In this document: positions 1 to 64,000 of the stretch, piece by piece | How the letters are laid out: the number at the start of each line of letters is the position of its first letter | Numbering within the stretch: the first letter of the stretch is position 1 | Assembly: GCF_013839515.1 (NCBI RefSeq) | Contig: NZ_JACDNQ010000006.1 | Coordinates: 62,001-126,000 of the forward strand | Direction of reading: 5' to 3' | Length of the DNA stretch: 64,000 nt | From: Natronomonas salinimetallica | GTDB lineage: Archaea; Halobacteriota; Halobacteria; Halobacteriales; Haloarculaceae | Program-made: the position numbers and the translations under genes | Notes under the pieces: model-generated | What the model was told of the DNA's origin: nothing | The model's input: the letters and a program-made list of their open reading frames with translations, nothing else | Databases searched by the model: none

Positions 1-400
1 GCTCCATCGGTACAACGGCCCGTATCGATCCGGTAGTGTTCGAACACGCTATAGTAAAATCGGTTATATTCTCGCTCGAACGCCCGCTCCGGGCGACGAT
101 TTATATACGGAGACGCGACCAGACCGCCCGTGATCTGACGAGCCGCGGTCGGCCCCCAAGGCGGGAGCACGGGGACGGGCCGACCGGAACGATCCCCGTC
201 TGTTCGCTACAGGTCGATGCGGGCACGGCCACGATCCGTATGAACCGCCCCCGACGTGCCTCCTGGGCCGTATGTCTCTCGGTGACGGCCTTCCAGCCGG
301 GCGATTCCGACCCTCGTCTGCGGCCCGAAGCCGCCCTCGGCCGCGCGACGTCGTCTCCCCGACCGCAAAACCGTTATTCTCCGGCCCCCCTCGATACGAC
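1..400. other. Leader region with no recognised gene
   Basis: No convincing coding sequence is visible in these 400 bases; the open frames crossing them are arginine- and proline-rich and look like GC-driven shadows. A TTTATATA box lies at about 99-107 on the plus strand, but no start codon with haloarchaeal-type coding follows it, so it may serve an unrecognised RNA or be fortuitous. A weak TATA-like stretch (cgttattc, about 371-378) sits 25-30 bases before the pabB-like start and fits a leaderless transcript. Confidence 0.5.
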
Positions 401-1912
401 ATGCGAGTCATCACCGACCGGCAGGCGTTCCGATCCGTCGCCGCCGGGGCTGCCGGGGCGGCACGGGTGCCGGTCGAAATCCGGCTTTCCGCCGCCGATC
501 CGTTCGAGGCCTACCGACGGGCACGCCGCGGCGACGGCGGCGACGTCTTCCTCGAAACGACGGGCGGCCAGTCGGGGTGGGGCTACTTCGCGACGGAGCC
601 GATCGAGCGGCTCACAGTCTCGGCCGAAGCGGAGCCGATCCCCGATGAGGGCTCGGATCGGACGCCGACGTCCCCGTCACTTTCGGCACTCGATACCGAG
701 TTGAGCACCGAGACGCTCGAACGGGGCGACTGCGAGACGCCGTTTCCCTGTGGGCTGATCGGCTGGCTCTCCTATGACATCGCTCGGGAGCTCGAATCGA
801 TCCCGAACGGGACCGACGACGATCGGGGCCTGCCGCGTCTCCAGGTCGCGAAGTACGACCGGATAGTCGCCTGGCGGGAACCACACGCCAACGGGGTCGA
901 ACTCCGGATCACTGCCTGCCCGCGGCTCGACGAGCACGGGTCGGTCGACGCCGCCTACGAGTGGGCAGTCGCACACGCCCGCTCGCTTCTCGCCCGAACC
1001 GTCGCCGGTGACCGATCGGTCGGCCGTGCCCCCGCTGCGGGCGAGCGGGCAACGTTCGAAAGCGAGTGTGGGCAAGCGGCGTTTATAAACCGCGTCCGGT
1101 GTGTCCAGGCCGCCATACGGGCGGGTGATACCTTCCAGACGAACGTCTCACAGCGGCTTTCGGCGCCCGCTGCCGTCCATCCGGTCGAGGCCTACGCCGC
1201 GCTCCGCCGCGTGAACCCAGCGCCGTACGCCGCGCTCGTGGAGTTCCCGGGTGTCGACCTCGTGAGTGCGAGTCCCGAACTCCTCTTGGACGTTGAGGGC
1301 GATCGGCTCCTGACGGAACCGATCGCCGGCACCCGTCCCCGAGGGGAGACGCCCCGGACGGACCGCGAACTCGGAGCCGACCTCCGGTCGGATGCGAAAG
1401 AACGCGCCGAACACGCGATGTTGGTCGACTTAGAGCGCAACGACCTCGGGAAGGTGAGCGAGTACGGCAGCGTCGACGTCCGGGAGTACCGCCGGATCGA
1501 TCGCTATGCCGAGGTGATGCACCTGGTCAGCCTGATCGAGGGCCGACTGCGCCCGGATCGCTCGGTCACCGACGCCGTCTCGGCGACGTTTCCCGGCGGC
1601 ACGATCACCGGCGCGCCCAAACCGAAGACGATGGGGATCATCGACGACGTCGAACGGACCCGTCGGGGTCCCTACACCGGCAGTATCGGGATCTTCGGCT
1701 TCGATGGCCGGGCGACGCTCAACATCGTCATCCGGACGCTCGTGCGACACGCCGACCGGTATCACCTGCGGGTCGGTGCCGGAATCGTCCACGACTCGGA
1801 TCCTGAGCGCGAGTACGAGGAGACGCTAGATAAGGCCCGTGCGCTCGTCACTGCGATCGATACCGCCCTGGCTGATCGGGCGGCGTTCTCGCTCGAGGTG
1901 GCCGATCGATGA
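401..1912 (+). CDS. pabB: Chorismate-binding synthase component I (aminodeoxychorismate/anthranilate type)
   Basis: This 503-residue enzyme would aminate chorismate using ammonia supplied by the next gene product. The C-terminal half (about 240-495) carries the chorismate-binding fold, including a [11 protein letters not shown] motif near 305-315, an [10 protein letters not shown] motif and a GGTITGAPK motif. The ATG at 401 was chosen because it follows a TATA-like stretch at leaderless spacing and begins a haloarchaeal-type N-terminus; the frame extends upstream only through low-quality sequence. The stop overlaps the next start (ATGA). Residue 309 is Ala where classical PabB has Lys, so anthranilate synthase chemistry remains possible; the class IV aminotransferase two genes on favours the p-aminobenzoate route. 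Confidence 0.9.
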
Positions 1913-2493
1913 CCCGACCGACCGTCCTCGTCGTCGACAACTACGACTCGTTCGTCTACAACCTCGTCCAGTACGTCGGAACCCACGCCGACGTCGTCGT
2001 CCGTCGCAACGACGAGATCGACGTGGACGGGATCAGGCGGCTCGACCCCGAGGCGATCGTCGTTTCACCGGGGCCGGGGACGCCGAGGGAGGCGGGCGTC
2101 TCGGTTCCGGTCTTCGAGTCGCTGTCGTATCCGACGCTCGGCGTCTGTCTGGGCCATCAGGCGTTGTGTGCCGCCAACGGCGTCCCGGTCGGCCACGCAC
2201 CCGACGTCGTCCACGGGAAGCCGTCCGTCGTCACTCACGACGGATCGGGCGTCTTCGAGGGGCTACCCGACGCCTTCGAGGTGGGTCGGTACCACTCGCT
2301 GGCCGCCCAGCCTGGGGCGTTGCCGGCCGAGTTGGTCGAGACGGCCCGAACCGGGGACGACCGCGGCGTTCTCATGGGTGTTCGTCACCGCGAGAAGCCC
2401 CACGAGGGCGTTCAGTTTCACCCCGAGAGTATTCTCACGGACGTCGGTGAACGGATGATAGAGACTTTTTGTCGTCGCTGTCGGGTGGCCTGA
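1909..2493 (+). CDS. pabA: Class I glutamine amidotransferase, component II
   Basis: This 194-residue TrpG/PabA-type subunit hydrolyses glutamine and channels ammonia to component I. The nucleophile elbow is GVCLGHQ with Cys80, and the His-Glu pair is in FHPES (His171, Glu173). The N-terminal VVDNYDSF segment is typical of the family, and the length is standard. Its ATG overlaps the stop of the preceding gene by four bases, indicating translational coupling, and the next gene starts one base after its stop, so the three form one operon. TrpG and PabA cannot be separated by sequence alone; the name rests on context. Confidence 0.9.
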
Positions 2494-2494
2494 G

Positions 2495-3364
2495 GTGACA
2501 CTCCTGTACCACGTCGACGGTGCGTTGGTCGATCGGGCCGACGCGACCGTCCACGTCGACGACCGGGGGTTTCGCTACGGCGACGCGGCCTTCGAGACCT
2601 GTCGGGCCTACGGCGGCGAGGTGTTCCTGTGGGATCGCCACCTCGATCGGCTCGAAGCCACCTGTGCGGTCCTCGGGATGGCCGAGGCCATCCCCGGGGA
2701 CCTCCGTGCGCGCGTCGACGAGACGCTCGAGGCCAACGGCCTCTCGGAGGCCTACGTCCGGGTTTCCGTGACCCGAGGCATCCAGCCCGGAACCCTCACG
2801 CCCGCCGAAGACGTCGACCCGACCGTCGTCGTCTATGTCAAACCGCTCCCGTCGGGTGGGACCGACGGGGATCCGGTCTGGGACGGTCCCGCGACCGTCC
2901 AGTCAGTCGAGACCCGGCGGATCCCCGACGACGCTCTCCCCGCCGGGGCGAAGACGCACAACTATCTCAACGGGATCCTCGCCCGACTCGGGTTGCACGG
3001 GAGCGGTGCGGCCGACGAATCGCTCATGTGTGACACCGACGGATACGTCGCCGAAGGGGCAACGAGCAACGTCTTTTTCGTCGATCGGGGGACGCTGAAA
3101 ACCCCCGAGCGCGGGACGATCCTGCCGGGGATTACCCGTGGGGCCGTCCTCGAGGCGGCCGAGCGAATCGGCGTTCCGGCCGAGGTCGGCCGCTACACCA
3201 TCGACGACGTCCGCGGTTCGACGGAGGCGTTTTTGACGAACACGACATGGGAGATACGACCGATCGGCCGCCTCGACGGGGCCGCGATCGGCGGCGGCCC
3301 CGTGACGGACCGGCTCCGGGAGGCGTACGACGAACTCGTCGACCGGCGCTGTTACGAGACGTGA
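2495..3364 (+). CDS. pabC: Class IV aminotransferase / aminodeoxychorismate lyase
   Basis: This 289-residue PLP enzyme of fold type IV resembles both 4-amino-4-deoxychorismate lyase and branched-chain aminotransferase. Features are the DRGFRYGD segment (about 23-30), the probable Schiff-base lysine in GAKTHNYLNG (Lys153) and the ATSNVFFV motif that grips the PLP phosphate. The start is a GTG one base after the pabA-like stop, and no better ATG lies nearby. Placement third in the operon argues for release of p-aminobenzoate for folate or methanopterin-type cofactors. A branched-chain aminotransferase is the main alternative. Confidence 0.85.
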   Translation: MTLLYHVDGALVDRADATVHVDDRGFRYGDAAFETCRAYGGEVFLWDRHLDRLEATCAVLGMAEAIPGDLRARVDETLEANGLSEAYVRVSVTRGIQPGTLTPAEDVDPTVVVYVKPLPSGGTDGDPVWDGPATVQSVETRRIPDDALPAGAKTHNYLNGILARLGLHGSGAADESLMCDTDGYVAEGATSNVFFVDRGTLKTPERGTILPGITRGAVLEAAERIGVPAEVGRYTIDDVRGSTEAFLTNTTWEIRPIGRLDGAAIGGGPVTDRLREAYDELVDRRCYET

Positions 3365-3457
3365 TAGGGCCGCAGCGCTACTACGGAACTGCTGCGGCCG
3401 GCGGACGGTGCGGCTCGCATCCCGTGGACACTCCTCGGGGGCGTATCGTCGGCGGTA

Positions 3458-3877
3458 TCAGAACTTGTAGTTCGATTTCGATTCGAGATCCGTCCCATCG
3501 CCCTCGATCGCCCCCTCACGGACGAATTCGTAGTCCTCGTCGCTCAGGAACACCGTTCCGTTCTCGACGGCGATCTCGATTTCGTTGAGATACGCCCCCT
3601 CACAGGGGCCGAACGTACAGAAGCCGCTCTCGGACTCGAAGTACGCACCGTGGTTCTCACAGATGAGCTCCTCCCCTCGCATCTCCGCGCCGGACCCCTT
3701 GTCGATCTTGATGTGCGTGTAATGCTGGCAGTAGTTGAGCCACGCGTGGAGTTCGCCGTCGGCCCGGACCAAAATAGCCTCGCGTTCCTCGCCGGACTCC
3801 GTCTCCCGGAGTGTGAACAGATACGTCGTCTCGTCAGGCACATCCTCGATCGGGGCGACAGCACGTCGGGTAGCCAT
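3458..3877 (-). CDS. Rieske [2Fe-2S] domain protein
   Basis: This is a 139-residue small Rieske ferredoxin-like protein. The two cluster-binding boxes are CQH (Cys50, His52) and CENH (Cys73, His76), with the spacing of the Rieske family. There is no signal peptide or membrane anchor, so it is probably a soluble electron carrier rather than a bc1 subunit. The start at 3877 gives MATRRAV; the longer frame upstream would run into the neighbouring regulator gene and lacks haloarchaeal composition. Two further cysteines follow the second box (about residues 85-95). Its redox partner is not evident from the neighbours. Confidence 0.88.
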   Translation of the reverse strand: MATRRAVAPIEDVPDETTYLFTLRETESGEEREAILVRADGELHAWLNYCQHYTHIKIDKGSGAEMRGEELICENHGAYFESESGFCTFGPCEGAYLNEIEIAVENGTVFLSDEDYEFVREGAIEGDGTDLESKSNYKF

Positions 3878-3938
3878 CGTACGGCGGTAGCGGCCGATCG
3901 AACAAACCGCTTGCGGGATTGGAAGGTCACACGGGGGG

Positions 3939-5531
3939 TCACCCGTCCCCGGGGTCGTCCCAGATCGCCGATAACAGGTTCCGCTGTGCGGCGCGGACAT
4001 GCGTCGAGAACGTCGGCTGGGCGATCCCCAGGGAGTCGGCGATTTCCGCGCCGGTCCGCTTTCGGGTCTCGTCGAAGTAGCCGGCGTGATACGCCGTCCG
4101 CAACACGTCCCGCTGTCGTGCCGTGAGCACGCCGGCCAGAAGGGTCGGCCACGGCGTCGCTTCGGTCGGGGCTGCGGCCCGCTCGGCTTTCAGTTCCGCG
4201 TCGCCGAACAGTTCCTGTGCCTGCCCGATGAGACGGTGTTCGTCGCGCTCGCGGCAAATCGAGACGGCGAGTTCGCAGTCGTGCTCGGAGACCCGGAGTG
4301 AGCGGAAACTCGCTCCAAGGGTAGTCACCACCGAGGCGACACACGGTTCCTCCACGAGGACCTCATAGATCGAGGTACCGGTCCCCGGGAGACACTCGAC
4401 CGATCGAATCTCGGGGGCGGTGTCGGCGGCATCGACGACGCGCTCGGGGGTGACATCGGAGAGCAGACAGTAGAGGAGGAACTCGTCCTCCGTTCGCCTG
4501 CTCACGCTCCGGACCTCGACGGTTCTCGACAGCCGGCGGGCAAGCACCCGGAGCGGCTCGTCCTGTTCGATCGCTACCCCGAGGACGAGGTCCCTGCTCC
4601 CGTCGGTATGCAGCGCGTTTCGGCGCTCGAGTGCGGTGACAGCGTAGCCGACGAGCGCTCCGAGTTCTGTCAGGATGTCCCGAATCCGGCCGTCGAAGGT
4701 ATCGACGGTCGTTCCGTAGATTGTCAACACGCCGTGGTGGATACCTTCGTGGTGGATCGGGACCGCGAACACCGACCGGTAGCCCTCCGCCAGCATCGCC
4801 GCCCGCCAGGGTCCCTCGGGAAGCCGCTCCGGAACGCGGTGTTCGCCGGTGGTCGGCCGTTCGTCTGCGACCCGGACGGCCGGAACCGGGGACTCGAAAC
4901 CAAGCGAGAGCGGTATGTCCTCCAGGCGGGAATCGGGGACGTCACACCGCGCGACCGGCACGAGCGCTTCCGCTGAGGGGCCGACGGTGCCGATCCACAC
5001 CCCGCCAAATCCCTCGAGGTCGGCGATCGAACGACAGACCGCCTGGTGGATGCGTTCGCGGGAGCGGACGTCGATCAGTATCTCGTGTAACGACCGGATC
5101 GTCTCGTTCAGCTCGGTGACGTACTCGAGTCGCTTTTTCCGCTCCGTGATATCGACGATGTATCCCATGTAACCGGTGATTTCTCCGTCCTCGCGAACGA
5201 TCCGGGTATGGTCGAGTACCCAGCGGACCTCCCCGCCCTTCGTCACCATCCGGTATGGCTCGTGATGGAACCGCTCGGTCGTCCCGTTACTGTGGTCTTT
5301 GACCTCTTGGGTGACCCGCTCTCGGTCGTCCTCGTGAACCAAATCGATATACGCGGGGTCGCCGTCGCACAACTCGGTCGGCGAGTATCCGAAGAGCCGA
5401 TCGACGTTCGGTGAGACGTACTCGACCGGCCACCCCGACTCGTTGTGCCACGTAAACACGACGACTGGGCCCTCCGCGAATAAATCGAACTCCGTACTCC
5501 CCGACGTGTTCGCATCGATCCGCTCTGTCAT
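3939..5531 (-). CDS. PAS-GAF sensor with bacterio-opsin-activator HTH
   Basis: This 530-residue regulator has an N-terminal PAS domain with PAC segment (about 20-135, including NVDRLFGYSP and the GYIVDITERK end), a GAF domain (about 145-300), the Bat-specific middle region and a C-terminal HTH_10 domain (LTARQRDVLRTAYHAGYF onward, about 470-525). Haloarchaeal Bat-like proteins of this layout are one-component sensors responding to light, oxygen or redox signals; the ligand here is unknown. An A/T-rich TATA element (about 5562-5574) lies about 30 bases upstream. It is transcribed toward the Rieske gene, which may be a target, though this is inference. Confidence 0.92.
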   Translation of the reverse strand: MTERIDANTSGSTEFDLFAEGPVVVFTWHNESGWPVEYVSPNVDRLFGYSPTELCDGDPAYIDLVHEDDRERVTQEVKDHSNGTTERFHHEPYRMVTKGGEVRWVLDHTRIVREDGEITGYMGYIVDITERKKRLEYVTELNETIRSLHEILIDVRSRERIHQAVCRSIADLEGFGGVWIGTVGPSAEALVPVARCDVPDSRLEDIPLSLGFESPVPAVRVADERPTTGEHRVPERLPEGPWRAAMLAEGYRSVFAVPIHHEGIHHGVLTIYGTTVDTFDGRIRDILTELGALVGYAVTALERRNALHTDGSRDLVLGVAIEQDEPLRVLARRLSRTVEVRSVSRRTEDEFLLYCLLSDVTPERVVDAADTAPEIRSVECLPGTGTSIYEVLVEEPCVASVVTTLGASFRSLRVSEHDCELAVSICRERDEHRLIGQAQELFGDAELKAERAAAPTEATPWPTLLAGVLTARQRDVLRTAYHAGYFDETRKRTGAEIADSLGIAQPTFSTHVRAAQRNLLSAIWDDPGDG

Positions 5532-5898
5532 GCATACTCCCCCGTATCCCGGAGTCGGGCCGAATTATTATAAATCCGGGTCTGGAGCCGGCCGTTTCGG
5601 TCCGACCGTCTCGTTTCGCTGCCTCCCAACGATGCTATTATAATAGTGCCTTGATTTTTATACAACCGGATATTACCTCCAGGTGGAGATCCGGTGAACA
5701 GGGGTAGGTTCCTGGTGGCGCTTCGATAGCGTGGGGATGCACCCGGGCTTTCGTTCGGCGGACGGCCCTCTATCGCCGCGGATATTTTTATCGGCACTAG
5801 TGCCGTTCGGACCCTCGGATTTTCTGTAATCGGGGGACCGAACCCGTCGGGCGGAATACGAGGACGAATATAAACCATCGGGACGCATACCCCTCCGC
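5532..5898. promoter_or_regulatory. Divergent intergenic region with palindromes and TATA boxes
   Basis: This gap separates the divergent regulator and ligase-like genes. It is markedly A/T-rich for this genome. It contains a perfect 12-bp palindrome ctattataatag (5635-5646), a perfect 14-bp palindrome cggcactagtgccg (5792-5805), TATA-like elements at about 5562-5574 (for the leftward gene) and 5867-5874 (for the rightward gene), and further TTTTTATA stretches near 5653-5660 and 5784-5790. Short open frames here are arginine-rich and not convincing. An unannotated small RNA or a regulator-binding region is plausible. Confidence 0.5.
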
Positions 5899-6597
5899 AT
5901 GGACGTAATCGGCGACGTGATCGCCCGCGATCGTCGCTCCGATCGGCCCGCGCTCTCCGTGCCGGCCGTCGGCCGCCGCTACGACTACCGCCGGTTCTGT
6001 ACGAGCGCCTGGAAGGCCGGGAACTTCCTCAGACTGCTTGGCGTACGCGAGGGGGTCGGCGTCGATCTCGCCGACGATCCGACCGCGGAACCGGTGTTGA
6101 CCCTCTATGGGGCGGCCTCGCTCGGGGCGGTCGTCCGCTTCGACCCGCCTCGGGAGGTCGGTGACGACACGCGTGCGCTCGTCGTCCCCGCGGCCGATCT
6201 CGAGGAGTACGCCGTGGGACCGGCGACGAAGCGGGTCGTCTACGGCGATCCGCCGTCCGATCCGTCGGTGTCGTACTTCGAACGGGACGTCTGGAGTGAG
6301 AACCCGACCGAACCGCCGGATCACGTCGATCCCGGGGATCCGCTGCTCCGGGCCGACGGGGCGGAGTACAGCCACGGCGACGTCTTGCGGACAGCGGGGA
6401 CGATCGTCGAGGAATACGAGATCGGCCCCGACAGCGTCGTGGCCGTCCGCGGCTCGTTTTCGACTCCGACCGTCGCCGTCGCCGGACTCGTCGCCCCCAT
6501 CCTCGCCGGCGCACACCTCGCCGTCGGTCCCGAAAGCGAGGGTGACGTCGTCGTTGGAGGGGCCGAAAGCGACGTTCGGACGGTCGAGATCGGGTGA
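5899..6597 (+). CDS. Stub of an AMP-dependent acyl-CoA ligase-like protein
   Basis: This 232-residue protein resembles the N-terminal subdomain of ANL-superfamily acyl-CoA synthetases: an N-terminal DVIARDRRSDRPAL stretch and a TLYGAASLGAVV segment like the ligase 'LLACARLGA' region. It lacks the P-loop-like YTSGTTG motif, the adenylation core and the C-terminal lid domain, and so cannot be a normal ligase. The frame is intact, with good haloarchaeal codon use and its own TATA box 25 bases upstream, so it looks maintained rather than decaying. A regulatory or scaffold role is possible; function unknown. Confidence 0.65.
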   Translation: MDVIGDVIARDRRSDRPALSVPAVGRRYDYRRFCTSAWKAGNFLRLLGVREGVGVDLADDPTAEPVLTLYGAASLGAVVRFDPPREVGDDTRALVVPAADLEEYAVGPATKRVVYGDPPSDPSVSYFERDVWSENPTEPPDHVDPGDPLLRADGAEYSHGDVLRTAGTIVEEYEIGPDSVVAVRGSFSTPTVAVAGLVAPILAGAHLAVGPESEGDVVVGGAESDVRTVEIG

Positions 6598-6730
6598 ACG
6601 CTGTCGGTCCGGCCCGCCCGACGTCACCCGCTCCCCGCGCGACGTCGCCGTTGCGCCGACGCACAGCGTACGATACCGCCACGGACCGGCCCACAACGCA
6701 TTTGACCACGAGTCACGTAGGCGGACATCG

Positions 6731-7357
6731 ATGAGCCGCGCCGCGTACGACCGGTGGGTCTTCGACCTCGACGGGACGCTGGTCGACGTCGAACCCGACT
6801 ACGTCCACGAGGTGATGGGCCGGATCGGTGACCGACTGGGCTATGGTTTCACCGATCGACAGGCCGAGACCCTCTGGCACGGCTTCGGTGGGGAACGGGG
6901 CGATCACCTCCGCGCGTGGGGAATCGATCCCGAACGGTTCTGGACGGTCTTCCACGACGAGGAGGACGCGGCCGCGCGTGCCGGGGCCACCTTCTTATAC
7001 GATGACGCCGCCGTCGTCGGCGAACTCGACGCGCCGACCGTACTCGTCACCCACTGTCAGCGATACCTGACGGATCCGGTGTTGGCGTCGTTGGACATCG
7101 GCGATTGGTTCGATTCGATCGTCTGCTGTAGCGCCGAAACGGGCTGGAAACCCGACCCCGAACCGGTCCGGACGGCGCTGTCGGCGGCAGGAGCCGAGTC
7201 TGGCCGTGGGGTCCTCGTTGGCGACACGCCGGGGGACGTCGGTGCGGCGTGGAACGCGGGCCTCGAGGCCGCCCACGTCGAGCGCCACGGCCACGGACGC
7301 CGGGGGTGTTGTGTCGTCGGCGACCACCGAGTTGGCCGGATCGACGAGTTGGCCTAG
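6731..7357 (+). CDS. HAD-superfamily hydrolase
   Basis: This 208-residue phosphatase-like protein opens with the HAD motif I, FDLDGTLVD (nucleophile Asp12, general acid Asp14), followed by an alpha-helical cap. Motif II (VLVTH), a lysine in ETGWKPDPEP and motif IV (VLVGDTPGDV) are all in order, so it should be catalytically competent. It resembles phosphoglycolate-phosphatase-like haloarchaeal HADs, but the substrate cannot be inferred. The start MSRAAYD at 6731 was chosen because coding character begins there. Its stop overlaps by four bases the stop of the convergent small gene. Confidence 0.88.
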   Translation: MSRAAYDRWVFDLDGTLVDVEPDYVHEVMGRIGDRLGYGFTDRQAETLWHGFGGERGDHLRAWGIDPERFWTVFHDEEDAAARAGATFLYDDAAVVGELDAPTVLVTHCQRYLTDPVLASLDIGDWFDSIVCCSAETGWKPDPEPVRTALSAAGAESGRGVLVGDTPGDVGAAWNAGLEAAHVERHGHGRRGCCVVGDHRVGRIDELA

Positions 7358-7572
7358 TCGTAATACTCGTCGTCCAGCGGCAACTCGAAGTCGGCCTCCT
7401 CGATCGATTCGACGACGGCCTCGAGGACGAGTCCATCGCCGGTTTCGGGGTCAGGAACGACAAACCGCACACGGATCTCCCCGTCGTCGTTCGAGATATC
7501 GAGGACGTCCGCGTCGGATGGGTAGAGGTACTCGGCGTCGAGGCTGTCTGTCGACTCGTCGTCTCGTGACAT
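7354..7572 (-). CDS. Small acidic haloarchaeal protein
   Basis: This 72-residue protein is highly acidic, with net charge typical of halophilic cytosolic proteins, a central beta-rich stretch (IRVRFVVPD) and an acidic DDEYYD tail. No known domain is recognised. It is convergent with the HAD gene and divergent from the GT75 gene; the palindromic operator at 7673-7688 lies about 100 bp upstream of its start, so it could belong to the same regulon, but a direct promoter link is not shown. Confidence 0.7.
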   Translation of the reverse strand: MSRDDESTDSLDAEYLYPSDADVLDISNDDGEIRVRFVVPDPETGDGLVLEAVVESIEEADFELPLDDEYYD

Positions 7573-7672
7573 ACTCGGCGTTTTTTCAACCAGTTGATTT
7601 GGATCTTTCGGGAGTGGGGGTCCCGAAAGAAGAGCGAGAACGTAGGCGATCGACCGTCCCGGGAGCGGTGGT

Positions 7673-7688
7673 TTTAGGTATGCCTAAA
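7673..7688. promoter_or_regulatory. Palindromic operator, TTTAGGT-type, site 1
   Basis: The sequence TTTAGGTATGCCTAAA matches the window-wide consensus TTTAGGTNNRCCTAAA. It lies in the divergent gap, about 100 bp from the start of the small acidic gene and 79 bp upstream of site 2. It may act as a distal or cooperative site, or control an unannotated transcript. Confidence 0.7.
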
Positions 7689-7766
7689 TCAGAGCATCAC
7701 CAGGGAAGTGCCTCGCGGACGGGGCCAAACCGCGGCCGTGTCGCCCCTCACCGGACCGGTAGATTT

Positions 7767-7782
7767 TTTAGGTTCACCTAAA
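7767..7782 (+). promoter_or_regulatory. Palindromic operator, TTTAGGT-type, site 2
   Basis: The sequence TTTAGGTTCACCTAAA is a perfect 16-bp dyad ending 11 bases before the ATG of the GT75-like gene. For a leaderless transcript it overlaps the TATA position (TTTTTTA, 7764-7770), which fits a repressor operator. Confidence 0.8.
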
Positions 7783-7793
7783 ACAGTGTAGCA

Positions 7794-9056
7794 ATGGACG
7801 AGTATACCGACCGATCCGGGACGACGAGCGGCTCTGGAGGTACGGACAAGCCACAGAGCGCGGACAAAGACTGCGATATCTGCGTCATCGTCCCCACAAT
7901 CCGGGAATACGACTGCGTTCGCGCGTACATCGAGAACGCCCGAGCGCACGACTTTGACACCGATCGACTACACTTCGTCCTCGTCACCGAGGACTTCTGT
8001 GATACCGACGAGATGCGAGCGATGCTCGATGATCTCGGCGTCGACGGTGCGGTCTTCGACGGAAGCGACCGCGAGGAGTGGTACGAGCGTCACGGGATCA
8101 CCGAGTACGCACACCTCGTACCGGCGGCGAGTCACGCCGAAACGAGCTTCGGACTCCTCTACATGTGGGCCAACGATACGTTCGAGTACGGCGTCTTCAT
8201 CGACGACGACACGCTCCCACACAATGGGGACTTTTTCGGTCGACACATGCGGAATCTCGCCTTTGGGGGAGACATCGAGCGAGTTCGTTCGGACGAACAG
8301 TGGGTCAACGTGCTGTATCAACGGGCCGACGAACACGGTCTCTATCCGCGAGGCTACCCCTACTCGGCGATGGACGAAACCGTCGAGACGGATACTGTCG
8401 AAGTCGGATCCGGCGAAATAGTCGCCTCGCAGGGGCTGTGGACAAACGTCCCGGATCTCGATGCCGTCCGGATCCTGATGGACGGTGACCTGGAGGGGCA
8501 GGCCCAAACCCGGACGACGCTCGAGGATTTCGATCGGGACTTCGTCGCCGCGGACGGAAACTATCTCACGGTCTGTTCGATGAATCTCGCGTTCCGGCGG
8601 GAAATCATTCCCGCGTTCTATCAGCTCCCGATGGACGACAACGAGTGGGACGTCGGGCGCTTCGACGACATCTGGAGCGGCGTCTTCCTCAAGCGGGCCT
8701 GCGATTTCCTCGGCGCGCGGATCTACAACGGCCGGCCGCTGTGTGAACACAACAAGGCCCCGCGGTCGACGTTCGACGACCTCCACAACGAGGTCGCGGG
8801 CTTGGAGCTCAACGAACACCTCTGGGAGCTCGTCGACGAGGTCGAACCGGGACCGCTGCGCTCCAGCGACGCGGCCGACGGCTACGCGGCGGTCTTCGAG
8901 GCGATGGCACGGCGACTCGCCGAGGGCGAGTTCGACGAGTACCGCAACGGCGCGTTCCTCACTCACGTCGGCGAGCACATGCTCGGGTGGCTCGAGTGTC
9001 TCGACGAACTCGGAGCGGCCGGGGCGGTCGAAACGCCCGTCGCGGCGGACGACTGA
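7794..9056 (+). CDS. GT75 / reversibly glycosylated polypeptide-like protein
   Basis: This 420-residue protein resembles the RGP / UDP-arabinopyranose mutase family (GT75). It has a nucleotide-sugar-binding start (CVIVPTIREYD, about 29-40), an acidic metal/nucleotide motif FIDDDTLP (137-139 DDD), the family signature YPRGYPYS (Arg186; the equivalent arginine is reported as the self-glycosylation site in plant enzymes), SQGLWTNVPDLDA, a CSMNLAFRREI segment and GRFDDIWSGV. The family interconverts pyranose and furanose forms of UDP-sugars; the exact substrate here is unknown. The gene sits directly behind operator site 2 and upstream of an Fe(III)-binding lipoprotein gene. No signal peptide is seen, so it is cytosolic. 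Confidence 0.8.
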   Translation: MDEYTDRSGTTSGSGGTDKPQSADKDCDICVIVPTIREYDCVRAYIENARAHDFDTDRLHFVLVTEDFCDTDEMRAMLDDLGVDGAVFDGSDREEWYERHGITEYAHLVPAASHAETSFGLLYMWANDTFEYGVFIDDDTLPHNGDFFGRHMRNLAFGGDIERVRSDEQWVNVLYQRADEHGLYPRGYPYSAMDETVETDTVEVGSGEIVASQGLWTNVPDLDAVRILMDGDLEGQAQTRTTLEDFDRDFVAADGNYLTVCSMNLAFRREIIPAFYQLPMDDNEWDVGRFDDIWSGVFLKRACDFLGARIYNGRPLCEHNKAPRSTFDDLHNEVAGLELNEHLWELVDEVEPGPLRSSDAADGYAAVFEAMARRLAEGEFDEYRNGAFLTHVGEHMLGWLECLDELGAAGAVETPVAADD

Positions 9057-9062
9057 AGCGAC

Positions 9063-9073
9063 GAATATATATG
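9063..9073 (+). promoter_or_regulatory. TATA box of the Fe-binding lipoprotein gene
   Basis: The stretch gaatatatatg lies about 25-30 bases before the ATG at 9096 and directly before operator site 3, the expected layout for a repressible leaderless promoter. Confidence 0.65.
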
Positions 9074-9075
9074 TA

Positions 9076-9091
9076 TTTAGGTGGACCTAAA
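9076..9091 (+). promoter_or_regulatory. Palindromic operator, TTTAGGT-type, site 3
   Basis: The sequence TTTAGGTGGACCTAAA lies between the TATA box and the ATG, four bases before the start codon. It would cover the transcription start of a leaderless mRNA. Confidence 0.82.
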
Positions 9092-9095
9092 AACC

Positions 9096-10238
9096 ATGAC
9101 TGACGAACGAATCCACGGACGAACGACAGACCGCCGGCGCTTTCTCGCGGCCGCGGGCGCGGCCGGGGCGGCCGGACTCGCCGGCTGTTCGGGGATGCTC
9201 GGCGGGAACGGATCGGACGACGGCACCGATGGCTCGGACTCGCCGGTCGGCCAGATCGGATCGGGGCGGGAGGGCCGCGATGCTCCCGGTGGGACCCCGA
9301 TGAGCGAGATGCCGGATCTACAGGGCGAACTCACAGTCTACTCGGGCCGCGGTGAGTTCCTCGTCGGCGAGCTCGTCGGCTTCATCGACGATCAATACGA
9401 GGACTTCGAGTTGACCGTCCGGTACGGCGGGTCGACCGATCTCGTCAACCAGATCGTCAACGAGGGCGACGGCTCGCCCGCCGACGTGTTCTACTCGGTG
9501 AACGCCGGGTCCCTCGGGGCGTTGGCCGACGAGGGACGAGCGGGATCGATCGACGAGTCGGTCCTCGAGATGGTCCGCTCGGAGTTCCGTACCGACGCCT
9601 GGATGGGGACGTCCGGCCGGGCGCGGACGATCCCGTACAACACCGACGCGTACGCGGCCGACGACATGCCGAACGATATCATGGCCTATCCCGAGGCGTT
9701 CGACGGCGATCTCGGATGGGCACCCTCCTACGGCTCCTGTCAGGCGTTCGTCACCGCCATGCGGCTCATCGAGGGCGAGGAAGCGACCCGCGAGTGGCTC
9801 AACGCCGTCATTGAGAGCGGTATCACCGACTATCCGGACGAGTTCGCCGCCTGTGAGGCGGTCGCCGACGGCGAGATCGACGCCGCGTTCACGAATCACT
9901 ACTACGTCCAGCGCGTACTCGACGGGAACCCGGAGGCCTCGATCGCGACCGCCTTCACGCAGGGTGACGCCGGTGCCGTCTTCAACGTCGCCGGCGCGGC
10001 GGTCGTCGATACGGCCGACGACGAGTCCCTCGCGAGCAACTTCATCCGACACCTGCTGTCGGCGGAGGCACAAAACTACTTCGCTACGTCGACGTTCGAG
10101 TACCCGCTCGTCCCGGACGTCGACCCGGTCGGCGACCTCCCCTCGATCGACGAACTCGACGTTCCCGATATCGATCTCGCGCGGCTCTCCGAACTCGAGC
10201 CGACGGTCGATCTCATGCGTGACGTCGGCGCGCTCTGA
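9096..10238 (+). CDS. Tat-exported Fe(III)-type ABC substrate-binding lipoprotein
   Basis: This 380-residue extracellular solute-binding protein resembles FbpA/FutA/IdiA ferric-binding proteins. It has a twin-arginine signal (RRRF at 13-16, Ala/Gly-rich core) ending in a lipobox AGLAGC (Cys31), followed by an acidic Gly/Ser/Asp linker. The mature domain begins GELTVYSGRGEF and contains a paired-tyrosine segment NHYYVQR like the iron-ligand tyrosines of ferric-binding proteins. The start at 9096 was preferred over an in-frame GTG at 9081 because that GTG lies inside the operator. It is probably co-transcribed with the GT-C gene 15 bases downstream. No permease or ATPase adjoins it; a matching permease lies at 47.8-49.4 kb. 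Confidence 0.88.
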   Translation: MTDERIHGRTTDRRRFLAAAGAAGAAGLAGCSGMLGGNGSDDGTDGSDSPVGQIGSGREGRDAPGGTPMSEMPDLQGELTVYSGRGEFLVGELVGFIDDQYEDFELTVRYGGSTDLVNQIVNEGDGSPADVFYSVNAGSLGALADEGRAGSIDESVLEMVRSEFRTDAWMGTSGRARTIPYNTDAYAADDMPNDIMAYPEAFDGDLGWAPSYGSCQAFVTAMRLIEGEEATREWLNAVIESGITDYPDEFAACEAVADGEIDAAFTNHYYVQRVLDGNPEASIATAFTQGDAGAVFNVAGAAVVDTADDESLASNFIRHLLSAEAQNYFATSTFEYPLVPDVDPVGDLPSIDELDVPDIDLARLSELEPTVDLMRDVGAL

Positions 10239-10253
10239 ACGGTTCCCACCGAC

Positions 10254-12416
10254 GTGACATCTCCTCGAGACCGGCTCCGACGGCGGGTATCGAAGGCCGT
10301 CAGTGAAGCGTTTCGCCGCCTCGACGCCCCACGGGTGGCGGCCATCGCGACCGCCGCCGGGGCCGCTATCGCGGTCTTCGTCGTCTCCAGTACGGTCTTT
10401 GCGTACCACTCGAGCAACCACGACGAGGGGGTATATCTGCTCCAGGCGGCGCTGCTTCTCGACGGTCAACTCGAACTCCGGGCCGGGGAGTTGGCCGGCG
10501 CGTTCCGGCCGTGGTTCTTCGTCGAGGACGGGGGGCGGCTCTACCCGAAATACACCCCCGTTCCGGCGGCGATGTTCGCGGCCTCGATGGCGCTTTTCGG
10601 CGAGCCGCGGATGACGCTCGCCGCCGTCGCCGCGGCGAACGCCGCGCTCGTGTACGTGTTGGGGTCGATGCTCTTCGATCGCCGGGTCGGCGTCGTCGCG
10701 GCGGCGCTGTTCGCCGCGTCGCCGCTCGCGGTCGTGACGACGTCCGCGTTCCTCCCCTATGCGCCGACGACGGCGCTGAATCTGTTGTTCGCCGTCGCGT
10801 ATCTGCGGGGCGTCCGGGACGGCTCGATCCCCGCCGCCGCGGTCGCCGGGATCGCGATCGGGGTCGCCTTCTTCGCCCGCCCCTACACGGCGGTGCTGTT
10901 CGCGATCCCGTTTATGTGTCACGCGCTCGTTTCGGTCGTCAACTCGGTGTCGGACGGCGGTATTTCGACCGCCGAACCGGTCCGTAGACAGGGCGTGACG
11001 GCGGTGTTTGGCCTCGCGTTCGTCGGCGTGACGCTCGCGTACAACGCCCGGATGACCGGTTCGCCACTCGTGTTCCCCTACGAGGCGTTCGCCCCCGCGG
11101 ACGGTCCCGGGTTCGGCACCCGGCGGATCCTCGACCACTCGGTCACGTACACCCCCGCGTTGGCGCTGGAGGCCAACGGGTACGCCATCCGGTATCTCCT
11201 CACGCGGTGGTTCGTCGCGGGACCGATCGGGACGGCGGCCGCGGTCGCGGGCCTCGCGCTCGCCGTCCGCCGATGGATCGGTGAGCGGACTGCCGCCGAC
11301 GGTTCGGCGGCCTTCGAGCGACGGGCGGGCCTCGTGCTCGCCGGGCTCTTCGTGACCGTTACGGCCGGCAACGTCGCCTTCTGGGGCAACTACAACGTCC
11401 TCGCGACGCTGTCGGATCCGACCGACGGCCTCGTCTCGCAGTTCGGCCCGTTCTATCACTTCGACCTGCTGGTTCCCCTTTCGGTGTTCGCAGCCCTCGC
11501 CGTCGTCGTCGGCTGGGACCGGGGGGTTCCGGCCGTCCGGTCGGTGATCGAACGCCGCCGCTCCCGGCGGGCCGCGCGGGTCGCGGTCGCGCTCCTCCTC
11601 GTTGCGAGCCTCGTCGGCGCGTCGGCCGCCGCGGTCGCGGCCGTCTCGGGTCCGCTCGACCGGAACGCGGCTCACACGGAGAAATACGAGGTCGCCTACG
11701 GGCCGATCGAGACGGCCGACCCCGAAAGCGCGGTGGTATTTTTGCCGACGCCGTACGGCGACTGGCAGAACCACCCGTTCCAGTATCTCCGCAACGACGG
11801 CGGGCTGGACGGCCCCGTCGTCTACGCGCTCGATCGCGGCCCGGGTGACGACTTCGCGGTCCTCGATGCCTACCCGAACCGGACGCACTACCGGTATGCC
11901 TATCGGGGCGAGTGGACGCCGAGTGCGGATCGACACGTCACCCCGAAGCTCGAGCCGCTGGACGTCCGTCGCGGCGCGACGCTCGATGGAGAGGCCGTCG
12001 TCGGCGTCCCGTCCCGCGTCGCCCACGCCAGGGTCCGACTCGAAAGCGAGACGGGCGGTACCGCCGAGTACGCGGTGGCCGATCCCGACGGCTCGATCAC
12101 CGTGCCGTGGTCGATCGATCGCGACGCCGCGCGGTTGTTGGCGGCCGACTCAGCGCCGTCGGTTCGGGTGGGTGGGGCCGACACCGTCGTCCTGACGGTC
12201 ACGCTCACACAGCCCGACGGCGGAACGCTCACGTACCGCCAGGAAGCGACCGTCAGAACCGGCATCGACGGCGTCGAGGTAGTCTGGCCGCCGGAGCGCT
12301 CCGTCTGTCCGCTCGTCACCGACTGCGGTAACGAGGGGACGTACCTCCCCGACGATTCGGACGCCCACCGGGCGGGCGTCTCCTTCGAGACGCGTCTGGA
12401 GCCGCGAGAGCCGTGA
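10254..12416 (+). CDS. GT-C membrane glycosyltransferase (GT39/PMT-like)
   Basis: This 720-residue polytopic protein has one N-terminal helix, an external-loop acidic motif NHDEG (55-59) typical of dolichol-phosphate-sugar-dependent GT-C transferases (PMT/ArnT type), then about ten more membrane helices to about residue 445. A C-terminal soluble domain of about 270 residues (beta-rich, ending with VCPLVTDCGNEG) faces the outside. It probably transfers a lipid-linked sugar to surface proteins or glycans. The start is GTG at 10254, 15 bases after the lipoprotein stop, so it is under operator site 3. The substrate is unknown; fusion to the C-terminal domain is not one I recognise. Confidence 0.8.
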   Translation: MTSPRDRLRRRVSKAVSEAFRRLDAPRVAAIATAAGAAIAVFVVSSTVFAYHSSNHDEGVYLLQAALLLDGQLELRAGELAGAFRPWFFVEDGGRLYPKYTPVPAAMFAASMALFGEPRMTLAAVAAANAALVYVLGSMLFDRRVGVVAAALFAASPLAVVTTSAFLPYAPTTALNLLFAVAYLRGVRDGSIPAAAVAGIAIGVAFFARPYTAVLFAIPFMCHALVSVVNSVSDGGISTAEPVRRQGVTAVFGLAFVGVTLAYNARMTGSPLVFPYEAFAPADGPGFGTRRILDHSVTYTPALALEANGYAIRYLLTRWFVAGPIGTAAAVAGLALAVRRWIGERTAADGSAAFERRAGLVLAGLFVTVTAGNVAFWGNYNVLATLSDPTDGLVSQFGPFYHFDLLVPLSVFAALAVVVGWDRGVPAVRSVIERRRSRRAARVAVALLLVASLVGASAAAVAAVSGPLDRNAAHTEKYEVAYGPIETADPESAVVFLPTPYGDWQNHPFQYLRNDGGLDGPVVYALDRGPGDDFAVLDAYPNRTHYRYAYRGEWTPSADRHVTPKLEPLDVRRGATLDGEAVVGVPSRVAHARVRLESETGGTAEYAVADPDGSITVPWSIDRDAARLLAADSAPSVRVGGADTVVLTVTLTQPDGGTLTYRQEATVRTGIDGVEVVWPPERSVCPLVTDCGNEGTYLPDDSDAHRAGVSFETRLEPREP

Positions 12417-12498
12417 ACGGAACCGAGCGCGTCTGCGGCGATGAACGGAACCGAGCGCGTCTGCGGCGATGAACGGAACCGAGCGCGTCGGCGGCGAT
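12415..12498 (+). repeat. Tandem repeat, 28 bp x 3
   Basis: Three head-to-tail copies of a 28-bp unit beginning gaacggaaccgagcg (12415-12442, 12443-12470, 12471-12498); the third has one change. The first copy overlaps the last two bases of the GT-C stop codon. Confidence 0.95.
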
Positions 12499-12749
12499 TG
12501 AACGTCGCGGGCACGTACGGGAGACACCGCATCGTACCGGACGGCCTCGCGTTCCGTTTCGCTTGATAAACCCCTGCCAGAATCCTCGAAATTGATCCAT
12601 AGTCCGTCGGCGTCTCTTATCGAGACAACCGTTAGCACAGCGCCGCAGTCTGTGTGTTTCACCCAGAGCACCGGTCGAAATCCGGCCTGCGCCGCCCGTC
12701 CGATATCAGGTACATTTATATAGAACCACAGACAATCATTCGGACGACT
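12499..12749. other. Promoter region of the thermosome gene
   Basis: Between the tandem repeat and the thermosome start there is no convincing gene. A strong TATA box TTTATATA at 12715-12722 lies 28 bases before the ATG, as in haloarchaeal heat-shock-type leaderless promoters. The open frame that would extend the thermosome upstream lacks its conserved N-terminus. Confidence 0.6.
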
Positions 12750-14426
12750 ATGAGCCAACAGCAACAGATGGGAGGACAGCCGATGATCATTCTCGGTGAG
12801 GATTCCCAGCGGATGAAAGACCGTGACGCCCAATCGCACAACATCGCGGCGGCGAAAGCGGTCGCCGAATCGGTACGCTCGACGCTCGGCCCCAAGGGGA
12901 TGGACAAGATGCTCGTCTCCTCGATGGGTGACATCACCGTCACGAACGACGGCGTCACCATCCTCCAGGAGATGGACATCGACAACCCGACCGCCGAGAT
13001 GATCGTCCAGGTCGCGGAGACACAGGAGGACGAAGCGGGCGACGGCACGACGACCGCCGTCTCCGTCGCCGGGGAACTGCTAAAGAACGCCGAGGACCTC
13101 CTCGAGCAGGACATCCACCCGACGGCGATGATCAAGGGCTTCCACCTCGCGAGCGATCGCGCCCGCGAGGAGATCGACAACGTCGCCTACGACGTCGATT
13201 CCGAGGACACCGAACTCCTCAAGCAGGTCGCCGAGACGTCGATGACCGGCAAGGGCGCGGAACTCGAAAAGGACGTCCTCGCCCAACTCGTCGTCGACGC
13301 GGTCCAAGCGGTCACCGTCGACGCCGAGTCGGGCGAGACGATCGTCGACCTCGAGTACGTCAACACCGAGACCCAGACCGGCCGCTCTGCGGGCGAGTCC
13401 GAACTGCTCAACGGCGCGGTCGTCGACAAGAGCCCCGCCCACGAGGAGATGCCCCGAGCGGTCGAGGACGCGAACGTACTCCTCATCAACGAGGCGATCG
13501 AGATCGAGGATACCGACGCCGACGCCAGCCTCCAACTCGACAGCCCCGATCAGCTCCAGACGTTCATCGACAAGGAAGAAGAACAGCTCAAAGAGAAGGT
13601 CGATGCCATCGCCGAGGCCGGCGCGGACGTCGTTCTCTGTCAGAAGGGCATCGACGACCTCGCCGAGCACTTCCTCGCCAAGGAGGGCATCCTCGCGGCC
13701 TCCCGGGTGAAAAAGAGCGATCTCTCCTTCCTGCGTGAGGTCACGGGCGGCGACGTCGTCTCCGATATCGACGCCATCGAGGAGGCGACGCTCGGTTCCG
13801 CGAACGTCGAGTACGACGACGCGGACGAACTGTTCTACGTCGAGGGGCTCGACGACCACACCCACGGCGTGACGCTCTTGCTCCGCGGGTCGACAGAACA
13901 CGTCGTCGACGAACTCGAACGCGGTATCGGCGACGCCCTCGACGTCGTCGCCCAGACCGTCTCCGACGGCCGCGTGCTGGCCGGCGGCGGCGCGGTCGAA
14001 GTCGAAGTCGCCCGCCGCGTCCGGGAGTACGCCGACAGCGTCTCCGGCCGCGAGCAACTCGCCGTCGAGGCCTTCGCCGACGCACTGGAACTCGTCCCCC
14101 GCGTCCTCGCCGAGAACGCCGGCCTCGACTCGATCGATACCCTCGTCGACCTGCGTGCGGCTCACGACGACGGTGACGAGACGGCCGGACTCAACGTCTT
14201 CAGCGGCGACGTCGTCGATACCTTCGAGGCCGGCGTCGTCGAGCCGGCCCACGCCAAACAGCAGGGCATCTCCTCGGCCACCGAGGCCGCGAACCTCGTA
14301 CTCAAGATCGACGACATCATCGCCGCCGGTGATCTCTCGACGGAGGGCGAGGAACCCGAAGGCGGCCCCGGCGGTGCCCCCGGCGGCATGGGTGGCATGG
14401 GCGGCGGCATGGGCGGCATGATGTAA
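12750..14426 (+). CDS. thsA: Thermosome subunit (group II chaperonin)
   Basis: This 558-residue CCT/thermosome subunit forms double-ring chaperonins that refold proteins with ATP. Seen are the N-terminal [10 protein letters not shown] segment, ATP-binding [13 protein letters not shown] (about 43-55), VTNDGVTIL and the GDGTTT motif (about 97-102), and a Gly/Met-rich C-terminal tail (GGMGGM repeats) lining the ring. The start MSQQQQ is fixed by the leaderless TATA spacing. Which of several haloarchaeal paralogues (thsA/B/C) it represents cannot be told. Confidence 0.97.
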
Positions 14427-14502
14427 CACGGCCGGGAACCACCCGTTTCGAGCCGTCGCGGAGACGACCCTTTTTGTATCCGACCGCGCGTATCGGCACG
14501 TA

Positions 14503-15003
14503 ATGACGCTCTCCGAGGAAGCGAGATCCCGCCTGGCGGACGTCGTCACGCTCCAGCCGACGAAAAACAGCGAACTGCAGGACCGATGGGGGCTCGAAAG
14601 CGGTAGCGACGTACACACCTACCTCGAATCGGAGCTAAAACAGTACTACTACCGCGACGAGAACAGTCTGATCCGGGCGACGCCCGAGGCGGCCGATCTC
14701 GTCGGGATCGAACTCGACGACGACGTCGTCCAGGTGCCGCCGCTGCAGGGCGAGATCGTCGACACGCTCGCCGGTCCCGACGAGGACCCACAGAGCGTCG
14801 TGTCGACGTTACACGACCTCCGAGAGCGTGGCGTCGAGGCGGACGTCGATTCGGTCCGCTCGGCGCTCCGCAGCCTGGCCGACAAGGGTATCGTCGAGAT
14901 CGTCCGAAAGACCGTGCCGACGTTTCGGCTCGCTCTCGATCGGGCGTCCATCGAGGTCGAGGTCCTCGAGGGACCGGGGGAGGAGACGTCCCGGAGCCAG
15001 TAG
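14503..15003 (+). CDS. Haloarchaeal winged-helix-like protein (DUF5797-like)
   Basis: This 166-residue protein has two helix-rich units. The first (about 1-60) contains a KNSELQDRWGL..DVHTYLESEL segment with HTH character, and the second (about 80-140) a winged-helix-like VVSTLHDLRERGVEADVDSVRSALRSLADKGIVEIV. It looks like a conserved haloarchaeal family I recall as DUF5797, but this was not checked. A DNA-binding role is inferred from the second unit, which resembles replicative or transcriptional winged helices. It lies 76 bases after the thermosome stop, with its own TTTTTGTAT TATA-like element. Confidence 0.75.
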   Translation: MTLSEEARSRLADVVTLQPTKNSELQDRWGLESGSDVHTYLESELKQYYYRDENSLIRATPEAADLVGIELDDDVVQVPPLQGEIVDTLAGPDEDPQSVVSTLHDLRERGVEADVDSVRSALRSLADKGIVEIVRKTVPTFRLALDRASIEVEVLEGPGEETSRSQ

Positions 15004-15087
15004 GGCGGTTTGGCCGCCCCCTGGCGGGGACGGCCAGCAGCAAGCCGCCGATCGTCGGTCCCTCGAACCACTTGACCCCGAGGCGGT

Positions 15088-16122
15088 TCACGGGTCCCTG
15101 CCGCGTCGGCGACGACGTTTCCGATCGAGGAGCCGTTTCGTCGCCCGTCCCGGGCCGCCCTCGATCGGCCAGCCGCCGGTACGCCAGGCCGGGGGCTCCG
15201 GCTCGAAGGACGGACACGATCCCGAACACTCCGCGGCGGTCTGTGGGCGGCCTTTCGCCGCGCACCGCGGAAACGGCCCGCTCGGATCCTCGAGGTCGAA
15301 GTATCGGCAGTCGGGCCGCATCGTCCCCGCGTAGGAGCGCCAGCCGCGCTCGTACGCCCGTTCGGCTATCTCGGTGCGTTTTCGGCGTTTCCACTCGGGA
15401 TCGGCGTACTCGAAACGGGCGGCCGAAGCGTCCTCGGACCCGCCCGAGGGCCGATCGAGGATCCGGGTCCCCGGATCGGTGACGGTCAGCGTTCGGGGCT
15501 GCCAGACCGGCTCACACGAGTACGCTCCCGACGCCGTCGAAACCGCCAGAATGCCGACTTCGACCGGCATCGCCTCCAACAGCGCGGGTTCGACGCCGCC
15601 GTCCGACGCCTCCGTCGCCAGCCATACTTCGTCCGCGAGCCCGAGCGCTACGTCGTGTTCCAGTTGCTCGCCGAGCCGTCTCGCCGCCGCCGCGTTCAGG
15701 TCCGGTTTGTTCTCGATCGCGACGACCCGATCGACCCACGCCGGGTAGCGGTATCGCCGTCTGATCTCGATGCGGTTTCCGTCCCGGCGCGTCTCGATGA
15801 TTCCCCGGTCGTCGGCCTCGTGGATCGCCTCCCGGACGTATCGCCAGGGATAGCCGGGGTCCGGGAGACACTCGCGGTAGTACGTCCACGACGCCGGCGC
15901 GTGCCGGACGAGAGACAACAGATCCGACCCCAGACGCGTCTCGCCGAACGGTGCCCGCTCCGTGAGCCCGCCCGACGTGGGCTCGATGACGATCGTATCC
16001 CAGCGCCGGCGTGTGGTTCCGAGCTGTCTGGCGACGACGGGATCCGTTCCGCCGGCCACGCCGGGTGGCCAGTTTCTCTCGGCCCACGCACACACCCGTA
16101 ACTCGAAGCCGAACTCCTTCAC
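15088..16122 (-). CDS. PD-(D/E)XK nuclease-like protein with C-terminal Cys cluster (DUF5787-like)
   Basis: This 344-residue protein has a probable restriction-endonuclease-like core: an acidic residue in RRWDTIVIEP (about 40-48), then VVAIENKPDLN (about 133-143), an E-x-K motif like that of PD-(D/E)XK nucleases, followed by an amphipathic helix. A winged-helix-like insert (about 68-125) sits between them. The C-terminal part holds four cysteines in a CRYFDL...CAAKG...CSGSC pattern that could bind zinc or an Fe-S cluster, with extra Cys near residue 11. Family recalled as DUF5787. It may be a DNA repair or defence nuclease; function is unproven. Confidence 0.75.
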   Translation of the reverse strand: MKEFGFELRVCAWAERNWPPGVAGGTDPVVARQLGTTRRRWDTIVIEPTSGGLTERAPFGETRLGSDLLSLVRHAPASWTYYRECLPDPGYPWRYVREAIHEADDRGIIETRRDGNRIEIRRRYRYPAWVDRVVAIENKPDLNAAAARRLGEQLEHDVALGLADEVWLATEASDGGVEPALLEAMPVEVGILAVSTASGAYSCEPVWQPRTLTVTDPGTRILDRPSGGSEDASAARFEYADPEWKRRKRTEIAERAYERGWRSYAGTMRPDCRYFDLEDPSGPFPRCAAKGRPQTAAECSGSCPSFEPEPPAWRTGGWPIEGGPGRATKRLLDRKRRRRRGRDP

Positions 16123-16451
16123 GGTCGACGTCGGTGGGCGTTGGACCTAAACGGTTCGCTCGCGAGGCGTAGAACCGAAGACGGAACGGGACGGGAGTGG
16201 ATGCGTCGGGCACCGGGCGGACCCGACGCGGGCGGACGTGCGAGGCGGGCGTCGGAGCGTTCTTGCCGTCACGACGAGAAAAGCGTCGTTCGGGCATTCA
16301 CGGGTACGCCGCGATCACGTATAAACCCTCGTGTACCGGGGCGGACCGTGCCCACGCCGGAGGACGCCCTCATACGAATCGCCGTACCGATGGAGCGGTC
16401 ACCGCCGGAACGGTAGGGCGGTGGCCGCCACCCAGACGACAACGGTCCGTA
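16123..16451. other. Intergenic gap without recognised gene
   Basis: The gap holds a TATA-like element (cgtataaa, about 16317-16325) and a TTTAGG-type half-site (gacctaaac, 16144-16152), but the open frame across it is Arg/Pro-rich and lacks haloarchaeal amino-acid bias. The DUF5787-like gene is probably transcribed from the left part of this gap. Confidence 0.45.
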
Positions 16452-17258
16452 TCACCGGCGGTCGTCGAGCGCCGGGAACTCCTCGCGGACCTCGGTGACG
16501 CGTTCGGGCGGGCAGTTGGCCTGGACGACCGTCGCCCCCTCGTCGGAGGCGGCGACCGGGGTTCCCCACGGATCGTAGACCGTCGAGCGACCCACGAGGT
16601 CGGCCGTCTCGAACGACCCGGACCCGTTGACCGCGCCGACGTACAGCAGGTTCTCGACGGCCCGTGCGCGCGGCAGGAGCCGCCAGTGTTCGACACGGGG
16701 GTAAGGCCAGGCGCTCGGGACGAGCACCATCGTCGTCCCCGACTCGACCAGCCGACGGTACAGCTCCGGAAACCGGAGGTCATAACAGGTGGTGACGGCA
16801 ACGGTGTGTCCCCCCAGTTCGGCCGTCGGGAGCCGCTCACCGGGGACGAGCAGTTCGGCCTCCGCGGAGTCGTAGCCGAACAGGTGACGTTTCCGGTATA
16901 CCAGCCGCCGGTCACCGTCGCTATCGAACAGCACGGCGGTATTCGAGAGGCCCGCCGTCGCCGGAACGGACTCGCCCGCGGCGGCGGAGGCGGCGAGGTC
17001 CTCGACGACCGTCCCGGCGAGGACCGCGACGTCGTGTTCGACCGCGGCCGCCCGGATCCGTCGGTGGGTCTCACCGCCGATCGGCTCCGCGAGGCGTTCG
17101 TAGGCGTCGAACGCGAAGTACCCGGCGTTGAAGATCTCCGGCAACGCAACGCAGTCTGCCCCCTCGGCCGCGGCCGACTCGATCGCCCCGACCGCCCGCC
17201 GGACGTTTCGGTCCCGCTTGGCCGGTTCGATCCCGACCTGTGCGAGCGCGAGGTTCAT
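16452..17258 (-). CDS. Carbon-nitrogen hydrolase (nitrilase superfamily)
   Basis: This 268-residue enzyme carries the nitrilase-superfamily catalytic triad: Glu41 in LPEIF, Lys123 in YRKRHLFG and Cys158 in TTCYDLRFPE. It resembles the Nit/omega-amidase branch, which hydrolyses small amides such as deaminated glutathione or 2-oxosuccinamate; the substrate is not fixed by the sequence. Its start (ATG at 17258) overlaps the stop of the SRPBCC gene by four bases, so the two are translationally coupled. Confidence 0.92.
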   Translation of the reverse strand: MNLALAQVGIEPAKRDRNVRRAVGAIESAAAEGADCVALPEIFNAGYFAFDAYERLAEPIGGETHRRIRAAAVEHDVAVLAGTVVEDLAASAAAGESVPATAGLSNTAVLFDSDGDRRLVYRKRHLFGYDSAEAELLVPGERLPTAELGGHTVAVTTCYDLRFPELYRRLVESGTTMVLVPSAWPYPRVEHWRLLPRARAVENLLYVGAVNGSGSFETADLVGRSTVYDPWGTPVAASDEGATVVQANCPPERVTEVREEFPALDDRR

Positions 17259-17677
17259 GTGTCGGTTCGCTCGCGGACGGTCGTCTCGAGGCTGGTCAGT
17301 TCGTCGTCGAGCTTCCGCTTGAAGTAGGTCTCGACCCCCGGAAGCCGGCCCTCGACCCGAAACCGGTTCGTGACTCTGGTCCCGGCCTCTGTCGGCTCCA
17401 GGACGTGTTCGCCCTGGACGTTCATCGCCCTCGATCGCCCGACGAACCGGACGTAGGCCGGTTCGTCCACCTCGACGTCCTCGGTTTCGACCTCGATCGT
17501 CCGATTAATCCTCGGGATCGGAAGCGAGACGTGCCAGATCGCGGTCCGGTCGCCGGTCGTCTCGAAGTCGGTAACGACGCTTATCGATCGGGCCCGGGTC
17601 TCGGGATCCGAGATGACGTCCCACACGGTTTCGGGGGACGCCGGGATGTCGAATACGCGTTCAATGCGGGCGGTCAT
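17255..17677 (-). CDS. SRPBCC/START-fold protein (polyketide cyclase-like)
   Basis: This 140-residue protein has the SRPBCC layout: an N-terminal strand with RVFDIPASPETVWDVISDPE, a curved beta-sheet and a long C-terminal helix (YFKRKLDDELTSLETTV). Such proteins bind hydrophobic ligands or act as ring cyclases and hydratases. The start at 17677 was chosen because MTARIERVFDIPA matches the family start; a longer frame upstream is not family-like. It is the first gene of a two-gene operon with the nitrilase. Confidence 0.85.
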   Translation of the reverse strand: MTARIERVFDIPASPETVWDVISDPETRARSISVVTDFETTGDRTAIWHVSLPIPRINRTIEVETEDVEVDEPAYVRFVGRSRAMNVQGEHVLEPTEAGTRVTNRFRVEGRLPGVETYFKRKLDDELTSLETTVRERTDT

Positions 17678-17742
17678 ACGTTTCGATTGGGAGGTACGAA
17701 CATAATAACAGGCGTTCCGGTCGCGGCCGGCCGACCGATAGC

Positions 17743-17967
17743 TTATTCCGGGGTGACACGCCACGTGGTCGAGCGGGCCCGGGACCACTTTTCGATGTCG
17801 ACGTCCTCGGAGTGCTCGGCCAGCCGCGGAAGCCGAGTACCGACCTGCTTGGCCGTCAGATCGATCGCATCGGCGATGTGCTTCGAACGGAGGTACTGTT
17901 CGCCGCTCTTGGCGCGCTCTCGGAGGTACGCGAGGATGCGCTCGTCTTCGTCGCTCAGTTCGCCCAT
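17743..17967 (-). CDS. Small winged-helix DNA-binding protein
   Basis: This 74-residue protein is a compact winged helix: ERILAYLRERAKSGEQYLRSKHIADAIDLTAKQVGTRLPRLAE contains the HTH, and DVDIEKWSRARSTTWRV forms the wing. Similar short haloarchaeal proteins (recalled as DUF7123) are common and uncharacterised. It probably binds DNA; no target is evident. Confidence 0.82.
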   Translation of the reverse strand: MGELSDEDERILAYLRERAKSGEQYLRSKHIADAIDLTAKQVGTRLPRLAEHSEDVDIEKWSRARSTTWRVTPE

Positions 17968-18023
17968 ACCTGAGGCTATGGCGGCGAACGATTTAAGACC
18001 GTTCCTTCCGGATCCCCCGTCGG

Positions 18024-18212
18024 CTACGCGTACGCCTGGTAGGCGGCGACCGAGAGCCCTCCGGCGGCCATCGCCAGGGCGAAGGCCCCGCCTGCGGCGA
18101 GTTGGTTCCCGGTGAACCCGAACACTGCGAGTCCGACCGCGCCGAGCATAGCGACGATGGCGAAAAGCACCGGAAAGCCGACACCTTTGTCAGTCGAATC
18201 AGCGGTCTCCAT
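18024..18212 (-). CDS. Small two-helix membrane protein
   Basis: This 62-residue protein has two hydrophobic segments (about 13-31 and 38-58) separated by a short GFTGNQLAAGG loop, with a polar N-terminus. No functional family is recognised beyond similarity to short haloarchaeal membrane proteins (possibly DUF7525). It has a TATA-like element (ttataaat, about 18233-18240) just upstream. Confidence 0.75.
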   Translation of the reverse strand: METADSTDKGVGFPVLFAIVAMLGAVGLAVFGFTGNQLAAGGAFALAMAAGGLSVAAYQAYA

Positions 18213-18260
18213 ATCGAACCGTACGGCAGGACGATTATAAATCCCGCCGATCCGGGCGGC

Positions 18261-18650
18261 TCACCCGAGCAACTGTTCGAGTTGGTGGCGACGCCGGTCG
18301 ATGTCGAAGGAGGGATCGACGCCGCCTTGGACGTGAAGCCGATCGAGGAGCAACAGGGGGTCCGCGCCCGCGGCCTCCGCCGCCGGGATCAACTCCTGCA
18401 ACGCGCGCCGGTGTAACGCCAGCGAATCGAGGAGTCCGATCGCGATGGCGAGAGGAACCGCCGCCTCGGCGTCGGTCGGGAAGGCACTGGAGATCAGATC
18501 GAAGCGCGGTTCCGGGGGCGCGTCGGTCCCGGAAAGCGTGAGACACTCCGGACACAGCGCCGCGCGCTCGGACTCCTCGGGGACGTGAGGGCGATACTCG
18601 GGGGAAACCTCGAAGACGACTGCTCGGGCACCGCAGTTCGGACACTCCAT
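18261..18650 (-). CDS. Zinc-ribbon protein (DUF6276-like)
   Basis: This 129-residue protein opens with MECPNCGA and has a second CPEC pair near residues 33-36, giving a CxxC-CxxC zinc ribbon. The rest is helical, with a conserved-looking VPLAIAIGLLDSLALHR segment. Recalled as haloarchaeal DUF6276; function unknown. Such ribbons often bind nucleic acid or partner proteins. Confidence 0.8.
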   Translation of the reverse strand: MECPNCGARAVVFEVSPEYRPHVPEESERAALCPECLTLSGTDAPPEPRFDLISSAFPTDAEAAVPLAIAIGLLDSLALHRRALQELIPAAEAAGADPLLLLDRLHVQGGVDPSFDIDRRRHQLEQLLG

Positions 18651-18686
18651 ACGGGACCTAACCGGTCCGGAACGTATGAACGGGAC

Positions 18687-18820
18687 GAAACGCCGACGAG
18701 AACGGAATCAAACGCCGACGGAAACAAAAACGAAACGCCGACGAGAACGGAATCAAACGCCGACGGAAACAAAAACGAAACGCCGACGAGAACGGAATCA
18801 AACGCCGACGAGAACGGGAC
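18687..18820 (+). repeat. Tandem repeat, 45 bp x about 3
   Basis: Two full 45-bp units (18687-18731, 18732-18776) and a partial third run to about 18820. Each unit contains two related sub-blocks around the core aaacgccgacg. The unit length is a multiple of three, which keeps an artificial frame open, but composition does not suggest a real protein. Confidence 0.92.
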
Positions 18821-18923
18821 GGCCGGGACCGCGTTCAGCCGTCGGCCGGGACCGCGTTCAGCCGTCGGCCGGGACCGCGTTCAGCCGTCGGCCGGGACCG
18901 CGTTCAGCCGTCGGCCGGGACCG
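18821..18923 (+). repeat. Tandem repeat, 23 bp x 4.5, overlapping the atpD stop
   Basis: Units of ggccgggaccgcgttcagcc plus gtc are at 18821, 18844, 18867 and 18890, with a partial fifth from 18913. The last full unit contains the stop codon and final codons of the ATP synthase D gene, so the repeats are serial copies of that gene's 3' end. Confidence 0.95.
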
Positions 18924-19596
18924 TCTCGACCTCGGCCTCGGCGGCCTCTTGGGCGTTCTCGGCCGCTTCGTCTTCTTCTTTTTTCGCTTTGATTTTCTTC
19001 ATCCGGAAGATCTCCTCACGCTCTTGCTCTTCGAGTTTCTGTTCGATGTACTCTTGGGCTCCGTGTAGTTCGGGAAGGAGTTTGAACTCGAGGGCATTGA
19101 CCCGGCGTTTCGTCTTCTCGATCTCGTCGAGCATCTTTTTCATCGCCGTCTCGACCTCGGCGGCGAGGATGATCGTCTCGAGCAACTGCTCGTAGGCGTC
19201 GGCGGCCTCGTCGATGCGTGCCGACGTGCCGACGAGTCCGTAGCCGCGTTGATCCAGCGACTTTTTGACCTTCGTCGATTCGATCTGGGGGACGACCACG
19301 CCCATGATGTTCTTCGATTGACTCGTGATCTCGGGATGTTCTTTCAGCGCGGCGGCGGCCCCGCGGACGGCGACGTCACCCTCCATCGCCCGCGCCATGT
19401 TGATGTTTCGCTGGGCACGCTCGTAGTTGTCGTCCAGATCCGACCGGACGTCCTGGGCCTGATCGAGGATGTCCATGAACTCCATGATGAGGCCGTCGCG
19501 CTTCTTTTCGAGGGTATCGTGGCCCCGCTCGGAGAGCTCGATGCGGTCCTCGATCGCCATCAGGTTCTTCCGAGTCGGTTTGACGTCCTTGCTCAT
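18904..19596 (-). CDS. atpD: A-type ATP synthase subunit D
   Basis: This 230-residue protein is the central-stalk coiled-coil subunit of the A1 sector. It has the N-terminal [32 protein letters not shown] motif region, long helices at both ends and a central [17 protein letters not shown] stretch. The C-terminal tail is an acidic, Ala/Glu-rich extension ([13 protein letters not shown]). It is separated from atpB by the potassium-channel gene. The last codons lie in a tandem repeat. Confidence 0.97.
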
Positions 19597-19719
19597 TCTT
19601 GGCGGGGATTACACCTCTATCGGGTTAATGTTTTCCAACGAACGCCCCTCCGGGAGGCATACGACGTTCGTACTTCCGTCGGTCCCCTCCGCTTTCGCCA
19701 CTGTGGGCTGTCTCCCCGG

Positions 19720-21354
19720 TCACGTGAACTGCCGTTCGAACGCGCGGACGTCGTCGTCGGTACCGACGATCACGAGTTCGTCGTCGTCGTCGATCACCGT
19801 CTCCGGGTGGACGTTCGTGATGACGTCGGAGTCCCGACGGATGGCGATGACGGTACAGCCCGTCTCCTCCCGGATGTTCGCCTCGCGGATGGTTTGTCCG
19901 ACCGCACCCGGCGCGCTCGTCCGCATGACCTCCACTTGCTGATTCACCGAGAGTACGTCGCGATCCTCCAGGAGGTACGACGCGGACATCCGCCCGGCGA
20001 CCGTCGCCAGCGACAACACGTAGTCGGCACCGGCGCGGTACGTCTTCGAGACGTTCGAGTTCTCCTCGACCCGGGTGATGATCTCCGTGTCGGGAGCCAG
20101 ATCCCGGATCACGAGGGTGGCGAACTCCGTCGTGGTGTCGTCGGGCAACGCGAGGACGACCGTCCGCGCGTCCTCTATGCCGGCCGCGACGAGCGTCTCC
20201 GTCTGGGTCGCATCGCCGACGAGGTCGACACCGTCGATGTCGACCTGGTCGACGACCGTATACGGGATGTCGGCGTCCGCGAGTTCGGTCGCGACGGTCC
20301 GTCCGACCGCCCCATATCCGACGACCACGGTCTCGCCGGCTCCGAACTGCCGGACCGGGGAGTGGCTCATCTCGACGAGCCGTTCGAGTTGGGCCGGACG
20401 GCCCGAGACGAGCAGCACGGTCCCGCCCGTGAGTGTCGCGTCGGGGGCGGGGGAGGCGTCGAAGCGGCCGGCGAACCAGACGCCGATGACGTTGACGCCC
20501 GAGCGCTGGCGGATCTCGCTGTCGGCCAGCGTCGTCCCGGCCAACGTGCTTCCGTGGCGGATCGACACCTCCGCGAGTTCTAAGTCCTCGTCGATCTCGA
20601 CGGCCTCCCCGATCTCCGAGCGCAGCGCCGTCGTGACCTTCTGGGCGAGGCTCTCGCCGAGCAGCTGTCGCGGCGAGAGGGCGTAGTCGGCACCGGCCAA
20701 CCGGTGGTACTTCGCCCGATCCGGATCCTCGACGACGCTGACGACCGGCACGTCCTCGGCGAGTTCCTTCGCGGCGAGGACGATGCTCGCATCGACCTGA
20801 TCGGAGACGTCCGCGAACAACGCCCGTGCGGCCGACAGCCGGGCGGCATCCAGCCCGTCCATCGATTCGGGGTCCGCACAGATCACCCGGTGGTCCGCCT
20901 CGTACAGCGTGTCCGCCCGCTCGCGGTCGGGTTCGACGATCACGTACGGGACGCCGTTGGAGTCGAGTTCCTCGATCAGGGCTTCGGCCCGCGTCGTGTA
21001 CGAACAGATCACGACGTGGTCGTCGAGTGCCGCCTCCAGTCGCGACGGTGCCGTCGTCGAGAGCGCGTTCTCCAAAAGCGGCCCCACGAACACCGGGAGC
21101 GCGCCGACGAGCACCGCCATCCCGAGCAGGTCCGTTATCGTGATGAACGCCTGCATCTCGGCGCTCTCCCAGGGCGCGTCCCCGCCGAAGCCGGTCGTCG
21201 TGAACATCTCGACGGCGAACTGCAACGAATCGAGAAACGTCTGGGGCCGCCCCTCGTGTACCCGCATTCCCCACTGGTACCCGACCGCGGTCACGACGAG
21301 CGCCACGACCACGAAGAACAGGTATCCGGCGGCGCGGCGTTTCCATCCGTCCAT
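19720..21354 (-). CDS. Potassium channel protein with two RCK domains
   Basis: This 544-residue protein starts with two membrane helices around a pore-like loop TTTGFGGD (about 52-59), a K+ channel filter variant, plus a further hydrophobic helix (about 72-92). Two TrkA-N (RCK) domains follow (about 110-230, starting HVVICSYTTRAEALIEEL, and about 345-455, starting TVVVGYGAVGRTVATEL), each with a TrkA-C domain. Ligand-gated K+ flux is the likely role. Its position between atpB and atpD suggests a link between membrane potential and ATP synthesis, which is inference. Confidence 0.88.
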   Translation of the reverse strand: MDGWKRRAAGYLFFVVVALVVTAVGYQWGMRVHEGRPQTFLDSLQFAVEMFTTTGFGGDAPWESAEMQAFITITDLLGMAVLVGALPVFVGPLLENALSTTAPSRLEAALDDHVVICSYTTRAEALIEELDSNGVPYVIVEPDRERADTLYEADHRVICADPESMDGLDAARLSAARALFADVSDQVDASIVLAAKELAEDVPVVSVVEDPDRAKYHRLAGADYALSPRQLLGESLAQKVTTALRSEIGEAVEIDEDLELAEVSIRHGSTLAGTTLADSEIRQRSGVNVIGVWFAGRFDASPAPDATLTGGTVLLVSGRPAQLERLVEMSHSPVRQFGAGETVVVGYGAVGRTVATELADADIPYTVVDQVDIDGVDLVGDATQTETLVAAGIEDARTVVLALPDDTTTEFATLVIRDLAPDTEIITRVEENSNVSKTYRAGADYVLSLATVAGRMSASYLLEDRDVLSVNQQVEVMRTSAPGAVGQTIREANIREETGCTVIAIRRDSDVITNVHPETVIDDDDELVIVGTDDDVRAFERQFT

Positions 21355-21443
21355 ACTCGAAGGAAACGTCTGCTCTGAATAAAACGTTCGTCACGCCGCC
21401 GTGTGCGGTCGAGAAAAATACCGGATCGGCCGCCCGAGCGGGA

Positions 21444-22862
<1,419 letters not shown>

Positions 22863-22864
22863 GA

Positions 22865-24622
<1,758 letters not shown>

Positions 24623-24624
24623 GA

Positions 24625-24945
24625 TTACTCCTCCATCAGGTCGATGCCGATGGCGCGTTTGATCTGCTCGCGCAGATTGCCCGAACCGGTCCCGCCACCC
24701 AGCGTGACGACGACTGGTTCGACACTCGTTTCGACTCGCTGTCGAACTGTACGTGAGAGGTACTCGATGTCCTCGTCGTGCATGACGACGATTCCGACAC
24801 CCGCATCATCCAACACCGACGTGACGGCGTCGTCGAGTCGCTCCGCTCGTTCGCCGTCCTGGACGTTCTCGAACCGTCGAACGCCCGCGAGACGGAAGCC
24901 GGCCGTGAAATCGGGACTGCCGACGACGGCGATTTCTTGGCTCAT
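24625..24945 (-). CDS. atpF: A-type ATP synthase subunit F
   Basis: This 106-residue regulatory subunit binds the central stalk. The Rossmann-like start [18 protein letters not shown] and the [14 protein letters not shown] segment are typical. The [22 protein letters not shown]-terminus matches the family. It overlaps atpC by four bases. Confidence 0.95.
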
Positions 24946-26000
24946 TGTATCAACTCCTCTTCGATCTCTTCGACGGAGAGACCCGCCTCCCGACCCCGGG
25001 CGATCGCCCGGATGTTCTCGATTTCGCGTTCCTTCGCGAGGATATACGAGAGCACCGGACAGATCGACAGCGGATGCCGGTTCGAGAGTTTCTCGGAGTA
25101 CTCGAGCAACGCCGTATTCAGCGCGTGCTCGAAGCCGATGAGGCTCTCCGCGGACTCGAGTTCGTCCAGCGCCTCCGAGAGGTCACCGCCGTAGGTGCTC
25201 TCTCTGATCGCGGTCACCAGCTCGTCGGTGTTCGAGGCGAGCTGTCGAAGCTCCTCGCCGTCGAAGAGCCGGCCGCCCTCGATGAAGTACTCCTCCGGGC
25301 TGATTTCCGCGCCGCTTCGGGCGATCCGCAGCCCGTTTCGGAGGTTCCGGAAGTCGATCTCCGCCTCGAGGAACTCCCGGTACAGCGCGGTCGGCGCGTC
25401 CGGTTCCGGCTGCCCGATGTCGTCGAGCAGGTGACCGAAGAACGCCCGGTCGACCGCGTTTTCGAGCGGTACGAGCACGTCGGAGCTCTCGAAGTCCTCG
25501 TAGGCGTCCTCGAGCGGCTCGCCGAAGATCGTCCCCGACAGCGTCTCGACCGCGTCCTCGACGCTCGTCGCGTCGACCAGCCGATCGAGCGTCCGCTCGG
25601 AGAACTCCCCCGTCCGGATCAGGTCGTCTTCGATCTCCTCGCGGCCGGCGTCCGTGTAGATGCCGCGGATAACCGTCTTGACGTTCCAGGCGTCGAACTT
25701 CCGGAGGTAGTTCGCGACGTACTCATAGAGCGATCCGTCAGCCCACGTCAACAGGTCATCGAAGTGTTTCGAGAGGTTCCGGTTCAGCGCGTACTCGACG
25801 AGGTCGACGCCCGTGTGCCGGCTCCCGAGGGCGTTCATCTCGGTTTCGTACTCCGAGTCCTCCATGAAACGGGCGATTTCGCCCGGACCCATCCGGACCA
25901 TCTTCCGGTAGTCGTCGGCATCGAACAGCTTCGCCCGCCGAGATCGAACCCTCGCCGTGACGTATTCGTAGTTCGAACTCCCTTCGGTGTTGACGCTCAT
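24942..26000 (-). CDS. atpC: A-type ATP synthase subunit C
   Basis: This 352-residue subunit (V-type d homologue) couples the central stalk to the membrane ring. It contains the YEYVTARVRSRRAKLFD N-terminus and the characteristic repeated helical domains ending with LSYILAKEREIENIRAIARG. It overlaps both neighbours (atpE by four bases and atpF by four), so translation is coupled. Confidence 0.96.
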   Translation of the reverse strand: MSVNTEGSSNYEYVTARVRSRRAKLFDADDYRKMVRMGPGEIARFMEDSEYETEMNALGSRHTGVDLVEYALNRNLSKHFDDLLTWADGSLYEYVANYLRKFDAWNVKTVIRGIYTDAGREEIEDDLIRTGEFSERTLDRLVDATSVEDAVETLSGTIFGEPLEDAYEDFESSDVLVPLENAVDRAFFGHLLDDIGQPEPDAPTALYREFLEAEIDFRNLRNGLRIARSGAEISPEEYFIEGGRLFDGEELRQLASNTDELVTAIRESTYGGDLSEALDELESAESLIGFEHALNTALLEYSEKLSNRHPLSICPVLSYILAKEREIENIRAIARGREAGLSVEEIEEELIQ

Positions 26001-26575
26001 TCTTCGAAGAGGCGCGCGCTGATTTCGCGCAGGTTCTCCTCCCAGACGTCGCCGAGGACGGAGTCGAACGTGTTGTTCACTCGGACGCGGGAGTCGTCGG
26101 ACTCGACGACCACGCCTCCGAGACAGTCGATCGGCTCGCCGACCTCGAAGCCGTCGTAGTCGGCGACGATCGATGCCAACAGCTCCCCGTCGTCCTCGTT
26201 GCCGCGGACGCGGACCGATTCCGCGTCGAACTCCTCGCTTGCGGCGTCCAGAAGCGACCGGGTCAGCGTCTCACGCTCCTCGCCGCTGATGTCGGCGATC
26301 TGTGCTTCGACGTCGTCGCGGACCTCCTCGAGAACCTCACGACGCGCTTCGAGACGGGCCTGTTTCGCCTCGAGTTTCGCGCTCGAAAGCTTCTGTTCGC
26401 GTTCCTGTTCGATCGTCCGCTCGACCTCACGCTCGGCCTCGGAACGGATATCCTCGGCCTCGTGTTCGGCCTCGGAGACGATCTCATCGGCACGCTCTTC
26501 CCCCGTCTCGCGTATCTCTTCTGCACGCGCGCGGGCTTCGTCTCGGATGTCCTCTACGACCGTATCAAGGCTCAT
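25997..26575 (-). CDS. atpE: A-type ATP synthase subunit E
   Basis: This 192-residue peripheral-stalk subunit has a long N-terminal coiled coil rich in Glu/Arg/Ala (about 5-95) and a small alpha/beta C-terminal domain (about 110-190) ending LREISARLFEE. It pairs with subunit H to form the outer stalk. Its stop overlaps the start of atpC. Confidence 0.95.
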   Translation of the reverse strand: MSLDTVVEDIRDEARARAEEIRETGEERADEIVSEAEHEAEDIRSEAEREVERTIEQEREQKLSSAKLEAKQARLEARREVLEEVRDDVEAQIADISGEERETLTRSLLDAASEEFDAESVRVRGNEDDGELLASIVADYDGFEVGEPIDCLGGVVVESDDSRVRVNNTFDSVLGDVWEENLREISARLFEE

Positions 26576-26598
26576 TGTTTGGAAAAATCCCGTGTGGT

Positions 26599-26868
26599 TT
26601 AGACCACGAAGACGACGACCAGCGCCAGGATAACGAGCGTCTCCGGCAGGACTGTCAGGATCAGCCCTCGACCGAAGAGGTCTTCGTTTTCGGCCATCGC
26701 GCCGACGGCCGCGGCGCCGATGCCACGTTCCGCATATCCCGCACCGAACGCGGCGAGGCCGACCGCAAGCGCCGCGGCAGCGGCGGGCTCGATAGCGGGG
26801 CCACCCGCTTCGACGCCGTTCTGGAGTACCGGTGCAACACTGCTGGCGACAGTAGCAAGTTCAAACAT
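26599..26868 (-). CDS. atpK: A-type ATP synthase membrane subunit K (c ring)
   Basis: This 89-residue proteolipid has a helical hairpin: first helix about 29-47 with AALAVGLAAFGAGYAERG, second about 66-89 with the ion-carrying Glu76 in LTVLPETLVILALV. Its N-terminus (about 1-22) is a further hydrophobic segment that may be cleaved or form part of the ring. Length and order fit an A-type c subunit with a single hairpin. Confidence 0.95.
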   Translation of the reverse strand: MFELATVASSVAPVLQNGVEAGGPAIEPAAAAALAVGLAAFGAGYAERGIGAAAVGAMAENEDLFGRGLILTVLPETLVILALVVVFVV

Positions 26869-27028
26869 GGTTTGTGTTCCGTTGGTGTGGATTAACTGCT
26901 ATCCGAACAGTCGGTTATGTTCGTACAGAGTTCATAAAACTTCCCAAACGCCGTCAGTAGCAGCCTCGGGGAGGGGTCGTGGGTCGCAAGGCTCTGTGGG
27001 GGCGAAAAAAACGCGACCGCGGTCGAGA

Positions 27029-29221
27029 TCAGTCCTCGGTGGTGAAGCGCCGCTCGTGGCCGAACGGCTCGTAGGGCTTTCCGCCGCCCTCGTAGAACTT
27101 CCCGAAGAACTCCACGTACTCGAGACGGATTCCCTGAAGCCCGGCGCTCGTGACGCCAAGCGCGAGCACGAGCAGGTGGCCGATCACGAGGACGAGCACG
27201 CCGACGAGCGCGGCGGCGACGCCGCCGTGGACCAGTCCGGGGGACATGATCTCGACGACCTCGTGGCCGTGGAACATCACGCCGGATTCGGCGGGCATTT
27301 CGGTGATACCGAAGTGCCAGGCGTCGACCGTCTCGCCGCCGTGGCTCTCCTCGGTGACGTAGACGCCGAAGACGAGCAGGTTGACCACGAACGCCATCCC
27401 CGCCTTCGCGAGCAACACGGCCGCGAGTCGGGTATACGAGAGCACGTTCACGAGGACGTTGAGGAACTCGACCCCCTCGACGGGATCACCGACGACGAGC
27501 AAGACGAGTCCGACGGCGAAGAGCCCGAGGCCGACGAGACCGACCGTAGTGGGGAGTCCCGCGAAGCCGAGCGAGAACGGATGGCCGGCGAAGACCGCGC
27601 TGTCGGCCGAGACGAGCAGGTCGGGTGCGGCTCCGCTCGGCGGCGCGTCCGCGAACACCCATGCCCAGAAGCCGAACAGCATCAACAGCCACGATCCGCT
27701 TTCGGTCATCGCGTCGCCGATGCCGTGTGAGAGGTTCTGATAGAAGTCGATGGCCCACCCGATCGCGAGGTGGATCACACCGACGAACAGGCTCACGACG
27801 AGCCATCCGAGCGCGTACGCGCCGTGTTCGGGCGTGAGCCCCTTGTGGATCGGCGGGGAGCCGCCCCAGACGATCTCGCCGAGCTGGTGGAGACCGAACA
27901 CCTCACCGTACAGGACCCCGAAGATCGCGGTGAAGATCCCCGCGGCGATGCCGACGCCGCCGAGCGACCGGATGCCCGGCGAGTCGAAACGCCGCATCAG
28001 GACGTATCCGAGCGCGACGTACAGGATCCCGTAGCCCAGATCCCCGATCATGAACCCGAAGAAGGCCGGGAAGGTCAAAAACAGGATGAGCGTCGGGTCG
28101 ATTTCCGTGTACTTCGGCCGGTTGATGACGCCGACGAGCATCTCGAATGGTTTCGCGATCGCCGGGCTGTTCTGTACGACCGGGGGTTTTCCGCCGCTCA
28201 TCGCGTGGCCGCCGTCGGCGACCACTTCGTCCTCGGCGTGTCCGTCGGAGCCGTGCCCCCGGTCGGGGTCGTCGAGTTCCGCGGGCTCGTGTGCGTGCCC
28301 CTCCTCGTAGGAGGCCCGTTCGAGTTCCTCGACTTCGACGTGATCGCCGACGCGCTCTTCGAGGGCGGCGGCGAGTTCCTCGACCCGTTCGGTCGGGATC
28401 CACCCCTCGGAGACGAAGGCGTTCTCGGTCGTCGCGAACGTCAGCGGCGCTTCCCGCTTTTGCACCTCGACCGAGAGCTTCTCCTCCGCGGCGAGCAGAA
28501 AGCCCGAGACCTCGTGTCTGAGGTCTTCGAGTTGGCTTTCGACCGTCCCGAGGTTCGATTCGAGCTGCCCGCGGCGGTGGCTCAGATCCTCGATGTACCC
28601 CTCCGGGCTCGTGGCGTCGCCGCCGTCGCCGAGGTCCGGGATCTCGTACTCGGTGAACGCCGACCCGACGAGGGCGTCCTCGAGGTCGACGTCGGGGTAG
28701 ACGAAGACGGCGAGGTAGTCGCCGTCCGCGTACAGTTCGTACCCCTCGACCGCGTCGGCATCCTCGAGCGCCGATTCGATCTCCACGCTGTCGCCCTCGC
28801 CGACCGCCACGGTCAGCGAATCGTAGCCCGAAAGCAAATCGAGATCGATCCCCAGGGCGGCGAACGGGCGTGCGGCGTCGACTTTCTCGTCGATCTCCCG
28901 TATTTCGGCTCGAAGCTCCGAGCGCTGGTCGTCGAGTTCGTTGACGCGTGTCCGGACGTCTTCGAGTTCGGATTCGAGTTCCTCGTCGTCGATGATCCGG
29001 GCCCGGCCCGCGTCCTCCTCGGTGACGCCGAGGGTGCTTTCGAGCGCGCGGACGGTAACGAGTTTGCTCGCGGCGTCCTCTGCGCCCTCGATCGGGTCGC
29101 CAGGGGAGAACCCCTCCCAGGTGCCGTCGTAGTCGGTGACGTGGACCAGGTTCAACTCGTGGACGGCCTCGATGGCGTCGTCCATCACGCGTTTGGATCC
29201 CGTTACCGAGACCCGGCTCAT
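27029..29221 (-). CDS. atpI: A-type ATP synthase subunit I (membrane a subunit)
   Basis: This 730-residue subunit has an N-terminal cytosolic coiled-coil half (about 1-370) that anchors the peripheral stalks and a C-terminal half with about eight membrane helices (about 380-715). Its C-terminal helix carries the essential arginine region (RLAAVLLAKAGM). A His/Asp/Gly-rich patch (about 305-345) is a halophile feature. The start at 29221 (MSRVSVTG) matches family starts and follows the upstream stop by four bases; an alternative ATG at 29245 would overlap atpH. Confidence 0.95.
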   Translation of the reverse strand: MSRVSVTGSKRVMDDAIEAVHELNLVHVTDYDGTWEGFSPGDPIEGAEDAASKLVTVRALESTLGVTEEDAGRARIIDDEELESELEDVRTRVNELDDQRSELRAEIREIDEKVDAARPFAALGIDLDLLSGYDSLTVAVGEGDSVEIESALEDADAVEGYELYADGDYLAVFVYPDVDLEDALVGSAFTEYEIPDLGDGGDATSPEGYIEDLSHRRGQLESNLGTVESQLEDLRHEVSGFLLAAEEKLSVEVQKREAPLTFATTENAFVSEGWIPTERVEELAAALEERVGDHVEVEELERASYEEGHAHEPAELDDPDRGHGSDGHAEDEVVADGGHAMSGGKPPVVQNSPAIAKPFEMLVGVINRPKYTEIDPTLILFLTFPAFFGFMIGDLGYGILYVALGYVLMRRFDSPGIRSLGGVGIAAGIFTAIFGVLYGEVFGLHQLGEIVWGGSPPIHKGLTPEHGAYALGWLVVSLFVGVIHLAIGWAIDFYQNLSHGIGDAMTESGSWLLMLFGFWAWVFADAPPSGAAPDLLVSADSAVFAGHPFSLGFAGLPTTVGLVGLGLFAVGLVLLVVGDPVEGVEFLNVLVNVLSYTRLAAVLLAKAGMAFVVNLLVFGVYVTEESHGGETVDAWHFGITEMPAESGVMFHGHEVVEIMSPGLVHGGVAAALVGVLVLVIGHLLVLALGVTSAGLQGIRLEYVEFFGKFYEGGGKPYEPFGHERRFTTED

Positions 29222-29225
29222 CCGT

Positions 29226-29564
29226 TTAGGTCTGAGACTGGACATTCACCGCCTCCGTGAACAGATCGACCGTGTACTCGACGGCTTTCTCGCGGTTCTC
29301 CGCGGCGTGCGCCTCGAGGCGTTCGCGCTCCGATTCGCCCTCGGCGAGGATCTCTTCGCGTTCCTCGTCGATCTCTTCGTGTGCTTCCTCGAGGCGCTCT
29401 TCTTTGAGCGCTTTCGCCTCCTCTCGGGCATTTTCCCGGATGCGGTCGGCCTCCTCTCGTGCCTCGGCAATGCGCTCTTCGCGCTCGGCTTCAGCCTCGG
29501 CGACGATGTCGTCGGCCTCATCCTCGGCCCCCTTGATTCGGTCAAGAACCTCTGGCCTGGCCAT
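29226..29564 (-). CDS. atpH: A-type ATP synthase subunit H
   Basis: This 112-residue almost continuous coiled coil (Glu/Ala/Arg heptads) is the peripheral-stalk partner of subunit E. It begins MARPEVLDRIKGAEDEADDIV. It is the first gene of the ATP synthase operon; a TATA-like element (aattatat, about 29567-29574) and an A/T stretch lie just upstream. Confidence 0.92.
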   Translation of the reverse strand: MARPEVLDRIKGAEDEADDIVAEAEAEREERIAEAREEADRIRENAREEAKALKEERLEEAHEEIDEEREEILAEGESERERLEAHAAENREKAVEYTVDLFTEAVNVQSQT

Positions 29565-29682
29565 AATTATATCAAATGTCGCTTCGGAAAGCGGCTATTT
29601 GGTAGTTGCGGAACGGATCCGGTGGCTTCGAGAACAAAATGCCGACAAACGCAGCCGACGACCCGTCGGCGTTCCTGGACGC

Positions 29683-30348
29683 CTACTCGATGTATCCGAG
29701 CGCGTCCTCGATGCGGCCCAGTTCGGGGCCGGTCGTCTCATCGCCCGCGACGTAGCCGTTGGCGTTGGCGATTAGCCCCGAGCCGACGAGGGGGCCGCCG
29801 TAATTTATCGTCCCGATGTCGGCGTAGACGCCGAAGAGGTCCTCCAAGAAATCGAGCGTCTCGTCGGTCGTCTTCGGGTGACAGAGGACACCGTCGTCCG
29901 TCACGACGGCCGCGGTTCCGACCGTTCGAACGTCCGCGATCGCCCCGCGCTCGACCGGAACGTCGAGGGTATCGGCCACCGCGCGCACGGCGTTTCGGGG
30001 GAGATCGGGGTGGACGTACGCCCCGTGGTCGTTCGCGAGAACGACGTTGCCGGCGGCGTTGATCCGGCCGGGGAGTTCCCCGACCGGGAGCCCCGTCTCG
30101 CCCTCGATCCGGTCGCGTTCGCGGTCGGTGACGCGTTCGCTGACGAGCAGTCCGTTCCCGTTGCCGACCGCCAACGCGCCGACGGTACCCGAGCCGGCGA
30201 CGGTCGTCGGTACGGCCGGCACGTCGAGTTCGGCCTCGAACTCGGAGCGAAGCGACTCCTCGATGTCCGGACGGACGAGCAAACACTCGTCGGTCGCACG
30301 CCCGAAGACGCCAACGTAGGCGGATCCGGAGATCGCCGCGCGGAGCAC
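29683..30348 (-). CDS. eif6: Translation initiation factor aIF6
   Basis: This 221-residue factor has the five-fold pentein propeller of eIF6, which binds the large ribosomal subunit and blocks premature joining. Repeats such as [30 protein letters not shown] and [19 protein letters not shown] are visible. The start is GTG at 30348 ([13 protein letters not shown]), chosen because it matches eIF6 starts and follows the L31e stop by one base. It ends the L39e-L31e-aIF6 operon. Confidence 0.95.
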
Positions 30349-30349
30349 G

Positions 30350-30622
30350 TTATGCGGTCTCTGCTTCGACGACGGCCTCGCCCTCTTCCTCGAAGCGGGC
30401 CGCCCGAACACGAAGCTTTCGCGGCGGTTTCGATCGGCCGCGCTCCCAGACGGTCTCGTTGATCGAGGGGTCCAGCCGAACCGACTCCTCCTCGACGTTG
30501 AAGTGCTGTGCGAGGTGTGAGCGGACGAGACTCATCGCTTTGTCCGCGCGGTCGGTGTTCGAGCCGGCGAGGACATCCCGGAGCGGGATGGTCATGACGC
30601 GCTCGTCGAATTCAGCGCTCAT
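30350..30622 (-). CDS. rpl31e: Ribosomal protein L31e
   Basis: This 90-residue large-subunit protein has the family's [12 protein letters not shown] start and a basic [18 protein letters not shown] stretch. It overlaps the L39e stop by four bases. Confidence 0.97.
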
Positions 30623-30771
30623 TCGTCCGTGTCACTCCGACGCCAGTTTCGGCGCTTGTGGTTGCGCAGCGTGTCGCGGTCGGTCTTCATAATGACCCAC
30701 GCGGGGACGCGGCTGTTCTGTCGCTCCAGTTTCGCCAGCCGCTTTTTTTTGGCCTTCGACTTCTTGCTCAT
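30619..30771 (-). CDS. rpl39e: Ribosomal protein L39e
   Basis: This 50-residue highly basic protein lines the ribosomal exit tunnel. It begins [19 protein letters not shown] and contains [10 protein letters not shown] and [13 protein letters not shown], all standard for L39e. The longer upstream frame is not family-like. It is the first gene of the operon. Confidence 0.97.
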
Positions 30772-30921
30772 AGTAGAGGTCCCTTCCGTCGCAGTGTTTA
30801 AATTCTTGTTCCTTTGGGTACGAAACGCCGAGCGATAGCGAGGGGACTCGAAGCGACGAGGGCCACCGGCGGAACGACCGCCCGACCGCCTCCGAGGGAC
30901 GCCGACCGGGCGAAAACGTCC

Positions 30922-30970
30922 GTTTGAGCCGATTCCACAGCCGGTTTGAGCCGATTCCACAGCCGGTTTG
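30922..30970 (+). repeat. Tandem repeat, 22 bp x 2.2
   Basis: Units gtttgagccgattccacagc plus cg occur at 30922-30943 and 30944-30965, with a partial third. Confidence 0.9.
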
Positions 30971-30999
30971 GGTGGCCGGGTGTATCGTGGCGGATATAG

Positions 31000-31024
31000 T
31001 ATATTGTACTTGGAACACAATATA
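31000..31024. promoter_or_regulatory. Palindrome TTGT-N9-ACAA, site X
   Basis: Eight-base arms TATATTGT and ACAATATA flank a nine-base spacer. The TTGT-N9-ACAA core has the same spacing as the site at 31596-31612, so both may bind the winged-helix regulator encoded between them. Which transcript it would control is not clear. Confidence 0.5.
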
Positions 31025-31148
31025 AGCGGCCGGCGTGGCTATCGAATCCCCGCGATAGCGGCTGTGAGTACGGTCCGGCGGGGCCACAGCGGTCGACCCG
31101 TACATCCGAATCCTCGCGATAGCGGGTCTATGACGGCCCACGACGGCA

Positions 31149-31559
31149 TCAGTTCTCGGCCGATTCGGCCTGCGGCCCCTCGAGCGTCTCCTCGTACTTC
31201 TCGCGGAACTCCCCGATCAGTTGGCCCATCTTGGCGTACCAGTCGTTGAGCATCCGTTGCATGTCGTCGGCGATCTCGTCGGGGTCGGTCGGCCGGAAAA
31301 CGTGGTAGTAGCCGCCCTGGTCGTAGTTGACCTGATCCTTTTGTACGAACCCGCTCTGGAGGAGTCGCTGCACCGATCGGTAGGCGGTCGACCGTTCGCG
31401 ATCGACCTCCTCGGCGATCTGGTCGACGGTGAGCGGCTCCGAGCGCTCTGTCAACACCCGGAAGATCTCCTTGTCGAGCCCCTTCAGCCCGTGGATGCAC
31501 TCGAGGAGGCCCTCACACTGCATGTCCTGTTTGAGATATTCGCTCATTGCGTCCGCCAT
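31149..31559 (-). CDS. Winged-helix transcriptional regulator (TrmB-like HTH)
   Basis: This 136-residue regulator has a winged helix (about 25-85): KEIFRVLTERSEPLTVDQIAEEVDRERSTAYRSVQRLLQSGFVQ. A C-terminal helical region (about 95-130) resembles dimerisation helices of small haloarchaeal HTH proteins. The start at 31559 (MADAMSEYL) was chosen because a TATA element (gataaatg, about 31587-31594) lies 28-30 bases upstream; MSEYLK at 31547 is the alternative. Palindromes TTGT-N9-ACAA lie both upstream and downstream, hinting at autoregulation. Two cysteines are not seen as a metal motif, though one Cys lies in DMQCEG. Confidence 0.85.
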   Translation of the reverse strand: MADAMSEYLKQDMQCEGLLECIHGLKGLDKEIFRVLTERSEPLTVDQIAEEVDRERSTAYRSVQRLLQSGFVQKDQVNYDQGGYYHVFRPTDPDEIADDMQRMLNDWYAKMGQLIGEFREKYEETLEGPQAESAEN

Positions 31560-31595
31560 ATCTACCGTCGATAGCCGCCGGACACTGATAAATGT

Positions 31596-31612
31596 TTGTG
31601 CAGCTGGCACAA
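31596..31612. promoter_or_regulatory. Palindrome TTGT-N9-ACAA, site Y
   Basis: The 17-bp sequence TTGTGCAGCTGGCACAA is a perfect dyad around a central base, lying directly upstream of the TATA element of the winged-helix regulator gene. This is the expected place for an autoregulatory or activator site. Confidence 0.6.
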
Positions 31613-31634
31613 TATTGCCGGAGTCTGTGACACG

Positions 31635-32225
31635 CTACTCCTCGGACATCGACGCAAAGACCGCGTCGGCGTCGGCGGGCACATCGAAGTCGTGGAAGTG
31701 TTCGCCCTTCTCCTTCGAGAGGACGTTCAACGCGGCCGCGGCACCGTCGCCGGCCGAGATAATCGCCTGCCACTCCTCGTTTCGTACCATCGCGCCCGTC
31801 GCATAGGCGTCCTCGACGCTCGTCTCCATCGTGACGTCGACGTCGACGAGGTCGCCGTCGAACGCGCAGCCGAGTGACTCGGCGAGATCCCGGTTCGCCC
31901 CCGTTGCCAACACGACGTAGCGCCCGGCGTACGGTCCGTCCTCGGTCTCGGCGAGAAACCCCTCATCGGTCCGGCTCACGTCGGTTACGTCCGCCCCGAC
32001 GCGGTCGACGCCGAAGCTATCGGTCTGTGATCTGGCGGTCTCCATGAACGCCGACCCATCGACCGATCCGACGCCGAGGTAATTGAAGAGATGCGCTTTG
32101 TGCATCCAGGTCTCGTCGGTATCGAAACAGACGGTCTCCAGACCGTTTTTTTGGGCGAAGAGCGCGGCGCTCAGGCCGGCGGGCCCGCCGCCCACGACGA
32201 GTACGTCCGTGTCAGTTTCTTTCAT
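31635..32225 (-). CDS. Short FAD-dependent oxidoreductase (thioredoxin reductase-like)
   Basis: This 196-residue protein has an N-terminal FAD Rossmann motif VLVVGGGPAGLSAALFAQ (about 8-25), a second YVVLATGANRD segment and a C-terminal ATGAMVRNEEWQAIISAGDGAAAALN typical of the FAD-domain end of thioredoxin reductases. It lacks the NADPH domain and the CxxC disulphide, so it is a minimal flavoprotein. Haloarchaea have such short TrxR-like proteins of unknown role. It lies upstream of the winged-helix regulator on the same strand. Confidence 0.82.
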   Translation of the reverse strand: MKETDTDVLVVGGGPAGLSAALFAQKNGLETVCFDTDETWMHKAHLFNYLGVGSVDGSAFMETARSQTDSFGVDRVGADVTDVSRTDEGFLAETEDGPYAGRYVVLATGANRDLAESLGCAFDGDLVDVDVTMETSVEDAYATGAMVRNEEWQAIISAGDGAAAALNVLSKEKGEHFHDFDVPADADAVFASMSEE

Positions 32226-32276
32226 ACCATCCGGGGTTCACGTCCGATCGACAAAAGTACCCGGTTACCCCGGTGT

Positions 32277-32332
32277 CACCCCGTTACCGCCCGACCCCCT
32301 CCGTCACCCCGTTACCGCCCGACCCCCTCCGT
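32277..32332 (+). repeat. Tandem repeat, 28 bp x 2
   Basis: Two exact copies of caccccgttaccgcccgacc plus ccctccgt at 32277-32304 and 32305-32332, in the gap between the flavoprotein and tatCt genes. Confidence 0.93.
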
Positions 32333-32396
32333 CAGCGCCGTCGGCCCGGACCGGCCACTCGATAACGTGGGGGGCACCCGACCGTACGATCCCCGC

Positions 32397-34637
32397 TCAG
32401 TCGGCCGGTTCGGGGGCATCGGCCACCCGTCGGCCGCCGAGCGTGTAGAGCCAAAGCGAGCCGAGACCGAGTCCGTAGGCGGCGATGACCGGCAGCCCGA
32501 GCAAGAACATCGTGAAGATGCCGCGCGGCGAGAAAAACGCCCCCACGGCGAGGACGGCGATGGCGAACTCCCGCCACCGCGACCGGAAGATTCGATACGG
32601 GATGATCCGACCGCGGTGAAACAGTATCATCGTGACGGGCACCATCACCAGGATACCGATGCCGACGGTGAGGAAGAAGATCATCCAGCCGTAGTTGCTG
32701 ATCCGGTAGGCGATCACCATCTCGGCGCGGAGGACGTCCGAGGCCAGCCACGAGATGGCCGCCGGCGCGACGTATATGAATCCGAGCAGGCTTCCGACCG
32801 CCATCGTGGTCACCAGGCTGCCGCCCCACACGAGGAGGACGCGCCGATCACCGCGGGCGATACCACGCTGTTTCAGCGCCGGCCACGCGTAGTACAGAAG
32901 CAACGGCAGGGTCGCGACGGCCCCGAAAATCACGGACACCTTGATCATGAAAATGAGCGCCTCGACCGGGTGCAGCGTGACGATCGAGACCTGCTCGGCC
33001 GCGAACTGGGAGGGCATCCCGCTGACGAACTGCTCGTGAAGCATCCCGATCCCGCCCCGATACAGCGCGAAGAAGGTGCCGGCCATCACGACCGCGAACA
33101 GCCCGACGAGCCGGAACGACTTCGACGTGATGCTGTCGAGAACGAACGTGATGTCGTAGGCGTAGCCGCCGATGTCGTCCTCGTCGACGTCGTCCTCGCT
33201 GAAGACGTCGAGCGCGTCCGCGCTCCGGGCGGTGAGGGTTCGACCGCCTCCGGCGTCGCGTTCGGCCGTTCCGGTGGATTCAGCCGTTCCGGCGGGTTCG
33301 GCCGTTCCGGCGGCGGTCCCCGCCCCCGCGGCACGCTCGATCCCGTCGGGCCGTTTGGCTTCCGTCCCGGCCGCCGCCTCGGCCTCGGCCTCGGCCGCGT
33401 CGAACCGATCGAGGATCGCCTGTGCGCGGTCGGGATCGTCCTCTTCCATCGCGGCTCCCGCGAGGCTGACCGCCCGCTCTTCGTCCATTCCGGCGAAGAC
33501 CGCCTCGGGAGCCGCCCGGATGCCCTCGAGATCGAGGGCGGCGACGTCGATCTCGTCGGGATCAGCGCCGACGAAGTCGGGCTCCGGTTCCTCGAGGCCG
33601 TCGTAGACGAAGTAGGCGAACCCGACCAGGGCGAACGCGAGCCCGTAGACCGATCCGATCGCCGCGATATACGCCGTCCCGGCGATCCCGTAGCCCGCTC
33701 CGGGGGCCAAAAACCGGTACCGCGAATCGATAGCGACGAGCACGTCGTTGACGGCGACGTACCCGCCGTACGTATAGAAGGCGTAGATCAGGCCGAGGCC
33801 GACGGCGAAAAGTCCCAACAGGACGTTCCAGCGCTCGCGCGCCGTCCCCCGGGCGTCGATCGAACCCCGGGAGCGCTTGGTGGTGACGACGATCTTCGAG
33901 AGATACAGCGACACGCCGTAGAGCACCACGAGGGGCACGGCCCACATGATCTGCGTGAAGGGATCCGGCGGCGAAAACAGCGCACCGAACCCGAAGATGG
34001 CGACGACGGCGTGCTTCCATTTGTCACGGAACGTCTCGTAGGGGAGGATCTCGGTGTACGAGAGCGTGCTCATAAACAGCGGAAGCTGCGCCGCCAGCCC
34101 AAACGACAGCGACAAGAGGAAGATGAACTGCGCCCACATCGAGATGGAGTAGGTGGGCTGAAAGCCCGCGCCGACGGCGTTGTCGGCGAGGAAGGCGAAC
34201 ATGATCGGGAAGAAGAGGTGGTATGCGTACGCGATGCCGCCGAGGAAAAGTCCCGCGCTGACGAGGCCGAACCCGGCCCCCTTCCAGCGCGGCAGGTTCC
34301 TCGGCCATCGGCCGCGCTTTTTCAGCGAGTCGCGAGCGAAGTAAGCGAGCGCCGGCAGCATGATGATGACCCCCGAGATCAGCCCGATCTTCGCCTGCAG
34401 GAGGATGACCTCGAAGGGGGTGATGGCGACGACGACGATGTCGGGATGGGCGTTCAGATCCTGTTTGAGGATGTCCCAGACGTAGAGCCGCAGTACGGTG
34501 AATATCCCGAGAAAGCCGACCAAGAAGACGATGAACACCTTCTGGAGATGTTTCTGGGCGGCTCGAAGCAAGACACCGAGCTGTGCGCGGCCCTGCGAAA
34601 CCGTCCGGGCGACATCGTCGTCTACGGCGCTAGACAC
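32397..34637 (-). CDS. tatC2: Double TatC twin-arginine translocase protein (TatCt type)
   Basis: This 746-residue protein is two TatC units joined in tandem, a form known only in haloarchaea. The first TatC (about 20-290) and the second (about 470-735) each supply six helices, with extra helices between them at about 320-385. The linker (about 400-460) is acidic and Ala/Gly-rich with short GTAE repeats. It receives folded Tat substrates, which are dominant in haloarchaea. The GTG at 34637 (SSAVDDDVARTV) fits the family start and is preferred to the ATG at 34688. It is divergent from the single tatC. Confidence 0.93.
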   Translation of the reverse strand: MSSAVDDDVARTVSQGRAQLGVLLRAAQKHLQKVFIVFLVGFLGIFTVLRLYVWDILKQDLNAHPDIVVVAITPFEVILLQAKIGLISGVIIMLPALAYFARDSLKKRGRWPRNLPRWKGAGFGLVSAGLFLGGIAYAYHLFFPIMFAFLADNAVGAGFQPTYSISMWAQFIFLLSLSFGLAAQLPLFMSTLSYTEILPYETFRDKWKHAVVAIFGFGALFSPPDPFTQIMWAVPLVVLYGVSLYLSKIVVTTKRSRGSIDARGTARERWNVLLGLFAVGLGLIYAFYTYGGYVAVNDVLVAIDSRYRFLAPGAGYGIAGTAYIAAIGSVYGLAFALVGFAYFVYDGLEEPEPDFVGADPDEIDVAALDLEGIRAAPEAVFAGMDEERAVSLAGAAMEEDDPDRAQAILDRFDAAEAEAEAAAGTEAKRPDGIERAAGAGTAAGTAEPAGTAESTGTAERDAGGGRTLTARSADALDVFSEDDVDEDDIGGYAYDITFVLDSITSKSFRLVGLFAVVMAGTFFALYRGGIGMLHEQFVSGMPSQFAAEQVSIVTLHPVEALIFMIKVSVIFGAVATLPLLLYYAWPALKQRGIARGDRRVLLVWGGSLVTTMAVGSLLGFIYVAPAAISWLASDVLRAEMVIAYRISNYGWMIFFLTVGIGILVMVPVTMILFHRGRIIPYRIFRSRWREFAIAVLAVGAFFSPRGIFTMFLLGLPVIAAYGLGLGSLWLYTLGGRRVADAPEPAD

Positions 34638-34772
34638 GGTAGAAGGTATTTGGCTCGCGGTTATCAACCTTTTCCGTTCAGTCGGCACGCGAGGCCGCGT
34701 CCGTCACCTCGTGAACACCCTCCGGTCGGCCGAGAGAGAAAGCTTACAAACGCCGAGACCCGAACGACGCCA

Positions 34773-35546
34773 ATGGCAGAGACCGCCGACGGGAGCTACG
34801 ATGCCGACGACGGGATCGTCGGTGAGGGACCCGAAAGCGACGAAGAAATGCCGCTCGCGGACCACATCGAGGAGATGGTCTATCGGCTCGGGGTCGTCCT
34901 CGTCGTCATCGCGATCGTTTCCGGTGTCGTCTTTCCCTTCGGCGAACGCATCATCAACTTCCTGTGGTACTCCGTGCTGCCGGGTGGCGACATCGCTCGC
35001 CCGCGGGTGTATCACCCCCTCGGGCTCATCCTCTCGCGGCTGAAGGTCGCGACGCTTGCGGGGTTCGTCATCGGACTCCCGGTTTTCGTCTACCAGACGT
35101 ATCTGTTCATGCGTCCGGGACTTTTCCCACAGGAGCGCCGGTACTACCTCGCGTCCGTGCCGGCGAGTCTCGTGTTGGGCGTCTTCGGCGTGCTCTTTGC
35201 GTACTTTCTCATCCTGCCCGCGATCTTCACGTACTTCTTGACGTACTCACAGGACGCCGCGGTCATCGCCTTCGGCCTGATCGAGACGTTCGATCTCATC
35301 GTGTTGATGATGGGGCTTTTCGCCGCGGTCTTCCAGATCCCGCTTTTCGTCATGCTCGCGATCATGATGGGGCTGACTACCCGTGCGTGGCTGGCCGCGA
35401 AGCGGCTGTACTTTTGGGGTGCGTTCCTCGGGATCGCGTTCCTCTTCAGCCCGGATCCGACCGGGATGGCCCCGATACTGGTCGCCGGGACGATGATCGG
35501 GCTCTTCGAGGCGACGCTCTTGGTGTTGCGGTGGGTCCGCCGGTAG
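34773..35546 (+). CDS. tatC1: Single TatC twin-arginine translocase protein (TatCo type)
   Basis: This 257-residue protein has six membrane helices and the TatC signature near PLADHIEEMVYRL (about 28-40) and SPDPTGMAP. An acidic N-terminal extension (about 1-25) is usual for halophiles. It forms the Tat receptor with TatA (not in this window) and is divergent from tatCt, as in other haloarchaea. The ATG at 34773 is preceded by an SD-poor region, fitting leaderless expression. Confidence 0.95.
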   Translation: MAETADGSYDADDGIVGEGPESDEEMPLADHIEEMVYRLGVVLVVIAIVSGVVFPFGERIINFLWYSVLPGGDIARPRVYHPLGLILSRLKVATLAGFVIGLPVFVYQTYLFMRPGLFPQERRYYLASVPASLVLGVFGVLFAYFLILPAIFTYFLTYSQDAAVIAFGLIETFDLIVLMMGLFAAVFQIPLFVMLAIMMGLTTRAWLAAKRLYFWGAFLGIAFLFSPDPTGMAPILVAGTMIGLFEATLLVLRWVRR

Positions 35547-35567
35547 CCGTATCGAAGCCGACCCCGT

Positions 35568-36521
35568 CTACGCCGGCTCCTCGGCACCGACGCGGCCCAG
35601 CACGTCGAGTTGGTGGGTCATATACACCAGCACGCGGTCGTCGAGCTGTTCGCGGCGTTGACGCATCCACCCGCCGAGGTCGTCCGCGAACGCGTCGTCC
35701 GTCACCTCGTCGACGGCCGACCCGACGGTATCGAGGATACATCGGAGGAAGTAGGCCTCGTCGGCGGGGTAGGTGCCGTCGACCGGGCGGACGATCCAGT
35801 CCGAACCGGCCACACCGAGCAGGCGCACGTCGCCCCGCCGCCGGAGTCGGTCAAGGACGGCACCGCCGGCCCGACTGTTGCCCCCCGGCTTGGCGTCCAT
35901 GTGGTCGTGGTAGCGACGTTCGACCGCCCGGTCCATCGGGTGGTTCGGCCGGAACCGGGTCGCCCCATCGAAGACGATCGGGAAATAACAGAGTCCGCCG
36001 GGGGCGAGCGCGCCGAGCAGCGGCTCCAGCCCGTCCAACCCGAGGACGTCGAGCAGCGCCGCGCCGACGAGGAGGTCGAACCCCCCCGCCGTCCGGTCCG
36101 CGTAGGAGACGGCTTCCGCGGCGACCGGATCGACCTCGAGACGCCGTTCCGCGGATTCGAGCGTGATCGTCGCGGCGTCGAGATCCGGATCTGACGTGGG
36201 GGCGACGGACGCCGATCCGGACAGCGAAACGGGCCGGTCCGCCGCCCACGTCCGAAGATACGGCGCCACGCCGGCGACGGTGTCGGCGTCGACGTCGACG
36301 GCGGTATATTCGATCTCGCCCGGGGGGAGCACGTTCCAGCCGAGACAACGAGTGAGCATCGTTCCGATGCCCGCACCGACCTCGAGGACGCGGAGGGGCC
36401 CGTCCGTAGCCTCGGCCCGATCAGCCAGCCGCCCGCGGAGCGTTTCGAGGAGGCGTCGATCGAGCGCCCGGTCGTCGACGGTGCGTTTCGCCCGGAGGTA
36501 CCGCTGGAACGCCCCCTTCAT
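35568..36521 (-). CDS. Class I SAM-dependent methyltransferase
   Basis: This 317-residue protein has a Rossmann methyltransferase start LRVLEVGAGIGTM (about 43-55), an acidic AVDVDAD (about 72-78) and a motif IV-like FDLLVGAALLDVLG (about 148-161). A C-terminal half carries SNWI-like segments with a YFLRCILDTV helix. The substrate is unknown. Its start overlaps the GT4 stop by four bases, so it is the last gene of the PTPS-GT4-methyltransferase operon. Confidence 0.85.
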   Translation of the reverse strand: MKGAFQRYLRAKRTVDDRALDRRLLETLRGRLADRAEATDGPLRVLEVGAGIGTMLTRCLGWNVLPPGEIEYTAVDVDADTVAGVAPYLRTWAADRPVSLSGSASVAPTSDPDLDAATITLESAERRLEVDPVAAEAVSYADRTAGGFDLLVGAALLDVLGLDGLEPLLGALAPGGLCYFPIVFDGATRFRPNHPMDRAVERRYHDHMDAKPGGNSRAGGAVLDRLRRRGDVRLLGVAGSDWIVRPVDGTYPADEAYFLRCILDTVGSAVDEVTDDAFADDLGGWMRQRREQLDDRVLVYMTHQLDVLGRVGAEEPA

Positions 36522-37585
36522 GCCGTCACCCCGTCCTCGGAAACGGTCGCGCCGAGGAGCCGGCGGACGCGCGCCGTCGTCTCCGTCCAGTCCGGGTGGC
36601 GCTCGTATCGCCGCCTGGCCGCCCGCCCCATCTCGGCGATCCGGCCGGGATCCGCCGCAAACCGCGTTATCGCCGCCGCGATCGCCCCGGGATCGTCCGG
36701 ATCCACGAGCACGCCGTTCTCGCCGTCGGTGACGGTCTCTCTCGCCCCGCCGGCCCGGGAGGCGAGTGCCGGGAGGCCGAAACTCATCCCCTCCAGGTAC
36801 GCGATGCCGAACCCCTCATACCGGGACGGAACCGCGAGGAGGTGGGCCGATCGGAGCGTCGCCGCCAGTTCCGTATCGGATAGTTCGCCGGCCATCCGGA
36901 CCCGTTTTTCGAGGCCGTTCCGCCGGACGCAACGCCGGACGGCAGCGACGTACCCATCGTCGACCGGCCGGCCGACGACGATCAGCTCGGCCTCGGATTC
37001 GGCGGCGGCCAGCCCCTCGACGAGCGTCCGTAACCCCTTCCGTGGCGTGACGTTCCCGACGAAGACGACCCGTAAGGGTCGTTTCCGTGCTCGCCGATCG
37101 ATGGCCTCCGCTCCGATCGTGGGATCGAAGCGGTCTCCGGCCGGCGGCGCGACGGCGGTCCGCTCCGGATCGACACCGAGATCGGTGACGACGTCGCGGG
37201 TGACTGCACTGTTACATACCACGCCGTCGACGGTGTCCAGATACCGGCGCTCGATGGCCCGATACAGCGGCGAGAGCCGGCGTGATTCGCTCGCACGCAG
37301 GTGGTGAACGATACTGACGATCGGGTACGGCAGGTGTCGGTTCGTCCGGACCAACGACGGATGGGCGAGTTCGTCCTGCAGCATGACGTCGACGTCGATC
37401 CGGAGCCGGTCCCGGAGCCGACGGGAGGCGTTGTCGAGCAGCCCCCGACCGTAGTCCCGCCAGGGGAGTTCGACGAGGTCGACGGTGTCGCCGGCCCGCC
37501 GGAGTCCCTCCACGAGCTTTCGGTCGTACCGGAACCCCCCCGAACGCCCGTCGATGTCGCCGTACAGCGTCAGTCCGATCTTCAT
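36518..37585 (-). CDS. GT4-family glycosyltransferase
   Basis: This 355-residue GT-B enzyme has the C-terminal nucleotide-sugar domain with VVFVGNVTPRKGLRTLVEGL (about 168-187), VPSRYEGFGIAYLEGMSFGLPALASRAGG (about 260-288; the E-x7-E motif) and a helical end. The N-terminal domain starts MKIGLTLYGDIDGRSGGFRYD. It would add a sugar to an unknown acceptor. It overlaps both neighbours (ATGA junctions), so it is in the operon with the PTPS-like gene and the methyltransferase. Confidence 0.9.
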   Translation of the reverse strand: MKIGLTLYGDIDGRSGGFRYDRKLVEGLRRAGDTVDLVELPWRDYGRGLLDNASRRLRDRLRIDVDVMLQDELAHPSLVRTNRHLPYPIVSIVHHLRASESRRLSPLYRAIERRYLDTVDGVVCNSAVTRDVVTDLGVDPERTAVAPPAGDRFDPTIGAEAIDRRARKRPLRVVFVGNVTPRKGLRTLVEGLAAAESEAELIVVGRPVDDGYVAAVRRCVRRNGLEKRVRMAGELSDTELAATLRSAHLLAVPSRYEGFGIAYLEGMSFGLPALASRAGGARETVTDGENGVLVDPDDPGAIAAAITRFAADPGRIAEMGRAARRRYERHPDWTETTARVRRLLGATVSEDGVTA

Positions 37586-37959
37586 ACGGAGGCATCGTAG
37601 GTAGCGGCGGCGACGTCGTCCTCCCAGACGGTCACGGCCAGTTCGGTCACGGTATCGTCGGTCACGGTATCGGTCACGCGCTCGAAGACGATGCGTGCGA
37701 ACCGTTCGATACTCGGGTTCCGTCCCTCGAACCCGGGCATGTCGTTGAGCAGCACATCGCGGTAGCGGTCGGCCAAGGCGGCGAGCGCCGCGTCGGCGTC
37801 GTCGATATCTACGAGATAGTCGTACTCGTTCAACGCCGGCCCGCGAAAGGTCAACTCCACCTCGAAATGGTGAGAGTGTGGCTCCCCCTCGGGTCCCGGA
37901 TTCGGGACGGTGAGATAATGCTGTGCGACGAAGTCCGTCAGCACCGTCGTCGAATACAT
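37582..37959 (-). CDS. 6-pyruvoyl-tetrahydropterin synthase-fold protein
   Basis: This 125-residue T-fold protein resembles QueD/PTPS. The zinc-ligand histidines are visible (His14 in AQHYLT; His28 and His30 in PHSHHFEV), and the NPSIERFARIVFERV helix matches the family. The catalytic Cys of PTPS/QueD is missing; there is no Cys in the protein. The start at 37959 (MYSTTVLTDF) fits the family. It is coupled to the GT4 gene, with an MDR dehydrogenase upstream, hinting at a pterin or similar heterocycle pathway. Confidence 0.85.
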   Translation of the reverse strand: MYSTTVLTDFVAQHYLTVPNPGPEGEPHSHHFEVELTFRGPALNEYDYLVDIDDADAALAALADRYRDVLLNDMPGFEGRNPSIERFARIVFERVTDTVTDDTVTELAVTVWEDDVAAATYDASV

Positions 37960-38051
37960 GTCCCCGACAACGAGCGGGAGGCACCTAAATCCGGAGGCCG
38001 GTAGCGGAGCCGAGGTGACAGACTGCCGCGGGAGCCGGATCCGCCCCCGTC

Positions 38052-39047
38052 TCAATCGGCTCCGTATCTGAACGCGATCTGTACGGCTTCGTTCTGTCGC
38101 TCGTCGAGCAACCGATAGGCGTCGGGCGCGCGTTCGACGTCGAACTCGTGGGTGAGAAGCGCCGAGAGGTCGTTATCGTGCAACCACGAGCGGACGACGT
38201 CCAGCCGCCGGTCCTTGTCCCACCGGTCGGCGTGGTCCGGGTCGACACGGCTCACCTGGCTGCTTCGGATCCGGACGTGGCTTCGGTGGTAGGTCTCGCC
38301 GAGATCGAGCGTCACGTCCTTCGTACCGTACCACGATCCGACGACGACCTCTCCCGCGTAGCCGGTGGCGTCGATGGCCTCCGAGAGCGCCTCCGGGTTT
38401 CCCGAGAGCTCGAACGTGACGTCGGCACCCGCCCCGAGCGCCGCGTCGAGTTCGTCGGGAGCGACCGACCGGTCCGCGCCGAGCGACTCCGAGAGCGCCC
38501 GCCGGGATCCGTGATAATCGACCGTGATGAGTTCCCCGAGCGGGAACTCCGCGAGCAGGGCCGTCGTCAACAGGCCGACCGGTCCCTGGCCGAACACGAC
38601 GACGCGGGCGCCGATCCGCGGCCGCGCGTCCATGACGAAGTTGACCGCCGTCTCCACGTTCGGAATGAAAAGCGCCTGCTCGGGCGTGAGCGTCGTCGGG
38701 ATGAGCGCCTCCGGATCGGCTCTGAAGTGGCTCTCGTGGGGGTTAAACGCGAACACCCGGCGGTCGAGCCACGCCTCGTCGACCGCGTCGCCGACGGCTC
38801 TCACGCGGCCGACCGCGGCGTAGCCGTACTGCAAGGGGTACGAAAACGTGCCGTCGAGCGCTTGTATCGTCTCGTCGGTCGCCAGCTCCGAGGACACCTC
38901 GTCGCGATAGACGAGCATCTCGGTGCCCGGACTGACGCCGGAGCGCTCCGTCAGAACCAAGACCTCGTTCGGCTCCGGGTCGGACACCGGTTCCGTACGA
39001 ACCTCGACCGACCTCGGGCCGGTAAAATACACCGCCCGGCCGGTCAT
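38052..39047 (-). CDS. Medium-chain dehydrogenase (zinc-binding alcohol dehydrogenase-like)
   Basis: This 331-residue MDR protein has an N-terminal GroES-like domain (about 20-140) and a Rossmann motif VVVFGQGPVGLLTTALL (about 148-164). Classical catalytic zinc ligands are not apparent (no GHE-C pattern near residues 40-65), so it may act without zinc. It resembles BchC-like or sorbitol-type branches. It lies 92 bases upstream of the PTPS-like gene and probably in the same transcription unit. A TATA-like ctatatag element (about 39141-39149) lies in the upstream gap. Confidence 0.87.
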   Translation of the reverse strand: MTGRAVYFTGPRSVEVRTEPVSDPEPNEVLVLTERSGVSPGTEMLVYRDEVSSELATDETIQALDGTFSYPLQYGYAAVGRVRAVGDAVDEAWLDRRVFAFNPHESHFRADPEALIPTTLTPEQALFIPNVETAVNFVMDARPRIGARVVVFGQGPVGLLTTALLAEFPLGELITVDYHGSRRALSESLGADRSVAPDELDAALGAGADVTFELSGNPEALSEAIDATGYAGEVVVGSWYGTKDVTLDLGETYHRSHVRIRSSQVSRVDPDHADRWDKDRRLDVVRSWLHDNDLSALLTHEFDVERAPDAYRLLDERQNEAVQIAFRYGAD

Positions 39048-39231
39048 CGCCCGTCACGCCGCCTCGGGGCCGTCTGTGGAGCGGTCGGCGCGACGGGGGC
39101 GTGCGAACGGTCTCCTCGGCGCTTCGCCTGGTTATTCACGCGCTCTATATAGGGATTACCGGACTAAAAACTACGCGTACCGGCCCCGTGGGCACCGACC
39201 ACGACCAGCCGGGGATCGCTCGCCACCCGAA

Positions 39232-40101
39232 TCACAGATATCCGAGCGCGTCCAGTCGCTCCCGGTCCGTGTCGGCCCCGTATACGTGCGTTACCGGGAG
39301 CGGCTCCGGCGGCTCGAGTGTCGGGGTGTGACGCTCTGTCCCCTCGCCGTCCGTCTCCGCCCACGGGACCGCGAGCAGGGCCCGAAGCGGGGTGTGCATC
39401 GGGTGGCCGTAGAGTCCCCACTCCCCGAGAAGGTTACCGTGGTCGGCGGTGACCGCGACGCGGCCGGAGACGTTCTCGACGAGCGTCGCCACCTCGGGGA
39501 GGACGTACCGAAGGTTCGCCTCGTAGGCCGCCTCGACGCGCTCGATCGACACGTCGCCGCGGCGGAGCAACACCCACGGGTTCGACGCGCTGCTGTGGCG
39601 GCTCGTCCGGGCCATCCCGTCGTCGCCCGCGAGCGGATCCGTGACGAAGGGGTGATGCGGCTGCATGTAGTGGACGACCAGTCGGTCGGGGTCGTGATCG
39701 CGGGCGAGCGCGACCGCACGGTCCGTGACCGCCGCCGCGGGGACGGTGCCGAGGTCGTCGTCCCAGGCGTACTTCCAGACCTCGTCGAGGGCGGCGAAGG
39801 CGTCGGCGTCGAGATACCGATCCGTCCAGGTGTTGGCGGTGACCATCGCCGTCCGTGCGGTCTCTTCGCGGCCGCCGAAGGTGTTCTCGAGCCACTCGGA
39901 GGAGGAACTGCCGACCGACCGGACGGTCCGTACGTCGCCGAGGAACCCGACGTCGGGGGCGACCGCGCTCAACAGGTCCGCCCGACAGGCGTCGAGGACG
40001 ACGAGGACGTCCCAGGAGCGCTCGAAGACGTTTTCCCCGTAGCTCAATCGCCGTCCCACCGCCTGAATGCTCCGCAAGTAGGCGGTTCCGAGTCGGCTCA
40101 T
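39232..40101 (-). CDS. Alkaline-phosphatase-fold protein (sulfatase-like)
   Basis: This 289-residue protein shows the alkaline phosphatase/sulfatase fold: LVVLDACRADLL near the N-terminus (metal Asp and candidate nucleophile region, about 34-45), HYMQPHHPFV (metal-site histidines) and VAVTADHGNLLGE (the DHG metal motif). It is shorter than typical sulfatases (about 450), so it is a compact haloarchaeal version, often encoded in exopolysaccharide islands. The starting MSRLGTAY was chosen because coding begins there. Confidence 0.82.
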   Translation of the reverse strand: MSRLGTAYLRSIQAVGRRLSYGENVFERSWDVLVVLDACRADLLSAVAPDVGFLGDVRTVRSVGSSSSEWLENTFGGREETARTAMVTANTWTDRYLDADAFAALDEVWKYAWDDDLGTVPAAAVTDRAVALARDHDPDRLVVHYMQPHHPFVTDPLAGDDGMARTSRHSSASNPWVLLRRGDVSIERVEAAYEANLRYVLPEVATLVENVSGRVAVTADHGNLLGEWGLYGHPMHTPLRALLAVPWAETDGEGTERHTPTLEPPEPLPVTHVYGADTDRERLDALGYL

Positions 40102-40177
40102 CCCCGGTTCTGTCACACCGATGGTTCGGCTTCGAATACCTATAGTAGCTGTTGATACGGATCGGCGTACGGGGTTC

Positions 40178-40237
40178 CCGACGAGCGCCGGACCGGATCG
40201 TCGCTTGCCGACGAGCACCGGACCGAATCGTCGCTTG
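40178..40237 (+). repeat. Tandem repeat, 30 bp x 2
   Basis: Two copies (40178-40207, 40208-40237) of ccgacgagcgccggaccgga followed by tcgtcgcttg, with two changes, then a partial third, between the phosphatase-fold gene and the Gfo/AKR fusion. Confidence 0.88.
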
Positions 40238-40335
40238 CCGACGACCGACGACACCAATGAAACGGTCCACACGTCGGCGGGAAGGGACACGACACCGCCG
40301 GGACGCATATATATCCCCGCACCGCCGATACGACC

Positions 40336-42387
40336 GTGAACTGTCTGTTCGTCGGGGCCGGCGCGATCGCCCCCGAGTATGCGGCTGGCCTCGAAGCGAA
40401 CACGCTGTCGGTGGCCGGCGTCTGCGATCTCGACGGCGAGCGCGCGGTAGCCCTCGCCGAGGAGTGCGGCTGTCCGGCGTTTACCGACCTGGAGACGGCG
40501 CTCGACGTGGTCGACGCGGCGCTCGTAGTGAACCTGACGAGCCACGCCGCCCACGCGCCGGTGACGGAGGCGGCGCTATCGGCGGGCCGCCACGTCTACT
40601 CCCAAAAGCCGCTGGCGCTCGACGCCGAAGCCGCCGAGAAACTGCTGGAGATTGCGCGACGACGCGACCTGGCGCTCGGCTGTGCCCCCGGAACCCCGCG
40701 GGCTCCCGCACAGCGGCGGGCGGGGCGACTGCTGGCCGACGGACGGCTCGGTCCCGTCCGGCTGGGCTATGCCCACGCCCACGTCGGCCGCGTCACGGAC
40801 TGGCACGACCATCCCGGATCGTTTCTCGATGTCGGCCCGTTGTACGACGGCGGCGTCTACCCGCTGGCGTTGCTCGTTTCGTGGTTCGGCCCCGTCTCGC
40901 ACGTCCGCGTCGCCGACGCGCTCGACGTCTGGCCCGATCGCGAGACGAAACGACCGACGGCACCGAGCCACGTCGAGGCGACGCTCGCTTTCGCCTCGGG
41001 ACCCACGGTGCGGCTCACCGCCAGCCTCTATGCGCCACACCGCAGCCGGGAGTTCTACGGGCTGGAACTCCACGGCGACGACGGATCGCTGTATCTGCGG
41101 GGGAGCGGCGCGATGGGGACCGACCCCGACGACGTCCGGTTCGGCCGCGTGGGCCGCGGGTACACGAACGCACCGCCGCAGTCGCCGCCCACGCCCTACG
41201 CGTACGCCGACGCCTTGGAGCGCCTCGCTGCGAGCGTCGCTGCCGGGACGCCGTCGCGATCGGGCGGTCGCCGGGGGGCCCACGTCGTCGCCGTCTGCAA
41301 CGCGATCGAGGCGGCCGCGGAGACCGGCGGGCCGATCGAAGTCCTCGACTGCGGGGCGATGTGTGAGCCCGTTCCCGAACCGGTCGTCGGTCCGCCGGAC
41401 CGGGGCTGGCACCCGACGGAGACACCGGTACGGCCGGATTCGGGGCCGGATGTGGAACCGAGGACGACTCTGCACCCGAGAACGGATCCGAAGCCCGGGA
41501 CGCGTTCGCTTCGGCTCCCGCCGATCGGGTTCGGCTGCTCGCGCTACCGGGACGGCGAGTACGTCGACCGATCCGACTCCATCGCGACCGCCCTCGACGC
41601 CGGCTACCGTCTCCTCGACAGCGCGGAACTGTACGGCAACGAACACCGGATCGGCGACCTCCTCGCAGCGCCCGGCGCGCCGGGCCGCGAGAGCGTCTTC
41701 GTCCTCGGCAAGGTCTGGCGGACGAACCACCGCCGAGAGCACCTGCTCGAGGCGTGCGCCGGCAGCCGATCCGAACTCGGTATCGACGCCTTCGACTGTT
41801 ATACGCTGCACTGGCCGTCGGCGTTCGCCCACCGGGGGGAACTGTCCCGACTGGCCGAAACGCCGGTCGATCGCCGGGAGGCGCTCACCTTTCCCGAGGC
41901 CGACGACGGGAGTATCGAAACCGCGGAGATACCGCTGTCGAGGGCCTGGCAAAACCTCGAGGCGGCGTACGAGCGCGGGTGGGCGCGGAGCCTCGGCGTT
42001 TGTAACGTCTCCGAGGCGCAACTGGAGACCGTCCTCGACGCCGGGACCGTCCCACCGGCGCTCGTCCAGATCGAGCGCCACCCCTACCGGCCACGACAGG
42101 GCCTGGTCTCGTTCTGTCACGACCGCGGCATCCGGGTCGTCGCCCACTCGCCGCTGTCGGCTCCCGGCCTGCTCGAGGAGCCCGTTCTCGCGGAGATCGG
42201 GGCCGACCACGGGCTCTCCCCCGCTGGGGTCGTCCTCGCGTGGAACGTCACGAGCGGCGTCGTCCCGATCCCATCCAGTACCACGCCCGAACACGTCGTC
42301 GCGAACCTGGCCGCGGCCGCGACCCGGTTGACCGCCGAGGAGTGCGCCCGGATCGGATCCCTTCGGCGGCCGGACTTCGAGCGATAG
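40336..42387 (+). CDS. Fusion of Gfo/Idh/MocA oxidoreductase and aldo-keto reductase
   Basis: This 683-residue protein joins two oxidoreductases. The N-terminal Gfo/Idh/MocA unit (about 1-335) has FVGAGAIAP for NAD binding and a YSQKPLALD motif (Lys of the EKP motif kept, Glu replaced by Gln). After a Pro-rich linker (about 345-390) comes an aldo-keto reductase (about 390-680) with the full tetrad in RLLDSAELYGNE (Asp, Tyr), FVLGKVWR (Lys) and CYTLHWPS (His). It could carry out two steps on one sugar or polyol. The start is GTG at 40336 after a TATATATA box (about 40307-40314). It is divergent from the phosphatase-fold gene. Confidence 0.9.
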   Translation: MNCLFVGAGAIAPEYAAGLEANTLSVAGVCDLDGERAVALAEECGCPAFTDLETALDVVDAALVVNLTSHAAHAPVTEAALSAGRHVYSQKPLALDAEAAEKLLEIARRRDLALGCAPGTPRAPAQRRAGRLLADGRLGPVRLGYAHAHVGRVTDWHDHPGSFLDVGPLYDGGVYPLALLVSWFGPVSHVRVADALDVWPDRETKRPTAPSHVEATLAFASGPTVRLTASLYAPHRSREFYGLELHGDDGSLYLRGSGAMGTDPDDVRFGRVGRGYTNAPPQSPPTPYAYADALERLAASVAAGTPSRSGGRRGAHVVAVCNAIEAAAETGGPIEVLDCGAMCEPVPEPVVGPPDRGWHPTETPVRPDSGPDVEPRTTLHPRTDPKPGTRSLRLPPIGFGCSRYRDGEYVDRSDSIATALDAGYRLLDSAELYGNEHRIGDLLAAPGAPGRESVFVLGKVWRTNHRREHLLEACAGSRSELGIDAFDCYTLHWPSAFAHRGELSRLAETPVDRREALTFPEADDGSIETAEIPLSRAWQNLEAAYERGWARSLGVCNVSEAQLETVLDAGTVPPALVQIERHPYRPRQGLVSFCHDRGIRVVAHSPLSAPGLLEEPVLAEIGADHGLSPAGVVLAWNVTSGVVPIPSSTTPEHVVANLAAAATRLTAEECARIGSLRRPDFER

Positions 42388-42435
42388 CGCGTCCGGGAGC
42401 AGTACAACTATGAGACCGAGTACCATACAGTCGGT

Positions 42436-42834
42436 ATGGCAACGAGTGAACCCGGACTGCTCGAACTCCGCACGGACTCCCTGCGCCGCCTCCACTGGAT
42501 CGGTATCCTCGCCGCGCTCGTCTCGGCCGCCGTCCATCTCCTCCTCGGGGGCAGAATGCTTCCCTCGGGGATGGGAATCAGCTTCGTCCTCGCCGGGATG
42601 GGATTTCTGGGGGCGATCGGCCTCGTGTTGATCGACTACCGCCGACGGGCGGTCTACGCCGTCGGTATTCCGTTTACCATCGTCCAGGTCGTCCTGTGGT
42701 ACTACGTCAACTTCGCCGCCGGATCGAAGTCGTTCCCGGCCGACGTGGGGACGCTCGGCGCTATCGATAAGGCCGCACAGGTCGTCCTCATCGCCGTCCT
42801 CGTCGTCTTGCTCCGTCGACGTTCTCGCCCTTGA
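42436..42834 (+). CDS. Four-helix haloarchaeal membrane protein
   Basis: This 132-residue protein has four hydrophobic segments (about 20-38, 48-66, 72-92 and 108-128) and short polar loops. It resembles a haloarchaeal family recalled as DUF7475. A TATA-like ccatacag lies upstream. Function unknown. Confidence 0.78.
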   Translation: MATSEPGLLELRTDSLRRLHWIGILAALVSAAVHLLLGGRMLPSGMGISFVLAGMGFLGAIGLVLIDYRRRAVYAVGIPFTIVQVVLWYYVNFAAGSKSFPADVGTLGAIDKAAQVVLIAVLVVLLRRRSRP

Positions 42835-42943
42835 GGCGTGACTGCAGCCTCCGAAGTCGATGGCTGCCGCGTCCGCCGGATCGGTGTCTTGCCGCCTCGC
42901 TCGCGTTTTATTATCCGTCCGACCGTGTCTCGGGTACCCCAGT

Positions 42944-43084
42944 ATGAACGCTCCGTGTAGAACCGACGCGTCGGGGGCGGTACCGATGCCCCGGCCCCCG
43001 TCCGCTCCCGCGTTCACGGGAGGACGACGGCCGCGAAACAGAGACCACGAGCAGGGGGGCGTCAATGGCCGAACTCCGGCGTGA
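42944..43084 (+). CDS. Possible upstream ORF overlapping the phosphatidyltransferase start
   Basis: A 46-codon frame begins with ATG 30 bases after a TTTATTAT box (42907-42914), as a leaderless gene would, and ends 20 bases inside the next gene in a different frame. The peptide (Pro/Arg-rich) has no recognisable domain. It may be a regulatory uORF; coding is unproven. Confidence 0.3.
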   Translation: MNAPCRTDASGAVPMPRPPSAPAFTGGRRPRNRDHEQGGVNGRTPA

Positions 43085-43835
43085 TCGGCCGGTATCTTTC
43101 GGTCTCGGGGTCGGACTGCCGCTGCTCGCCGCGCTCGCGCTCGCGTCCGTCCTCCAGCACCTGCTTCCGGTCGAGTCGGCGGGTCGGTCGGCGTTCTCCC
43201 CGGCGGTCGTCGCCGGACTCTGTTGGGCCGGGCAACTCTGGTACGTCGGCTACAGCCTCGATCCCGCGCCGGTGGGCGACGGCCCCTGGCGACGACTCCT
43301 CGGCCTGGCGAACGCGTTGACGCTGCTCCGGGGGGCGCTCTACGCGGTCGTGGCCGGCTTCGTCGTCGTCCCCTCGGGGACCGATCTCGCGTGGGTGCCG
43401 GCGTTGTGTTACGGCGTCGGGGCCGTCCTCGACAAACTCGACGGCACCGTGGCCCGGAGCGTGGGGCGAGAGACCGATCTCGGCGAGCATCTGGATACGG
43501 CCTTCGACACCTTCGGGTTCGTCGCCGCCCCCCTCGTAGCGGTGCTGTGGGGGCTGTTGCCGGCCTGGTATCTCTCGATCTCGGCCGCTCGGTACGTCTT
43601 TCTCGCCGGCATCCGGTGGCGACGCACTCGCGGCCTGCCGGTGTTCGATCGGCCCGACAGCGACCTCGGAAAGTACCTCGCGGGCGTCCAGATGGCGTTC
43701 GTGACCGTCGCGCTCGTCCCCGCGGCTCCGACCGGCCTCGTCCGGACTGTCGCGCCCGTCGTCCTCGCGCCGTCGCTGGCCGTGTTCGGCCGCGATTACC
43801 TCGCCGTCAGCGGTCGGATCCCCGGCCAAGACTGA
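43065..43835 (+). CDS. CDP-alcohol phosphatidyltransferase
   Basis: This 256-residue membrane enzyme transfers an alcohol to a CDP-linked lipid. The full signature D-x2-DG-x2-AR-x8-G-x3-D-x3-D is present (DKLDGTVAR, then GEHLDTAFD, about 126-150). Multiple membrane helices flank it. The alcohol (inositol phosphate, glycerol phosphate or serine) cannot be told. The stop codon's last base is the first base of a MITE-like element. Confidence 0.9.
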   Translation: MAELRRDRPVSFGLGVGLPLLAALALASVLQHLLPVESAGRSAFSPAVVAGLCWAGQLWYVGYSLDPAPVGDGPWRRLLGLANALTLLRGALYAVVAGFVVVPSGTDLAWVPALCYGVGAVLDKLDGTVARSVGRETDLGEHLDTAFDTFGFVAAPLVAVLWGLLPAWYLSISAARYVFLAGIRWRRTRGLPVFDRPDSDLGKYLAGVQMAFVTVALVPAAPTGLVRTVAPVVLAPSLAVFGRDYLAVSGRIPGQD

Positions 43836-43944
43836 TACTGGTGGACGAAATCAAATGAAACCGACTCACGAGTGATCCGCCGTTCGCTCCGTCGAACGGC
43901 GTGATCCTCGTGCGTCGTGTGTACATTCTTTTGTTCGTCAGTAT
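43835..43944. mobile_element. MITE-like element A, 110 bp
   Basis: A 110-bp non-coding element with imperfect inverted ends ATACTGGTGGAC and (reverse-complemented right end) ATACTGACGAAC. It is almost identical to the element at 52521-52626, differing by a few bases and a four-base indel. No target-site duplication could be certified. Confidence 0.82.
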
Positions 43945-43973
43945 GACATACCAGCGAGACCGTACCGACACGC

Positions 43974-44417
43974 ATGCTCTTTTTCACCCACCTCGCCGCG
44001 GCCGCGCTCCTCGCCAGGACATCGCGGCTGTCGACGGTGTGGTTAGTCGTCGGCGCGGCGGGTCCCGACGCCGTCGATAAACCCCTCGCGATGGCGGGCG
44101 TCTTCGAGTTGTACCACTCGGTCGGCCACAGCGCGCTTTCGCTCCTGGTGTTCGTCCCGGTCGCGCTGTACGGCCGGGTCGGGGTGGCGGCCGGGGTCGG
44201 GTGGGCGTCGCATCTCCTCCTCGACACCGTACACGTCGTGGTCAACGGACGACCAGGCCACGCGTTTTCGCTCCTGTGGCCGCTGCTCGAATCGACGGAT
44301 CCGCTTGCGATCCCGCCCGGTGAGTTCGTCCGGTACTACGTCGGAACGCCGTCGTTCTACCTCGAGGCCGTCGTGTGGATCGCGCTGATCGCGGTGCTTC
44401 TCACACGACGGCGATAA
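43974..44417 (+). CDS. Membrane-bound metal-dependent hydrolase-like protein (DUF457/YdjM type)
   Basis: This 147-residue protein has four membrane segments and the HS..HS motif pattern of the YdjM/DUF457 family (MLFFTHLAAAALLA start, YHSVGHSALSLL, WASHLLLDTVH). The histidines and aspartates could form a metal site. Function unknown in archaea. Confidence 0.8.
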   Translation: MLFFTHLAAAALLARTSRLSTVWLVVGAAGPDAVDKPLAMAGVFELYHSVGHSALSLLVFVPVALYGRVGVAAGVGWASHLLLDTVHVVVNGRPGHAFSLLWPLLESTDPLAIPPGEFVRYYVGTPSFYLEAVVWIALIAVLLTRRR

Positions 44418-44577
44418 TCGAGCCCCCGGACTGCGGGGAGCGAGACGGCCGCGTACGGGTCACCGGAGGGCACATCGATCGCGTCGGCCCGGACGTCGGC
44501 ACGGAAGCGCCCGCTGTGAACCGCCACACGTCCCGTAGCTGTGCCGTAGCTGCGGACCGCTCCCGGTGGGGCGATGC

Positions 44578-45495
44578 TCACCGGTACGCCGAACAGACGC
44601 GCTCGATTCCCGCCTCGAACCCGACGTCCGGTTCCCATCCGGTTTCGGCCCGCAGTTTCGAGGGATCCGCGCAGGTGTCGTGGACGTATATCGCCTCCGG
44701 GATCGGGTTCTCGACGTACTCGGGGGCGACGTCCACCCCGAGCGTCTCGGCGATCGATTCGACGACAGTATTGAACGAGTGTCGATCGCCGGTTCCGACG
44801 TTGTAGACGCCGTCGAGCCGATGTTCGGCGGCGAGTACCGCGCCGTCGACGACGTCCGAAACGTGGGTGAAATCCCGTGTCTGGGTCCCGTCGCCGTACA
44901 GCACCGGGGACGCCCCGCGTGCGATGTCGTCGGCGAACTGCGCGATGACGTTCGCGTATTCCTCCTTGTGTCGCTCGGCACCGCCGTAGCCCTGATACAC
45001 CGAGAACAGCCGTAACCCGGCCACCGACATCCCGTGATGGGCCCGAAAGTACTCCGCGTACCGCTCGCGGGCCAGCTTCGAGGCCTCGTATCCGGTGTTC
45101 GCCGTCACGTCCGCCACCTCGGGGGACGGCTCCGTCCGATCGCCGTAGACGGACGACGTCGAGGCGTAGACGACGGTCTCACAGCCGTCCCGGCGGGCCT
45201 GTTCGACGACGTTGACGAACCCCTCGACGTTCACCCGGACGCCACGCTGTGGATCGGCCTCGTGCATCGCGTAGGAGGACAGCGCTGCCAGGTGAAAAAC
45301 CACGTCCACGTCCGTCGGCAGGTCGGACTCCAGGACGGACCGATTCCGGAACTGGACCGCCGTATCGAGGTTCTCGGGCGTCCCCAGCGAGCAGTCGTCG
45401 ACGGCGATCACGTCGTTGGCCGCGGCGAGGTGGTTTGCGATGTTCGCGCCGATGAACCCCGCACCGCCCGTGACGAGCACGCGTCGGTTCTTCAT
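44578..45495 (-). CDS. NAD-dependent sugar nucleotide epimerase/dehydratase
   Basis: This 305-residue extended SDR has VLVTGGAGFIGANIA (about 5-19), a catalytic YASTSSVYG and YEASK (Tyr/Lys) pair, and the sugar-nucleotide-binding C-terminus. It resembles UDP-glucose 4-epimerase-type enzymes. The start at 45495 (MKNRRVLVTGG) fits the family; an in-frame ATG 18 bases upstream lies in a short duplication. It is convergent with the DUF457-like gene and belongs to the surface-glycan set. Confidence 0.9.
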   Translation of the reverse strand: MKNRRVLVTGGAGFIGANIANHLAAANDVIAVDDCSLGTPENLDTAVQFRNRSVLESDLPTDVDVVFHLAALSSYAMHEADPQRGVRVNVEGFVNVVEQARRDGCETVVYASTSSVYGDRTEPSPEVADVTANTGYEASKLARERYAEYFRAHHGMSVAGLRLFSVYQGYGGAERHKEEYANVIAQFADDIARGASPVLYGDGTQTRDFTHVSDVVDGAVLAAEHRLDGVYNVGTGDRHSFNTVVESIAETLGVDVAPEYVENPIPEAIYVHDTCADPSKLRAETGWEPDVGFEAGIERVCSAYR

Positions 45496-45580
45496 ATCGC
45501 TACGATCCCTCATATCGCTACGATCACCGCTGCGATTTTGAAGCTGTCGACGCCCGAAGGGGCTCTTTCTCCCTCGCTTG

Positions 45581-45662
45581 CGCCGATGGAACCTCACTTC
45601 CGCCGATGGAACCGCTCCCGCTTGCGCCGATGGAACCGCTCCCGCTTGCGCCGATAGAAACG
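45581..45662 (+). repeat. Tandem repeat, 24 bp x about 3
   Basis: Two exact 24-bp units starting cgccgatggaaccgctcccg (45601-45624, 45625-45648), preceded by a degenerate copy (45581) and followed by a partial one (45649), lie between epimerase and purC. Confidence 0.88.
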
Positions 45663-45693
45663 CCTTTCCGGCTTCACGGATTCCCCTCCGGTA

Positions 45694-46713
45694 ATGACCA
45701 GCGTCAAAGGGTTCCGGGTCGAGGAGCCGGCGACGGCCGATTCGCTCGGAACCGGTGCGTTCGTCTTCACCGACGACTACTCGGTGTTCGACTGGGGCAA
45801 GATGCCCGATGCGATCCCGAACAAGGGGGCCTCCCTCTGTGCGATGGGTGCGGCGAACTTCGAACGGCTCGAGTCCGAGGGGATCACGACGCATTACCGT
45901 GGCGTCGTGAGCGGCGGCGAGGTCGTCGACCTCGACTCGGTCGCCGCCCCGCCCCGGGAGATGGCGATCGAGTTGACCCGGGTGCCGGACCTCCCCCACG
46001 AGGGGCGGGAGTACAACTACAGCGCCTACCACGAGGCGGGGGGTGAGAACTACCTGATCCCGCTGGAGATCGTCTTCAGAAACACCGTTCCGGTGGGGTC
46101 GTCGCTTCGCTCGCGTGCCGAGCCGGGCGAGTTCGACCTCGGGTACGAGGCGTGGCCCGACGAACCGGTCGACCTGCCCGCTCCCGTCGTCGAGTTCTCG
46201 ACGAAATACGAGGAGTCGGATCGGTATCTCTCGCGGGAGAACGCCGACTACATCGCGGGCGAGGCCGACGTCGACGACCTCGAAGCCATCGCCCGCGAGG
46301 TCAACCGGATCGTCACGGAGACGGCTGCGGACGCCGGGCTGACGCACGAGGACGGCAAGATCGAGTGTCTCTACTACGACGGCGAGATCCGGGTCGCCGA
46401 CGTGGTCGGTACCTTCGACGAGAACCGTTTTTCCTACGACGGCCAACAGCTCTCGAAGGAGGTCCTCAGGCAGTATCACAAGCGAACCCAACCCGAGTGG
46501 GTCGAAGCGGTCTCCGAGGCGAAAGCGGAAGCGAAAGCCGAGGACGTCGCCGACTGGCGCGAACTCTGTGCCGTCGACCCCGACCCGCTCGCGGACCACG
46601 TCGTCGATGCCGCCCGCGAGATGTACACGGCGGGAACGAACGCCTATCTCGGGCGCGATCTCTTCGACGCACCACCGATCGAGGACGCGGTCGCAGCGAT
46701 CGAGAACCTGTAG
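45694..46713 (+). CDS. purC: Phosphoribosylaminoimidazole-succinocarboxamide synthase
   Basis: This 339-residue purine biosynthesis enzyme (SAICAR synthase) joins aspartate to CAIR with ATP. It has KGFRVEEP at the start, FTDDYSVFDWGKMPDAIPNKG, a FSTKYEESDRYLS segment and DGKIECLYYDGEIRVADVVGTFDENRF. Haloarchaeal PurC is longer than the bacterial enzyme (about 240), as here. It stands alone among surface-glycan genes. Confidence 0.95.
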   Translation: MTSVKGFRVEEPATADSLGTGAFVFTDDYSVFDWGKMPDAIPNKGASLCAMGAANFERLESEGITTHYRGVVSGGEVVDLDSVAAPPREMAIELTRVPDLPHEGREYNYSAYHEAGGENYLIPLEIVFRNTVPVGSSLRSRAEPGEFDLGYEAWPDEPVDLPAPVVEFSTKYEESDRYLSRENADYIAGEADVDDLEAIAREVNRIVTETAADAGLTHEDGKIECLYYDGEIRVADVVGTFDENRFSYDGQQLSKEVLRQYHKRTQPEWVEAVSEAKAEAKAEDVADWRELCAVDPDPLADHVVDAAREMYTAGTNAYLGRDLFDAPPIEDAVAAIENL

Positions 46714-46786
46714 CCGCCGCGTTGTCGGTCGAACGCGTCGCCCGGAACCATCGGTATTTTTATACGATGATATAGAACCGCCGGAT

Positions 46787-46945
46787 ATGATCCCCCTACA
46801 GACGATTTCGAATCCGACGATGGCCGTCGTCGTCGTCGGCGTCGTGATGACGCTCGTCGTCATGATCGCGTTTATCTGGGCGTTCGGGAAGATACGCGAA
46901 CCGCCGGAGATCGAGGAGGGCGAAGGCAACGGTCAAGGCGTCTGA
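46787..46945 (+). CDS. Small single-helix membrane protein
   Basis: This 52-residue protein has one membrane helix (about 12-36, AVVVVGVVMTLVVMIAFIWAF) and an acidic C-terminal tail (about 40-52). The ATG at 46787 is about 28 bases after a tatttttata box, consistent with a leaderless gene. No family recognised. Confidence 0.65.
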   Translation: MIPLQTISNPTMAVVVVGVVMTLVVMIAFIWAFGKIREPPEIEEGEGNGQGV

Positions 46946-47003
46946 CGCCGACGCCTGTCGCCCCCTTCGGGCTCGTCTTTCGTTCGGATCTCCTTTGTGT
47001 CGA

Positions 47004-47753
47004 TCACTCCGTCGTCGCGCTCGTCACGTCGTCGGCCTCGTATCCCTCCTGAAGCCGCCGTTCGGCCTCCTCGCGGTCCTCGGGATACCCCACGTCGATC
47101 CGCCAGCCCTCGAGCCCGATCGCGTCGATGGTGCGACCCGACTGGATCAACAGGTCGATCGCATCGGAGATCTCGTACTCGCCGCGGTCGGAGGGCTGGA
47201 CCAGATGACAGGCGTGAAAAATCGCGGGCGAAAACGTATAAAAACCGGTCATCACCAGGTTCGACGGCGGGTCGTCGGGCTTTTCGACGACGTCCGTTAT
47301 CTCGCCGTACTTGTTGGTGTCACAGACCCCATAGCGGGAAGCCTCCTCCCAGGGCACCTCCTCGACCAGAAAGGCGGCGTCGGCGCGCGCCTCCCGCTGA
47401 CGGTTGACGACGTCGGCGAGGTTCGCCTCGAAGACGTTGTCCCCGAGCATCAACATGAAATCGTCGTCGATATGCTCTTCGACGCACAACAGCGCGTGGG
47501 CGAGCCCACGCTGCTCGCGCTGGTGAGTGTAGGTGATCGGAACGCCCTCGTAGGCGTCACCGTAGTGGTCGATGATCCGCTCTTTTTTGTACCCGACGAC
47601 GACGAGCAGTTCCTCGGCGTCCAGTTCGATGAGTCGGTCGAAGCAGTGACTCAGGATGGGTTGGCCATCGACGTCGACGAGTGCCTTCGGTTTGTCCTCG
47701 GTCAGCGGGCGGAGACGGGTTCCCTCTCCCGCGGCGAGTACGACTGCGCGCAT
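47004..47753 (-). CDS. aglF: Glucose-1-phosphate nucleotidyltransferase (AglF-like)
   Basis: This 249-residue enzyme makes a UDP- or dTDP-sugar. It has the nucleotidyltransferase signature VVLAAGEGTRLRPLTEDKPK (about 4-23), a metal motif LMLGDNVF, VEKPDDPPSN and GWRIDVGYPED. It closely resembles AglF of Haloferax volcanii, a UTP-dependent glucose-1-phosphate uridylyltransferase for S-layer N-glycosylation, from memory. The start at 47753 (MRAVVLAAGEG) fits the family. It lies downstream of the Fe permease on the same strand. Confidence 0.88.
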   Translation of the reverse strand: MRAVVLAAGEGTRLRPLTEDKPKALVDVDGQPILSHCFDRLIELDAEELLVVVGYKKERIIDHYGDAYEGVPITYTHQREQRGLAHALLCVEEHIDDDFMLMLGDNVFEANLADVVNRQREARADAAFLVEEVPWEEASRYGVCDTNKYGEITDVVEKPDDPPSNLVMTGFYTFSPAIFHACHLVQPSDRGEYEISDAIDLLIQSGRTIDAIGLEGWRIDVGYPEDREEAERRLQEGYEADDVTSATTE

Positions 47754-47805
47754 ACCTCCACGGACGGGCCGCCGGGACAAATCTTTTCGGCTCCTCGCGC
47801 TCGAA

Positions 47806-49410
47806 TCACAGCCCGCTGCCCTCGCCCTCCTGAGAGAGCATCACGACCATCGAAAGGCCCGAAATGAGGATCAAAATGAGCGCGGGCACCGCGGCGTACT
47901 GATAGAGCGCGGACTCTTGGGCCCGCCAGATCTGGGTGACGATCGTCTCGAAGCCGGACGGTCGGAGGATGAGCGTCACCGGCAGCTCCTTCATCGTCGT
48001 CAAGAAGACGAGCGCGGCCCCCGCGACGAGCCCAGAGCGGATGTGTGGCAGCGTGATTCGCCGGAACGCGCCGATCGGAGACTCCCCGAGGGTCCGGCCG
48101 GCCTCGACGAGTTTCGAGTCGACCTGTAGGATCGAGGTCCGGGTCGTCCCGACCGCCTGCGGCACGAAGCGAACGACGTACGCGAAGATCAAAAGCGGCA
48201 GCGTCTGATAGAGCCAGGGGACGTAGCCCGAGCCGAAAAAGACCAACGCGAGCCCCAACACGACGCCCGGGACGGCGAAGCCGACGTACGTCGCCCGCTC
48301 GAACAGCGTCGCCAGCCGTGAGTCGCTCGTCCCGGCGAGATACGCTACCGGGAGCGCGACCAGCGTGGCGACGGCGGCGGCGGCGGCGGCGACGGTCACG
48401 GAGTTAACCGCCTGCGTCCACTCGAACGCCATCGACGGCCGTCGGCTCACGTCCGTTCGCCACAGCCACAACAGCAGGATCCAGACCGGGACGGCGAGCG
48501 TCGTCGCGGTGACGCCGGCGGGGAGCAGCGTCGCGGGCCAGCGCCACCGTCCCAGCCGGACCTGGCTTCCGACGCGGTCGGCGTCGTCGCCGCGGACGGT
48601 CTGGTCGGGGCGGATCGCCCATTCGAGGGTCAACACGACGAGAACGAGCAACAGGAGCTGAATCGAGAGCAACGCGGCGTACTCGCGGCCGAAGGTGTTG
48701 TACTCGACGTAGATCTGTCTGGTGAACACCGACAGGCGCATGATCGCCGGTGTGCCGAAGTCCGAGATCGCATATAGCGCAGTCAAGAGCCCGCCGGCGG
48801 CGATCGCGGGCCGGATCTGCGGCAGCGTCACCCGGCGGAAGGCACCCCAGGAGCCGTAGTTGAGCGTCCGGGCGGCGTCGATCAACCGCGTGTCGAAGGA
48901 GACGAGAGCGGCCCGGGTCGTCAGGTAGACGTAGGGGTACGTATAGAGGGTAATGACGAATATCGACCCGGGGAGCCCGTAGATCTCCGGCAGGCGTCCG
49001 ACACCGAGCGGGGCCAAAAGCGAGTGGAACTCCCCTTGGGGGCCGAACGCGGAGACGAACGCGAACGCGCCGACGTAACTCGGTACGACGAGGGGGAGCG
49101 CAACCGCGATCGACCAAAAGCGCCGGAACGGGAGGTCGGTCCGGACGGTCAGATACGCCAGCGGAACCCCGAGGAGGATCGAACAGAGGGTCACGCCGAT
49201 CATCAACAGAAGGCTGTTGAGGAGGACGTCCGCGGTCCCGGCGCTGAAGACGAGTTCACGGGCGCGGACGGGATCCACGGTCACGACTTCGAGCAGCAGC
49301 CACGCCAGTGGGAGAATCAACGCCACCGCGATCGCGCCACAGAGCGCCGTCAGTCCGGGCGACAGTGGGAGGTTCACCGATCGTTCGGCGGGATCGTTCT
49401 CTCGTTCCAT
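47806..49410 (-). CDS. Fe(III)-type ABC transporter permease (two-domain)
   Basis: This 534-residue permease is a fused pair of six-helix domains, as in FbpB/FutB. The EAA-type loops are AARTLNYGSWGAFRRVTLPQIRPA (first half) and EAGRTLGESPIGAFRRITLPHIRSG (second half), and the LYAISDFGTPAIM segment is typical of Fe(III) permeases. Its ATPase is not adjacent. It is divergent from the subunit-3 gene, sharing a 96-bp gap with the operator at 49485-49500. The cognate binding protein is probably that at 9.1 kb. Confidence 0.88.
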   Translation of the reverse strand: MERENDPAERSVNLPLSPGLTALCGAIAVALILPLAWLLLEVVTVDPVRARELVFSAGTADVLLNSLLLMIGVTLCSILLGVPLAYLTVRTDLPFRRFWSIAVALPLVVPSYVGAFAFVSAFGPQGEFHSLLAPLGVGRLPEIYGLPGSIFVITLYTYPYVYLTTRAALVSFDTRLIDAARTLNYGSWGAFRRVTLPQIRPAIAAGGLLTALYAISDFGTPAIMRLSVFTRQIYVEYNTFGREYAALLSIQLLLLVLVVLTLEWAIRPDQTVRGDDADRVGSQVRLGRWRWPATLLPAGVTATTLAVPVWILLLWLWRTDVSRRPSMAFEWTQAVNSVTVAAAAAAVATLVALPVAYLAGTSDSRLATLFERATYVGFAVPGVVLGLALVFFGSGYVPWLYQTLPLLIFAYVVRFVPQAVGTTRTSILQVDSKLVEAGRTLGESPIGAFRRITLPHIRSGLVAGAALVFLTTMKELPVTLILRPSGFETIVTQIWRAQESALYQYAAVPALILILISGLSMVVMLSQEGEGSGL

Positions 49411-49473
49411 GGCGTGTTGGTATCGTCTGGCGGGACGTCCCTCTCGCCCTTATGTCGATCGAATCGGACCAAC

Positions 49474-49500
49474 GGATATAAGACTTTAGGTTTGCCTAAA
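49474..49500 (+). promoter_or_regulatory. Promoter and palindromic operator, TTTAGGT-type, site 4
   Basis: A TATA box (ggatataag, 49474-49482) is followed by TTTAGGTTTGCCTAAA (49485-49500), ending six bases before the ATG of the subunit-3 gene. The divergent permease starts 75 bases to the left and could be controlled by the same site. Confidence 0.8.
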
Positions 49501-49506
49501 ACGTAT

Positions 49507-50055
49507 ATGGAACTGACGAGGCGGGACGCGGCGGCCGCCCTGGCGGCGGTCGGGGCCGGCGGAGCGGTCGCGTTCGGGGTCGACCGGCTTCGGGGGGATG
49601 GTTCGGACGGCCCGGACGCCTCCGGGCAGGATCCGCCGGCCGAGGCGCGGCTCCGGGAGACGTTCGTCGCGGCCGCGGAAGTCCTCTATCCGAGCGAGGT
49701 ATCGGGGATCGGGGGCTTCGTCGAGGGGTTTCTCGAGGGACGGCTCGGACGCCGCGACCACGCCGACGGGATCCGGGCCGCGGTCGGAGCCCTCGACGAC
49801 CGGGCCGTCTCGTGGTACGGCGAACGCTTCGCCGCGCTCGCCGTCGAGGACCGCGACCGGCTCCTCCGGGAGATCGGGGCCGATACCGCCGAGGAGGACC
49901 CCGAGGGAACGACCGCCGAACGGGTCCGATACTACGTGGTCAACGAGCTCCTGCTCGCGTTGTACGCCTCCCCGACCGGCGGCGAACTCGTCGGCCTCGA
50001 AAACCCCCAGGGCCACCCCGGCGGGACCGAGAGCTACCGGCGGGGGCCGAAATGA
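49507..50055 (+). CDS. Gluconate 2-dehydrogenase subunit 3-like protein
   Basis: This 182-residue protein resembles the small subunit of membrane sugar-acid dehydrogenases. Its N-terminus (LTRRDAAAALAAVGAGGAVAFG, about 3-24) is a Tat-type signal or anchor with a twin-arginine. The helical body (about 45-165) and conserved GHPGGTESY end match the family. It overlaps the GMC gene by four bases; such small subunits carry their flavoprotein partner through the Tat pathway. It lies directly behind operator site 4. Confidence 0.85.
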   Translation: MELTRRDAAAALAAVGAGGAVAFGVDRLRGDGSDGPDASGQDPPAEARLRETFVAAAEVLYPSEVSGIGGFVEGFLEGRLGRRDHADGIRAAVGALDDRAVSWYGERFAALAVEDRDRLLREIGADTAEEDPEGTTAERVRYYVVNELLLALYASPTGGELVGLENPQGHPGGTESYRRGPK

Positions 50056-51650
50056 GCGGTTCGGCCCCGAACGGCCGGAGACCGGTATCGGGGGCGGACG
50101 TCTGTGTCGTCGGCGCGGGGCCGGCCGGTGCGCTCGTCGCCGACCGCCTCGCGGCCGAGCACGAGGTCGTCGTCTTGGACGCCGGCCCCCGGTTCGATCC
50201 GGCCGACCGCCTCGAACGCCAAGAGCGGGCGATCCGGCCCGCCTACGACCGCCCGGACGTGTGGGACGGCGACGACGAACGCGACGCCCACTCGGCCTCC
50301 GGCGACCGGTTTTATCCCCTGAACCACGCCCGTGTAAAGGGGATCGGCGGCTCGACGCTACACTGGCAGGGGATGGTGATGCGGCTCCACGAGGACGACT
50401 TCGCCTCGGGGAGCGAACGCGGGGTCGGCCCCGACTGGCCGATCGACTACGGGGAGGTACGGCCCTACTACGCCGCCGCCGAGCGCGAACTCGGGGTCGC
50501 CGGATCGGACGACAACCCCTACGCACCGCCGCGCGAGGAGCCGTACCCGATGCCCGCGTTCGCACCCTCCTACAGCGACGGCCTCTTCGCCGACGCCTGC
50601 GAGGCGCTCGAAATCGACATGCACTCGGTACCGAACGCCCGGAACTCCGAGCGCTACGACGGCCGGTCGGCCTGTGTCGGCTACGGGACCTGCCAGCCGG
50701 TCTGTCCCGCGGGGGCGAAATACGACGCCACCGTCCATATCGAGCGGGCCGAATCGAAGGGCGCAACGGTGATCGACCGCGCGCCGGTCCAGCGGCTCGA
50801 ACACGGTGTAGACCGGGTTCGTGCGGCCGTCTACGCGACCCCCGACGGCACCGAGTACAGACAGACGGCCGAGGCCTTCGTCGTCGCCTGCGGTGGCGTC
50901 GAGACGCCGCGGCTGTTGTTGCTCTCGGACTCCGAACACTACCCCGACGGGCTTGCGAACGAAAGCGGCCTCGTCGGCAGGTACTTCATGGATCACCTCT
51001 TCGCCGGCACCGGCGGCGTCCTCGAGGAGCCCACGCGACAGAACCACGTCGGCTTTCTCACGAGCGAGAGCCACCAGTTCTACGACGACGCCGACGGAGA
51101 GATCGGGCCGTTCAAGCTCGAATTTTTCAATTACGGCGGCCCCTCGCCGGTCGAGACGGCGCTGTCGGCCGACACCTGGGGTGAGGACCTGCTGGATCGG
51201 CTCAGACAGGACTACGGGACCCACGTCGGCATGGGTGCGCTCGTCGAGCAACTGCCCCGCGAGGACAGCTACGTCGGCCTCGATCCCGACCGGACCGACG
51301 ACCACGGCAACCCCGTGCCCGACGTCCACTGGACCGTCGGCGACCGGGCTCTGCGAACGATCGAGCGGGCCAACGAGGTCCAGGAGGCGATCCTCTCGGA
51401 ACTCGGCGCGGAGATCACCTGGCAGGTCGGCCCCGACGATACCGGCCCGGCGTATCACCACATGGGAACCACCCGGATGGGTACCGACCCCGAGGAGAGC
51501 GTCGTCGATCCCCGTCTCCGAACCCACGACCTCGGGAACTGCTGGCTCGTCACCAGCGGCGCGTTCCCGACCGGCGGCGCGGTGAACCCGACGCTTACGA
51601 TCGCCGCGCTCGCGCTGCGGGCGGCCAAGGACGTCCGAACGTCGCTTTGA
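50052..51650 (+). CDS. GMC-family FAD oxidoreductase
   Basis: This 532-residue flavoprotein has an N-terminal FAD motif VCVVGAGPAGALVADRL (about 18-34), a GMC substrate-domain region and the C-terminal HHMGTTRMG motif with the catalytic His region. A cysteine cluster (CVGYGTCQPVCPAGAK, about 215-230) is also present. It resembles the large subunit of gluconate or sugar dehydrogenases that feed electrons to a c-type cytochrome. It has no signal peptide of its own and is probably exported with the subunit-3 partner. The substrate is unknown. Confidence 0.9.
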   Translation: MSGSAPNGRRPVSGADVCVVGAGPAGALVADRLAAEHEVVVLDAGPRFDPADRLERQERAIRPAYDRPDVWDGDDERDAHSASGDRFYPLNHARVKGIGGSTLHWQGMVMRLHEDDFASGSERGVGPDWPIDYGEVRPYYAAAERELGVAGSDDNPYAPPREEPYPMPAFAPSYSDGLFADACEALEIDMHSVPNARNSERYDGRSACVGYGTCQPVCPAGAKYDATVHIERAESKGATVIDRAPVQRLEHGVDRVRAAVYATPDGTEYRQTAEAFVVACGGVETPRLLLLSDSEHYPDGLANESGLVGRYFMDHLFAGTGGVLEEPTRQNHVGFLTSESHQFYDDADGEIGPFKLEFFNYGGPSPVETALSADTWGEDLLDRLRQDYGTHVGMGALVEQLPREDSYVGLDPDRTDDHGNPVPDVHWTVGDRALRTIERANEVQEAILSELGAEITWQVGPDDTGPAYHHMGTTRMGTDPEESVVDPRLRTHDLGNCWLVTSGAFPTGGAVNPTLTIAALALRAAKDVRTSL

Positions 51651-51657
51651 GCCGTCT

Positions 51658-51673
51658 TTTAGGTCAACCTAAA
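51658..51673 (+). promoter_or_regulatory. Palindromic operator, TTTAGGT-type, site 5
   Basis: The sequence TTTAGGTCAACCTAAA lies eight bases after the GMC stop and 32 bases before the ATG of the GT2 gene, next to a TATA-like aacttaa (about 51674-51680). It overlaps the expected transcription factor B recognition region. Confidence 0.8.
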
Positions 51674-51705
51674 AACTTAAGCACCCACGGGAGAGAAACG
51701 TGGTA

Positions 51706-52467
51706 ATGAGTTCGATACAGCCGCCGACGAACGGGATCGAGGCCGAAACGGCCGACTCGACTGGGGTCGATTCGGCCAGTGACGCGAGCGAGTACACCTT
51801 CGAGGACGTCAGCGTCGTGATGGGGACCTACAACGAGGCGGCGGCGATCGGAACGGTCCTCGACGACATCGAGGCCATCACCGACGGGAAGGCCGAGGTC
51901 GTCTGTGTCGACGGCTCCTCGGATCGGACCCCCGAGATCGCCCGCGAGCACGGTGCCCGCGTCATCGAACAGGCTCCGCAGGGCTACGGGGTCGCGGTCC
52001 GGGAGGCGATCCTCGCCCCCGACCGGCCCGTCGTCGTCACTACCGACTGCGACGACACCTACCCGATGGAACAGCTGCCGGAGTTCCTCGAAGCCATCAA
52101 CGCCGGCCACGACGTCGTCAGCGGCGATCGGCTCTATCACGGGGCCGAGGCGATGCCGGCGTTCAACCGGCTCGGGAACCACCTCTTCGCGCTGTTGGCG
52201 AGCGCCCTGATGGGCGAGCGCGTCCACGACACCACGACCGGAATGCGCGCCTACCGCCGGGAGGTCGTCGAATCGATCGAGTGGACCGAGAACACCGGGC
52301 TTTCGGCGGAGCTTCTGATCCGGCCGCTGATGCGCGGCTACGACGTCCGTGAGCATCCGATCGCCTACCGCGAGCGCGCCGGCGAGACGAAACTCGATCC
52401 CATCGAGGGCGGCCTCGCGATTGCGAAGTCGATCGTGAAAGTCTCCCTCGAGGAACGCCTTCCGTAG
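51706..52467 (+). CDS. GT2 glycosyltransferase, dolichol-phosphate sugar synthase type
   Basis: This 253-residue GT-A enzyme resembles dolichol-phosphate mannose/glucose synthases. Seen are the N-terminal VVMGTYNEAAAIGTVLDDI (about 37-55), VDGSSDRTPEIA (about 67-78), the DCDDTYP metal motif (about 108-114) and the HDTTTGMRAYRR segment. There is no transmembrane tail, so it is a soluble or peripheral donor-forming enzyme. Haloarchaeal AglJ- or AglD-like enzymes have similar parts. It may supply dolichol-P-sugar to the GT-C enzyme at 10.3 kb, which shares the operator class. The ATG at 51706 was chosen after the in-frame GTG at 51700. Confidence 0.85.
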   Translation: MSSIQPPTNGIEAETADSTGVDSASDASEYTFEDVSVVMGTYNEAAAIGTVLDDIEAITDGKAEVVCVDGSSDRTPEIAREHGARVIEQAPQGYGVAVREAILAPDRPVVVTTDCDDTYPMEQLPEFLEAINAGHDVVSGDRLYHGAEAMPAFNRLGNHLFALLASALMGERVHDTTTGMRAYRREVVESIEWTENTGLSAELLIRPLMRGYDVREHPIAYRERAGETKLDPIEGGLAIAKSIVKVSLEERLP

Positions 52468-52520
52468 CCCCCCTCCCGTTTCATCGCTCGCCACACAAAC
52501 GCATCGCTCGCCGATGGCTC

Positions 52521-52626
52521 ATACTGGTGGACGAAATCAAATGAAACCGACTCACGAGTGATCCGCCGTTTGCTCCGTCGAACGGCGTGTCATGCGTCGT
52601 GTGTACATTCTTTTGTCCGTCAGTAT
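52521..52626. mobile_element. MITE-like element B, 106 bp
   Basis: Nearly identical to element A, with ends ATACTGGTGGAC and ATACTGACGGAC (right end reverse-complemented). It lies between the GT2 gene and tRNA-Ser and abuts a decayed element (C) one base to the right. Confidence 0.82.
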
Positions 52627-52627
52627 C

Positions 52628-52727
52628 ATACTGCCGGACGTCCGTTCGTGAACAGCTGAATCGGTACACGTCCAAACCGCCGGTAGAGTGCGTATCGAGT
52701 GGCCCGCGATTCAACTATAGCAGTCTC
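52628..52727. mobile_element. Decayed MITE-like element C
   Basis: This stretch begins ATACTGCCGGACG and aligns along its length with the intact element at 62116-62224 (shared blocks ttcgtgaa, ctgaatcg and cgattcaa), but the right inverted end is degraded next to the tRNA gene. The right boundary is approximate. Confidence 0.6.
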
Positions 52728-52737
52728 ACCACAGAAA

Positions 52738-52818
52738 CGCCGGGACGGGGATTTGAACCCCGGATCCCTGAGGGAACACGCTTTCCAGGCGTGCGCCTTA
52801 CCACTCGGCCATCCCGGC
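52738..52818 (-). tRNA. tRNA-Ser (anticodon GGA)
   Basis: An 81-base serine tRNA can be folded: acceptor GCCGGGA / TCCCGGC with discriminator G, D arm GCC/GGC, anticodon arm CACGC-CTGGAAA-GCGTG with anticodon GGA, a long variable arm TTCCCTCAGGGATC as required for serine, and T arm CGGGG-TTCAAAT-CCCCG. The CCA tail is not encoded. It lies immediately beside MITE-like elements, a common insertion neighbourhood. Confidence 0.97.
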
Positions 52819-52874
52819 TCACCAGAACGTACCGGAGTCGGCGGTTTAAAGGCTTCGCGTTCGGCGGGAGCGTG

Positions 52875-53102
52875 TCACTCGCCCGCATCGATCGGCCGGC
52901 CCGCGACACCGAGGCACCGCTCGGCGTAGCCGCTGCTCGCGGCCGCCCCGAGAAAGACCGCGAGGGTCACGGCCGCTATCGGGGCGACGCCCAGGAACGT
53001 CCCGCCGAGGAGGAGGTACGCCCCGTGGGCGACGAGAAACGAGAACGCGCCGACGAGGCCCCAAAGCAGCGCCGAGCGACGGCGAGGCGTCACGAACGGC
53101 AT
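52875..53102 (-). CDS. Small two-helix membrane protein
   Basis: This 75-residue protein has two membrane helices (about 11-30 and 36-57) and an acidic end. It lies between tRNA-Ser and ridA. No family recognised. Confidence 0.65.
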   Translation of the reverse strand: MPFVTPRRRSALLWGLVGAFSFLVAHGAYLLLGGTFLGVAPIAAVTLAVFLGAAASSGYAERCLGVAGRPIDAGE

Positions 53103-53127
53103 CGGATCGGGTCAGCGCCCCGCCGGC

Positions 53128-53511
53128 TCACGGCCGCGTCGCGACCGCCTCGATTTCGACGGCCATCCCGAGCGGGAGCGCGCCCGCCTGGAGGGCCGAC
53201 CGGGCCGGCGGCTCCCCATCGAAGTAGTCGGCGTATACCTCGTTCATCGCCTCGAAGTCATCGATGTCGGCGAGGTAGACGGTAGTCTTGAGTACGTGCT
53301 CGAGGTCCGTTCCGGCCGCCGCCAGGACGGCGGCGAGGTTGTCGAGCGCCCGTTCGGTCTGGACCGCGATCGACTCCTCCGACAGGGAGTCGCCGTCGGG
53401 GGTCAACGCGATCTGTCCGGCGGTAAAGACGAGGTCACCGTCGGTCGTCGCCTGGCTGTACGCCCCGGCGGCGGGCGGGGCGTCGTTGGTCTCGATCGTC
53501 TCCGTTCCCAT
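53128..53511 (-). CDS. ridA: RidA family reactive-imine deaminase
   Basis: This 127-residue protein is of RidA/YjgF type, which hydrolyses reactive enamines or imines. It has the APPAAGAYSQA start, the GQIAL segment, ALDNLAAVLAAAG and the C-terminal RSALQAGALPLGMAVEIEAVA. The arginine of RSALQ is the usual carboxylate ligand. The start at 53511 fits the family and lies 22-30 bases after a TATATAAAT box (53533-53542). Confidence 0.95.
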   Translation of the reverse strand: MGTETIETNDAPPAAGAYSQATTDGDLVFTAGQIALTPDGDSLSEESIAVQTERALDNLAAVLAAAGTDLEHVLKTTVYLADIDDFEAMNEVYADYFDGEPPARSALQAGALPLGMAVEIEAVATRP

Positions 53512-53544
53512 GTCGGGACCTGTGTCGCGCGAGTATATAAATCG

Positions 53545-53586
53545 CCGCCCACCCGGCGTCAGTTGAACCCCCGCCCACCCGGCGTC
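53545..53586 (+). repeat. Direct repeat, 16 bp, 26-bp period
   Basis: The block ccgcccacccggcgtc occurs at 53545-53560 and 53571-53586, next to the ridA TATA box, possibly a 1.6-copy tandem repeat. Confidence 0.8.
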
Positions 53587-53821
53587 GATCAGGCACGTGC
53601 CGGCACCCAAAACCCCCGTTTCGGGTGGAAACGTCGGACACAGCCGTTCGTTCCGTATCCGGCATAGTTCGGCTGAAACAGCTGCTAACGCCCGTTTTAG
53701 GGGAAGTAGTCGTGTGGGAAAGATCCACACGAGTCCGCTCGACCGGAAGCGAAGGGGTTACATATCGTTTGGGGCCGCCTCCCGGCAGGCTCCACCGATG
53801 CCGCCACCGTCGCCGACGGCG
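53587..53821. other. Gap between ridA and helicase genes
   Basis: No gene recognised. The short open frames here are Arg-rich. It probably holds the 3' region of the helicase gene and the upstream region of ridA. Confidence 0.5.
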
Positions 53822-56206
53822 TCACTCGACGTCGACGACGCGGCTGTCGCTCACGGGCCGAAGCGGCAACTCGGAGAAGCTGACCGTTACCTCGTAGGTG
53901 AGTTCCTCGGCGTCGCCGCCGAAGACGCCGACGGGGACCGTCGTCTCGCCGAGATACCGGGTCGTCTCCGACATCTCGATTCCGTTCACCGTCACGCGGA
54001 TCCCGACCGGGGTCCCGTCCCCCTCGTTTCTGACGGTCACCTCGGCCATCGCGTTCTCGCCGGAGGCGATGGACTCGGGGATCCCCTCCCACTCGACTGT
54101 GACGTCGGGGAGGTCCATCGCTTGCTCGACGACCCGCTCTGCGACCCCCGCCGAGAGCCCGGCGTCGACGAGCCCCTCGACGCCGACGCGTCTGACGTCG
54201 GTCGGATCGACGAGCCCCGCCGCCGCGAGTTTGCTCGCCCGGCCCGAGCCGACGCCGCCGATCGCGACGAGGCCGACCGCCTCGGCGCTGATACCGTGTT
54301 CGACGCGGGCCTCGATCCGACGTACGAGGTTCGCATCCTGGGGGGATCCGAAGCGTTCACAGAAGGCCCGAAGCGCCGCTAGAAACCGCAGGCCGTTCTG
54401 TCTGATGACCCACGCGTCGCTCTGGAGTTCGGCGGGCGTCGTCCCCGACATCCCGGCCCGGAGAATGGCGAGCACCTTCCGGTTACCGGGCTCTAGCTCG
54501 TCGCCCTCGGCTCCGAGGACCGCGCCGAACGTCTCGCGTTCGTCCCGCCGCGCCGAGACGCTATCGAACGCCGCGGCGTCGGCGACGGTCCGGAGGATCG
54601 CCGACTCGTCGATGGCGGGGGCGTCGTCGGCGGCGGCGCGCTCACACAGCGCGTGAAACGACGCCGCCGTGTCGAGGCGGAGATAGAACTGCGAGGTGAG
54701 ACGGCCGAGTTGGGTCGGCTCGATATCGAACCCCGACTGGTCGACGAACCCGCCGTCGACGAGCCGTTCGAGGGTGGCCGAGACCCGCTCCCTGAGCGAC
54801 TCCGCGTCGTCGTACTGCTCGGGGGCGCTCGCCGCGCGTGCATAATAGAACGTCGTCTCGAGCCATCCCATCACGTCCTCGATGTCGTCGACCACGCCGA
54901 GGGCGATCTCGGCGTTCAGATGCGAGTCGAGTTCCCCGGCCAGCCGCGATTCGATCGGCTTGCCGTCCGCGAGCAGTTGGCGGTAGCGATCGGCGTCCGC
55001 CCCGTCGCAGACGACGTGGGCGTATCCGGCGTCGTCGTAGCCCGGCCGCCCCGCCCGGCCGAGCATCTGGAGGATATCGAGGGGGCTCATATCGACCTCG
55101 CCCTCCAACGGATCGTGAAGTTTGGTATCCCGAATGACGACACATCGCGCCGGGAGGTTGACGCCCCACGCCAGCGTCGACGTCGAAAACAGCAGCTGTA
55201 TCTCGCCGGATTTAAACCAGTCCTCGACACGGTCTTTGTCCTCCTTGGAGAGCCCGGCGTGGTGAAAGCCGACGCCGTCGACGACTGACTGGCGGAGCGT
55301 GTCGTTTTTCAGTTCCTGGGCGTCGGTGTGAAAGTCGTACTCCCCCCGTGATCCGATCTCGACGTCGCGTTCGGCGATCACGTCCCTGGCCTTCTCGGCG
55401 GCCCGTACCGTGTCCTGTCGCGAGGCGACGAACACGAGCGCCTGCCCGCCGTCCTCGACGTGCGGCTGGGCGAGATCCAGGGCCCGATAGAGCCGGCGGT
55501 ACTTGTCGGCGAAGGCGTTGTCACCGTGGGTATAGGTTTCGACCGTCGCCGACAGCGGGACGGGTCGGTACTCCTCGCCGAACCGGAAGGTGCACGCCTC
55601 GGGGGCGTCGAGCCACCCGGCCACGTCGCCGACGTTCCGCATCGTCGCCGAGAGCGCGACGATACGGGGGCCACAGAGCCGCCTGAGCCGCGAGATCGTC
55701 ACTTCCAGAACCGCCCCCCGGCGATCGGAGTCGAGCAAGTGGACCTCGTCGATGACACAGCAGTCGACGTCGGTGACGAAGGCGTACCGCGGCGAATCGT
55801 GCTTTCGCGTCGCCGAGTCGGCTTTCTCGGGCGTCATCACGAGGATATCGGCCCCCTCGGCACGCCGGGGATTGAGATCCCGCTCGCCGGTGACGACGTA
55901 GACGGAGTATCCCAACGCCTCGAAGCGGTCCCACTCGGCCTCCTTCTCGTTGGTCAGCGCCCGAAGCGGTGCCAAAAACAGCGCGGTACCGCCGGCATCG
56001 AGCGTTCGGGAGATGGCCGCTTCCGCGAGCGCCGTCTTTCCGCTCGCGGTCGGCGCACTGATGACGACGTTGTCGTCGCGTTCGACGATCGCGGGCAACG
56101 CCTCCGCTTGCATCCGGTTGAACGACTCGAAGGGGAACGCGTCAGCGAACGCCGGCAGCACGTCCGCGACGGCGACCCCCGCCTCGTATTCCGTGCGACC
56201 TGCCAC
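53822..56206 (-). CDS. Ski2-type DEAD/DEAH-box helicase (Hel308/Brr2-like)
   Basis: This 794-residue superfamily 2 helicase has the Q-like FNRMQAEALP, motif I SAPTASGKT, motif II DEVHLL, motif III SATMRN and motif VI QMLGRAGRPGY, followed by a winged helix, a ratchet-like helical bundle with a helix-hairpin-helix (AVGLVAIGGVGSGRASKL) and a C-terminal beta-sandwich (about 700-794) resembling the Sec63/Brr2 end. It probably unwinds or remodels nucleic acid at stalled forks or RNA. The GTG at 56206 was chosen because a cctatac TATA-like box lies about 28 bases upstream; a longer start (56302) would overlap the next gene. Confidence 0.9.
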   Translation of the reverse strand: MAGRTEYEAGVAVADVLPAFADAFPFESFNRMQAEALPAIVERDDNVVISAPTASGKTALAEAAISRTLDAGGTALFLAPLRALTNEKEAEWDRFEALGYSVYVVTGERDLNPRRAEGADILVMTPEKADSATRKHDSPRYAFVTDVDCCVIDEVHLLDSDRRGAVLEVTISRLRRLCGPRIVALSATMRNVGDVAGWLDAPEACTFRFGEEYRPVPLSATVETYTHGDNAFADKYRRLYRALDLAQPHVEDGGQALVFVASRQDTVRAAEKARDVIAERDVEIGSRGEYDFHTDAQELKNDTLRQSVVDGVGFHHAGLSKEDKDRVEDWFKSGEIQLLFSTSTLAWGVNLPARCVVIRDTKLHDPLEGEVDMSPLDILQMLGRAGRPGYDDAGYAHVVCDGADADRYRQLLADGKPIESRLAGELDSHLNAEIALGVVDDIEDVMGWLETTFYYARAASAPEQYDDAESLRERVSATLERLVDGGFVDQSGFDIEPTQLGRLTSQFYLRLDTAASFHALCERAAADDAPAIDESAILRTVADAAAFDSVSARRDERETFGAVLGAEGDELEPGNRKVLAILRAGMSGTTPAELQSDAWVIRQNGLRFLAALRAFCERFGSPQDANLVRRIEARVEHGISAEAVGLVAIGGVGSGRASKLAAAGLVDPTDVRRVGVEGLVDAGLSAGVAERVVEQAMDLPDVTVEWEGIPESIASGENAMAEVTVRNEGDGTPVGIRVTVNGIEMSETTRYLGETTVPVGVFGGDAEELTYEVTVSFSELPLRPVSDSRVVDVE

Positions 56207-56265
56207 GGGCGAACGGGAGAGTGCCGACCGTATAGGCGTTTCCGTCGCCGCAAGCCGCGATCGGA

Positions 56266-56673
56266 TCAGGCCCTCGTCCCCGGTTCGGACCCCGGTTTCC
56301 ACCGATACCGGATCGTCGGCGTTCCGTCGAACCGCGGCCCCGGACCACAGCGCTCGAACGCCGCGCGTTCGGCGGCCGCCTGCGTCACGTCGTCGGCCTC
56401 CATCGCCAACAGTTCGACGTTCATGTCCTCGCGGGCGGCGAACCGCGTCGGCTCCGAGAGCAGCGTCTCACACAGCTCGGCGTCGCCCTCCAGTTGTGTC
56501 ACGTGAACCGTCGAGCTCTCGGCGTCATAGCTGACGAACCCCTCGACCGCCCCGTCGTCGTCGGCGACGCGGACGGTCCGGTCGTGGATGAGATTCCGCA
56601 TTACGTCCGTCGGCGACCCGGTCAGCGCCGCCAGCCGCTCGGCGTCGGCCTCGACGGCGTCCCGTACGTTCAT
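56266..56673 (-). CDS. GNAT-like acetyltransferase-fold protein
   Basis: This 135-residue protein begins MNVRDAVEADAERLAALTG, a GNAT-type opening, with a beta strand VEGFVSYDAES. The acetyl-CoA-binding Q/RxxGxG/A motif is not clear, so it may be a degenerate GNAT domain. It is upstream of and on the same strand as the helicase. Confidence 0.65.
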   Translation of the reverse strand: MNVRDAVEADAERLAALTGSPTDVMRNLIHDRTVRVADDDGAVEGFVSYDAESSTVHVTQLEGDAELCETLLSEPTRFAAREDMNVELLAMEADDVTQAAAERAAFERCGPGPRFDGTPTIRYRWKPGSEPGTRA

Positions 56674-56821
56674 GCGACATCGTAACGCGCTCGGGACAAT
56701 TAACGTTTGGTGAGAGACGGACTCGAACCGGTTTCGGTCCCGAGAAACTCAGGGAGGGAACGATGATCCGTCCTGCGGGGGATATGAACACCGTTATTTC
56801 CCACGACCGGCAACGGGGGGT

Positions 56822-56863
56822 ATGAGCTACCACACGGGTCAGCAGGTGAGAGAATGCGCGTAG
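56822..56863 (+). CDS. Possible leader ORF overlapping aspartokinase
   Basis: A 13-codon frame (MSYHTGQQVRECA) starts with an ATG 27-30 bases after a gttatttc TATA-like box (about 56793-56800), at leaderless spacing, and its stop TAG lies eight bases inside the aspartokinase gene in another frame. A GGTGAGAG Shine-Dalgarno-like stretch within it precedes the aspartokinase ATG. It may couple translation; unproven. Confidence 0.35.
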   Translation: MSYHTGQQVRECA

Positions 56864-58038
56864 TCGCCAAGTTCGGTGGAACGAGCCTCGGGAACGGCGA
56901 CCGGGTCAACCGGGCCGCCGACTCGATCGCGGCCGCGGTCAACGAGGGCCACGAGGTCGCCGTCGTCGCGAGCGCGATGGGATCGACGACCGACTTCCTG
57001 CTCGATGCGATCACCTTCGAAGCCGACGAGGCCGACGAGGCGGAGATCGTCTCGATGGGCGAGCGGACCTCCGTCCGGATGCTGAAAGCCGCCCTCGGGG
57101 CCCGCGGGATCGACGCGAAGTTCCTCGAACCCGGTACCGAGGAGTGGCCCGTCATCACCGACGAACACGGTCAAGTCGACGTCGAGGAGACCCAACGGCG
57201 CGCGAAACAACTCGCCGCGGACATGGCCGCCGAGGGGTACGTCCCCGTTCTCACCGGCTTTCTCGCACAGGATCACGCGGGCAACGTGACGACGCTCGGC
57301 CGTGGCGGATCCGATACGACGGCCGTCATGCTCGGCAACTACATGAGCGCCGACGAGGTCGTCATCATCACCGACGTCGAGGGCGTCATGACCGGCGACC
57401 CACGGGTCGTCGAGGGTGCGCGCAACGTCGGTGAGATCACCGTCGACGAACTCCGGAACCTCTCGTTCCGCGGAGCGGAGGTCGTCGCGCCGTCGGCGCT
57501 CTCCTACAAGACCGGAGAGATGACCGTCCGGGTCGCCCACTACCAACACGGCGACTTGCTGCACGGCGGCACCACGATAGAGGGACAGTTCGAGAACCTC
57601 ATCGACATGCGCGAGGAGCCGCTGGCGTGTCTGACCGCCGCCGGACGGGCGATCAGGAACTCCCCCGGCGTCCTCTCGGATCTCTCCGCCGTCCTCGCCG
57701 ACGCCGATATCAACGTCGACGCCGTCGCAAGCGGGATGGACTCGGTGTCGTTTTACGTCGACTCGGACGTCGCCGAGCGCGCCGAGACCGTCCTCCACCA
57801 GGCGGTCATCGACCTCGACGAACTTTCGAGCGTGACCGTCGACGACGACATCGCCGTCATCCGGATCACCGGCGGCGAACTCCCCAACCAGTCCGGGATC
57901 CTCCAGGAGATCATCGCCCCGCTCGCGGACAAGCACATCAACGTCCAGGATTTGATCACGAGCGCGACGTCGATCGCGGTGTTCCTCGAGTGGGACGAGC
58001 GCGAGGAGGCCCTCGGAATCATCCAGGATGCGGTGTGA
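56854..58038 (+). CDS. lysC: Aspartate kinase
   Basis: This 394-residue enzyme phosphorylates aspartate, the first step to threonine, methionine and lysine. It has VAKFGGTSLGNGDR (about 4-17), the kinase core with TTLGRGGSDTTAVML (about 148-162) and two C-terminal ACT domains (about 265-330, starting NSPGVLSDL, and about 335-394, NQSGILQEI). The ACT pair suggests feedback inhibition by amino acids. The ATG at 56854 follows an SD-like GGTGAGAG, unusual in this mostly leaderless genome. Confidence 0.95.
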   Translation: MRVVAKFGGTSLGNGDRVNRAADSIAAAVNEGHEVAVVASAMGSTTDFLLDAITFEADEADEAEIVSMGERTSVRMLKAALGARGIDAKFLEPGTEEWPVITDEHGQVDVEETQRRAKQLAADMAAEGYVPVLTGFLAQDHAGNVTTLGRGGSDTTAVMLGNYMSADEVVIITDVEGVMTGDPRVVEGARNVGEITVDELRNLSFRGAEVVAPSALSYKTGEMTVRVAHYQHGDLLHGGTTIEGQFENLIDMREEPLACLTAAGRAIRNSPGVLSDLSAVLADADINVDAVASGMDSVSFYVDSDVAERAETVLHQAVIDLDELSSVTVDDDIAVIRITGGELPNQSGILQEIIAPLADKHINVQDLITSATSIAVFLEWDEREEALGIIQDAV

Positions 58039-58076
58039 ACGGCCGTTTTATCTTTCGGCGGGCGTGATCTCCGGCC

Positions 58077-58535
58077 ATGCGAGTCGCCGTCATCGGCGGA
58101 TCGAGCGTCGGTACACGGACGCACGAACACGCACACCGGGTCGGTCGTCTGCTCGGCGAGCGCGGCCATACCGTCGTCTGCGGCGGATTGGGTGGCGTCA
58201 TGGCGGCGGCCTGTGAGGGCGCGGCGGCGTCCGGCGCGGAGACGATCGGGATCCTTCCGGGCGGGGACCCCGAGGCGGCCAACGAGTGGGTGACGACGCC
58301 GATAGCCACCGGCCTCGGCAACGCTCGAAACGTCCTCGTGGTCCGCAACGGTGAGGCCGCGATCGCGATCGACGGTGCGGCCGGGACCCTCTCGGAGATC
58401 GGCCACGCGCTGGATTTCGGCCGGCCGGTCGCGGGCCTGAAAGCGGGCGATCCCGGCCTCGACGGGTTCGAGCGCGTCTCGACGCCGGCGGAAGCCGTCG
58501 CACACGTCGAAGACGCGGTGTCGGGTCGGGACTGA
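58077..58535 (+). CDS. TIGR00725/LOG-like Rossmann protein
   Basis: This 152-residue protein resembles the TIGR00725 family related to LOG (cytokinin riboside phosphoribohydrolase-like) proteins. It has a VAVIGGSSVG start and GGLGGVMAAACEGAA. The PGGxGTxxE catalytic motif is changed to DGAAGTLSE, keeping the GT and Glu, so nucleotide binding rather than LOG activity may remain. A TTTTATC TATA-like box lies about 30 bases upstream. Confidence 0.8.
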   Translation: MRVAVIGGSSVGTRTHEHAHRVGRLLGERGHTVVCGGLGGVMAAACEGAAASGAETIGILPGGDPEAANEWVTTPIATGLGNARNVLVVRNGEAAIAIDGAAGTLSEIGHALDFGRPVAGLKAGDPGLDGFERVSTPAEAVAHVEDAVSGRD

Positions 58536-58709
58536 TGCTGCCGGCTATCCGCTCGTGACGCGATCGCAACACCGGCGTGCGAATCGCTCGACGTCGGTAT
58601 CGCCGGGTGCATGGAGGCGAAGACGGCCTCGGGCGGCATCCAGACGCCGAGACTCGACAGCACCGGCCGCGAACAGGGAACATTTGTGGGCGCGCCGATA
58701 ACGATCGGT

Positions 58710-60623
58710 ATGTCCGACGACCAGGGGGGCTTCGAGGACATCCGCGAGAGCCTCGATGGACACCCGATCCGGAGCCTTCTGGCCTACGCGCGGCCCTACT
58801 GGCTGCGATTGAGCGTCGGCGTGTGTACCTCCTTTCTGACGCGGTTCGCCCGCCTCGTGCCGCCCATCATCGTCGCAACGGCGATCGACCGGGTCGTGTT
58901 ACAGTCCGGTGAGCCGGGGCTCCTGGCCAACGCGGGGATCGTCCCCGGCGGAGAGATCGCCGGCGAGGCCGCCCGGATCGCGCTTTTAGAGCGGCTCGTC
59001 GTCATCGCGGTGGTGGCGTATCTCCTCCGCTCTGTGACCCGGTTTGCCTCCCGATACCTCCTCCAGTCCACCGCCCAGAAGGTTCAACGGGACCTCCGCA
59101 ACGACACCTACGACCACCTCCAGCACCTCTCGATGGACTTTTTCGTCTCACATCAGACCGGCGGGATGATGTCGATCCTCAACAGCGACATCAACCGCCT
59201 GGAGCAGTTTCTCAACACCGAATTCCGTCAGTTGATCCGTGTCATCGCGACCGTCGGCGGGATCTCCGTCGTCCTCTGGACGTACTCGCCGAAACTCGCG
59301 CTCGTCGCGCTCGCGCCGGTCCCGATCATCGGCCTCGCGAGCGGGCTCTTTCTCAGGTGGATCGAACCGCGATACAAATCCATCCGGGAGACGGTGGCTC
59401 GGCTGAACACGCGCCTCGAAAACAACCTCGGCGGCACCGCGGTCATCAAGGCGTTCAACCGCCACGCCTTCGAGCGCGACCGGGTCGCAGAACACAGCCA
59501 GACCTACCACGACGAGAAGGTGGCGGCGCTGCGCATCCGGCGGGCGTTCTTTGCGTCCCTGCGGCTGACGACCGGGATCGTCTTCGTGCTCGCGCTCTTC
59601 ATCGGCGGGACGGACATCATCCTCGGCGATCCCGGTGCCCTGTCGGCCGGCGCGTTCGCGCTGTTTTTTTTGTATCTCCGCCGGCTGTACTCGCCGATGC
59701 GCCGGGTCGGAAAGTCGGCGAACAAATACCAGCTCGCGAAATCGAGCGCCGAGCGCGTCTTCGGGCTGCTCGGCGAGGAGCCGACGGTGACCGAACTGGC
59801 GGACCCACACGCTCCAGAGCGCGTACGCGGCGACGTCGCCTTCGAGGACGTGACCTTCGGCTACGGCGACCGCGAGCCCGTAATCCGGGACGTCTCACTC
59901 GACGTGCCCGCGGGGACGACGGTCGGGCTGGCGGGGCCGACCGGCGCGGGGAAATCGACGCTGTTGAAACTGTTGGCCCGGTTTCACGACGTCGACTCGG
60001 GAGCCGTTCGCGTCGACGGCGTCGACGTCCGCGAATACAGCCTCCGGGCGCTCAGAGAGGGGATCGCGATCGTCGAACAGAACCCCTATCTGTTCTCGGG
60101 GACCGTCGCCGAGAACATCGCCTACGGCGACCACGAGGTACTGGAGGCCGAGTGGAAGGGCGAACGCGTCCCCGACGGGGACGCCCGCGATCGGATCGTC
60201 AGGGCCGCACAGGCGGCCGAAGCCCACGAGTTCATCGACGAACTGCCGGAGGGCTACGACACGCTCGTCGGCGAGCGCGGCGTGAAACTCTCCGGCGGCC
60301 AGCGTCAGCGGCTCGCCATCGCCCGCGCGCTGCTCAATGACCCCTCGATCATCGTCTTCGACGAGGCGACCTCCGACGTGGACACCGAGACGGAGGAACT
60401 CATCCAAACGAGCCTGGATCGGCTCATCGCCGACCGGACCGCCTTCGTCATCGCCCACCGGCTCTCGACGATCAGGGACGCCGATAGGATCGTCGTCATG
60501 GACGACGGCGAGATCGTCGAGTCGGGGACCCACGGGGAGTTGCTCGACGCCGACGGCGAGTACGCGGCGCTGTGGCGGGCACAGGCGGACTCGGAGGCGT
60601 CCGTTCGGCCCCCGACGAAGTGA
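58710..60623 (+). CDS. ABC exporter (fused membrane and ATPase domains)
   Basis: This 637-residue half-transporter of the MsbA/lipid-flippase type has six helices (about 35-330) and a C-terminal ATPase with Walker A GPTGAGKST (about 413-421), Q-loop region, signature LSGGQRQRLA, Walker B IIVFDEATSD and an H-loop AHRLST. It would pump lipids, peptides or drugs as a homodimer. The start MSDDQGG at 58710 was chosen over an upstream ATG lacking haloarchaeal coding character. Confidence 0.95.
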   Translation: MSDDQGGFEDIRESLDGHPIRSLLAYARPYWLRLSVGVCTSFLTRFARLVPPIIVATAIDRVVLQSGEPGLLANAGIVPGGEIAGEAARIALLERLVVIAVVAYLLRSVTRFASRYLLQSTAQKVQRDLRNDTYDHLQHLSMDFFVSHQTGGMMSILNSDINRLEQFLNTEFRQLIRVIATVGGISVVLWTYSPKLALVALAPVPIIGLASGLFLRWIEPRYKSIRETVARLNTRLENNLGGTAVIKAFNRHAFERDRVAEHSQTYHDEKVAALRIRRAFFASLRLTTGIVFVLALFIGGTDIILGDPGALSAGAFALFFLYLRRLYSPMRRVGKSANKYQLAKSSAERVFGLLGEEPTVTELADPHAPERVRGDVAFEDVTFGYGDREPVIRDVSLDVPAGTTVGLAGPTGAGKSTLLKLLARFHDVDSGAVRVDGVDVREYSLRALREGIAIVEQNPYLFSGTVAENIAYGDHEVLEAEWKGERVPDGDARDRIVRAAQAAEAHEFIDELPEGYDTLVGERGVKLSGGQRQRLAIARALLNDPSIIVFDEATSDVDTETEELIQTSLDRLIADRTAFVIAHRLSTIRDADRIVVMDDGEIVESGTHGELLDADGEYAALWRAQADSEASVRPPTK

Positions 60624-60803
60624 CGCCAACGCTCGGGAGTCCTCCGCGTTCACCTCACGTCTCGAAGCCCGCCGCCTCGAGTGCCCCAAGCAGCGGCTGC
60701 GCCGGAGCGATCGGAGAGAGCCGCTCGGCGTGTACTGGGTGAAGCTGGCTCGAATGGCCGGATTAGACAACGCATTAGTGGCCCCACGCCGGAGCGTCGC
60801 ACA

Positions 60804-62078
60804 ATGGATTCCGCTGACCGGTGGTACACCGACGACACCAAACGCAACTCGTTTCTGGGCTATCGGTACGTCATCGACGGGGTCGACATCCCGGAGTGGA
60901 TCTACGCGGTCACGGGCGATTCTATCGACGTCGCGTCCACAGCGGCGCTGCTCTCGCGGGGAAAACAAGCACTGGAGACGGCGTTCGACCGCTCGCTCGC
61001 CGATGTCGAACCCGATGCGGTTCACGTCGTCCCGCTATCCGCCGGCTACGACTCCAGAACGATCCTCGCGGAGTTGATAGAGCGCGTCGACCCCGCAGAC
61101 ATCCGGTGTGTCACCTATGGAACGCCAGGTGGATTCAATTACGAGATCGCTCCACGGGTCGCCAAGGCCGCGGGCGTCGACCACCACCGGATCGATCTCA
61201 CGCCGGGGGAGTACGACTGGACCGTCGACGGGCTGATCCGAGAGGCTCGAACGCAGGCCACCCCGTCGTCACTGTTCGGCGACAACGGCGTCCTCCAGTC
61301 GTTCTTCGAGGAGGTCGACGCCGCCACCGAGACGCCCTGCTATCTCTGGAGTGGCTACCTCGGTGGCGAAAGCGGTGGCGCACACCTCGACCCCTCGGTC
61401 GAGTCGTGGGCCGACGCCATCGACTCGTTTCTCGAATTGAACTACCAACACGACAACCTCACCGCCCCCGAGTTCGACCCCCGATCCGTCCTCCCCGACG
61501 AGCCGCTGTGTGACCCCGCGACGCTCCGCTACGAGGAGCAACTCGATTACGGCATCCGACAACAACACTACATCGATACCCACACCGACCCCCACGAGAA
61601 GACGCCCTTCACCGATCCAGCGTGGCTACACTTCGCGTTCAACATCCCCGACGAAATGCGGGTCGGCCAGGACGTCTACGAGCGTCTCCTCCTCGAGAGG
61701 CATCCATCGCTGTTCGAGTTGCCGACGGCGCGGACCAACGGCCTGCCGATCACCGCCCCGGCGTGGCGACAGAAACTCCAGTGGCTCAGGAAGGTCGTCC
61801 TTCCCTATGGCATCCAACAGCTCAGCGTCGACCTCCGGCACCCGGCACTGATGCACTTCGATAAGAACAACGCACTCCGGCACAACCCCCAGCTCCGGTC
61901 GTTAGTCGAGGAGTTACTCGCGTCGTTGGATCGGCGCGGACTCGTCAAGTGGGTCGACATCGACCGGCTGCTGCCCCGACATCGACGCCCGCTCAATTTC
62001 AAAAACTACGGCTGGGAACTGCTCGTACTCGCGTCGCTTGAGATACACATCCGATCGATCGAGCGTCAGACGGACTGA
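60804..62078 (+). CDS. Asparagine-synthase-type PP-loop protein lacking glutaminase domain
   Basis: This 424-residue protein resembles the C-terminal synthetase domain of AsnB. It has a PP-loop-like VVPLSAGYDSRTIL (about 75-88; SGGxDS changed to SAGYDS) followed by an adenylation helix and YGTPGGFNYEIAP. The N-terminal class II glutaminase domain is absent. Related lone domains occur in polysaccharide and lasso-peptide-like clusters, so it may amidate a glycan or peptide. It lies between an ABC exporter and a MITE-like element, and the first TATA-less region suggests read-through from the exporter. Confidence 0.78.
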   Translation: MDSADRWYTDDTKRNSFLGYRYVIDGVDIPEWIYAVTGDSIDVASTAALLSRGKQALETAFDRSLADVEPDAVHVVPLSAGYDSRTILAELIERVDPADIRCVTYGTPGGFNYEIAPRVAKAAGVDHHRIDLTPGEYDWTVDGLIREARTQATPSSLFGDNGVLQSFFEEVDAATETPCYLWSGYLGGESGGAHLDPSVESWADAIDSFLELNYQHDNLTAPEFDPRSVLPDEPLCDPATLRYEEQLDYGIRQQHYIDTHTDPHEKTPFTDPAWLHFAFNIPDEMRVGQDVYERLLLERHPSLFELPTARTNGLPITAPAWRQKLQWLRKVVLPYGIQQLSVDLRHPALMHFDKNNALRHNPQLRSLVEELLASLDRRGLVKWVDIDRLLPRHRRPLNFKNYGWELLVLASLEIHIRSIERQTD

Positions 62079-62115
62079 TCGGGCGGGCTGTGGATTCGCT
62101 GGAGAAGCCCTTCTA

Positions 62116-62224
62116 ATACTGTCGGACGTAATTTCGTGAATACCTGAATCGTTTAGATAGACGAAACCGTACTGTAACACGACGCTCAGAGATTTTCGAT
62201 TCAAGTAGTTACGTCCGACAGTAT
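62116..62224. mobile_element. MITE-like element D, 109 bp with perfect 16-bp inverted ends
   Basis: This non-coding element has exact 16-bp terminal inverted repeats ATACTGTCGGACGTAA (62116-62131 and 62209-62224). The ends share the ATACTG-GGAC pattern with elements A-C. It lies 38 bases after the PP-loop gene. Confidence 0.88.
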
Positions 62225-62352
62225 AAAGAGACGTCGGGAGCGGAGCGCGCTGGCACTGGTGACGTGGTGAGGTATGTTTCCGGGCCATCAAGCGCCGGCG
62301 CTGGCGCTCTCGGGACGTCGCGTCGTGAAAAATGAAAGCCGCACCGCGAAAC

Positions 62353-62406
62353 CGCACAGCACAGCACAGCACAGCACCGCACAGCACCGCACAGCACCGC
62401 ACCGCA
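62353..62406 (+). repeat. Simple repeat of cacag/caccg units
   Basis: A run of about ten five-base units (cacag and caccg variants) lies between element D and the S-layer gene stop; no coding function. Confidence 0.9.
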
Positions 62407-62466
62407 AAGGGGACTGAAATCGGGCGTGTGCCCGGATTCAGTTAGTTGTCAGACGCGGTGTCCGAG

Positions 62467-64000
62467 TTATGCGTTCCGTCGGGCTGCCAGCAGTGCAGCG
62501 CCGAGGAGCGCAACGAGCGCGATGACAGCGCCGAAGCCGGGCTGACCTTCGGGTTCCTCGGTCGGCTCGGGCGTCGGCTCTTCAGTCGGCTCGGGCGTCG
62601 GTTCCGGCGTCGGTTCCGGCGTCGGTTCCGGCGTCGGTTCCGGCGTCGCCGTCGGTTCCGGCGTTTCCTCGGCCATCTCGCCGAAGACACCGTCGGCGGA
62701 CTGGATCGAGCTTCCGCTGACTCGGAAGTCGACCTCTGCGAGGTCGCCCTCTTCGCGGTCACTGAAGTCCATCGTGGCCTCGAAGGTGCCGTCCTCACTG
62801 ATGTCGACGTCCTGCGTGTTCAGGAAGCTCTCGGTCTCGCCGCGCTGGCGGACGCGAACCGTCGCGTCGGAGCCGGGGGCGACGTTCGTCGTTCCCGTGA
62901 TCGTCGTCTCGTTAGCCGCCGAGATGACGACTTCGTCGTCCTCGTTCAGGTTGTCGAACGTAGCCGAGCGTGCCTCGAAGTTGAAGGAAGCGCTCGTGAT
63001 GGCGCCGCCATCAGCTGCGAAGTACGGGTAGGCTTCGTCGCCGTCGGTCAGAGTCCCGTCAGCGGCGGAGCCGAACGGACCGAACTGGGTGTCAGTGTTG
63101 CTGTTGACACCGCCACTGTCACCGGCGAACTCGAAGCGATCCTCGCCGTCAGTCTCGTATTCGAGGCTGACTTCGTAGGTGTCGCCCGCGTTCAGGTCAC
63201 CGGTGAACGGCTCGGAGTCCGTATCAGCGATGATGTAGAGCTCGCCGTTCTCGTTGTCGACGAGCACGTTCACGTCACTCGAGCTCTGCGTGAGGTCGAT
63301 CTCGTTTGCGCCTTGGTTGCCGATGTCGTCCTCGTTCTCGAAGGTCAGCGTGATACCCTCGCCAGCCTGTCCGCCCTCAGCGTTGAGCGCGAGCTGGTCG
63401 AGAATGTCGCCATCGAAGTTCTCCTCTTCGTCCGGGATGACCGGATCGAAGTCGCCGTCGTTGAGGGCCACCATGTGGCCGTAGAGGCCGGAGGCCTCGA
63501 TCTGGACGACGAGTTTGTCGTCAAGGGCGACCTCCTCGCTCTGCGTGAGCGGGGACTCCTCGACGAGCTCTTGGATCGTGTCGTATTCGTCAGCGTTCTC
63601 CTCGGGACCAACCCAGACGTTGGTCTCGCCGAGGGTCGGCTGCTCGAGGTTGAGCGTCGAGAAGCCGTCCTCGTCCTCCACGCTGGATTCGCCGCTGTCA
63701 GCGTAGAAGTAATCGTTCGTCGTCGCGGTCATGTCGTAGTCCGTCGGCTGGATCGGACGGATCAGCTGATCCTTCGGATCGTCACTGGCCTGATCCAGCG
63801 TGTCGAGCTCCTCCAGGTAGGCCTGGAAGCGCTCTTTGTCGGTCGGATTCTGGTTCGGACTGAACAGACTATCGCTCGTGCTGTCGCCGTCAGTGAACCG
63901 CGGCGCGTCGAGTTCCTCACTACCATCGAACGGACCGGTGAAGCCACCGGTGTTGTCGAAGCCGCTGGTGATGAGACTCTCGGCGATGTCGTCCTCGGAG
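62467..64000 (-). CDS. S-layer-type surface glycoprotein with PGF-CTERM tail (5' end off window)
   Basis: The visible 511 codons are the C-terminal part; the frame stays open to the right window edge, so the start is missing. The protein is acidic with Asn/Thr-rich beta domains (candidate N-X-S/T sequons such as NET, NTG). A Thr/Pro/Glu stalk (TPEP repeats, encoded by a 12-bp DNA repeat at about 62594-62660) is followed by PGF, a hydrophobic helix and ARRNA, a typical archaeosortase sorting signal. It resembles the haloarchaeal major cell surface glycoprotein and would be a target for the window's glycosyltransferases. Confidence 0.88.
   Translation of the reverse strand, partial: SEDDIAESLITSGFDNTGGFTGPFDGSEELDAPRFTDGDSTSDSLFSPNQNPTDKERFQAYLEELDTLDQASDDPKDQLIRPIQPTDYDMTATTNDYFYADSGESSVEDEDGFSTLNLEQPTLGETNVWVGPEENADEYDTIQELVEESPLTQSEEVALDDKLVVQIEASGLYGHMVALNDGDFDPVIPDEEENFDGDILDQLALNAEGGQAGEGITLTFENEDDIGNQGANEIDLTQSSSDVNVLVDNENGELYIIADTDSEPFTGDLNAGDTYEVSLEYETDGEDRFEFAGDSGGVNSNTDTQFGPFGSAADGTLTDGDEAYPYFAADGGAITSASFNFEARSATFDNLNEDDEVVISAANETTITGTTNVAPGSDATVRVRQRGETESFLNTQDVDISEDGTFEATMDFSDREEGDLAEVDFRVSGSSIQSADGVFGEMAEETPEPTATPEPTPEPTPEPTPEPTPEPTEEPTPEPTEEPEGQPGFGAVIALVALLGAALLAARRNA

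Follow-up and report, generated by a model that had tools for sequence, protein, structure and literature searches.

Why does the gene for an iron-type binding lipoprotein lie between two genes for sugar enzymes in the haloarchaeon Natronomonas salinimetallica? In the 64,000-nucleotide stretch of its genome analysed here (the window), the original prediction had placed a GT75-like protein, a ferric-type lipoprotein and a GT-C glycosyltransferase in a row behind TTTAGGT operators. Domain and profile searches confirmed all three genes, the 15-base gap between the lipoprotein and GT-C genes is exact (10239-10253), and the operators ahead of the genes proved to be exact copies of TTTAGGTNNNCCTAAA at 7673, 7767 and 9076. 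A permease gene lies 35 kb from these genes in the same window, adjoining another palindrome. Beside it are a gene pair for a Tat-exported FAD sugar dehydrogenase and a gene for a GT2 protein resembling dolichyl-phosphate (Dol-P) sugar synthases, a third glycosyltransferase. The features are as follows.

7673..7688, no strand: DtxR-type palindrome TTTAGGTATGCCTAAA, from the palindrome search of the window
7767..7782, no strand: DtxR-type palindrome TTTAGGTTCACCTAAA, 11 bases ahead of the GT75 start codon
7794..9056, + strand: GT75-family protein, predicted NDP-pyranose/furanose mutase (Pfam RGP PF03214; MtdL-like profile, fold and catalytic residues)
9076..9091, no strand: DtxR-type palindrome TTTAGGTGGACCTAAA, 4 bases ahead of the SBP start codon
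9096..10238, + strand: FbpA-like Tat lipoprotein, predicted ferric-iron binding protein (SBP; Tat RR, lipobox, phmmer matches, kept tyrosines)
10254..12416, + strand: GT-C glycosyltransferase, PMT_2/GT39-like, with a C-terminal DUF7846 domain (PMT_2 and DUF7846 matches, GT-C fold in the model)
47806..49410, - strand: FbpB-like ABC permease with two BPD_transp_1 stretches (domain matches; in relatives, its neighbour is the SBP gene or the GMC gene pair)
49485..49500, no strand: DtxR-type palindrome TTTAGGTTTGCCTAAA, flanked by the permease and dehydrogenase genes, which diverge from it
49507..50055, + strand: small subunit with a Tat signal, Gluconate_2-dh3 family (PF13618, E=1.9e-8)
50052..51650, + strand: large subunit of a GMC-family FAD sugar dehydrogenase (cysteines aligned with FAD-GDH; co-occurrence with GT75)
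51658..51673, no strand: DtxR-type palindrome TTTAGGTCAACCTAAA, ahead of the GT2 gene
51706..52467, + strand: GT2 protein, dolichyl-phosphate sugar synthase-like, soluble domain only (nearest to Dol-P-Man synthase; co-occurrence with GT75)

The GT75 protein matches Pfam RGP (PF03214) above the cut-off with an E-value of 1.2e-16, and its nearest solved relative is MtdL (profile match 4e-29). Its structural model resembles MtdL with TM-scores of 0.70/0.78 and rice UAM2 with 0.57/0.68. Alignment with MtdL, together with the published description of that enzyme (PMC9937993), mapped MtdL D109-111, R159, D195, S228, R257, D260 and H287 onto D137-139, R186, D221, S262, R289, D292 and H319, all of which are invariant among homologues. 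The protein thus has the fold, Asp triad (DDD), catalytic Arg, two Asp residues and metal-binding His common to the GT75 mutases MtdL, Hyg20 and plant UAM/RGP. It differs from them in its iron-type operator context and in His114 and Met263, which replace the sugar-contacting D87 and Q229 of MtdL. As plant AtRGP2 also departs from MtdL at position 87, with Ser, this change bears on the substrate and not on family membership. Altogether, mutase chemistry is likely, judging from sequence and model. The glycogenin-like activity implied by the RefSeq name, “glucan-protein synthase”, is less likely, since fold comparison put MtdL and UAM far nearer than glycogenin. Haloferax volcanii also possesses a GT75-family protein.

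The SBP matches bacterial SBP families and carries a Tat RR motif and a lipobox, and phmmer search aligned it to solved ferric-binding proteins with E-values of 1.4e-56 (7w3w) and 2.4e-44 (3wae). At least 97% of 101 SBP homologues retain the NHYY motif, Y82 and Y212. An in-frame GTG at 9081 is a possible alternative start of its gene. The lipid-anchored SBP with conserved tyrosines, together with a permease and an ATPase that both adjoin it in relatives, is predicted to form a Fe3+ importer of the FbpABC type. Compared to the FbpABC/FutABC importers (solved members 7w3w, Thermus 3wae/4elo and HitA), the full-length SBP sequence, the tyrosine positions, the two-domain permease and the ATPase are alike. 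Unlike them, the importer of many haloarchaea has glycosyltransferase genes on both sides and is inherited jointly with a glycan module, and in the genome under study its three genes are spread over three sites.

As originally described, the lipoprotein gene has no permease or ATPase gene next to it at this locus, but its partners exist: the permease within the window (47806-49410, - strand) and the ATPase on contig 26 (G000:C26:45961-47121), unlinked and outside the window's contig. A lipoprotein devoid of transporter partners is thereby ruled out. The ATPase shares 68% identity with a cassette ATPase, the runner-up in the genome reaching 48%, and a ferritin-like gene lies near it. Since many relatives have both the permease and the ATPase between the SBP and GT-C genes, the separation is a local rearrangement.

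The GT-C protein matches PMT_2 above the cut-off in addition to DUF7846, and GT-C structures (STT3, ArnT, AftA and Emb) are the best fold matches of its model, with TM-scores of 0.3-0.4 that place it at the superfamily level only. Residues N55, D57 and E58, which make up the acidic motif of the first outer loop, are invariant, so that the membrane fold and the acidic motif after the first helix are both present, as in GT-C/GT39-like enzymes. It shares this fold and motif with the AftA/Emb arabinofuranosyltransferases, ArnT and archaeal AglB, but differs from them all in its DUF7846 domain. The GT2 protein is nearest to Dol-P-Man synthase, which relates it to polyprenyl-phosphate-sugar pathways. 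The GMC dehydrogenase is nearest to FAD glucose and fructose dehydrogenases, with nearly full-length alignment. Similar to the FAD-GDH/fructose dehydrogenase complexes (6a2u and 7w2j), it combines a catalytic subunit that keeps the iron-sulphur cysteine motif with a Tat-exported Gluconate_2-dh3 subunit. Unlike these complexes, it has no cytochrome c gene among the genes adjacent to the pair within the window, and it is linked to glycosyltransferases and iron-type operators.

To what extent the arrangement is conserved was addressed with 119 GT75 loci and their flanks, 111 of them with distinct GT75. The SBP gene lies immediately 3' of GT75 in 95 of the 111 distinct loci, and a same-strand GT-C gene lies downstream in 98. 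Of the 91 loci that have both, 55 separate SBP from GT-C by less than 350 bp, 15 by about the length of a permease gene, and 21 by about that of a permease plus an ATPase. In 43 loci, GT75, SBP and GT-C are followed by GT2 and GMC on the opposite strand and then by the permease. Further genomes hold the full cassette GT75 > SBP > permease > ATPase > GT-C, and in many relatives the GT2 and dehydrogenase genes often lie beside it. On a Halobaculum plasmid, the dehydrogenase pair is found together with GT75, SBP, permease and GT-C, and the Haloarcula-type arrangement has the GMC gene outside the cassette. The order GT75-SBP-GT-C, whose search in other haloarchaea had been proposed, is therefore conserved across Halobacteria, and the case originally named as refuting the association, co-conservation in no relative at all, is decisively contradicted. 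In 59 loci, the gene immediately upstream of GT75 encodes a UPF0104 flippase-like protein; it was rejected as a core gene, because its presence does not track GT75 and most matches elsewhere are long AglD-like reading frames. A nucleotidyltransferase gene (47004-47780) was likewise rejected; among five relatives, it was found behind the permease in two, the most closely related ones. Taken with the operators and the joint inheritance described below, the importer genes, GT75 and GT-C, together with GT2 and the dehydrogenase, almost certainly constitute one unit.

The operators offer a further link among these genes. In addition to the three exact copies ahead of GT75 and SBP, the window has two more, at 49485 and 51658, and a search allowing two mismatches gave 10 strand hits against 0.05 expected. 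The core TTAGG-N4-CCTAA, which matches part of the bacterial DtxR box, occurs at only 10 sites in the 2.78 Mb genome, five of them in the window, whereas the reversed control gave one. The permease operator is 75 bp upstream of the permease start, and a one-mismatch palindrome lies 63 bp upstream of the contig 26 ATPase. Across relatives, an exact palindrome is found at the GT75 start in 103 of 111 distinct loci and at the SBP start in 85 of 100, compared to 73 of 1107 other ORFs of the same loci; ahead of GT2 it occurs in 55 of 76 distinct loci (70 with one mismatch allowed), and the dehydrogenase starts of relatives have such sites as well. No more than about 12 bases separate the ends of the palindromes at 7767, 9076 and 49485 from a start codon, and a repressor bound so close could prevent initiation. 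The genome has three DtxR-family genes with strong Fe_dep_repress matches, which are candidates for the regulator; operators at gene starts and such a protein are together what a DtxR/IdeR regulon comprises. We therefore predict control of the module by an iron-dependent DtxR-family repressor, and co-regulation of its genes is predicted from their shared operators. In its core motif and its Fe_dep_repress genes, the genome resembles the DtxR-family iron regulons, which include archaeal ones (Leyn and Rodionov 2015, cited in PMC11349517).

Joint inheritance was assessed in 46 haloarchaeal genomes, 24 with and 22 without GT75; among the haloarchaeal genomes searched, most have the module. At thresholds of 1e-40 for GT-C, 1e-50 for GT2 and 1e-60 for GMC, which the matches in GT75-positive genomes far surpassed, each of the three was found in all 24 genomes with GT75 and in none of the 22 without. 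This distribution has a probability of 1.3e-13 if the genomes are independent, which they are not, and the figure is a rough guide. As GT2 or GMC lies far from GT75 in several genomes, the joint occurrence is not merely linkage. Moreover, families f1, f4, f7 and f10 of the set hold both module-bearing and module-less members, which implies several gains or losses. Accidental neighbourhood of functionally unrelated genes, for which we found no support, is contradicted by the conserved order, the operators and this joint occurrence, and deserves next to no credence.

The importer also occurs on its own. SBP homologues are present in 19 of the 22 module-less genomes; at the 14 such loci fetched, an Fbp-type permease always adjoins the SBP, often with an ATPase, and the palindrome (at most one mismatch) is found at 13. 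The presence of the Fbp importer without the module in many genomes indicates that import itself can do without the glycan. In the SBP tree, four SBPs from module-less genomes fall within the clade of the module SBPs, a placement consistent with the sugar genes having been lost en bloc. A single genome (G023) has GT75-GT-C-GT2 without an adjacent SBP or palindrome.

What might the sugar genes do for the importer? From sequence, we propose that the module links the uptake of ferric iron to the making of a glycan outside the cytoplasm, one that probably contains furanose. When iron is plentiful, a DtxR-family repressor would occupy the TTTAGG-N4-CCTAAA palindromes at the gene starts, and the genes would open when iron is short. 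GT75 would convert an NDP-sugar between its pyranose and furanose forms, GT2 would load a sugar onto a dolichol-type carrier, GT-C would transfer it at the outer face of the membrane, and the Tat-exported FAD dehydrogenase would oxidise it outside the cell. The oxidised furanose-containing product may then serve as a cell-bound or released sugar ligand near FbpA, while FbpA, FbpB and FbpC would bind and import Fe3+. We infer the furanose product and the order of these reactions. Sugar acids such as gluconate are Fe(III) chelators. That this product holds or presents Fe(III) near FbpA, with the unit active under iron limitation, is the best explanation at hand, to which we give somewhat less than even weight; the Fe(III)-holding role is its weakest step and sets that confidence. 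Against it stand the importers without the module in many genomes, the genome G023, the lack of an exporter for a released product in the cassette, and the habit of FbpA-type proteins, whose usual ligand is bare Fe3+ accompanied by a small anion and not an iron chelate. It is also odd for an iron-sparing response that the dehydrogenase homologues bear an iron-sulphur cluster. An archaeal carbohydrate siderophore, in which an iron-repressed, dolichol-based furanose glycan oxidised outside the cell would deliver Fe(III) as a cell-bound or released ligand to a dedicated FbpABC, appears rather unlikely. Neither NRPS nor IucA/IucC siderophore synthetase genes were found among the scanned genes in or next to the cassette.

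The main rival to Fe(III) capture is surface remodelling or protein glycosylation, whereby iron starvation would alter the glycan of the S-layer, of lipids or of the Fbp lipoprotein, and with it permeability, adhesion, protection or stability, and no iron would be bound. We consider it a serious possibility, though a doubtful one. Surface glycosylation usually involves genes such as GT2, GT-C and the UPF0104 flippase-like gene. UPF0104 proteins have been predicted to act as flippases in glycosylation (PMC5898192), and iron-starved Haloferax volcanii shows an 11.6-fold rise of the UPF0104 protein HVO_1859 and a 12.7-fold rise of a GalE-type epimerase (PMC11349517). However, remodelling alone leaves unexplained why glycan genes bracket a ferric importer and why a sugar dehydrogenase is exported. 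The original prediction had set surface-glycan remodelling under metal limitation beside sugar-chelate uptake; the association of sugar and iron genes held, and the sequence accommodates both readings alike.

Extracellular sugar oxidation might instead be central, with the dehydrogenase electrons reducing Fe(III) for uptake or sugar acids being made, and with the glycan genes supplying or anchoring the substrate. The perfect co-occurrence of GMC and GT75 in the 46 genomes, the resemblance to FAD-GDH and fructose dehydrogenase and the Tat signal of the small subunit all speak for this. FbpA-type importers, though, take ferric and not ferrous iron, no cytochrome subunit adjoins the dehydrogenase genes in the window, and GMC lies outside the cassette in the Haloarcula-type arrangement, so that we judge it unlikely. 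More improbable still is that regulation alone is shared, the glycan module serving some other purpose that happens to arise at low iron and adjoining the importer merely through a common repressor. The separability of importer and module, and the partial module of G023 with its absence of palindromes, would suit such an arrangement, but in many genomes the importer genes lie between GT75 and GT-C, and the SBP keeps the same position in 95 of 111 loci.

Each protein family described here is known; what appears to be new is a ferric importer with a co-inherited and, as predicted, co-controlled glycan module. The literature searched, to which Leyn and Rodionov 2015, the main paper on archaeal DtxR regulons, did not belong, gave no description of the GT75-importer-glycan combination, parts of which may already be listed in that paper. 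Nor did it give published links for the module genes, including by Halobacterium locus tag. According to PMC11349517, energy-dependent iron uptake has been measured in Halobacterium, but the responsible gene had not been identified. A conserved and predicted iron-controlled unit, in which a ferric importer is joined by an exported sugar dehydrogenase and a predicted pathway to a furanose glycan, is a concrete candidate for such uptake. Because genomes retain or lose the sugar genes together, naturally occurring genomes that have the module can be compared directly with those that lack it. The module would connect the sugars of the archaeal cell surface with a nutrient signal, and it suggests that haloarchaea answer iron starvation with the help of sugars in a way so far undescribed.

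Among the relatives, 59 carry a UPF0104/LPG_synthase_TM flippase-like gene immediately 5' of GT75, frequently with a palindrome (predicted DtxR-type operator) of its own. HVO_1859 of Haloferax volcanii belongs to the same family, and it rises 11.6-fold in that species under iron starvation (PMC11349517). Together with one example of this gene, two sugar-nucleotide genes located behind the permease gene are as follows:

L102 (relative carrying GT75), roughly -1165 to -29, counted from GT75: UPF0104/LPG_synthase_TM gene
Window 47004-47780 (-): sugar nucleotidyltransferase, immediately behind the permease
Window about 44578-45500 (-): NDP-sugar epimerase, beyond the nucleotidyltransferase

The position of the nucleotidyltransferase behind the permease is conserved in the two nearest relatives only. 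At the GT75 locus of the window, about three copies of a ~28-base unit, gaacggaaccgagcgcgtctgcggcgat, immediately follow the stop codon of the GT-C gene (window 12414-12500).

In genome G023, GT75, GT-C and GT2 are grouped (L058, 9001-13058); no SBP gene adjoins them, and palindromes are absent even when one mismatch is allowed. This locus is an exception and could illustrate how the module functions without the importer. In Halobaculum roseum, the cassette is plasmid-borne (L193, 14081-15327), and its ATPase, following a 0.7 kb gap, is annotated solely as a TOBE-domain piece, perhaps owing to a frameshift.

Palindromes also occur elsewhere in the genome of the window. Those at L151 3361 and L153 4182 adjoin DUF2249-type and regulator genes, for which an iron connection is not evident. 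A further locus contains three:

L152 (G000:C12:234000-244078), 4598, 4635 and 5755: palindromes

There, module-type palindromes precede a large DUF5059-plastocyanin lipoprotein gene (2140-4593), and a palindrome lies 175 bp ahead of a polyprenyl diphosphate synthase gene (5930-6838), which possibly supplies the lipid carrier.

Follow-up and report, generated by a model that had tools for sequence, protein, structure and literature searches.

Comparison of the window (the whole 64-kb stretch of DNA analysed) with related genomes points to one iron-starvation module of haloarchaea, in which a ferric importer is joined by a glycan-building, glycan-oxidising arm that would help to hold iron. This reading is tentative, and we put its probability at roughly 45%. 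In this genome and its nearer relatives, comparison shows a predicted DtxR-like operator ahead of the g3/GMC operon and of GT2, RGP and SBP (Table 1). Going by gene order, the permease/GMC/GT2 stretch is half of a larger unit, the other half being the block at 7.8-12.4 kb. Ferric ABC importers are usually described as a binding protein, a permease and an ATPase; the importer here is accompanied, in 115 of 145 genomes, by glycosylation enzymes and a putatively exported Fe-S relative of sugar dehydrogenases. The arrangement suggests that these cells collect iron with the aid of a sugar at their surface, which they assemble or oxidise. If the arm does serve iron capture, it would represent a new iron-acquisition route and give a function to uncharacterised surface glycosylation genes.

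Table 1. Positions of the operator sites and module genes in the window, with the adjoining AglF gene
Feature	Position	Strand	Basis or remark
Operator site 1	7673..7688	.	94 bp upstream of site 2
Operator site 2	7767..7782	.	Precedes RGP
RGP, GT75 NDP-pyranose mutase-like	7794..9056	+	PF03214 1.2e-16; MtdL structures 1.5e-24
Operator site 3	9076..9091	.	Precedes SBP
FbpA-type ferric-iron substrate-binding protein (SBP)	9096..10238	+	7w3w 1.4e-56, 3wae 2.4e-44
GT-C membrane glycosyltransferase	10254..12416	+	PMT_2 2e-8, DUF7846
AglF UTP-glucose-1-phosphate uridylyltransferase	47004..47753	-	NF041313, 443.8 bits vs 400
Two-domain iron-type ABC permease, FbpB/SfuB-like	47806..49410	-	Two BPD_transp_1 stretches
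Operator site 4, TTTAGGTTTGCCTAAA	49485..49500	.	Order: TATA-like box, site 4, g3 ATG
g3, gluconate-2-DH subunit 3 family, hitchhiker-like gamma subunit	49507..50055	+	PF13618 1.9e-8
GMC flavodehydrogenase	50052..51650	+	PF05199, PF00732; 3Fe-4S cysteines C208, C214, C218
Operator site 5, TTTAGGTCAACCTAAA	51658..51673	.	Precedes GT2
GT2 dolichyl-phosphate hexose transferase	51706..52467	+	NF041391 8.6e-124, 410.5 bits vs cut-off 375

The operator is the exact 16-bp palindrome TTTAGG-N4-CCTAAA. It was found 10 times in the 2.78-Mb genome, with five copies inside the window, whereas the reversed pattern used as a control had no copy across the same genome. In the 80 named loci of relatives (1.34 Mb), the exact 14-mer occurred 186 times and eight control patterns did not occur at all. 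In contrast, 14-mers with one mismatch were rarer genome-wide than their control (19 versus 29), so weight was given to exact sites only and degenerate operators were dropped. When up to two mismatches were allowed, the window held 6 matches compared to 4.69 expected, the five exact ones being sites 1 to 5. A bacterial promoter scan of this archaeal DNA was uninformative. The exact 14-mer was present ahead of g3 in 63/69 named relatives (missing at 6/69) and ahead of gt2 in 36/38; in the wider sample of 40 genomes, 9/20 g3 and 6/30 gt2 genes had a site nearby. Counterparts of site 2 preceded rgp, and counterparts of site 3 preceded sbp, in 34/35 and 28/36 named relatives and in 36/40 and 29/40 sampled genomes, respectively. 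The linked control put forward in the preliminary description, here of an iron type, is supported for the importer, dehydrogenase and GT2 here and in nearer relatives, but not for GT2 beyond them; given the 6/30 count, direct operator control of GT2 appears to be a trait of the nearer relatives.

The operator was present in 17/18 extended iuc siderophore regions, the exception being locus L184, and in 10/30 short IucA loci. None of the 30 ZnuA loci carried the site, and its reading as a Zn/Mn operator was rejected. The iuc-region and ZnuA results together indicate that the palindrome is an iron-type, DtxR-like operator, as predicted from sequence comparison. The genome encodes several DtxR-family candidates: L114 has DNA-binding, metal-binding and FeoA domains, L115 has both DtxR domains, L116 has the N-terminal domain only, and a further two pass the cut-off by a narrow margin. 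The pattern resembles the FerR regulon (Leyn and Rodionov 2015, as cited in PMC11349517), in which a ferR regulon signal precedes haloarchaeal iron-uptake genes.

The preliminary description had the permease and the subunit-3/GMC operon diverging from a 96-bp gap with site 4, and GT2 carrying its own site 5; these genes and their coordinates were correct, and an exact palindrome does lie ahead of GT2. In the gap (49411-49506), the permease gene (-) and the g3/GMC operon (+) point away from each other. Site 4 lies within the g3 promoter, with 6 bp between it and g3 but 74 bp to the ATG of the permease, so that its control of the permease is no more than plausible. Among 42 permease genes from relatives, 25 had a site within 150 bp.

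Phyletic profiles were compared across 145 genomes of the class Halobacteria, with GT2 counted when over its family cut-off. RGP, GT-C and GT2 were each found in 115 genomes, the three sets being identical, and GMC in 116, the same 115 plus one. The three glycosylation genes accordingly occurred in 115/116 GMC-bearing genomes and in 0/29 others (Fisher p 1e-29, kinship between genomes ignored). Moreover, presence and absence of the module were both found inside six genera (g1, g26, g30, g36, g46 and g68). Related genomes share ancestry, which the profiles leave out of account, and the palindromes and neighbours might then reflect chance or inherited linkage. However, control sites numbered zero in the genome and the named loci, and the identical profiles with both states within six genera already contradict a coincidence of this kind, which we regard as barely credible. 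The SBP family was detected in 141/145 genomes at E 1e-30, showing that the importer is not strictly bound to the glycan arm. In Haloferax volcanii, the RGP, GT-C and GT2 family models each scored over the cut-off. The iuc genes, taken as a proxy for iron need, were present in 30/115 genomes with the module and 8/30 without it (p 1.0), and the idea that iron need predicts the module was rejected.

In a sample of 40 RGP-bearing genomes, rgp, sbp and gtc lay on one strand in every neighbourhood. These neighbourhoods also held the permease (39), ATPase (35), gt2 (30), g3 (20) and GMC (15); in 5 of the 40, g3 came after GT-C and GMC was absent from the stretch. Two congeners had the permease/GMC block adjoining the RGP-SBP-GT-C block. 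In these two the blocks are also relatively inverted, and a single inversion was not adopted as the cause of their separation; no tRNA turned up in the five stretches from relatives. The coupling to glycan chemistry suggested in the preliminary description is strongly supported by the co-inheritance of GMC with GT75, GT-C and GT2 and by the strand that RGP and GT-C share with the ferric SBP in 40/40 genomes. For the other coupling proposed there, to ferric reduction, the three conserved 3Fe-4S cysteines of GMC give indirect support only. The preliminary description also did not connect the 7.8-12.4 kb block with this unit. The earlier interpretation as a whole is partly supported.

The SBP has a twin-arginine and lipobox-like N-terminus, and its NxYY motif was found in 76/76 homologous loci above 40% identity. 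In most of the relatives sampled, the SBP gene is followed by a permease homologue. Comparison shows that the SBP, the permease and an ATPase, the last in most sampled relatives, would make up an FbpABC-type ferric importer. The likeness to the FbpABC/HitABC importers (7W3W and 3WAE, which we take to be Thermus FbpA) lies in the SBP family, NxYY, the two-domain permease and the ATPase of 35/40 relatives. In contrast to those systems, the haloarchaeal strand adds RGP and GT-C, and no close ATPase was found in the 64-kb window, where an ABC protein with 33% identity, at 59.9 kb, was the sole candidate.

RGP resembles MtdL, a GT75 NDP-pyranose mutase (PMC9937993), and keeps the catalytic Arg and Asp residues of the family (aligned DDD, Arg159, Asp195, Arg257 and Asp260). 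It differs in having His114 and Met263 in place of MtdL Asp87 and Gln229, and in its archaeal, putatively iron-controlled locus. As both replacements are at sugar-site residues, RGP may act on another sugar or may lack the mutase step. The product that RGP may supply is an NDP-sugar in furanosyl or some other rearranged form. The AF2 model of the GT-C protein (pLDDT 88.4) is predicted to have the GT-C membrane fold and resembles AglB, ArnT, ALG9 and AftA/Emb, with matches to AglB 3waj at 2.3e-7 and ArnT 5f15 at 6.1e-6, although TM-scores to the query were just about 0.4.

AglD, AglR and AglS form the Dol-P-mannose branch of Haloferax N-glycosylation. The module shares with that branch a Dol-P sugar synthase, a GT-C transferase and, in some relatives, a flippase-like LPG_synthase_TM protein, and differs from it in having iron-type operators and in being tied to GMC and a ferric importer. 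An LPG_synthase_TM gene adjoins rgp in 5/40 sampled genomes, and the homologue in the present genome (48%) has no operator site in its 4-kb locus; it was dropped as a core member. The resemblance of GT2, GT-C and this protein to a Dol-P-sugar branch would also fit a mere switch of the cell-surface glycan under iron starvation, in which the arm attaches a sugar to glycoproteins, of the S-layer or others, and oxidises it but takes no direct part in iron uptake. In iron-starved Haloferax, the UPF0104 protein HVO_1859 and the GalE-family protein HVO_0655 are reported to rise 11.6-fold and 12.7-fold, respectively (PMC11349517), and these are at most possible counterparts of module genes. In most sampled genomes, however, GT-C lies on the same strand behind the SBP, permease and ATPase, and we consider an arm without an uptake role unlikely.

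The closest structures to GMC were the Burkholderia FAD-GDH (6a2u_B, 3.7e-82) and fructose dehydrogenase (7w2j, 1.5e-76). Like Burkholderia cepacia FAD glucose dehydrogenase gamma-alpha (6A2U) and 7W2J, GMC is similar over its full length and retains all three 3Fe-4S ligand cysteines, a pattern present in 80/80 GMC relatives. The GMC start overlaps the g3 end by 4 bp, and g3 would be its Tat-signal partner, with the Tat signal MELTRRD and with RR close to the N-terminus in 84/88 homologues. The best VIA-align match to the predicted g3 fold was the gamma subunit (6a2u_A; Z 5.7, below 8; rmsd 5.5; 99 aligned). The g3 model gave no Foldseek match at E 0.001 or better, and the g3 profile search found no PDB sequence. 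In contrast to 6A2U, where a cysteine forms the alpha-gamma disulfide, the window GMC has Val209, and g3 contains no Cys. The pair also differs from 6A2U and 7W2J by its iron-type operator, its tie to glycan genes and the absence of CxxCH, the mark of multihaem cytochrome c, from the 14 window genes checked; for this last reason GMC/g3 was classed among the relatives of the trimeric DET-type dehydrogenases and not among their members. The Tat-anchored dehydrogenase of the preliminary description has to be amended, since a Tat signal exists but is carried by g3 and not by GMC itself; GMC would have to be exported by hitchhiking on g3.

These properties would also suit sugar-driven ferric reduction, in which electrons from a sugar or polyol oxidised by exported GMC would move through its 3Fe-4S cluster to a carrier or to ferric iron and so ease uptake. 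The conserved cluster ligands, the operator type shared by g3/GMC and the ferric SBP gene, and the missing CxxCH are consistent with it. FbpA-type SBPs, however, bind and take up ferric iron, so that reduction is not required, and the co-inheritance with RGP, GT2 and GT-C would be left unexplained; we consider this scheme fairly improbable. The kinship of GMC to glucose and fructose dehydrogenases would alternatively allow a soluble product, a sugar acid or keto-sugar that binds ferric iron in the manner of gluconate, apart from the glycan arm. There is a precedent in iron-limited Pseudomonas putida, where secreted gluconate is given as 44% of glucose uptake (PMC4767421). The same study reports that siderophore surpassed gluconate at dissolving iron minerals, and a soluble chelator likewise fails to account for the three co-inherited glycosylation genes, making it very doubtful.

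Under the module reading, scarce iron would cause the repressor to leave its operators, RGP would form the rearranged (for example furanosyl) NDP-sugar, GT2 would load a sugar onto dolichol phosphate, and GT-C would transfer the dolichol-loaded sugar at the outer face. The Tat-exported 3Fe-4S GMC-g3 pair might then oxidise this exported sugar, or one closely linked to it, and the oxidised glycan might help to keep ferric iron near the SBP at the cell surface; these two steps are the least certain. We infer the arm's product, any ferric binding or reduction, and the GMC substrate, presumably a sugar of the exported glycan. A more specific form, in which a dolichol-derived surface sugar, built in response to iron scarcity, is oxidised by the 3Fe-4S GMC outside the cell to a ferric ligand for FbpABC, a glycan siderophore made by one co-inherited, iron-repressed module, seems rather unlikely. 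Against the module reading, neither 'GMC' nor 'oxidoreductase' appears in the main text of the paper on the iron-starvation proteome of Haloferax. The module was not met in a literature search of limited depth. The AglF gene next to the permease has no operator site of its own, and it adjoins the permease in congener G029 as well.

The genes for RGP (a GT75 NDP-pyranose mutase-like protein), the DUF7846 membrane glycosyltransferase GT-C and the dolichyl-phosphate hexose transferase GT2 were found in an identical set of 115 of 145 genomes of the class when GT2 was scored by the NF041391 cut-off and GT-C by DUF7846; GT2 relatives below the cut-off were found in all 145 genomes. The flavodehydrogenase GMC, scored at E 1e-100, was present in the same 115 genomes and in G200 (54% identity). 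Agreement of the profiles gave a Fisher p of 1e-29, a statistic that ignores the relatedness of the genomes, and both states occurred within genera g1, g26, g30, g36, g46 and g68. The family of the FbpA-type ferric binding protein SBP was broader (141/145). Its best match had an E value of 1.4e-94 or better in the 115 genomes, and among the other 30 it was equally strong in two (G150 and G157), weaker in 24 and absent in four. Because the SBP family is wider, these sequence profiles indicate that the strict unit is the glycan genes and GMC, and that the importer is a constant neighbor.

In the haloarchaeal host genome (2.78 Mb; window, C27:62001-126000), the genes and the gap of the preliminary description were all present where it had placed them.

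Features of the block containing the divergent permease and g3-GMC genes
Feature	Position (nt)	Strand	Length
Iron-type ABC permease	47806-49410	-	
Gap between permease and g3			96 bp
g3 (Tat-signal gluconate-2-DH subunit 3)	49507-50055		
GMC	50052-51650		
GT2	51706-52467		

The palindrome TTTAGG-N4-CCTAAA occurred in 10 exact copies genome-wide compared to 0 for the backward control, and five of them (7673, 7767, 9076, 49485 and 51658; sites 1-5) were in the window. Among named genomes, the best 80 of at least 582 confirmed GMC stretches were examined, a set that leans to near relatives since the best-scoring stretches were taken. These 1.34 Mb contained 186 occurrences of the exact 14-mer compared to 0 for eight control patterns. 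The site preceded g3 in 63/69, mostly 7-13 bp ahead of the projected start (exceptions: L019, L048, L056, L066, L073 and L081), gt2 in 36/38, rgp in 34/35 and sbp in 28/36, and lay within 150 bp of 25/42 permease genes. In nine loci (L042, L044, L057, L064, L070, L072, L074, L075 and L077) the operator stood close before GMC with no g3 detected between, and by eye these GMC proteins had no signal of their own. Loci L055 and L066 contained no site anywhere. Known iron genes carried the site in 17/18 extended iuc regions and 10/30 short IucA loci, and ZnuA loci in 0/30. A TATA sequence started 5-9 bp before the g3 site in 35/63 compared to 4/63 in the control stretch, so that a bound repressor would cover the transcription start. 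As the motif is found at iuc genes and at the g3 TATA, is absent from ZnuA loci, and the genome encodes three clear DtxR-family proteins, its assignment as an iron operator is well supported by sequence. The gap operator (site 4) had been proposed to control both divergent units; it does lie within the g3 promoter, while its control of the permease, 74 bp away, is putative. The exact operator at 7673-7688, which precedes the RGP operator by 94 bp, has no clear gene of its own; upstream of rgp, some relatives carry an LPG_synthase_TM gene that has a site to itself, and the copy may be a relic of that arrangement.

Sites 2 and 3 precede RGP, SBP and GT-C in the window stretch of about 7.9-12.4 kb. 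This stretch neighbors the 47-52.5 kb stretch in the congeners G029 and G009, where the two are no more than 0.4 and 2.5 kb apart and their relative orientation is inverted. Halomarina halobia (L054) has a single row: rgp, site, sbp, permease, ATPase, GT-C, site, g3, GMC. In 40 of the 115 RGP-bearing genomes, hand-picked for spread and with genes counted within 18 kb, rgp, sbp and gtc were together on one strand in 40/40, accompanied by permease (39/40), ATPase (35/40), gt2 (30/40), g3 (20/40) and GMC (15/40); the prevailing order was rgp-sbp-perm-atp-gtc with gt2 convergent. A site was near rgp in 36/40 and sbp in 29/40 of this sample, and near gt2 in only 6/30, g3 in 9/20 and permease in 4/39. 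In L199, L200, L202, L203 and L204, gtc was followed by g3, and GMC was absent from the stretch. A tRNA-Ser (gga) at window 52738-52818 lies beside where the displaced GT2 block ends and may mark a point of rearrangement.

SBP belongs to the ferric-binding family (7w3w, 1.4e-56); among homologous loci above 40% identity, its NxYY motif was kept in 76/76 and a second Tyr motif in 67/76. For GMC, the nearest structures were the alpha subunit of Burkholderia FAD-GDH (3.7e-82) and fructose DH (1.5e-76). The 3Fe-4S ligands Cys212/218/222 of FAD-GDH alpha, as given in PMC6719666, align with GMC Cys208/214/218, whereas Cys213, which forms a disulfide to gamma there, corresponds to Val209. C-x5-C-x3-C was present in 80/80 GMC relatives (76 by a longer pattern, the remaining four by inspection of the stretches), HHxGT in 74/80 and G-A/T-x-NPT in 76/80. 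The g3 family is PF13618; its homologues had RR close to the N-terminus in 84/88, followed in some by a lipobox-like GC. Among 786 chains, the g3 model (pLDDT 81.9) matched 6a2u_A (BcGDH gamma) best, at Z 5.7, below the caution line (rmsd 5.5 over 99 residues); the runner-up had Z 3.7. With that Z score, and with Foldseek and profile searches empty for g3, its identity as the gamma subunit is likely, not proven. Rivals to the mechanism proposed below are that an exported g3-GMC pair serves ferric reduction, as had been suggested earlier, or makes a free sugar-acid chelator.

RGP residues DDD137-139, R186, D221, R289 and D292 correspond to those of MtdL, whereas H114 and M263 do not match; three motifs were kept in 76/76 homologous loci. 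The GT-C model (pLDDT 88.4) matched AglB, ArnT, ALG9, AftA and Emb, all at low TM-scores. A further rival is that these enzymes form a surface-glycan switch with no direct role in iron.

Conservation, co-inheritance, operator and protein families are shown by sequence comparison, and the mechanism that we propose would link them as follows. Low iron would lift repression, RGP and GT2 would prepare an activated sugar, GT-C would attach it outside the cell, Tat-exported g3-GMC would oxidize an exported sugar, and the product would aid ferric capture by SBP. The components are of known kinds; their combination was not found in the literature searched, and a 2015 FerR regulon study may list some of these genes. 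HVO_1859 (UPF0104) and HVO_0655 (GalE family) are described in PMC11349517 as induced more than tenfold in iron-starved Haloferax, a weak hint for the module; neither could be matched to module genes, and GMC is absent from the main text of that paper.

Of the five copies outside the window, one was near a membrane protein gene at L001 and one near an HTH_10 regulator gene at L003; at L002, two stood near a DUF5059-cupredoxin gene and one near a small membrane ORF. The exported-looking DUF5059 protein (L002:3140-5593; C12, about 236.1-238.6 kb), with a plastocyanin-like C-terminal domain and operators just upstream at 5597 and 5634, may be an EfeO-like iron protein. At L002:6754-6930, an undecaprenyl/polyprenyl diphosphate synthase gene is about 160 bp downstream of the operator, itself about 64 bp from the divergent ORF for a small membrane protein (by eye). 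Any polyprenol tie to the dolichol-P arm would be of interest. The L003 regulator ATG is about 44 bp downstream of the operator at ~5681, with a divergent upstream gene for a small CGCGG-motif protein (by eye). At L001 ~5360, the operator directly precedes the membrane protein gene, CopD-like by eye and with no Pfam match, which adjoins a DUF2249-like tandem gene (by eye).
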